The translations under genes were made by a program, and so were the position numbers. 19,920 nt of DNA. Source: Candidatus Babelota bacterium (GTDB lineage Bacteria; Dependentiae; Babeliae; Babeliales; JABCYS01). The stretch is taken from the NCBI GenBank assembly GCA_013290085.1, contig JABCYS010000003.1:1-19920 (forward strand), written 5' to 3'. Under the pieces are notes generated by a model. That model did not search any database, was not told where the DNA came from, and saw nothing but the letters and a program-made list of their open reading frames with translations. Below are positions 1-19,920 of the stretch, in pieces (position 1 is the stretch's first letter; each line of letters starts with the position of its first letter).

Positions 1-1
1 A

Positions 2-466
2 ATGTTGAGCATTTTATTGGGCATTAACAAAATCCAACGCGTATTAGGTTTAGGTGTATCACTTGCTTTACTGCCTCTTATGATTGCAGGCGCAGTGTTG
101 ACCTTTAAATCTTACCCGCATTTGAGCATGCTTTTCATCATCATGGTACTTTCTAAGGCGGTTAACTATGCGCTTAACCAGCCATCAATGAAACAGCTGT
201 ACATTCCAACAAGCAAAGAAGCTAAGTATAAATCGCAAGCGTTTATTGAAATGTATGGTTCTCGTGGATCTAAGGCGGCAGGTTCAAGTATTAACCTTCT
301 GCGTAAGCCACTTATGGACCAACACGGGGCACTTGCTGGTTTAACTATGTTTATTACCTACTGTACGTATGCATCATTAGGTATCGTAGCAGTATGGTTC
401 TTCGTTGCCCTTTATCTTGGACGCACCTTTAATAAAGCTATTAAAGAAAAACATACTATTTGTTAA
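2..466 (+). CDS. ATP/ADP translocase (NTT/Tlc family), C-terminal part
   Basis: This is the 3' end of a nucleotide transporter gene whose beginning lies before the window. The 154 visible residues match the C-terminal third of the complete NTT protein just downstream. Both have an LYIPT motif followed by a K.KS segment and a GS..(S/A)K..GS motif (here LYIPTSKEAKYKS and YGSRGSKAAGSS). LYIPT falls near residue 66 here and near residue 395 in the neighbour, so about 330 residues are missing upstream. The ATG at position 2 is therefore internal rather than the start. Hydrophobic membrane segments are visible at about residues 15-55 and 110-140. Family members exchange host ATP for ADP or import nucleotides in intracellular bacteria and plastids. 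The substrate of this copy cannot be told from the sequence. Confidence 0.85.
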   Translation: MLSILLGINKIQRVLGLGVSLALLPLMIAGAVLTFKSYPHLSMLFIIMVLSKAVNYALNQPSMKQLYIPTSKEAKYKSQAFIEMYGSRGSKAAGSSINLLRKPLMDQHGALAGLTMFITYCTYASLGIVAVWFFVALYLGRTFNKAIKEKHTIC

Positions 467-477
467 CGAGGAAAAAA

Positions 478-516
478 ATGAAAAAGAGCCTTCTAAATAC
501 CTGTATGGGAATTTAG
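478..516 (+). other. 12-codon mini-ORF with good ribosome binding site, possible leader peptide
   Basis: A GAGG sequence at 468-471 lies six bases before an ATG at 478. The frame MKKSLLNTCMGI runs to a TAG at 514-516. It covers the left arm, the loop and the start of the right arm of the hairpin at 483-526. This layout resembles a leader peptide whose translation would melt the hairpin and let transcription continue into the next NTT gene. It could equally be chance, because so short a frame has no coding statistics. Confidence 0.3.
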
Positions 517-526
517 GAGGCTCTTT
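483..526 (+). terminator. Long hairpin between the two NTT genes
   Basis: The left arm at 483-498 (AAAGAGCCTTCTAAAT) pairs with 511-526 over 16 positions with a single G-U pair and a 12-base loop. The run of T after it is poor (CTTT, then GACTTTACT), so it may be a weak terminator, an attenuator or an mRNA-stabilising 3' hairpin for the upstream gene. Confidence 0.6.
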
Positions 527-592
527 GACTTTACTGGGGTGGAGTAATTGAAGTTGAGGTAGTTTGCTTAACACATCAGGGAGTCAAAATAT

Positions 593-2038
593 ATGCAGGT
601 GCTTGCTCGTTTAAAATCTCTAATCAATGTCGAGCCCAATGAACGGCTTAAGGTTTTGTTTTTATCTCTCGCCTTTTTTATTGTTATAGGCGCATACACT
701 ATTGCTAACGAACTAAAAAGTTCTGTTTTTGTGCAAATTGTTGGCAAGGAATCTATCCCCCATGCTCGAATTGCGGCTATGTTTTTTCTGGTGCCGCTTA
801 TATTTTTCTATTCTCGACTGGTAGATGCCATGCGAAGGTACCAACTACTCTATATCTACAGTGTAGCCTTCGGACTTTTGGGACTTGTCTTCACTTATTT
901 TTTAAGCCATCCGACCATCGGGATTCCCAATACCGAACAAAGTTCTAGCAGAATTTTTGGCTGGCTGTTCTACTTTTTTGTTGAAGCATACTCCCCATTC
1001 TTAATTAGTGTATTTTGGGCATTTGCCAACTCAATTAATAGTCCCGAATCAGCAAAGAAAAATTACGCGATCATTGTTGCCGGATCAAAGTTGGGAGGCA
1101 TGTTCACCTCTGCGCTAGCAGTCTATTTACTTGGTTATGTATGTCTTCCGATCCAAGATTCTTTACGTATTGATACGATTAATCATCAAATTTTACTCGG
1201 TGGTGCCTCGCTTCTCCTCTTGAGCATACCATTCATTGTTCATTTTTTTATGAGACTTATTCCGGGTCGCCAACTTCATGGTTACGAAGCAGTGTATCAA
1301 TTCGAAAAACAAAAAAGCCATGCGGTTGAAGTAGAAGCAAAGAAAGAAACTATTTTTGAAACCATTCAAACAGCATTGCTTGGTATGACCAATGGTCTGA
1401 CACTTATGATTAACCAACCGTATGTGCTTGGCATTTTTGGTATGGTTTTTTTCCACGAAGTGATTTATGTCATTTTTAGCTACATACGAATAAGCGTCGT
1501 AGAAAGTACCTCATCAACTATGACTGACTTTACGTGCTCCCTGTACCAACAAATTTTCTTTGTTCATTTCATTGGTTTCATTATAACCCTTGTGGGTACC
1601 AGACCTTTACTTGAGAAATTGGGCGAACGTTTTTGCTTGCTGATTATCCCGGCAGTCGAAGGGGTCTTCCTGCTCTATCTATTAGCCAGCTATAGTTCGA
1701 ACGCAGTCTTTATAGGGTTTATCACTCTGAGGGCTATTAATTTTGCCTTTAGTCAGCCTATCCGAGAAAGCCTCTATATCCCTACGGTAAAAGACCTTAA
1801 GTTCAAGTCCAAATCCTGGATCGATGCCTTTGGTTCCAAGTTTGCAAAAAGTACCGGCTCTACCTTCAACATTGTAGCAAGCCGCCTGGGGACCGGGTGG
1901 TTTATGCCACTCCACGCAGGGTTTTTTGCAGTGGTCTTAGGGGCCTGGTTTGTGACAGCCAATCTCCTTGGCAAGAGGTTTGACCGGGCTGTTGCCAATA
2001 ACGAGGTTATCGGAGCAGAGGAAGAGGTGGTTGCCTGA
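593..2038 (+). CDS. ATP/ADP translocase (NTT/Tlc family), complete
   Basis: This 481-residue, very hydrophobic protein has the length and pattern of the NTT/Tlc nucleotide transporters (about 500 residues, 12 membrane helices). The first helix is near residues 20-40, after PNERLKVLF. A charged central loop at about 218-255 separates the two halves. The C-terminal LYIPT motif near residue 395 and the following FGSKFAKSTGS segment are shared with the truncated gene upstream, so the two are tandem paralogs. The family exchanges host ATP for bacterial ADP, or imports other nucleotides, across the inner membrane. An AGGGAG sequence at about 579 supports the ATG at 593. The gene ends with TGA, and the rpsB promoter begins at that stop. 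Exact substrate (ATP/ADP exchange or general nucleotide uptake) is unknown. Confidence 0.92.
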   Translation: MQVLARLKSLINVEPNERLKVLFLSLAFFIVIGAYTIANELKSSVFVQIVGKESIPHARIAAMFFLVPLIFFYSRLVDAMRRYQLLYIYSVAFGLLGLVFTYFLSHPTIGIPNTEQSSSRIFGWLFYFFVEAYSPFLISVFWAFANSINSPESAKKNYAIIVAGSKLGGMFTSALAVYLLGYVCLPIQDSLRIDTINHQILLGGASLLLLSIPFIVHFFMRLIPGRQLHGYEAVYQFEKQKSHAVEVEAKKETIFETIQTALLGMTNGLTLMINQPYVLGIFGMVFFHEVIYVIFSYIRISVVESTSSTMTDFTCSLYQQIFFVHFIGFIITLVGTRPLLEKLGERFCLLIIPAVEGVFLLYLLASYSSNAVFIGFITLRAINFAFSQPIRESLYIPTVKDLKFKSKSWIDAFGSKFAKSTGSTFNIVASRLGTGWFMPLHAGFFAVVLGAWFVTANLLGKRFDRAVANNEVIGAEEEVVA

Positions 2039-2066
2039 TTGAAAAAAGGCCTATTTCTGCTATGGT
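2039..2066 (+). promoter_or_regulatory. Promoter for rpsB
   Basis: TTGAAA at 2039-2044 and TATGGT at 2061-2066 are 16 bases apart. The -10 box is preceded by TGC, giving an extended -10. It starts directly after the stop codon of the NTT gene and would give an rpsB leader of about 105 bases. Confidence 0.55.
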
Positions 2067-2099
2067 AGTTACATATCTTTTATATCTTCTTACCTCTTT

Positions 2100-2173
2100 T
2101 TAAGGGTGGCTGATGAGGACTCCTCTGCGGGACGTTTTCAAGCCAAGGGGTAATAGTGGTAACCCTGAAAGGA
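2100..2173 (+). promoter_or_regulatory. Structured rpsB leader, possible S2 autoregulatory element
   Basis: The leader contains two sequences able to pair with the same ACCCT at 2162-2166, which lies just before the ribosome binding site (AAAGGA, 2168-2173). They are AGGGT at 2103-2107, extended by GGCT 2108-2111 with AGCC 2141-2144, and GGGT at 2148-2151. The two pairings exclude each other. Ribosomal protein S2 is known to repress its own mRNA in enterobacteria, so feedback control is plausible. No match to a known leader family could be verified. Confidence 0.35.
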
Positions 2174-2177
2174 ATCC

Positions 2178-3017
2178 ATGATCGATTTTAAACAGCTAGC
2201 CAAGGCTGGCGTACATTTTGGCCATCAAACATCACGCTGGAACCCTAAAATGGCTCCCTATATCTGGGGTAGCCGTAGCGGTATCCACCTCATCGATGTG
2301 GCTAAAACTGCTAATCAAGCTGAAAAAGCAGCTAAATTTCTAGAATCAGTAGCAGCACAAGGCAAACAAATACTCTGGGTTGGGACTAAAAAACAAGCCC
2401 AAGCAGCAATCGCCCAAGCTGAAAAATTAAAAATGCCGGTAGTTACCCACCGTTGGATTGGTGGCACTCTCACGAATAACTCTCAAGTGAGAAAATCTAT
2501 TACCCGTATGCTTCACTTTGAAGACATTCTCGATAAATCGGAACAAGTACAATACAAGAAAAAAGAACTTGGTATGTTCCAAAAAATAGTTGACCGGCTT
2601 CAACACAACGTTGGCGGTATTAAAACCTTACGTTGGCCAGTAGGAGCAGTTGTTCTTGTCGATGTTCGTAAAGAACAAACAGCTCTTAAAGAAGCAAATG
2701 TTATGGGAATACCAGTTGTTGCATTGGTTGATACGAATTCAGATCCATCTGCGGTTGATTACGTAATTCCAGCTAACGATGATTCACCAAAAGCAATCAA
2801 AATTATTGTTGATTACTTGGTAGGCGCTGCTCAAAAAGGTCTTGAAGAAGCTGCACAAAAGAAAGTGCAAGTTGTTCAAGAACAAGAAGTGACAGAGGCT
2901 CCTTTGGAAGTAATCGCGCTTAAAAAGCTCGAAGAAGAAGAAGAGGAAAAGCCGAAGTCCAAAGTAGTTAAGATTACAAAAAAGCCTGCTTTGCCACCAA
3001 GACCAAAGCGCTCCTAA
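2178..3017 (+). CDS. rpsB: 30S ribosomal protein S2
   Basis: The 279-residue product has the S2 signatures: an N-terminal AGVHFGHQT.RWNPKM block (about residues 10-25), I.LIDV.KT, ILWVGTKKQA, RWIGGTLTN near residues 92-100 and PVVALVDTNSDP near 180. S2 binds late to the head of the small ribosomal subunit, contacts S1 in many bacteria and is needed for translation initiation. The usual S2 core is followed by a lysine- and glutamate-rich tail with a run of E residues and a basic end, somewhat longer than the E. coli protein. The ATG has AAAGGA at 2168-2173. The usual partner gene tsf (EF-Ts) is not next to it. A tRNA-Ser gene follows after 12 bases, so all are probably transcribed together. 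Confidence 0.97.
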   Translation: MIDFKQLAKAGVHFGHQTSRWNPKMAPYIWGSRSGIHLIDVAKTANQAEKAAKFLESVAAQGKQILWVGTKKQAQAAIAQAEKLKMPVVTHRWIGGTLTNNSQVRKSITRMLHFEDILDKSEQVQYKKKELGMFQKIVDRLQHNVGGIKTLRWPVGAVVLVDVRKEQTALKEANVMGIPVVALVDTNSDPSAVDYVIPANDDSPKAIKIIVDYLVGAAQKGLEEAAQKKVQVVQEQEVTEAPLEVIALKKLEEEEEEKPKSKVVKITKKPALPPRPKRS

Positions 3018-3029
3018 AACAAGCTTTTT

Positions 3030-3121
3030 GGAGAGGTGTCTGAGTGGTCTAAAGAGCACGATTGGAAATCGTGTATGTCTCGAAAGGGGCATCGAGGGTT
3101 CGAATCCCTCTCTCTCCACCA
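3030..3121 (+). tRNA. tRNA-Ser (anticodon GGA)
   Basis: This is a complete class II tRNA. The acceptor arms GGAGAGG and TCTCTCC pair. The anticodon stem CACGA/TCGTG carries the loop TTGGAAA, giving anticodon GGA, which reads UCC and UCU serine codons. A long variable arm (GTCTCGAAAGGGGC) and a T arm GAGGG-TTCGAAT-CCCTC follow. The 3' CCA is encoded at 3119-3121. It starts 12 bases after the rpsB stop. Confidence 0.96.
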
Positions 3122-3148
3122 AGAATTACCGACCCTCTAGTTAAAATT

Positions 3149-3230
3149 GGAAGTCGATAAGGTACTATCACAGAATCTGTCAGGTCCGAAAGGAAGCAGC
3201 AGGGGTGATGCAAGGCCTGTATCGACTTCC
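3149..3230 (+). ncRNA. ffs: Small signal recognition particle RNA (4.5S type)
   Basis: The conserved Ffh-binding domain is clear: TCAGGTCCGAAAGGAAGCAG with a GAAA tetraloop, followed by AGCAGGGG and GATGCAAGG. An 11-bp perfect stem (GGAAGTCGATA at 3149-3159 with TATCGACTTCC at 3220-3230) closes the molecule. The RNA is the short bacterial form, about 82 bases, with no Alu domain. It joins Ffh to target membrane and secreted proteins to the inner membrane. It sits directly before dnaX, an order also seen in Bacillus (scr-dnaX). The exact 5' end may lie a few bases upstream. Confidence 0.93.
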
Positions 3231-3241
3231 TCTCTTTTTTT
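3220..3241 (+). terminator. Terminator formed by the closing stem of the SRP RNA
   Basis: The 3' arm of the SRP RNA stem (3220-3230) is followed by TCTCTTTTTTT at 3231-3241. It thus looks like an intrinsic terminator ending the rpsB-tRNA-Ser-ffs unit. Confidence 0.6.
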
Positions 3242-3249
3242 GTAGGTAA

Positions 3250-3258
3250 TGCTATACT
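3250..3258 (+). promoter_or_regulatory. Extended -10 promoter for dnaX-der-hpf
   Basis: TGCTATACT is a near-consensus extended -10 element. It lies right after the SRP terminator and about 38 bases before the dnaX ATG. No convincing -35 box is seen (T-rich at the expected place). Confidence 0.45.
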
Positions 3259-3295
3259 TACGCAAATCCCAACCTTATTTTTTTAAAAAGATTGT

Positions 3296-5020
3296 ATGAG
3301 CGATTTAAGACTTAACCTTGCACGAAAATGGCGGTCTAAAGATTTTGATTCTATTATTGGTCAAGGTCTTTCCATTCGCATGTTGAAAAACAGCCTGTAT
3401 CTAGGACAGTTTTTCCCCGTCTATCTTTTTTCAGGACAACGTGGCTGTGGTAAAACGACAACAGCGCGTGTTTTTGCAGCAGCCATAAATTGTGGTGCGT
3501 TACCTGATTTCCAACAATCGCCAAAAAAATCTGCTATCCCTTGTGCCACCTGTGATTCGTGTAAAGCCATGCTTGCAGGAAAACATCCTGACTTTATTGA
3601 AATAGATGCGGCATCACATACCGGTGTGGATAATGTTCGCCAAATAATTGAAGCCTCTTCATTATTGCCACTCCTGGGAAGAAAAAAAATATACCTTATC
3701 GATGAAGCACACATGTTGAGTAAGGCAGCATTTAATGCCTTTTTAAAAATCTTGGAAGAACCGCCAGCATCAGTCCTTTTTATCCTTGCTACTACTGATC
3801 CGCAAAAAATTATTGAAACCGTACGGTCTCGTTGCTTTCAACTTTTTTTTGGTGCCGTTGCTGTTGCTGATTTGCAACAACATTTGATAAAAGTGTGTGA
3901 GGCGGAGAACATCACGTACGATGAAAAAGCATTGCTTCTCATTATCCAAGAATCAGAAGGTTCGGTGCGTGATGCCCTTAATATCCTTGAGCAAGTGCGG
4001 TTTTCAGCGCCAGCAGTTACCGCCGATGCAGTCCTCCAAAGCTTGGGACAATTGAGTAATGAAAAATTAGTAACCATCCTTGATTGTATTTTGAATAAAG
4101 GGAGTGAGCAGCTTCTATCACTCTTTTCTCGACTGAATATAGATGCGTATAGTACTGAAAAATTGTATGGAATGTTGGTAGAACTGGCCCGCTTAAGTGT
4201 GTGGATGAAACATGGCATACAGCCGCCAACTATGTTTGATACCTCTACCGTAGAAAAAATTATTTCGTCTGCTCCGTTAGAACGTCTATCTTTTATCCTT
4301 CAAACGTTATGTGATTACGAAATTGTTTTAACAAAAACAACAAAAAAACATCTGATGCTCGAAATGCTTCTGCTCAAGCTGTGCAACCATGTTCCAGAAA
4401 AGCCAAGCAACAGACCGGAGCACAATAATGCACGAGAGAGCGTTGGTAGAAAACCAGCGCCATCACTATCTACGAGTACAGAATCAAAAATTGTTGAATC
4501 CACTCCCGCGCAAGTAGCAGTGGAATTACCAACAGCACCAGCTTCACCATCGCCACAACCATCATTCTCACCGTCTTCACCATGGGATACCTTCATCACT
4601 AAAGTTCAGTCATTGAATGATCCGTTACTCAAATCTATTTTTGTTCAAGCAACGTATGACTCGCTGAATGCGGATGGAAAATTGACGGTTATCTTCTCAG
4701 AGCAATTTTCTTTTTTTAGTGATTGGATTTCCGAAAGTTCTGCCACATGGCTCCCGCTCCTCAAAGCTGTCTTTGGTGATCATGTTCACTTCAATCCCGT
4801 GTTTCAGGGAAAGGCGCCGATGGTAGAAAGCAAACCAGAAATGAAAACTATACAAAAAAATGAAACGCAACCTTCTCAGCGATATACATCTGAGGTAAAA
4901 AAACCTTTGGTAACAACGCGGGGGAAGGCGATAGATGTTTCTGATGAACAAACATGGCAGAAGACATCGCTCGCATTAAAACATTTTCCAGGCACCGTTG
5001 TAGAGATCGCAGAAGGATAA
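3296..5020 (+). CDS. dnaX: DNA polymerase III subunit gamma/tau
   Basis: This 574-residue AAA+ protein is the clamp-loader ATPase that loads the sliding clamp and, as tau, links the polymerases and helicase. The Walker A motif GQRGCGKT is at residues 47-54. The four zinc-binding cysteines are at 66, 83, 86 and 89. The Walker B DEAH is at 136-139, followed by FLKILEEPP, sensor 1 TTD at 166-168 and the SRC motif with the arginine finger at 178-180. Domain III ends near residue 368. A proline- and serine-rich linker and a divergent C-terminal region follow. Several A-runs occur in frame (codons 350, 521, 534), but no shorter gamma form can be claimed. The ATG has no strong ribosome binding site. 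der begins two bases after its stop, which suggests coupled translation. Confidence 0.96.
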   Translation: MSDLRLNLARKWRSKDFDSIIGQGLSIRMLKNSLYLGQFFPVYLFSGQRGCGKTTTARVFAAAINCGALPDFQQSPKKSAIPCATCDSCKAMLAGKHPDFIEIDAASHTGVDNVRQIIEASSLLPLLGRKKIYLIDEAHMLSKAAFNAFLKILEEPPASVLFILATTDPQKIIETVRSRCFQLFFGAVAVADLQQHLIKVCEAENITYDEKALLLIIQESEGSVRDALNILEQVRFSAPAVTADAVLQSLGQLSNEKLVTILDCILNKGSEQLLSLFSRLNIDAYSTEKLYGMLVELARLSVWMKHGIQPPTMFDTSTVEKIISSAPLERLSFILQTLCDYEIVLTKTTKKHLMLEMLLLKLCNHVPEKPSNRPEHNNARESVGRKPAPSLSTSTESKIVESTPAQVAVELPTAPASPSPQPSFSPSSPWDTFITKVQSLNDPLLKSIFVQATYDSLNADGKLTVIFSEQFSFFSDWISESSATWLPLLKAVFGDHVHFNPVFQGKAPMVESKPEMKTIQKNETQPSQRYTSEVKKPLVTTRGKAIDVSDEQTWQKTSLALKHFPGTVVEIAEG

Positions 5021-5022
5021 AA

Positions 5023-6342
5023 GTGAAAAAATTAAGTCGTGTTATTATTGTGGGCAGAACCAATGTTGGCAAATCAGCATTGTTCAATCGTATGTCCTCG
5101 ACCGTTAAAAGCCTTATTTTCGATGAACACGGCGTTACACGTGACTACGTTAAGGACGTGGTAACGTGGAAAGATAAAAGTTTTGAACTTATCGATAGCG
5201 CAGGCTTAAGCTTAAAAAAAAGCACGGATCCACTTCTTGAAAGAGTTCGTCTGAGTGCCCTTAATCTAGTAAGTTCTGCGCACGTTATTATTTTTGTGGT
5301 AGATGGTAAAAGTGGCCTTCTTCCAGAAGATCATGAAATATCTAAAGCTCTTCATAAGAGTGGAAAAAAAGTGATCTTGGCTATCAACAAGATAGATACC
5401 AAACTTGCGCAAGAGCAAACCTATGAATTTGACCGTCTTGGTTATAAAACAATCTGTCCCATCTCTGCATTGCACGGTACGGGCGTTACCGATTTGCTTG
5501 ATACCATAGCTGAAGCTTTGGCAGATGAGCATGGTGTGGTAGAAGTAAAAAAAGCAGGGTTAAGTGTTGTTCTGTTGGGTAAACCAAACGTAGGTAAATC
5601 TTCACTCATGAACCAACTGTTAAAAGAAGAACGTTCATTGGTGACCGATATCCCGGGAACAACTCGTGAAGCTATCAGCGAAAACATCCAATTTTTTAAA
5701 GAAACGATAGAAATTACCGATACGCCAGGAGTGCGTAGAAAAAGGACCATTGATCTTGAACTTGAAGGCATGATGGTAAAAAGTAGCTTGCGTGCGGTGC
5801 GGGAAGCGGACATCGTCCTTCTTCTCCTGGACGCAGCTGCGGGAAAAATTTCTGACCAAGAACTGAAGCTGGCCTATTATGCCTTTGATGACCAAAAGAA
5901 GGGACTGCTTCTCTTATTTAACAAGCAAGATCTTACCGATGACCAAACAAAAGCAGATTTAGAATTTTCTCTTGAGGAACATGAGCATCTACTCAAAAAA
6001 TTAGTGACCATGAATATTTCTGCAAAAACAGGAAAAAATATTGGATCTATTTTGCCAACGGTTCATGAAATATGGGAACGGTACAACAAACAGTTTTCTC
6101 AGGAAGAGATAGTTGTCTTATTGAAGCAAGCACTTATTCGTACACCACTCTATCGCACGGGGCAGATGTTACGCCTCATGAGCGCTAAACAAATAAAAAC
6201 AGCCCCAATAACCATAGTTCTTTACGTGGATAACCCATCTTGGTATGGTCCAAGTCAGTTGGGTTTCTTTGAAAATGTTTTACGTGGATATACCGATTTG
6301 CGTGGCGTTCCTGTCCATTTTGTGGTACGAAAAGCCTCGTAG
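5023..6342 (+). CDS. der: Ribosome assembly GTPase Der (EngA)
   Basis: Two consecutive GTPase domains in one chain are diagnostic of Der. In domain 1 the P-loop is GRTNVGKS at 11-18, DSAG is at 58-61 and NKID at 122-125. In domain 2 the P-loop is GKPNVGKS at 186-193, DTPG at 233-236 and NKQD at 300-303. A KH-like C-terminal domain follows (about 350-439). Der acts in late assembly of the large ribosomal subunit. The chosen start is the GTG at 5023. It follows AGAAGGA at 5011-5017, lies two bases after the dnaX stop and gives the normal N-terminus just before the first P-loop. In-frame extension upstream would overlap dnaX by 67 bases without family support. The length, 439 residues, is typical. 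Confidence 0.96.
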   Translation: MKKLSRVIIVGRTNVGKSALFNRMSSTVKSLIFDEHGVTRDYVKDVVTWKDKSFELIDSAGLSLKKSTDPLLERVRLSALNLVSSAHVIIFVVDGKSGLLPEDHEISKALHKSGKKVILAINKIDTKLAQEQTYEFDRLGYKTICPISALHGTGVTDLLDTIAEALADEHGVVEVKKAGLSVVLLGKPNVGKSSLMNQLLKEERSLVTDIPGTTREAISENIQFFKETIEITDTPGVRRKRTIDLELEGMMVKSSLRAVREADIVLLLLDAAAGKISDQELKLAYYAFDDQKKGLLLLFNKQDLTDDQTKADLEFSLEEHEHLLKKLVTMNISAKTGKNIGSILPTVHEIWERYNKQFSQEEIVVLLKQALIRTPLYRTGQMLRLMSAKQIKTAPITIVLYVDNPSWYGPSQLGFFENVLRGYTDLRGVPVHFVVRKAS

Positions 6343-6373
6343 CGGTTACATTTTTTAAAAAGGGAGAGAGAGT

Positions 6374-6703
6374 ATGAAAAAAATTACCTTCCGTCACATG
6401 GAAGCGACAGCCGATATTGAAAATTATGCGAATGCGGCACTTGAACGCGTCATGGACGCGCTCAAGCATGAGCGTAGTCCAATCCAGGTTGATCTTGTTC
6501 TTACACCAGGTCGGCCGCATGCGCATCATGAAGTAGAGTTACTTATCAAGACACCGAATCACAATGTAATCTGCAAAGAAGAAGGCCCACACTTTTATCA
6601 AATCCTTGATAAAGCGTGTGACCTCGCCTATCGCAAAATACATGAGCAAAAAAAAGAACTTCTTGGCGAGCAAAGAAACAAAGACAAATACAAGGGCACT
6701 TAA
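6374..6703 (+). CDS. hpf: Ribosome hibernation promoting factor, short HPF/RaiA type
   Basis: The 109-residue protein fits the HPF/RaiA (S30AE) family: KKITFRHMEAT at the start, a helix around 18-32, a QVDLVLTP strand, HHEVELLIKTP and a basic C-terminal helix (DLAYRKIHEQKKEL). The family binds the decoding centre of idle ribosomes and stores them as inactive particles when growth slows. The protein lacks the C-terminal domain of long HPF that forms 100S dimers directly, so it is the short type. AGGGAGAGAG at 6361-6370 lies before the ATG. It is 31 bases after der and probably in the same transcript. A perfect 20-base palindrome overlaps its stop codon. Confidence 0.9.
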   Translation: MKKITFRHMEATADIENYANAALERVMDALKHERSPIQVDLVLTPGRPHAHHEVELLIKTPNHNVICKEEGPHFYQILDKACDLAYRKIHEQKKELLGEQRNKDKYKGT

Positions 6704-6715
6704 TCGATTAAGTGC
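6696..6715. terminator. Palindromic hairpin between convergent hpf and dsbD
   Basis: GCACTTAA at 6696-6703, loop TCGA, and TTAAGTGC at 6708-6715 form a perfect 8-bp stem (20-base palindrome). The hpf stop codon lies in the left arm, and GGCTTTTAA follows. It is well placed to end both converging transcripts, though the T-runs are short. Confidence 0.5.
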
Positions 6716-6721
6716 TGGCTT

Positions 6722-8458
6722 TTAAAAAGATTCCAATTCTTTAATAAACGCCTTCTTATCTGCCTGATACAATTCACCACCCCAACGTTTAATCACTATT
6801 TCCCGAACAGCATCGTACAAAATAAAGGTTGGAAGCCCGATGATATTGAATTGGTCTTTTAGCTGCATGATTGTTTTGTCGCTCATGATGAGTTCAAGTT
6901 TTGCCGGAACAAAACGGGCAAGCGCTGTGCGAACATCCGTATCTTTTAATAAGGTTTTATCAATGGCGGTGCAAATGGAGCAGGACGGCGCCCAAAAATC
7001 CATAAAGATATATTTATTTTCCGCCTGAGCCTTTTCTAAAGCTGCTGGGTAGTCAGTGATCCAGAAGGTTTCAGCAGTCTGCCCTTTTTCAGAATGAAGC
7101 GCATAAGCTTGGAAGGCAAAATGAATAGCGCTCGTAAGAAATACAATACCGATAATAATTTTTAGCCGTTGTATAAATTTCGTTTCGTGTTTAGATCCAC
7201 TCAATAAATAATAGATGCCTGCTGCTGCACAGAATACTGCGATGAGCCAGAACAGAAGAGTGGTGGGCAATATGTTCTTTAAATAATAGAACGACATACC
7301 CAGTAATAAAAATCCGAATATTTTTTTTACTTCAATCATCCATGCCCCGGCACGCGGTAGCATGGTAAGAGAGCTGGAGAAAGTTCCGATGAGAAGAAGT
7401 GGGATGCTCAATCCTATGCCAAAGGCAAAGAGAAGGAGAAAGCCAAGAAAGGCATTGCCCAAAGACGCTACAATGCAGAGTACTAGCGCAAGTCCTGGGG
7501 AAAGGCAGGGAGAAGCAACGGTACCACTCAGTGCGCCAAAAATAAAAGAGGAAAGAAAAGAGGTCTTGTGGGCGTGTTTACGCTCCTGTAAAAAAGAAGG
7601 TATACGTATTTCATAAAACCCAAACATAGAGAGCGCCAAATAAACCAGCATGCCGACAATCAAGAGCACTACCAATGGATTGGTTAATAGCATGCCGAAG
7701 ATGGTACCGGACAGGGCGGCAAGAAGGCCAAGAAGGGCAAAGGTTGTAGCGATGCCGATGCTGTAGGAGAACGCATGAAGAAAACTGGTGGCCAGAGATT
7801 TATTTGCTTGTCCTTGCATGATGCCAATGGTGATAGGGATCATCGGGTAGATGCATGGGGTAAAACTCATCAGAAGCCCAAGCAGGGCAATGAGCAGAAT
7901 GCGGACGATAAGAAGATCGGTGCTGCGTATAAGATTTTCAAGATAGTGTGACCAGCTGGTAAGGCTCAGTGGTGTGGAAGGGACAGAGACTTTTTGTTGC
8001 ACTGGTTCGCAGATGGTTTGAGGGAGCGGGGCATCATTTTTTGAGGTGGTGTTAAAACGTAGGGGAATGGATTGCTCTGAAGATGCTCGTTGCGGTGATG
8101 ATTGGTAGGCGAGGTGGAGTGTTGCTTGAGCGATTTCTTTTTCCTGATCTCTTTTTTGGGTGACAATATCTATAAAAAAATCTTTATCGAGTACCGTTTT
8201 ATTGGTTTGAAGTTCGGGAACATATTGATTTACTGGGTCGATACTGGTTTGCCAGGCAACAATATCCACTCCCGGGTGATCAGTTGAGAGTGAGATAAAA
8301 TCATTATAAACAACCTCTGATGGCTCAAGGTTAAATAAGACTCTAGTTTTTATACTGTCAGGGGATTGTGCAAGTAGTTCTGTTTTTATGCGGGCTGCGT
8401 GGAGGGGTATGAGACTGAGGACAAAAAAATAAAAGAGAGAATAGTTTTTTGTGAACAT
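6722..8458 (-). CDS. dsbD: Thiol:disulfide interchange protein DsbD, alpha-domain cysteines missing
   Basis: DsbD carries electrons from cytoplasmic thioredoxin across the inner membrane to periplasmic thiol proteins. The 578-residue product has a signal peptide (1-21), an N-terminal alpha-like domain (about 25-140), a membrane domain (about 180-450) with the two redox cysteines in SFTPCIYPM (Cys202) and SPCLSPG (Cys318), and a C-terminal thioredoxin domain with WAPSCSIC (Cys493, Cys496) and cis-proline GLPTF (543). In the alpha domain, the place where the family has YQGC.....CYPP reads YQSSPQRASSEQSIP (118-132). The two catalytic cysteines are therefore replaced, mainly by serine. The chosen ATG gives the signal peptide. 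Longer in-frame starts would run through the tRNA-Ala gene. It is convergent with hpf. Confidence 0.9.
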   Translation of the reverse strand: MFTKNYSLFYFFVLSLIPLHAARIKTELLAQSPDSIKTRVLFNLEPSEVVYNDFISLSTDHPGVDIVAWQTSIDPVNQYVPELQTNKTVLDKDFFIDIVTQKRDQEKEIAQATLHLAYQSSPQRASSEQSIPLRFNTTSKNDAPLPQTICEPVQQKVSVPSTPLSLTSWSHYLENLIRSTDLLIVRILLIALLGLLMSFTPCIYPMIPITIGIMQGQANKSLATSFLHAFSYSIGIATTFALLGLLAALSGTIFGMLLTNPLVVLLIVGMLVYLALSMFGFYEIRIPSFLQERKHAHKTSFLSSFIFGALSGTVASPCLSPGLALVLCIVASLGNAFLGFLLLFAFGIGLSIPLLLIGTFSSSLTMLPRAGAWMIEVKKIFGFLLLGMSFYYLKNILPTTLLFWLIAVFCAAAGIYYLLSGSKHETKFIQRLKIIIGIVFLTSAIHFAFQAYALHSEKGQTAETFWITDYPAALEKAQAENKYIFMDFWAPSCSICTAIDKTLLKDTDVRTALARFVPAKLELIMSDKTIMQLKDQFNIIGLPTFILYDAVREIVIKRWGGELYQADKKAFIKELESF

Positions 8459-8518
8459 AGGTCTACCAATTGCATGAAGGGGGTTAATCTTTAAATTTAT
8501 TTTGTTAAAGTAGTAATC

Positions 8519-8539
8519 ATTATATAAAGCAAATATATT
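8519..8539. promoter_or_regulatory. Possible divergent promoter elements for dsbD and tRNA-Ala
   Basis: On the minus strand a perfect TATAAT (plus positions 8519-8524) lies about 60 bases before dsbD. On the plus strand TATATT at 8534-8539 lies 12 bases before the tRNA. Neither has a good -35 box, and the stretch is very AT-rich, so this is tentative. Confidence 0.25.
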
Positions 8540-8551
8540 TTTAGTACAGTT

Positions 8552-8627
8552 GGGGCTGTAGCTCAGTTGGTAGAGCGTACGGATGGCATTCGTAAGGTCA
8601 CCGGTTCGACCCCGGTCAGCTCCACCA
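8552..8627 (+). tRNA. tRNA-Ala (anticodon GGC)
   Basis: A 76-base cloverleaf is complete. The acceptor GGGGCTG/CAGCTCC, D arm GCTC...GAGC, anticodon stem TACGG/TCGTA region with loop ATGGCAT (anticodon GGC), and T arm ACCGG-TTCGACC-CCGGT all fit. The 3' CCA is encoded. It reads GCC and GCU alanine codons. The next gene starts 26 bases later. Confidence 0.96.
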
Positions 8628-8653
8628 AATTCTATAGTGATAAAAATAATTTT

Positions 8654-8962
8654 ATGACCAAGAAAAATATTTCCAGCGGAGTGGTACATGATTTACCACC
8701 AGAATTACGGGCGGCCCTTGATTCTGACACAAAAGCGCTCGAGGTGTGGGAAAGCCTTACTCCTCTTGCTCGTAATGAATGGATTTGCTGGGCGACCCAC
8801 GTTAAAACTCCAGAGAAGAAGAAGGAGCATGTTGAAAGAGTCCCTTTGGAACTTAAAGAAGGAAAGCGCCGTCCATGCTGTTGGTACGGGTGCATTCACC
8901 GGAAAGATAAGGCATTAAGCCCTTCACAAAAGTTTGTGCTCAATAGAAGAGCTGGAAAATAA
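8654..8962 (+). CDS. YdeI/OmpD-associated (OmdA)-like small protein
   Basis: The 102-residue protein has the pattern of the OmdA/YdeI C-terminal domain: DLPPELRAALDSD, then a helix ending SLTPLARNEWICWA, then KTPEKKKEHVERVPLELKEGKRRP. A cysteine pair in RRPCCWYGC near the end is also typical. Members have been loosely linked to bacteriocin protection and membrane stress, but the biochemical role is not established. No signal peptide or membrane helix is seen, so it should be cytoplasmic. The ATG at 8654 gives the family N-terminus. Upstream in-frame codons run through tRNA-Ala. No good ribosome binding site is visible, and it may be cotranscribed with the tRNA. A terminator follows at 9014. 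Confidence 0.72.
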   Translation: MTKKNISSGVVHDLPPELRAALDSDTKALEVWESLTPLARNEWICWATHVKTPEKKKEHVERVPLELKEGKRRPCCWYGCIHRKDKALSPSQKFVLNRRAGK

Positions 8963-9013
8963 AAAAACAAAAAGTTTAAAATTTTCCTCCCCCAGGCTTG
9001 CCCTAATTTATGA

Positions 9014-9038
9014 CCCTAGCGAAAAGCTGGGGTTTTTT
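9014..9038 (+). terminator. Rho-independent terminator after the YdeI-like gene
   Basis: CCCTAGC at 9014-9020 pairs with GCTGGGG at 9026-9032 (7 bp, one G-U pair) around the loop GAAAA. TTTTTT follows at 9033-9038. Confidence 0.85.
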
Positions 9039-9052
9039 ATCGCCCCCAATAT

Positions 9053-9081
9053 TTGACAATGTTATAACATTGTATTATACA
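9053..9081 (+). promoter_or_regulatory. Strong promoter for the AbrB-like gene pair
   Basis: A consensus TTGACA at 9053-9058 and TATACA at 9076-9081 are 17 bases apart. The ATG at 9127 lies about 40 bases after the expected start site. The promoter is covered by the tandem operators at 9056-9096. Confidence 0.75.
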
Positions 9082-9096
9082 ATATATAGTCATTGT
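9056..9096. promoter_or_regulatory. Two tandem 18-bp operators, ACAAT-N8-ATTGT
   Basis: ACAATGTTATAACATTGT at 9056-9073 is a perfect 18-bp palindrome overlapping the -35 box. A second site with the same arms, ACAAT at 9079-9083 and ATTGT at 9092-9096, again eight bases apart, covers the -10 box and start site. The two are exactly 23 bp apart, about two helical turns. The facing inner arms (9069-9083) form a further palindrome, ATTGTAT-T-ATACAAT. The layout suggests cooperative repression, most simply by the AbrB-like product of the next gene. Confidence 0.65.
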
Positions 9097-9126
9097 TTAA
9101 TAACCGCTCAAAAGATAAGGGTCCCT

Positions 9127-9435
9127 ATGCTTAAAAAACTAGTCAAATATGGCAATAGTAATGCACTGATACTTGATCGTGCAATTCTGGAATTACTCAA
9201 TATCGGTGAGGGGGCAGTGGTAAAACTGCATACCGATGGAAAATCGCTTATCATAACGCCCGAAAAAATCGCAAACCAAGAAGAGGTTTCTATGACTGGT
9301 ACGCAAATAGTTCAAGAACATTATACGAAAAAGCTAAACAGCATGACTGAAGCTGCGCTTAAAAATGAACAACATGCTGCGTGGGCCCCGGGAACAGAAA
9401 ATCATGTCAAGCTGAAAGAAGTATTTAAAAAATAG
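9127..9435 (+). CDS. AbrB/MazE-type DNA-binding protein (SpoVT-AbrB fold), antitoxin-like
   Basis: The 102-residue product opens with a swapped-hairpin domain: KKLVKYGNSNALILDRAILELLNIGEGAVVKLHTDGKSLIITP (residues 2-45 or so; KYGNS and LDRAILELLNI are the key segments). This is the MazE/AbrB pattern in which an N-terminal dimer binds palindromic DNA. Residues 46-102 form a polar, partly helical tail that in antitoxins usually holds a partner. The ATG at 9127 is chosen because upstream codons cover the promoter and operators. AAGGG at about 9117 serves as ribosome binding site. Its TAG overlaps the GTG of the next gene by one base. Tandem palindromes in its promoter suggest autoregulation. No recognisable MazF-type toxin is adjacent. 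Confidence 0.75.
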   Translation: MLKKLVKYGNSNALILDRAILELLNIGEGAVVKLHTDGKSLIITPEKIANQEEVSMTGTQIVQEHYTKKLNSMTEAALKNEQHAAWAPGTENHVKLKEVFKK

Positions 9436-9674
9436 TGGAAAAATATAAGGATGCGATAAGCAAATTCGATCATCAAGCAATGCTTGCCGAGATCGATGTG
9501 ATGGCTGAAAAATATCAAGGTGACAAGTCATCACCTGAATTTATAAAAGAAGCGGAAGCGATTCAAGCCAAATATTCACAAGGCTTGGCTCCTATGCATA
9601 AAGAAATGGCTGCCGCTGCCAAAGCACTTGGTTGCCCCGATGCTGCATCGCTCGGTTTTCCCGAAGCTTACTAA
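9435..9674 (+). CDS. Small unknown protein coupled to the AbrB-like gene
   Basis: I do not recognise this 79-residue protein. It has no signal peptide or membrane helix. It is charged and largely helical by composition (DAISKFDHQAMLAEIDVMAE, then EFIKEAEAIQAKY) and ends in an alanine-rich segment with AKALGCPDAASLGFPEAY. The GTG start overlaps the TAG of the AbrB-like gene (TAGTG at 9433-9437), so translation is probably coupled and the two products are made together. That layout is common for toxin-antitoxin pairs, but the sequence shows no toxin fold that I know. It could instead be a cofactor or a co-repressor partner. An alternative is that only the AbrB-like protein is functional. Confidence 0.6.
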   Translation: MEKYKDAISKFDHQAMLAEIDVMAEKYQGDKSSPEFIKEAEAIQAKYSQGLAPMHKEMAAAAKALGCPDAASLGFPEAY

Positions 9675-9704
9675 ATTCGAGTCGTTCCTTAAGACACCTT
9701 AGTC

Positions 9705-9739
9705 TAAAAGTTCGAAGTGTGCCGCCTGAGGTCCACCAG
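9705..9739 (+). repeat. Direct repeat copy 1, tRNA-3'-end-like
   Basis: TAAAAGTTCGAAGTGT, then GCCGCCTGAGGTCCACCAG. It matches copy 2 at 10216-10250 at roughly three quarters of positions, in the same orientation. The TTCGAA and CCACCA words recall the T-loop and CCA end of a tRNA, but the stems do not pair. Confidence 0.6.
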
Positions 9740-9752
9740 TTTTTTAGAATAG

Positions 9753-9782
9753 AAAGGGCCTGGAAGAAATTCTGGGCCCTTT
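9753..9782. terminator. Bidirectional terminator between the small gene and the Nudix gene
   Basis: AAAGGGCC at 9753-9760 pairs perfectly with GGCCCTTT at 9775-9782, with a 14-base loop. T-rich sequence follows on both strands (TGTTATTTTT after it; TTCTAAAAAACT reversed before it). It separates the plus-strand pair from the minus-strand Nudix gene. Confidence 0.65.
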
Positions 9783-9790
9783 AGGTGCTG

Positions 9791-10207
9791 TTATTTTTCG
9801 AGATATATAATGTTATTAAAATAAGTTTTAAGTATTTTTTTATGAGGCTTAAAGATCTCTTCAGGTAAGTTGGAAATATCAAAGAAGTTCCATTCATAGC
9901 ATAAATCTGGCTCCATGCACCGAATTTCACCTGAAAATTGCTCCACTAAGAAAGATGCATGAACATAATGTCCGCGATCATCGATATTGTCTGTTATGGC
10001 AATTAATTTAAATCCTATGCCTTCAATGCCAAGTTCTTCCATGAGTTCTCTTTTTGCGCATTCTATTAATGATTCTCCATATTCTAAGTGTCCCCCTGGT
10101 AGGGCCCAGGTACCTTCTCCATAACAATTTTTTCTTTTTCCCAATAAAATGGCGTTGTTTTTTTTGAGAAAGATTTCACAGCCAAGTTTGATGTTTTTAT
10201 TATTCAT
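9791..10207 (-). CDS. Nudix hydrolase
   Basis: The 138-residue protein carries a perfect Nudix box: G-x5-E-x7-RE-L-M-EE-L-G-I in GHLEYGESLIECAKRELMEELGI (residues about 39-61; key residues Gly39, Glu45, Arg53, Glu54, Glu57, Glu58). The preceding WALPGG is typical of MutT/NUDT15-like enzymes, which hydrolyse nucleoside triphosphates or related diphosphates with Mg2+. A possible role is cleaning the nucleotide pool, including imported nucleotides. The substrate cannot be read from the sequence. AGGAA six bases before the ATG supports the start. The gene stands alone on the minus strand between two direct repeats (9705 and 10216), which hints at acquisition or insertion as a unit. Confidence 0.9.
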   Translation of the reverse strand: MNNKNIKLGCEIFLKKNNAILLGKRKNCYGEGTWALPGGHLEYGESLIECAKRELMEELGIEGIGFKLIAITDNIDDRGHYVHASFLVEQFSGEIRCMEPDLCYEWNFFDISNLPEEIFKPHKKILKTYFNNIIYLEK

Positions 10208-10215
10208 TCACATTC

Positions 10216-10250
10216 CTAAAAGATTCGAAGTGTTCCACCTCGACCACCAA
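10216..10250 (+). repeat. Direct repeat copy 2, tRNA-3'-end-like
   Basis: CTAAAAGATTCGAAGTGT, then TCCACCTCGACCACCAA. It shares CTAAAAG, TTCGAAGTGT, CC.CCT and CCACCA with copy 1 at 9705-9739. The two copies flank the Nudix gene. This copy also contains the Nudix ribosome binding site region at its left edge. Confidence 0.6.
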
Positions 10251-10256
10251 AATTAA

Positions 10257-10281
10257 AAACCCCCGGAACTTCCGGGGGTTT
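10257..10281 (-). terminator. Rho-independent terminator of the small secreted-protein gene
   Basis: AAACCCCCGGA at 10257-10267 pairs perfectly with TCCGGGGGTTT at 10271-10281 around a three-base loop. On the minus strand it follows the stop at 10285 by three bases and is followed by TTTTTAATTTT. Confidence 0.88.
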
Positions 10282-10284
10282 GCA

Positions 10285-10650
10285 TTAGTTTCTTTGTGCA
10301 TTTGGTTTTTTGATGTCGCTCGGGGGCTGTTGGTGGAAATGTAACCGCTTAATGGCGTCTTGTTCGTTTTGGTCTTGTGCCGCTTGAAATATACGTTCTA
10401 ACCTGTCCACCATAGACGCACTACAATTAGGCGAAGATAGGCGCGGTTCCTTCGGGAGCATGTTATTTAATTCGTAAAGAGCTTTGTCTGATAGTTCTCC
10501 GTCCAGGACCTGAAGTAGAACGCGTGCGAGTGTTTCAGGGCTTACCGGAGATTTGCGAGGAGAAGGAGATGTATTTCTAGAATCCATCGCATGATTTAAT
10601 ACAAAAAAGGTTAACAAGCTCAAAAATAGAGCTGAATTGAGTAATTTCAT
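10285..10650 (-). CDS. Small secreted protein of unknown function
   Basis: I do not recognise this 121-residue protein. It begins with a clear signal peptide (MKLLNSALFLSLLTFFVLNHA, cleavage near residue 21), so it should be exported to the periplasm or beyond. The mature part is hydrophilic and proline-rich at the start (SPSPRKSPVSPETL). A probable helical segment (LARVLLQVLDGELSDKALYELNNML, about 41-65) follows. There is one cysteine near residue 77 (SPNCSASM) and a glutamine- and asparagine-rich end. AGGAT eight bases before the ATG supports the start. A strong terminator lies directly after the stop, so the gene is a single transcription unit. A host-directed role is possible, but nothing in the sequence proves it. 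Confidence 0.7.
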   Translation of the reverse strand: MKLLNSALFLSLLTFFVLNHAMDSRNTSPSPRKSPVSPETLARVLLQVLDGELSDKALYELNNMLPKEPRLSSPNCSASMVDRLERIFQAAQDQNEQDAIKRLHFHQQPPSDIKKPNAQRN

Positions 10651-10756
10651 AAATATCCTTATTTAAACACCCATAAAAATAAAAAATACAATATGGCTGT
10701 ACTGCAATCGTATTACTAAATGGAAATGAAATGAAAGAGTTTTTTAATAAATGATG

Positions 10757-10812
10757 TTAAATAATAATATTTTTCTTTTCACTATGTCAAACAAATATGA
10801 ATTATTATTTAA
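10757..10812. repeat. AT-only inverted repeat
   Basis: TTAAATAATAAT at 10757-10768 and ATTATTATTTAA at 10801-10812 are perfect complements 32 bases apart. The stretch is almost pure A/T, so its significance is doubtful. It lies 27 bases beyond the stop of the DUF4097-like gene. Confidence 0.3.
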
Positions 10813-10838
10813 AATAAAGGGTTTTTTAATTCTTAAAA

Positions 10839-11627
10839 TTAATACTCAGTAATAGAAATATCACCCTTGGTAGTATTCACGTTGATTGAAGATCCAGATT
10901 GTCCCAGCGTGCCATCAATTTCTCGCTTCATGGCGTCCCAAAACTGATTATTAATCTTTGTTGTGCGGGATTTAAGAGTGACATAAAGATCACAAGAAAT
11001 TTTTCCATCAAGAGTCTTTGCCGCTAATTGCGCATTGGTTTCGTTGGGAAGTGCTAGATCGATATCGCCTTCCAGGTTTTCTAAAGTAAGCGTGGTGGCA
11101 GGTTTTATGCGGCGCATGGTAACATCAATAGTACCCTTTGCCGTTTTTGCGCGTACAGAGTTCGAAGCTTCATTGATAGCGATGGCGCCCTTGTTCGCTA
11201 CGGCAGTTATAGCTCCCTCAACTTGATTTACGGTGATAGAACCATTTACCGTTTTTAGCTTCACGTTAACTCTTTTGGGCACTATGATGGTGTAATCAAC
11301 AACGCTCTTGCTTTTGTTCGGCTGCTTGGTGGTTAATATGGCAGAGTTCTCGGTAAAACGTGCATCAATATCCAACTCCTCAAGATCGGTTTCAGATCCT
11401 TTTTTTACCGCTTCAACTATAATTTTTTCTTGATTCCATGTTTTTATTACAATGTCTCCGTTGGTATTCTCAACCTCCAATGAGCCATGGGGTTCGAATG
11501 AATGATCGTAATTCACTAACTCTTCTTGTGTTTTAGGAAGAACGTATGAGACGATATTCTTGAGTGAGAATTCTGCGTTGATAGACTGAGCTGAACAGAG
11601 AAGACAAAGTAGTATAAAACAATACAT
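10839..11627 (-). CDS. Exported DUF4097-like beta-repeat protein
   Basis: The 262-residue product has a signal peptide (about 1-18, MYCFILLCLLCSAQSINA). A domain of short repeated beta strands follows. The repeated units have the form G-hydrophobic-x-hydrophobic around Asn/Asp-Gly or Lys-Gly turns: ENTNGDIVIKTW, KTVNGSITVNQV, ANKGAIAINEA, TAKGTIDVTM, ENLEGDIDLAL, KTLDGKISCDL and TTKGDISITEY. This is the DUF4097 pattern, a predicted right-handed beta solenoid sometimes called a putative adhesin. Location should be periplasmic or surface. AAGGA six bases before the ATG supports the start. Only 38 bases separate it from the divergent CCA enzyme gene, so its promoter must lie inside that gene. 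A possible TATAAA with TTTGAA is seen at 11672-11699 on the minus strand. Confidence 0.82.
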   Translation of the reverse strand: MYCFILLCLLCSAQSINAEFSLKNIVSYVLPKTQEELVNYDHSFEPHGSLEVENTNGDIVIKTWNQEKIIVEAVKKGSETDLEELDIDARFTENSAILTTKQPNKSKSVVDYTIIVPKRVNVKLKTVNGSITVNQVEGAITAVANKGAIAINEASNSVRAKTAKGTIDVTMRRIKPATTLTLENLEGDIDLALPNETNAQLAAKTLDGKISCDLYVTLKSRTTKINNQFWDAMKREIDGTLGQSGSSINVNTTKGDISITEY

Positions 11628-11665
11628 GATGTTCCTTTATAGTTTTGTAGGACAGGCAGGAGAAG

Positions 11666-13090
11666 ATGAAGTTTATAGCTCTGAACAAAAAAATTCAAAA
11701 AAAAGTGCGAGATATTCTGAGTAAGCAGCCAAAAGTTGCACACATTATTGAGACAATTGACCGCGCTGGTGGAAAAGCGTTGCTTGTTGGTGGTGCAGTA
11801 CGTGACATACTCCTAGGCTTACCCGTGAAAGATCTTGATGTTGAAGTGCATCAACTTACTCTTGCGCAATTAGAATCTATTTTAAAAAAATATGGCGCGG
11901 TGAGTCTGGTTGGCAAATCCTATGGCGTACTTCGTGTCCATGGTCTTGCTATGGACTGGTCCGTGCCGCGAACTGAAGGCGCAGGAAGAAAACCAAAAGT
12001 CTCCATCGATCCTTTTATGAGTATGAAAGAAGCATTTAGGCGTCGTGATCTCACCATCAATGCAATGGGCATAGATCTTGTTTCTTTTGAGCTCATTGAT
12101 CCTTTTAAAGGATTACAAGATTTAGAAAAAGGAATATTGCGAGCCTGTGATGAAAAAAAATTCTTGGAAGATCCGCTACGCTTTTTTCGCGTCATGCAAT
12201 TTATTGCACGCTTCAACATGCACCCTAATAAAAAGTTAAACGATGTGTGCAAAAAAATGTCGGTAAAAAAAGTTTCGGTAGAACGGATAGATGAAGAATT
12301 GAGAAAACTTTTCCTCACATCAAAAAAACCATCACAAGCATTTGTATGGCTAAAAAAAATTGGTCGCCTTCGCGATATCTTTCCAGAACTCTACAACCTT
12401 ATCGGTGTTCAACAAAATCCAGACTGGCATCCAGAAGGCGATGTGTTTGAACACACCATGCAATCAATTGATGCAGCCGCGCAACTTTCTTATGAAAATG
12501 ACGGGCAAAGACTTTTAATTCTCTATGCCGCATTGTGTCATGATTTAGGTAAAGTGGAAGTAACTGAGGAAGAAGAGGGGAAACTGGTAAGCCGAGGACA
12601 TTCAGAAGCGGGTATTCCACTCACTAAAAAATTATTACGTCGCATAACACGCAACAAAGAACTTGTTGATTCAGTGTGCACATTGATAAAACACCACATG
12701 ATGCCCGGACAACTTGCAGCAGCTAACGCCAAGCTTCCTGCTTATAAAAGACTTGCCCGCAAATTAGCGCCGATTACTTTGCAAGAGTTGGCACTTCTGG
12801 CATTAGCTGATAAGCGAGGCCGCAATCCAAAGAAGGGTGCGCCGCTGCGTAAATCGTTTGAAGATATCGATCTTTTCCTGAAAAAAGCTGATGAAGCGCA
12901 GGTGCTCACTGCTGTGGAAAAACCACTGCTACAAGGAAGAGATTTGCTGGATGTGATCAAGCCAGGCCCTCAGATGGGACAGATGCTCATGGAAGCTTAT
13001 GAATTGCAGTTGGAAAAGGGGATACGGGATAAAAAAGTTTTGAAACAACAGATTCTTAAAAAGTTCCGCGTGAGAAAGAAGCGCGACTAA
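11666..13090 (+). CDS. cca: CCA tRNA nucleotidyltransferase with HD domain
   Basis: The 474-residue enzyme adds or repairs the 3' CCA of tRNAs. The nucleotidyltransferase head shows GGAVRDILLG (42-51), the catalytic DLDVE (Asp56, Asp58), RRRDLTINAMG (126-135) and the RNA-binding/neck segments DPLRFFRV (169-176) and ERIDEELRKL (206-215). The C-terminal half has a metal-dependent HD phosphohydrolase domain: EHT at 262-264, CHDLGK at 291-296 and a later HH pair near 341. Proteobacterial Cca enzymes with this domain have phosphatase activity too. AGGAG nine bases before the ATG supports the start. Both tRNAs in this window already encode CCA, so the enzyme would work mainly in repair. Poly(A) polymerase is the alternative, less likely given the DLDVE/RRRD context. 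Confidence 0.88.
   Translation: MKFIALNKKIQKKVRDILSKQPKVAHIIETIDRAGGKALLVGGAVRDILLGLPVKDLDVEVHQLTLAQLESILKKYGAVSLVGKSYGVLRVHGLAMDWSVPRTEGAGRKPKVSIDPFMSMKEAFRRRDLTINAMGIDLVSFELIDPFKGLQDLEKGILRACDEKKFLEDPLRFFRVMQFIARFNMHPNKKLNDVCKKMSVKKVSVERIDEELRKLFLTSKKPSQAFVWLKKIGRLRDIFPELYNLIGVQQNPDWHPEGDVFEHTMQSIDAAAQLSYENDGQRLLILYAALCHDLGKVEVTEEEEGKLVSRGHSEAGIPLTKKLLRRITRNKELVDSVCTLIKHHMMPGQLAAANAKLPAYKRLARKLAPITLQELALLALADKRGRNPKKGAPLRKSFEDIDLFLKKADEAQVLTAVEKPLLQGRDLLDVIKPGPQMGQMLMEAYELQLEKGIRDKKVLKQQILKKFRVRKKRD
11672..11699 (-). promoter_or_regulatory. Candidate promoter of the DUF4097-like gene inside cca
   Basis: On the minus strand TTTGAA (plus 11694-11699) and TATAAA (plus 11672-11677) are 16 bases apart. 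They lie about 45 bases before the start at 11627, within the first codons of the CCA gene. Confidence 0.35.
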
Positions 13091-13110
13091 AAAAGCCCTC
13101 GATAAAAAAA

Positions 13111-13899
13111 TTAAGGTTTTTTAATCTCTACAGCCTGCATAAGACGATCAAGTTCTTGATAATGTTCATGATTGCCCGAGTCAGCCCATTCGTAGAGAGC
13201 TTGTTTCTTATCGCGTTTGATTACAACAGCTATCCAGTGCCCGCCACCGACTCTTAAAACTATGCGGTGTGTACCTTTTTCTCTGAGAGCGCGACATTGC
13301 CCCTTTTTGATATTGTTTACGTCAGATATGACGGTAAAGCTGGCATTGGCAGGAAGAAGAGAAAGAGCTTCTTCTCGTATGGCATAAATACCATGTTCAT
13401 CGAGGTCTACGCCATCGGTACTATATTTAATAGCGGGATCATTGCTTTTTATTTGGTTATTGCGTTCCTTTGCCATCTCTATGATGAGTTGGCGCCATAC
13501 ACCACCCTTATCAATGTGGAGCTGAGTAAAATTGTAATCGGTAAGAAGATGACGGTGCTGCTCATCGCCAAGCGCAATAGCATTTTTTAATGCATGATAA
13601 CCGCAAGTTGCCTCTTTTTGTCCCTGAGCTTGCACTCGTTTGAAGGTAACAATTGCTGGGACAGAGGGAGATGATTTAGCCTTTAGTGCTTTATGAATAC
13701 GTAGAGCGACAAAGGTAAGAGCGGCACCAAGAGCCACACAAAAAACTACCGTGTGTAGGGTAGGTAAGGTGTTGGCGTAAGAAGTGGATTGCGCATCGGT
13801 GGTGTTATTTGGAACCATACCCTGGGTGATCACCGGAGCAGTGACCAAGGAAAAAAGTAATAAACTGTTAAGGATGAAACGATTTTTTGTAATGATCAT
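13111..13899 (-). CDS. Membrane-anchored predicted papain-like cysteine protease, paralog 1
   Basis: The 262-residue protein has a hydrophobic N-terminal segment (about 8-25, signal peptide or anchor) and a second membrane helix (about 47-67). A soluble domain (85-258) follows. Its motifs are ATCGYHALKNAIALG (Cys99), DGVDLDEHGI (163-171), GGGHWIAVVIKRD (His221) and ALYEWADSGN (Asp240). The order Cys, His, Asp and the context fit a papain-like peptidase. C-x2-H-x3-N after the cysteine and HW at the histidine recall Josephin deubiquitinases, but no family could be assigned. All these motifs recur in the gene immediately upstream (13928-14878), with which it shares an operon (28-base gap). GGGGG before the ATG may serve as ribosome binding site. 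It could act on periplasmic or host proteins. Confidence 0.65.
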   Translation of the reverse strand: MIITKNRFILNSLLLFSLVTAPVITQGMVPNNTTDAQSTSYANTLPTLHTVVFCVALGAALTFVALRIHKALKAKSSPSVPAIVTFKRVQAQGQKEATCGYHALKNAIALGDEQHRHLLTDYNFTQLHIDKGGVWRQLIIEMAKERNNQIKSNDPAIKYSTDGVDLDEHGIYAIREEALSLLPANASFTVISDVNNIKKGQCRALREKGTHRIVLRVGGGHWIAVVIKRDKKQALYEWADSGNHEHYQELDRLMQAVEIKKP

Positions 13900-13927
13900 G
13901 AAGAACCCCCATTGAGAGAAATCTTAG

Positions 13928-14878
13928 TTAGGCGATACCTTCTACTACTCCCATGAGGTCTCTGAGCTCAGGGTAATGGTAGTTTATGTTATTAAGTGAG
14001 TCAGCCCATTCATAGGTGACTTGACCCTCATTACGTCTGATTACAACCGCTATCCAGTGACCTGCCGTCACGCCTTTTTTTCTTGTTGGAGCTTGGACTT
14101 GTAAAATTACGCGAACAGTTCCTGGGGCGCGTAGGTTAGCAAGTTTTTGTTGATTAATAAGGTCGGGTTCTTGCAGCTGTTCAGGTCTAGTAACAACTTC
14201 AATAATGTCTCCATCACGTAGCATAGGAAGCGGACTAGTATTATCAGCCCTAATTTCATCAATTATATGTTCAATGCCATGTTGATCTAGATCTGAACCG
14301 TCAACGGGGTGATAAGACGGATCATTTCTGGGTAAGCCTTGTTCTGCAAGTTCGGCATTTCTTCGTTGAGCAAGCTCGATTATCGCCTCTCGCCAGTCAT
14401 TTATAGGGGTGTGTTCATTAAGAAGGTTTCTGTACTCATCATTGCCAAGTGCTACCGCATTTTTTATCGCATGGTAGCCACATGTTTCGTCATCCGCGCG
14501 TTGAGGGTTGACAAGGGTACCTCTTTGTAGAGTTACTACTTCTCTTGTTTGGCGTTTCGTTAATTGCAGCAAGAGGGGTTGATTTCCGTCAGCGCTTGGG
14601 TTTTGAGGTTGTAGCCCATGGCCGGTACCCGGAAAAGCATTTTTTTGGCTTAATGACTCTTTGATGGCATATATGACTAGGTAAAGAATCATGCTGCCAA
14701 AAATAACACGAGGGGCGGTTATTTCGTTCTTTACTTTGTTCCACAGAGCCTTGAGTGAAGACTCCTTTTCCTTTTTCTTCAGAGCAACTTTTTTGACATG
14801 GCTTGGGGTGCCCGGGAGAGTCATAGAGGGCGCCACCAGGGAGAAAAGTAATAAAGTACGTATGATTATGCTGTTCAT
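13928..14878 (-). CDS. Membrane-anchored predicted papain-like cysteine protease, paralog 2
   Basis: This 316-residue relative of the next gene comes first in the pair's transcript. It starts with a signal-like segment (1-21) and a lysine-rich stretch (KKVALKKKEKESSLK). A membrane helix (about 56-73) and a proline/glutamine-rich linker follow. The soluble domain has ETCGYHAIKNAVALG (Cys133), DGSDLDQHGI (193-202), AGHWIAVVIRRN (His274) and VTYEWADSLN (Asp293). The His-to-Asp distance, 19 residues, equals that of paralog 1, while the Cys-to-His part is 19 residues longer (141 against 122), with an insertion around 225-270. Conservation is concentrated at the putative catalytic motifs, which suggests both copies are active. 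Gene duplication is clear. The substrate and final location are unknown. GGGGT before the ATG may be the ribosome binding site. Confidence 0.65.
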   Translation of the reverse strand: MNSIIIRTLLLFSLVAPSMTLPGTPSHVKKVALKKKEKESSLKALWNKVKNEITAPRVIFGSMILYLVIYAIKESLSQKNAFPGTGHGLQPQNPSADGNQPLLLQLTKRQTREVVTLQRGTLVNPQRADDETCGYHAIKNAVALGNDEYRNLLNEHTPINDWREAIIELAQRRNAELAEQGLPRNDPSYHPVDGSDLDQHGIEHIIDEIRADNTSPLPMLRDGDIIEVVTRPEQLQEPDLINQQKLANLRAPGTVRVILQVQAPTRKKGVTAGHWIAVVIRRNEGQVTYEWADSLNNINYHYPELRDLMGVVEGIA

Positions 14879-15191
14879 GTGATTACCCCATTTTGCTTGA
14901 TTAGTAAGCTTAGTATGCCTTTTCTAGGCCCTGAATCAAGTGGTTGCCGTTTCTATTTGTCAAGAATGATCCGGCTGCGCAGCCCCCTTCGTTTCAGCAT
15001 GGGTGCTGATTAATCTTGTATGGTTTTTAAGATTTTGCTTTTTAGACAATTTAATTATCAGCGAGAGCTTGGAACTGTTGAATTTTTAATACTTTTTTGA
15101 GCTATATTTAGGAAAGCTATAGCTTTCCTTTTTTCTAAAAAATGTTAAGTTATAGCTTTCCTTTAAATACAAAAAAAGATAGGTGTTTAAA
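14879..15191. promoter_or_regulatory. Divergent intergenic region with candidate promoters and hairpins
   Basis: This 313-base gap lies between the protease pair (minus) and the HTH-Fic pair (plus). On the minus strand TTGATT and CATACT, 16 bases apart, lie about 35-60 bases before 14878. In the middle there are a perfect GC-rich palindrome GGCTGCGCAGCC at 14973-14984 and a hairpin TCAGCA-tggg-TGCTGA at 14994-15009. On the right a TTGAAT at 15078-15083 and TATATT at 15103-15108 (19 bases apart) lead into the operator at 15110. I see no coding sequence in it. Confidence 0.45.
15110..15164 (+). promoter_or_regulatory. Palindromic operator plus repeat half-site before the HTH-Fic pair
   Basis: AGGAAAGCTATAGCTTTCCT at 15110-15129 is a perfect 20-bp palindrome. 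The segment TATAGCTTTCCTTT occurs there (15118-15131) and again at 15151-15164, 33 bp later. The likely transcription start lies within or just after the palindrome. This is a good candidate site for autoregulation by the HTH protein encoded next. The palindrome followed by TTTTTT could also form a short terminator hairpin. Confidence 0.6.
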
Positions 15192-15665
15192 ATGACTAAT
15201 AGCTTCAAAAAATTAATGCGAGAACAAGTACAAGAAAGGTTAAGTGGTTTTTTAGAACTTTCAAAAAGACCCGCTCCCCCTAAAGGGTGGATAAGAACTA
15301 TAAGAGAGGCGCTGGGTATGTCTGGTTATGCATTAGCAAACCGCCTTGGTTGTAGTAAGGCCAATATTGTAATCCTTGAACGAAATGAGAGGAGAGGGGC
15401 CATTACCCTAGAAACCTTAGATCAGGCTGCTCAAGCAATGGGTTGTAAGCTTGTTTATTGTCTCGTTCCCCAAGAATCGCTTGATGCAGTACTAGAACAA
15501 CAGGCCATGGCTAGAGCAAAAAAGAAGATCGCCTTAATCAATCACTCAATGAAACTTGAAAAACAGGGTCTGAGTCCAAAACAGCTTAAACAGCAAGAGG
15601 CCGACCTTATTAAGGAGCTTTTACAGGGGCCAACAAAAAACCTGTGGATTGATGATGAAGTTTAA
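15192..15665 (+). CDS. Mobile mystery protein A, HTH (Xre-type) regulator
   Basis: This 157-residue protein matches the family named mobile mystery protein A, which is always found next to a Fic-domain mobile mystery protein B. After a charged N-terminal region with SKRPAPPKGWIRTIREALGMS (24-44), a helix-turn-helix domain (about 34-95) is seen: GYALANRLGCSKANIVILERNE, then AITLETLDQAAQAMGCKLVYCLVP. A charged helical tail follows. It is a DNA-binding repressor or antitoxin-like partner. I chose the ATG at 15192, seven bases after AGGTG; a GTG at 15183 is three codons upstream. The 20-bp palindrome at 15110 is the likely operator. The end overlaps the start of the Fic gene. Such pairs are typical of mobile islands. 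Confidence 0.87.
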   Translation: MTNSFKKLMREQVQERLSGFLELSKRPAPPKGWIRTIREALGMSGYALANRLGCSKANIVILERNERRGAITLETLDQAAQAMGCKLVYCLVPQESLDAVLEQQAMARAKKKIALINHSMKLEKQGLSPKQLKQQEADLIKELLQGPTKNLWIDDEV

Positions 15666-16233
15666 TTATCCTGAGGGAGCTACTCCACTAGAACTCGATG
15701 AGTTAGCTGCCTTAATCCCAAGTCATATTACTACTCAAGAAGAATTAAATGCTTGGGAAGAAAGAAATATTCTTGTTGCTCAAGATTGGGCTTTTAAGCA
15801 AAAAGAGCTTTTATCAATAGATTTTATAAAAAGTCTTCATGAACATATGTTTAATGAAACCTGGAAATGGGCAGGGAAATTTCGGACCACAGAAAAAAAC
15901 ATTGGCATCCAGTGGCCGCAAATTCCTACAAAGGTAAAAGAACTTTGCGATAACACCCAATATCAATTAGAGCATGCAACATATCCAAAAGATGAAGTCG
16001 CTCTAAGACTTCACCATGGCCTAACATGGATTCATGCATTTCCAAATGGAAATGGTAGACATGCAAGATTAATTGCCGATCTTTTAATTGTGCAACAGGG
16101 AGGTGCGCGATTTAGCTGGGGGATGCATCAAAATTTACAAAAAGCATCTTCAGTACGAAAACAATACATAGAATCTCTAAAGTTAGCTGATCACGGAAGT
16201 TTTTCGCAGTTGCTTACTTTTGCTAGAACATAA
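15655..16233 (+). CDS. Mobile mystery protein B, Fic-domain protein
   Basis: The 192-residue protein has the family start (FNYPEGATPLELDE) and a Fic core: FIKSLHEHMFNETWKWAGKFR (58-77) and the signature HAFPNGNGRHAR (127-138) with the catalytic His127 and Arg135/Arg138. Fic enzymes transfer AMP or other phosphate-containing groups to target proteins. Two positions differ from the classical HPFx(D/E)GNGRxxR: Ala128 replaces Pro, and Asn131 stands where an acidic, Mg-binding residue is usual. The reaction may therefore differ from AMPylation. Candidate starts are TTG 15649, ATG 15652 and ATG 15655. The last best fits the family N-terminus. The gene overlaps protein A's gene by 11 bases in another frame, so translation is probably coupled. 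It probably forms a toxin-antitoxin-like module with it. Confidence 0.88.
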   Translation: MKFNYPEGATPLELDELAALIPSHITTQEELNAWEERNILVAQDWAFKQKELLSIDFIKSLHEHMFNETWKWAGKFRTTEKNIGIQWPQIPTKVKELCDNTQYQLEHATYPKDEVALRLHHGLTWIHAFPNGNGRHARLIADLLIVQQGGARFSWGMHQNLQKASSVRKQYIESLKLADHGSFSQLLTFART

Positions 16234-16384
16234 AATCACATGTCTTTTTATGACAAGAATATGCGGTCTAGGGGCAGGATCGTTCTAAAACATTGTCTTC
16301 TCAGCACGCAATAGACTAGAGTTAACAGCAACTATGCGATACAATGCTTCAGCATATTTTTCTGAAAAAGTGAAAGGTTTTAGT

Positions 16385-17074
16385 ATGAATAAAATATTTC
16401 TAGGCAATGCTCTTTGGCAACTTATAATGCTGGCAGACCCGGTAAGTAAATTAGTACTTTTGACGCTGCTTGGCATGTCAATTACCTGTTGGACAATCTT
16501 TTTCTATAAACTCATTTTACTGCGGGTAAAGCGAGAACAAATGCGCCAAGCAATTAGTGCTATAAAAACGATCCCTGATTTACACGGCCTGGTTAATCTT
16601 GCCACTGAAATTTCAAAAACATTGCCCGGCTATTTCCTCTCACAAAACCTCGCATTCCTAAAAGGCCTCGTTCAACGCCGCGAACAAGACCAATCTTATG
16701 TTGCCGTACGCGAATGGGAGGGAGTCCAAGGGTATATCAATCAAACGTTCGATGAACTAGTACTCCAAGAAGAACGTTATATGCCCATCCTCTATTCCAG
16801 TGCAGGAGTTGCTACATTGATAGGTCTTTTTGGTACTGTTTGGGGACTTATTCATGCATTTGTTCGCATTGGTGAATTTCAGTCGGCTGACATAGCAACC
16901 GTAGCTCCCGGTATTGCCGAAGCCTTGATCACCACGCTTGCCGGGTTGGTAGTTGCCATACCCGCGTTCCTGATGTTCCACTATCTGACAGTGCAAAACC
17001 GCAAACTCGAATACCAACTTTCTGTGTTTGCAGATCGCTATACCTGGATCATTAAACAACTTTTTATACAGTAG
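16385..17074 (+). CDS. tolQ: TolQ proton channel subunit (TolQ/ExbB family)
   Basis: TolQ with TolR uses the proton motive force to energise TolA and keep the outer membrane attached during division. The 229-residue product has the usual length and three membrane helices: about 20-42, 132-157 and 168-192. The last two are joined by the conserved GLFGTVWGLIHAF (about 147-159) and ATVAPGIAEALITTLAGLVVAIPA motifs of the family. The ATG at 16385 follows AAAGG at 16373-16377 and gives the normal N-terminus. The frame is open further upstream without family support. It starts the tolQRAB operon; tolR follows after seven bases. ExbB is excluded by the order with tolB. Confidence 0.93.
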   Translation: MNKIFLGNALWQLIMLADPVSKLVLLTLLGMSITCWTIFFYKLILLRVKREQMRQAISAIKTIPDLHGLVNLATEISKTLPGYFLSQNLAFLKGLVQRREQDQSYVAVREWEGVQGYINQTFDELVLQEERYMPILYSSAGVATLIGLFGTVWGLIHAFVRIGEFQSADIATVAPGIAEALITTLAGLVVAIPAFLMFHYLTVQNRKLEYQLSVFADRYTWIIKQLFIQ

Positions 17075-17081
17075 GGGTTTT

Positions 17082-17516
17082 ATGAAGCTATCGCCACGAC
17101 GACGTCCTCGCCACACAACATTACCTGAAGTAAACGTTATCCCCCTGATTGACGTTTCATTGATGTTGCTGGTGGTATTTATGGTGACAACACCCATGTT
17201 GCAGCATGGGATAAAAGTTGAGTTGCCCCAAGGACAATCACAAGAGACAAAAGATGCGAAACAAGACTTAGTGGTTTATATCGAGAAGGCGGCAGACTCC
17301 AAATCTAAGGAAAAACTTTATTTAAATGATACCGCAATGACACAAGATGCTTTGCTGAGTAAATTAAAAAGTAAGACACAAGGCCAGACAGATAAAACAG
17401 TTTTTGTAAAAGCTGATCGCGCAGTAAATTATGGCAAGGTCATTGAAATAGTTGATCAAATTAAGTGTGTCGGAGGTATTAAGTATGTTGCTCTGGCAAC
17501 GCATCGGGTGGCCTAA
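17082..17516 (+). CDS. tolR: TolR (TolR/ExbD family)
   Basis: The 144-residue protein has a short basic N-terminus (SPRRRPRH), the single membrane helix with the signature LPEVNVIPLIDVSLMLLVVF (14-33) and a periplasmic domain ending in VFVKADRAVNYGKVIEIVDQIK. Asp24 corresponds to the essential proton-carrying aspartate of TolR. It partners TolQ in the inner membrane and binds peptidoglycan and TolA. AGGGGT seven bases before the ATG supports the start. Its last 32 bases overlap the start of the next gene, so the three gene products are coupled. Confidence 0.93.
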   Translation: MKLSPRRRPRHTTLPEVNVIPLIDVSLMLLVVFMVTTPMLQHGIKVELPQGQSQETKDAKQDLVVYIEKAADSKSKEKLYLNDTAMTQDALLSKLKSKTQGQTDKTVFVKADRAVNYGKVIEIVDQIKCVGGIKYVALATHRVA

Positions 17517-18285
17517 ACGCTATACCTTTCTATCCAAGCTCCTACTCCTGAGTGCACTCGGGCATAGCACTTTGCTTTTTTTTATCCTGTTTTTTTATAA
17601 AGGTGAAAACTTTACCTACTCCCTCAACTTAGATGCGCAAGATATGACCGTTCTCTTTTTACCATTTCAAAAAACAGTTGCTACACAAAAAATAGTTACT
17701 ACAGCCCAAGTAGCCGGAAATGCCAAGAGTGGCTCCTCGCGCTTAAAGGTAATTAACTCTTCGAATAAAAGTGCGAAAAATAAAAATACAAAAACAAAAA
17801 ATAAGAACGCGCTCGAAAAAGCATTGGCAAAAACTCCTGAAACAGCTCTTGCTCAAGCCGAAGAAAAAAAAGGAAAAAATAAGAAGGCGGATGTTGCAAA
17901 AAAAATTGATGAGCCAAAATCAGAAGAAAAAATTGTTGCACAACAAGAACCGGCGCAACCAAAAGAAGAGACAATAAAACCAGAAGTAGTTGACCTCTTT
18001 GATGAAGAAGCAGTGTATGTAGGCCAGCAAGATCTGAATGCGTTAGAGCTCCGGCAAGAGCTGCTGCAAGAGATAGAGCAAGCATGGCGTCCTCCCGTTG
18101 GACTTGCTACGAATAAAATATGCAAAGTTCGTGTTTTAGTTGATTGGAAAGGGAAGGCAGAAGATATTGTTTTTGAAGAATCTTCTCAGATAGTTGCATT
18201 TGATGCCTCGGTGCGTCATGCATTACTTACTATGCAGTTCCCTAAAAGTTCCTACGGCAAAGAATTAATTCTCCCCTTTCATTGA
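17485..18285 (+). CDS. tolA: TolA-like protein with TonB/TolA C-terminal domain
   Basis: The 266-residue protein has a single N-terminal membrane helix (about 15-40, LSKLLLLSALGHSTLLFFIL). A long lysine-, glutamate- and alanine-rich middle region (about 88-175) follows, like TolA's extended helical or disordered spacer. The C-terminal domain (about 190-266) begins QELLQEIEQAWRPPVG and includes CKVRVLVDWKGKAEDIVFEESS, the TolA/TonB C-terminal fold. It spans the periplasm to link the TolQR motor to the outer membrane. It is shorter than E. coli TolA (421 residues). GGAGG at 17472-17476 lies nine bases before the ATG, inside tolR. A TonB homologue is the alternative, but the position between tolR and tolB favours TolA. 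Confidence 0.88.
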   Translation: MLLWQRIGWPKRYTFLSKLLLLSALGHSTLLFFILFFYKGENFTYSLNLDAQDMTVLFLPFQKTVATQKIVTTAQVAGNAKSGSSRLKVINSSNKSAKNKNTKTKNKNALEKALAKTPETALAQAEEKKGKNKKADVAKKIDEPKSEEKIVAQQEPAQPKEETIKPEVVDLFDEEAVYVGQQDLNALELRQELLQEIEQAWRPPVGLATNKICKVRVLVDWKGKAEDIVFEESSQIVAFDASVRHALLTMQFPKSSYGKELILPFH

Positions 18286-18297
18286 AAGACATCATTT

Positions 18298-19626
18298 ATG
18301 AAAAAAATATTTTGTACGTTAGCGCTGTGCGTAACGCTCGCTGTTCACGCTGTTGAACAGGTTGCTTTGGAGGAAGTAAATGCTCGTCAATTTAAAAAAA
18401 TGTCTATCCTTATCGGTCTGCTCAAAGCAGATAAAGATGCAACAGTCGTAAGTGAGCAAGTAAAAAAAGATCTTGAATTTACCGGGCAGTTTTCTGTCGA
18501 TATCGAAACAGTTGATGCATTATCTTCAAAAAATCAGGTTCGTCAGTGGTTTGAAAAAGGATATCCGCTGGTAGTGTACCTACAGCCGTCTTCTTCTGGC
18601 TATGAATGGCATTTATATGACACCACAACGGCCAACATGATTAATGGCAAGAAGGTAGCTAAGTTAGGATCGAGTAAGCGCGGCTGGGCGCATGCGCTTG
18701 CTGATGAGCTTTGGCCAGCTCTGACAGGGACACCTGGTTTTTTTTCCACCAAGGTTGTGTATGGCAAAGAAGTGTGTCGTCGTGGAAGAAACTGTAAAAA
18801 ATATATTTACATCAGAGACGCTACCGATACTGAAGGTGGTTCAGAAGAGTTGCTGGTAGCAAGTCCAACCATTAGTGTTTCTCCTCGCTGGAACCGTGAC
18901 CTGCAAAATCCGATGGTTCTTTATTCTGAATATACAAAAACGAATGTGCGTCTTATCGCGGTCAACATGAAGGGAAAGCGCAAAGTAGTATCTGATTTTG
19001 AAGGGGTAAACATGCAAGTTTCCTACTCTCCAGAAGGTAAGGAGGTAGTGTATTGCCTTTCACGAGCGCCCCATGCTTCACACAGGCCTCATCTAACCAG
19101 TCAGTTGTACCATTATTTTTTTGACCCCTATTCTCAGCAAGCATGCTTTAAACGATTAACTTCAAATGCCGGGAATAACTTTGCTCCGTGCTGGGGGCCA
19201 GACAATACCCTGTTTTTTGCCTCAGATGCTTCAAAAAATGGGCAGCCCAACATCTGCTGGTATGATTTTAAAAATAAAAAGACAGCGTGGCTTACCCAGG
19301 ATGGTTATGCTACAAGCCCGAGCTATAATCCGTCTTCCAATAAGCTGGTGTATACCAAGATGGTCAACAAAATAATGCAGCTTTTTGAGTTTGATGTAAC
19401 AACTCAGCAGCACCGTCAATTAACCTCTGACCCGAGCAATAAGGATGATTGCAGCTGGTCTCCCTGTGGGAACCTTATTTCCTACTCTGCTGAGGTCAAA
19501 GGCAAAAGCCGGCTGGCCGTCTTTAATTTGCTGACCAAAGAACAGCTTTTTATAACCTCAGAAGGGGAGGACTGCAGTTACCCGTCCTGGTCCCCTAAAT
19601 ATGCTCAAATGCCGGTGATAGCCTGA
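18298..19626 (+). CDS. tolB: TolB periplasmic beta-propeller protein
   Basis: The 442-residue product has a signal peptide (MKKIFCTLALCVTLAVHA, about 1-18). An N-terminal alpha/beta domain (about 20-150) with LLKADKDATVVSEQVKKDLE and the WPALTGTPGFFSTKVVYG junction follows. A six-bladed beta-propeller of PD40 repeats makes up the rest: SVSPRWNRD, VSYSPEGKEVVYC, FAPCWGPDNTLFFASD, SPSYNPSSNKLVYT, DCSWSPCGNLISYS and SYPSWSPK. TolB binds Pal and TolA in the periplasm. An unusual number of cysteines (several in the propeller) is notable, and DsbD in this window may serve their redox state. Twelve bases separate it from tolA. pal, normally next, is not seen; a new promoter and another gene follow. 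Confidence 0.93.
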   Translation: MKKIFCTLALCVTLAVHAVEQVALEEVNARQFKKMSILIGLLKADKDATVVSEQVKKDLEFTGQFSVDIETVDALSSKNQVRQWFEKGYPLVVYLQPSSSGYEWHLYDTTTANMINGKKVAKLGSSKRGWAHALADELWPALTGTPGFFSTKVVYGKEVCRRGRNCKKYIYIRDATDTEGGSEELLVASPTISVSPRWNRDLQNPMVLYSEYTKTNVRLIAVNMKGKRKVVSDFEGVNMQVSYSPEGKEVVYCLSRAPHASHRPHLTSQLYHYFFDPYSQQACFKRLTSNAGNNFAPCWGPDNTLFFASDASKNGQPNICWYDFKNKKTAWLTQDGYATSPSYNPSSNKLVYTKMVNKIMQLFEFDVTTQQHRQLTSDPSNKDDCSWSPCGNLISYSAEVKGKSRLAVFNLLTKEQLFITSEGEDCSYPSWSPKYAQMPVIA

Positions 19627-19710
19627 ATAGGCTCAGCCAGGCTCTAATATCTCTTTAAAATCCCCCCTATAAAAGCGGTCCCAGTCGCTATCTGGACAGC
19701 CTTTGACCTT

Positions 19711-19738
19711 TTGACAATTTTAATATTTCAAATAGAAT
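19711..19738 (+). promoter_or_regulatory. Promoter of the last gene
   Basis: A consensus TTGACA at 19711-19716 and TAGAAT at 19733-19738 are 16 bases apart, about 45 bases before the ATG at 19783. It shows that the last gene is not simply the next member of the tol operon. Confidence 0.7.
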
Positions 19739-19782
19739 AGAAAAGATAAAAAATGGAATGGTATAAAAAAGGGATACAACTC

Positions 19783-19920
19783 ATGAATAAGCATTCAAAT
19801 ATTGCCAACAAACTCGTACTTACCGCTCTATTCTCAGCAACTTTGTGTTTTGGCATGCAACAGCATCCTAAGCATCCTGTGACTGACGTTGCATTACGAA
19901 AATGCATAGATGAGAGGGAA
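19783..19920 (+). CDS. Start of a secreted protein gene, cut by window end
   Basis: Forty-six codons are visible: a basic start (MNKHSNIANK), a hydrophobic core (LVLTALFSATLCFG) and the beginning of a mature region (MQQHPKHPVTDVALRKCIDERE, in two halves by position). This is a signal peptide with likely cleavage near residue 24. There is no proper lipobox before the cysteine at 22, so it does not look like the Pal lipoprotein expected after tolB. AAAGGGA at about 19768-19774 supports this ATG; an in-frame ATG at 19753 is ten codons earlier. Function is not recognisable from this part. Confidence 0.6.
   Translation, partial: MNKHSNIANKLVLTALFSATLCFGMQQHPKHPVTDVALRKCIDERE

Follow-up and report, generated by a model that had tools for sequence, protein, structure and literature searches.

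Circularly permuted Ulp1-like (C48) peptidases were reported in 2015 from Babela massiliensis, an amoeba parasite, in which they carry signal peptides and are fused to AAA domains; the report terms the permuted Ulp1-like domain unique to this organism (Pagnier et al. 2015, PMC4378268). In the open PMC literature we found no later work on permuted peptidases of this type, and the main text of a 2025 survey of the Babelota (PMC12172432) does not contain the words ubiquitin, Ulp1, protease, peptidase or effector. The CE clan is itself described as the papain fold in circularly permuted form (PMC7391069). A review of papain-like enzymes sets apart the families with a permuted helix, including deubiquitinases and deSUMOylases, and its main text makes no mention of Dependentiae or Babel (PMC10318531). 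An example of a bacterial deubiquitinase anchored in a membrane is Cdu1/ChlaDub1 of Chlamydia, which resides in the inclusion membrane (PMC5370187).

We analysed a stretch of 19,920 nucleotides from a Candidatus Babelota bacterium (contig JABCYS010000003.1, positions 1 to 19,920; hereafter the window), which contains two adjacent genes, A and B. We consider it fairly probable that both encode membrane-anchored cysteine isopeptidases that are kin to the CE clan (Ulp1/C48 type) by sequence and carry the Cys helix at the domain's front. The family to which they belong would represent a CE-like domain whose order is the unpermuted (papain) one. The genes, predicted domains and hydrophobic segments are as follows.

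13111..13899, minus strand: gene A, 262 amino acids, with a signal-like segment, a membrane helix and a permuted CE-like Cys-His-Asp domain (open reading frame, BLASTP, model)
13928..14878, minus strand: gene B, 316 amino acids, with the architecture of gene A, 5' of A (open reading frame, BLASTP, model)
13126..13653, minus strand: predicted catalytic domain of A, residues 83-258 (BLASTP, motifs, model)
13940..14536, minus strand: predicted catalytic domain of B, residues 115-313 (BLASTP, motifs, model)
13822..13878, minus strand: N-terminal, signal-like hydrophobic segment of A, residues 8-26 (crude hydropathy)
13702..13758, minus strand: second hydrophobic segment (membrane helix) of A, residues 48-66 (crude hydropathy)
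14816..14872, minus strand: N-terminal hydrophobic segment of B, residues 3-21 (crude hydropathy)
14666..14722, minus strand: second hydrophobic segment of B, residues 53-71 (crude hydropathy)

Both open reading frames are real and lie on the minus strand, 28 bases apart, and probably form one operon with B upstream. We observed 38% identity between the two proteins (79/208 residues, E 1e-35, BLASTP), in agreement with the original prediction of two adjacent paralogs, which had not given the strand. A G-rich, ribosome-site-like stretch lies a few bases 5' of each start codon, which supports the full-length starts that include the signal-like segment; the protein database entry for B (P0001) begins at a later Met and has 298 amino acids. 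The signal-like N-terminus and membrane helix that had been proposed for each protein correspond to two hydrophobic segments ahead of the domain in A and B, called by a Kyte-Doolittle window only. Among 71 family open reading frames, some of them cut by locus ends, crude hydropathy gave 31 with a hydrophobic segment at the N-terminus and 5, among them A and B, with a second segment ahead of the domain, so the anchoring seen in the window is a minority form in the family.

Several other features were found in the window. It comes from a Dependentiae-like bacterium, as its ribosomal protein S2 is most similar to that of a named Candidatus Dependentiae genome (58%, against 40-51% for the other 79 loci) and it encodes two TLC ATP/ADP carriers. 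A gene for an HTH protein is followed by an overlapping Fic/DOC-domain gene (15183-16233, plus strand; PF01381, PF02661), resembling a 'mobile mystery' or toxin-antitoxin-type pair, and a perfect 20-base palindrome with a T-run, terminator-like, lies at 15110-15129 between this HTH gene and the start of B. The two TLC ATP/ADP carrier genes, in tandem, occupy 2-466 and 593-2038 on the plus strand; the first matches the end of the profile only and is probably cut by the window edge. The minus strand encodes a DUF4097 protein with a signal-like start (10839-11627) and a small signal-like protein without a Pfam match (10285-10650).

We assigned the following candidate catalytic residues.

13603..13605, minus strand: A Cys99, candidate nucleophile at a predicted helix start (motif, model; Cys in 70/72 of the family)
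13237..13239, minus strand: A His221, candidate, followed by Trp at the aromatic gatekeeper position (motif, conservation, model; gatekeeper rule from PMC7391069)
13180..13182, minus strand: A Asp240, candidate, followed by Ser (motif, conservation, model)
14480..14482, minus strand: B Cys133, candidate nucleophile (motif, model)
14057..14059, minus strand: B His274, candidate, followed by Trp (motif, model)
14000..14002, minus strand: B Asp293, candidate, followed by Ser (motif, model)

The Cys, His and Asp occur in the papain order with an identical His-Asp spacing of 19 residues in A (C99/H221/D240) and B (C133/H274/D293), and the islands C-x2-H-x3-N, HW, DG.DLD.HGI and YEWADS are common to both proteins, all as first proposed. 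We tallied conservation over distinct family matches above 10 bits, a sample biased to conserved rows. The Cys was kept in 70 of the 72 sequences with a letter at this position (Ser in the other 2) and the His in 88/88, so the claim held against the objection it had itself named, homologs without the Cys or the His. The residue after the His was Trp in 81/90 and Tyr in 6/90; the Asp position held Asp in 81/90 and Asn in 9/90, followed by Ser in 87/90. Gln at -5 from the Cys was found in 64/68 sequences with a letter there (A has it, and in B the Gln is two residues further off), Asn at +7 in 67/72 and Gly directly after the Cys in 64/74. The Cys-to-His distance ranged from 104 to 420, and the His-to-Asp distance was 19-21 in 65/74. 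Because the Cys, His, aromatic, Asp/Asn and Ser are kept across the family in the phylum, a chance origin of the Cys-His-Asp islands is excluded. The full DLD.HGI motif was limited to A, B and P0003, a relative outside the window, among 28 aligned rows, and its His is therefore unlikely to be catalytic.

The chain order in A and B is Gln-Cys-His-Asp and not the canonical C48/CE order His-Asp-Gln-Cys. The first His followed the first Cys in all 72 distinct open reading frames measured, once 3 duplicates and 4 frames without a measurement had been left out. Of 68 records with both halves, 67 read C-H and one (L142) C-H-H-C. The order claim rests on these unfiltered sets; a set of pairs pre-filtered for His after Cys was not used for it. 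LupA (lpg1148) was considered as a Cys-before-His precedent and rejected: a passage of PMC7391069 reads C29A, but the legend gives C252A together with the aromatic W184, hence canonical order.

Searches of A and B against Pfam, NCBIfam and PHROGs gave no useful match, and neither C48 nor Josephin exceeded the Pfam cut-off. We then used family profiles built from 28-70 relatives, with the Cys half and the His-Asp half also searched apart against PDB sequences. The His-Asp half matched the CidB deubiquitinase domain (6.6e-8) and RickCE (9.6e-6), ranks 1 and 2 of 16 matches, followed by 6gzu at 0.22. The 28-row whole-core profile placed CidB (7fiu) first (5.5e-6), then SENP8 (6.5e-4), with a type III effector, NopD and RickCE at 0.011-0.015. 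In these matches CidB and SENP8 align as two pieces whose order in the profile is reversed relative to the chain, their Cys pieces alone being insignificant (i-Evalue 42 and 0.24); another whole-core profile again matched CidB in two pieces of swapped order (6.6e-7). With the Cys half, a Ulp1-like protease matched at 0.16, its Cys in register, but ferritins appeared at the same level. Because the two half-profile searches differ in this way, the His-Asp half is firmly kin to the CE clan and the Cys half only suggestively so, and we infer descent by permutation with corresponding caution.

The CE/C48 signature of HW with Asp-Ser about 17-21 residues on, and a Gln just ahead of Cys-Gly, was also present in the family. 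Among 51 members searched with Pfam (E <= 1), C48 matched 9, and RickCE, YopJ and ElaD/SseL 2 each (best 7.1e-5); unrelated Pfam families that beat RickCE or YopJ in single members (for example Peptidase_M3_N, 0.0013) were taken as chance. Across 101 genomes of the phylum, C48 (PF02902) exceeded the Pfam cut-off in 2 only (G027, G081), and six other C48 matches were below the cut-off and fell on family members, mostly on their His-Asp half. The proteases above the cut-off are L201 in G027, which matches the whole profile in canonical order, and L202 and L208 in G081. The canonical-order C48 proteins of the phylum gave no significant match to the half profiles.

A and B could instead be Josephin-like deubiquitinases of the CA clan, in which case the Cys-His-Asp/Asn order would be ancestral and the CE-like motifs convergent. 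Josephins share this order and the C-x2-H-x3-N motif; the order and the aromatic after the His, both Josephin criteria, are found in A, B and the family, and the Josephin profile weakly touches one member (G095:C7, E 0.019). However, Josephin matched 1/51 members in the Pfam search (E <= 1), at E 0.12, against the 9/51 for C48. No Josephin chain appeared in the PDB profile match lists up to E 10, and no Josephin (PF02099) match exceeded the Pfam cut-off in the 101 phylum genomes.

AlphaFold2 models were used to compare these readings at the level of the predicted fold. The model of the A core (51-row alignment) had a pLDDT of 92.6 and a pTM of 0.87, and that of the B core (49 rows) 85.2 and 0.82, with the elements in the same order. 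In the A model, a strand (17-23) is followed by a helix that starts with the Cys (33-45) and by further helices. Three strands come next, 143-151, 155-163 and 167-173, with the His at the start of the second and the Asp directly behind the third, and then a helix (182-192). Going by the order of elements, both models place the Cys at a helix start, the His at or near a strand start and the Asp after the next strand. To the extent that the order of elements shows it, this predicted papain arrangement passes the test of the fold set by the original prediction, which would have counted a fold with the three residues far apart as a refutation.

Foldseek with the two models returned nothing at E <= 0.001; the best rows, all insignificant, included OtDUB and CidB for A, and HopZ1a (top) and RavZ for B. 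A viral fold library gave weak matches only. With VIA-align, the A model scored highest against the Josephin PcJOS (Z 6.1, 135 residues, rmsd 4.5, spanning 20-189), followed by AvrPphB (5.6), USPL1 (5.5), XopD (5.4, 107 residues, rmsd 3.8) and OtDUB (5.2). For B, the highest were XopD (6.2, 116 residues, rmsd 3.6), staphopain C (5.5), PcJOS (third, 5.4), NopD (5.1) and SENP8 (5.0). For these models the scores of PcJOS and the CE proteases are low and tied, Z differences below 1 counting as ties. The rows that we take to be CE-type (XopD, OtDUB, RickCE, CidB, NopD, SENP8, SseL, SdeA, RavZ, pS273R and YopJ-type) begin at model residue 53 or later, behind the Cys helix, with the one exception of pox I7L (9lik, from 26), whereas the papain-order rows (Josephin, OTU, USP, papain, ATG4) begin at residues 5-22. 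These ranges are what a domain with its Cys helix moved to the front would give. Taken together, we regard a Josephin-like origin as unlikely and retain CE-clan kinship as the preferred reading. From the original prediction of a Josephin-type enzyme, a papain-like Cys-His-Asp hydrolase of the deubiquitinase or UbL-protease kind was kept, and Josephin as the nearest kind was replaced by C48, with CidB and RickCE as top PDB matches.

To describe the spread of the family, we searched genomes with the profile A4 (E <= 0.001) and found matches in 69/101 genomes of the phylum (Dependentiae/Babelota); the earlier profiles A2 (E <= 1) and A3 (E <= 0.01) gave 33 and 69 of the same genomes. A4 matched 0/398, 0/395 and 0/398 genomes (0/1,191) of three other phyla, those to which a Mariprofundaceae, a Saprospiraceae and a Clostridium genome belong, a contrast somewhat overstated because the 101 genomes had themselves contributed to the profiles. 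It also matched 0/5 single genomes. One relative (G005) had 19 match stretches. Protein searches gave few relatives (1, 3 and 6 proteins, the window's own counted) because such searches rest on shared words: P0003 was one relative outside the window, and a later search gave six more, two of which their sources annotate as hypothetical proteins from a Candidatus Babeliales or Dependentiae bacterium. When GTDB and IMG/VR contigs were scanned by pattern with A1 and A2, no relative emerged, and phage DNA gave no match. Three loci from the A2 search (L103, L104 and L105, the last sigma-factor-like) had no motif and were dropped as noise; locus L106 runs to a contig edge. In a maximum-likelihood tree of 51 cores, with 11/48 inner branches well supported, A, B and P0003 formed one group (100/99). 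A was nearer P0003 (96/58), so the duplication that gave A and B may predate the split from P0003.

Domain fusions were surveyed in 19 long, hand-chosen relatives. We observed an AAA domain in 8/19 (6 in G005, the others in G090 and G077), ankyrin in 3/19 and RanBP2-type zinc fingers in 2/19, both from G043; by open reading frames and Pfam, no AAA ATPase fusion is present in A or B. The fingers of the G043 relatives read W-x-C-x2-C-T-F/L-x-N, and the T-F form of the RanBP2-type finger binds ubiquitin. Two stretches of G043 (L087, L166) hold several family genes, two of them with RanBP2-type fingers N-terminal to the protease domain. In G005, L142 (minus strand, 3-5015) encodes three tandem permuted units followed by an AAA domain; the Cys has been lost from units 2 and 3, and the His from unit 3 as well. 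In G059, a frame with the His-Asp half (L170) has a further match at its C-terminal end, to Pfam 'Cytotoxic' (3.7e-5).

In deubiquitinases, an aromatic residue after the His contacts Gly75 of ubiquitin and restricts the site, and serves as a mark of deubiquitinases (PMC7391069). Going by sequence, the Trp that A and B have at this position suggests that they remove ubiquitin-like proteins. HW alone is insufficient to fix the activity, since one CE protein that has it, lpg1949, is an acetyltransferase (PMC7391069). A and B might accordingly be permuted acetyltransferases of the CE clan (YopJ-like) rather than peptidases, as the clan contains such enzymes and Acetyltransf_14 weakly matches 2/51 members (best 0.012). 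YopJ-type structures do occur in the VIA-align lists, where they rank low for A and B, and the top position of HopZ1a in Foldseek for B was insignificant. Both significant sequence matches of the His-Asp half are nevertheless CidB, solved as a deubiquitinase domain, and RickCE, and two relatives carry zinc fingers of an often ubiquitin-binding kind. We consider an acetyltransferase very unlikely.

Most likely, judging from their motifs, A and B act as cysteine isopeptidases on a Gly-Gly modifier. Cys99/Cys133, activated by His221/His274 and Asp240/Asp293, would attack the bond that follows the terminal Gly-Gly of ubiquitin, of SUMO or of a modifier like them, and the Trp after the His would admit only Gly-Gly tails to the active site. 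Through its two N-terminal hydrophobic segments, the enzyme could be anchored in a membrane, either bacterial or host-derived, and would there strip modifiers off nearby host proteins.

The signal-like segment and membrane helix would also suit a protease of the bacterium's own envelope that is not directed at host ubiquitin-like proteins, and the positive residues behind the membrane helix of A suggest that its domain could lie on the bacterial interior side. The many copies in one relative, the fusions with ankyrin repeats and RanBP2-type fingers, and the conserved aromatic gatekeeper argue against this role, which we regard as improbable. If A and B are isopeptidases acting on host proteins, a host-facing membrane would be the fitting place for them, as for an enzyme like Cdu1 of Chlamydia. 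The bacterium probably lives inside protists. Its lineage is related to intracellular parasites of protists, which agrees with the proposal of membrane-anchored proteins of putative deubiquitinase or UbL-protease activity in a probable intracellular bacterium.

If it is as widespread as found here, the family would be an enzyme for host interaction shared across a large phylum that is mostly uncultured, and a source of divergent candidate deubiquitinases; it is unnamed in the domain libraries tried for A and B (Pfam, NCBIfam, PHROGs). It also offers a natural test of the relationship between CE-clan and papain-type proteases. More tentatively, and with considerable doubt, one could envisage a radiation of CE-like isopeptidases in papain order across the Dependentiae/Babelota, in anchored, AAA-, ankyrin- and zinc-finger forms, that serves as the main ubiquitin/UbL-editing arsenal, bridges the CA and CE clans and implies that the permutation was repeated or is reversible.

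Compared with known systems, the closest by sequence is the CidB deubiquitinase domain of Wolbachia wMel (7fiu), which shares HW, the 19-residue His-Asp spacing, ADSL, the Gln and Cys-Gly with A and B. In CidB, however, the His and Asp precede the Cys, and structurally only the later part of the models aligns with it (78-195 in A, 79-216 in B). RickCE (5ham), OtDUB (6ups), XopD and SENP8/NEDP1 share CE-clan motifs and the His/Asp part with A and B. In SENP8 the Cys comes after the His and Asp, at the domain's far end, unlike in A and B, and RickCE, OtDUB and XopD have theirs in the same place. Josephin deubiquitinases such as PcJOS (9fn4) have nearly no profile match to the family. Cdu1/ChlaDub1 is like A and B in being membrane-anchored. 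Its domain has the canonical CE order. The proposal of a new family did not hold, as a permuted Ulp1-like family had already been reported from B. massiliensis (PMC4378268): the permutation was known before, and added here are stand-alone anchored forms, spread across the phylum, kinship to CidB and RickCE, fold models and further fusions. The B. massiliensis family resembles ours in its permuted Ulp1-like domain, signal peptides, paralogous expansion and phylum; its members are AAA-fused, whereas A and B are stand-alone and membrane-anchored and belong to a family found in most of the phylum genomes searched.
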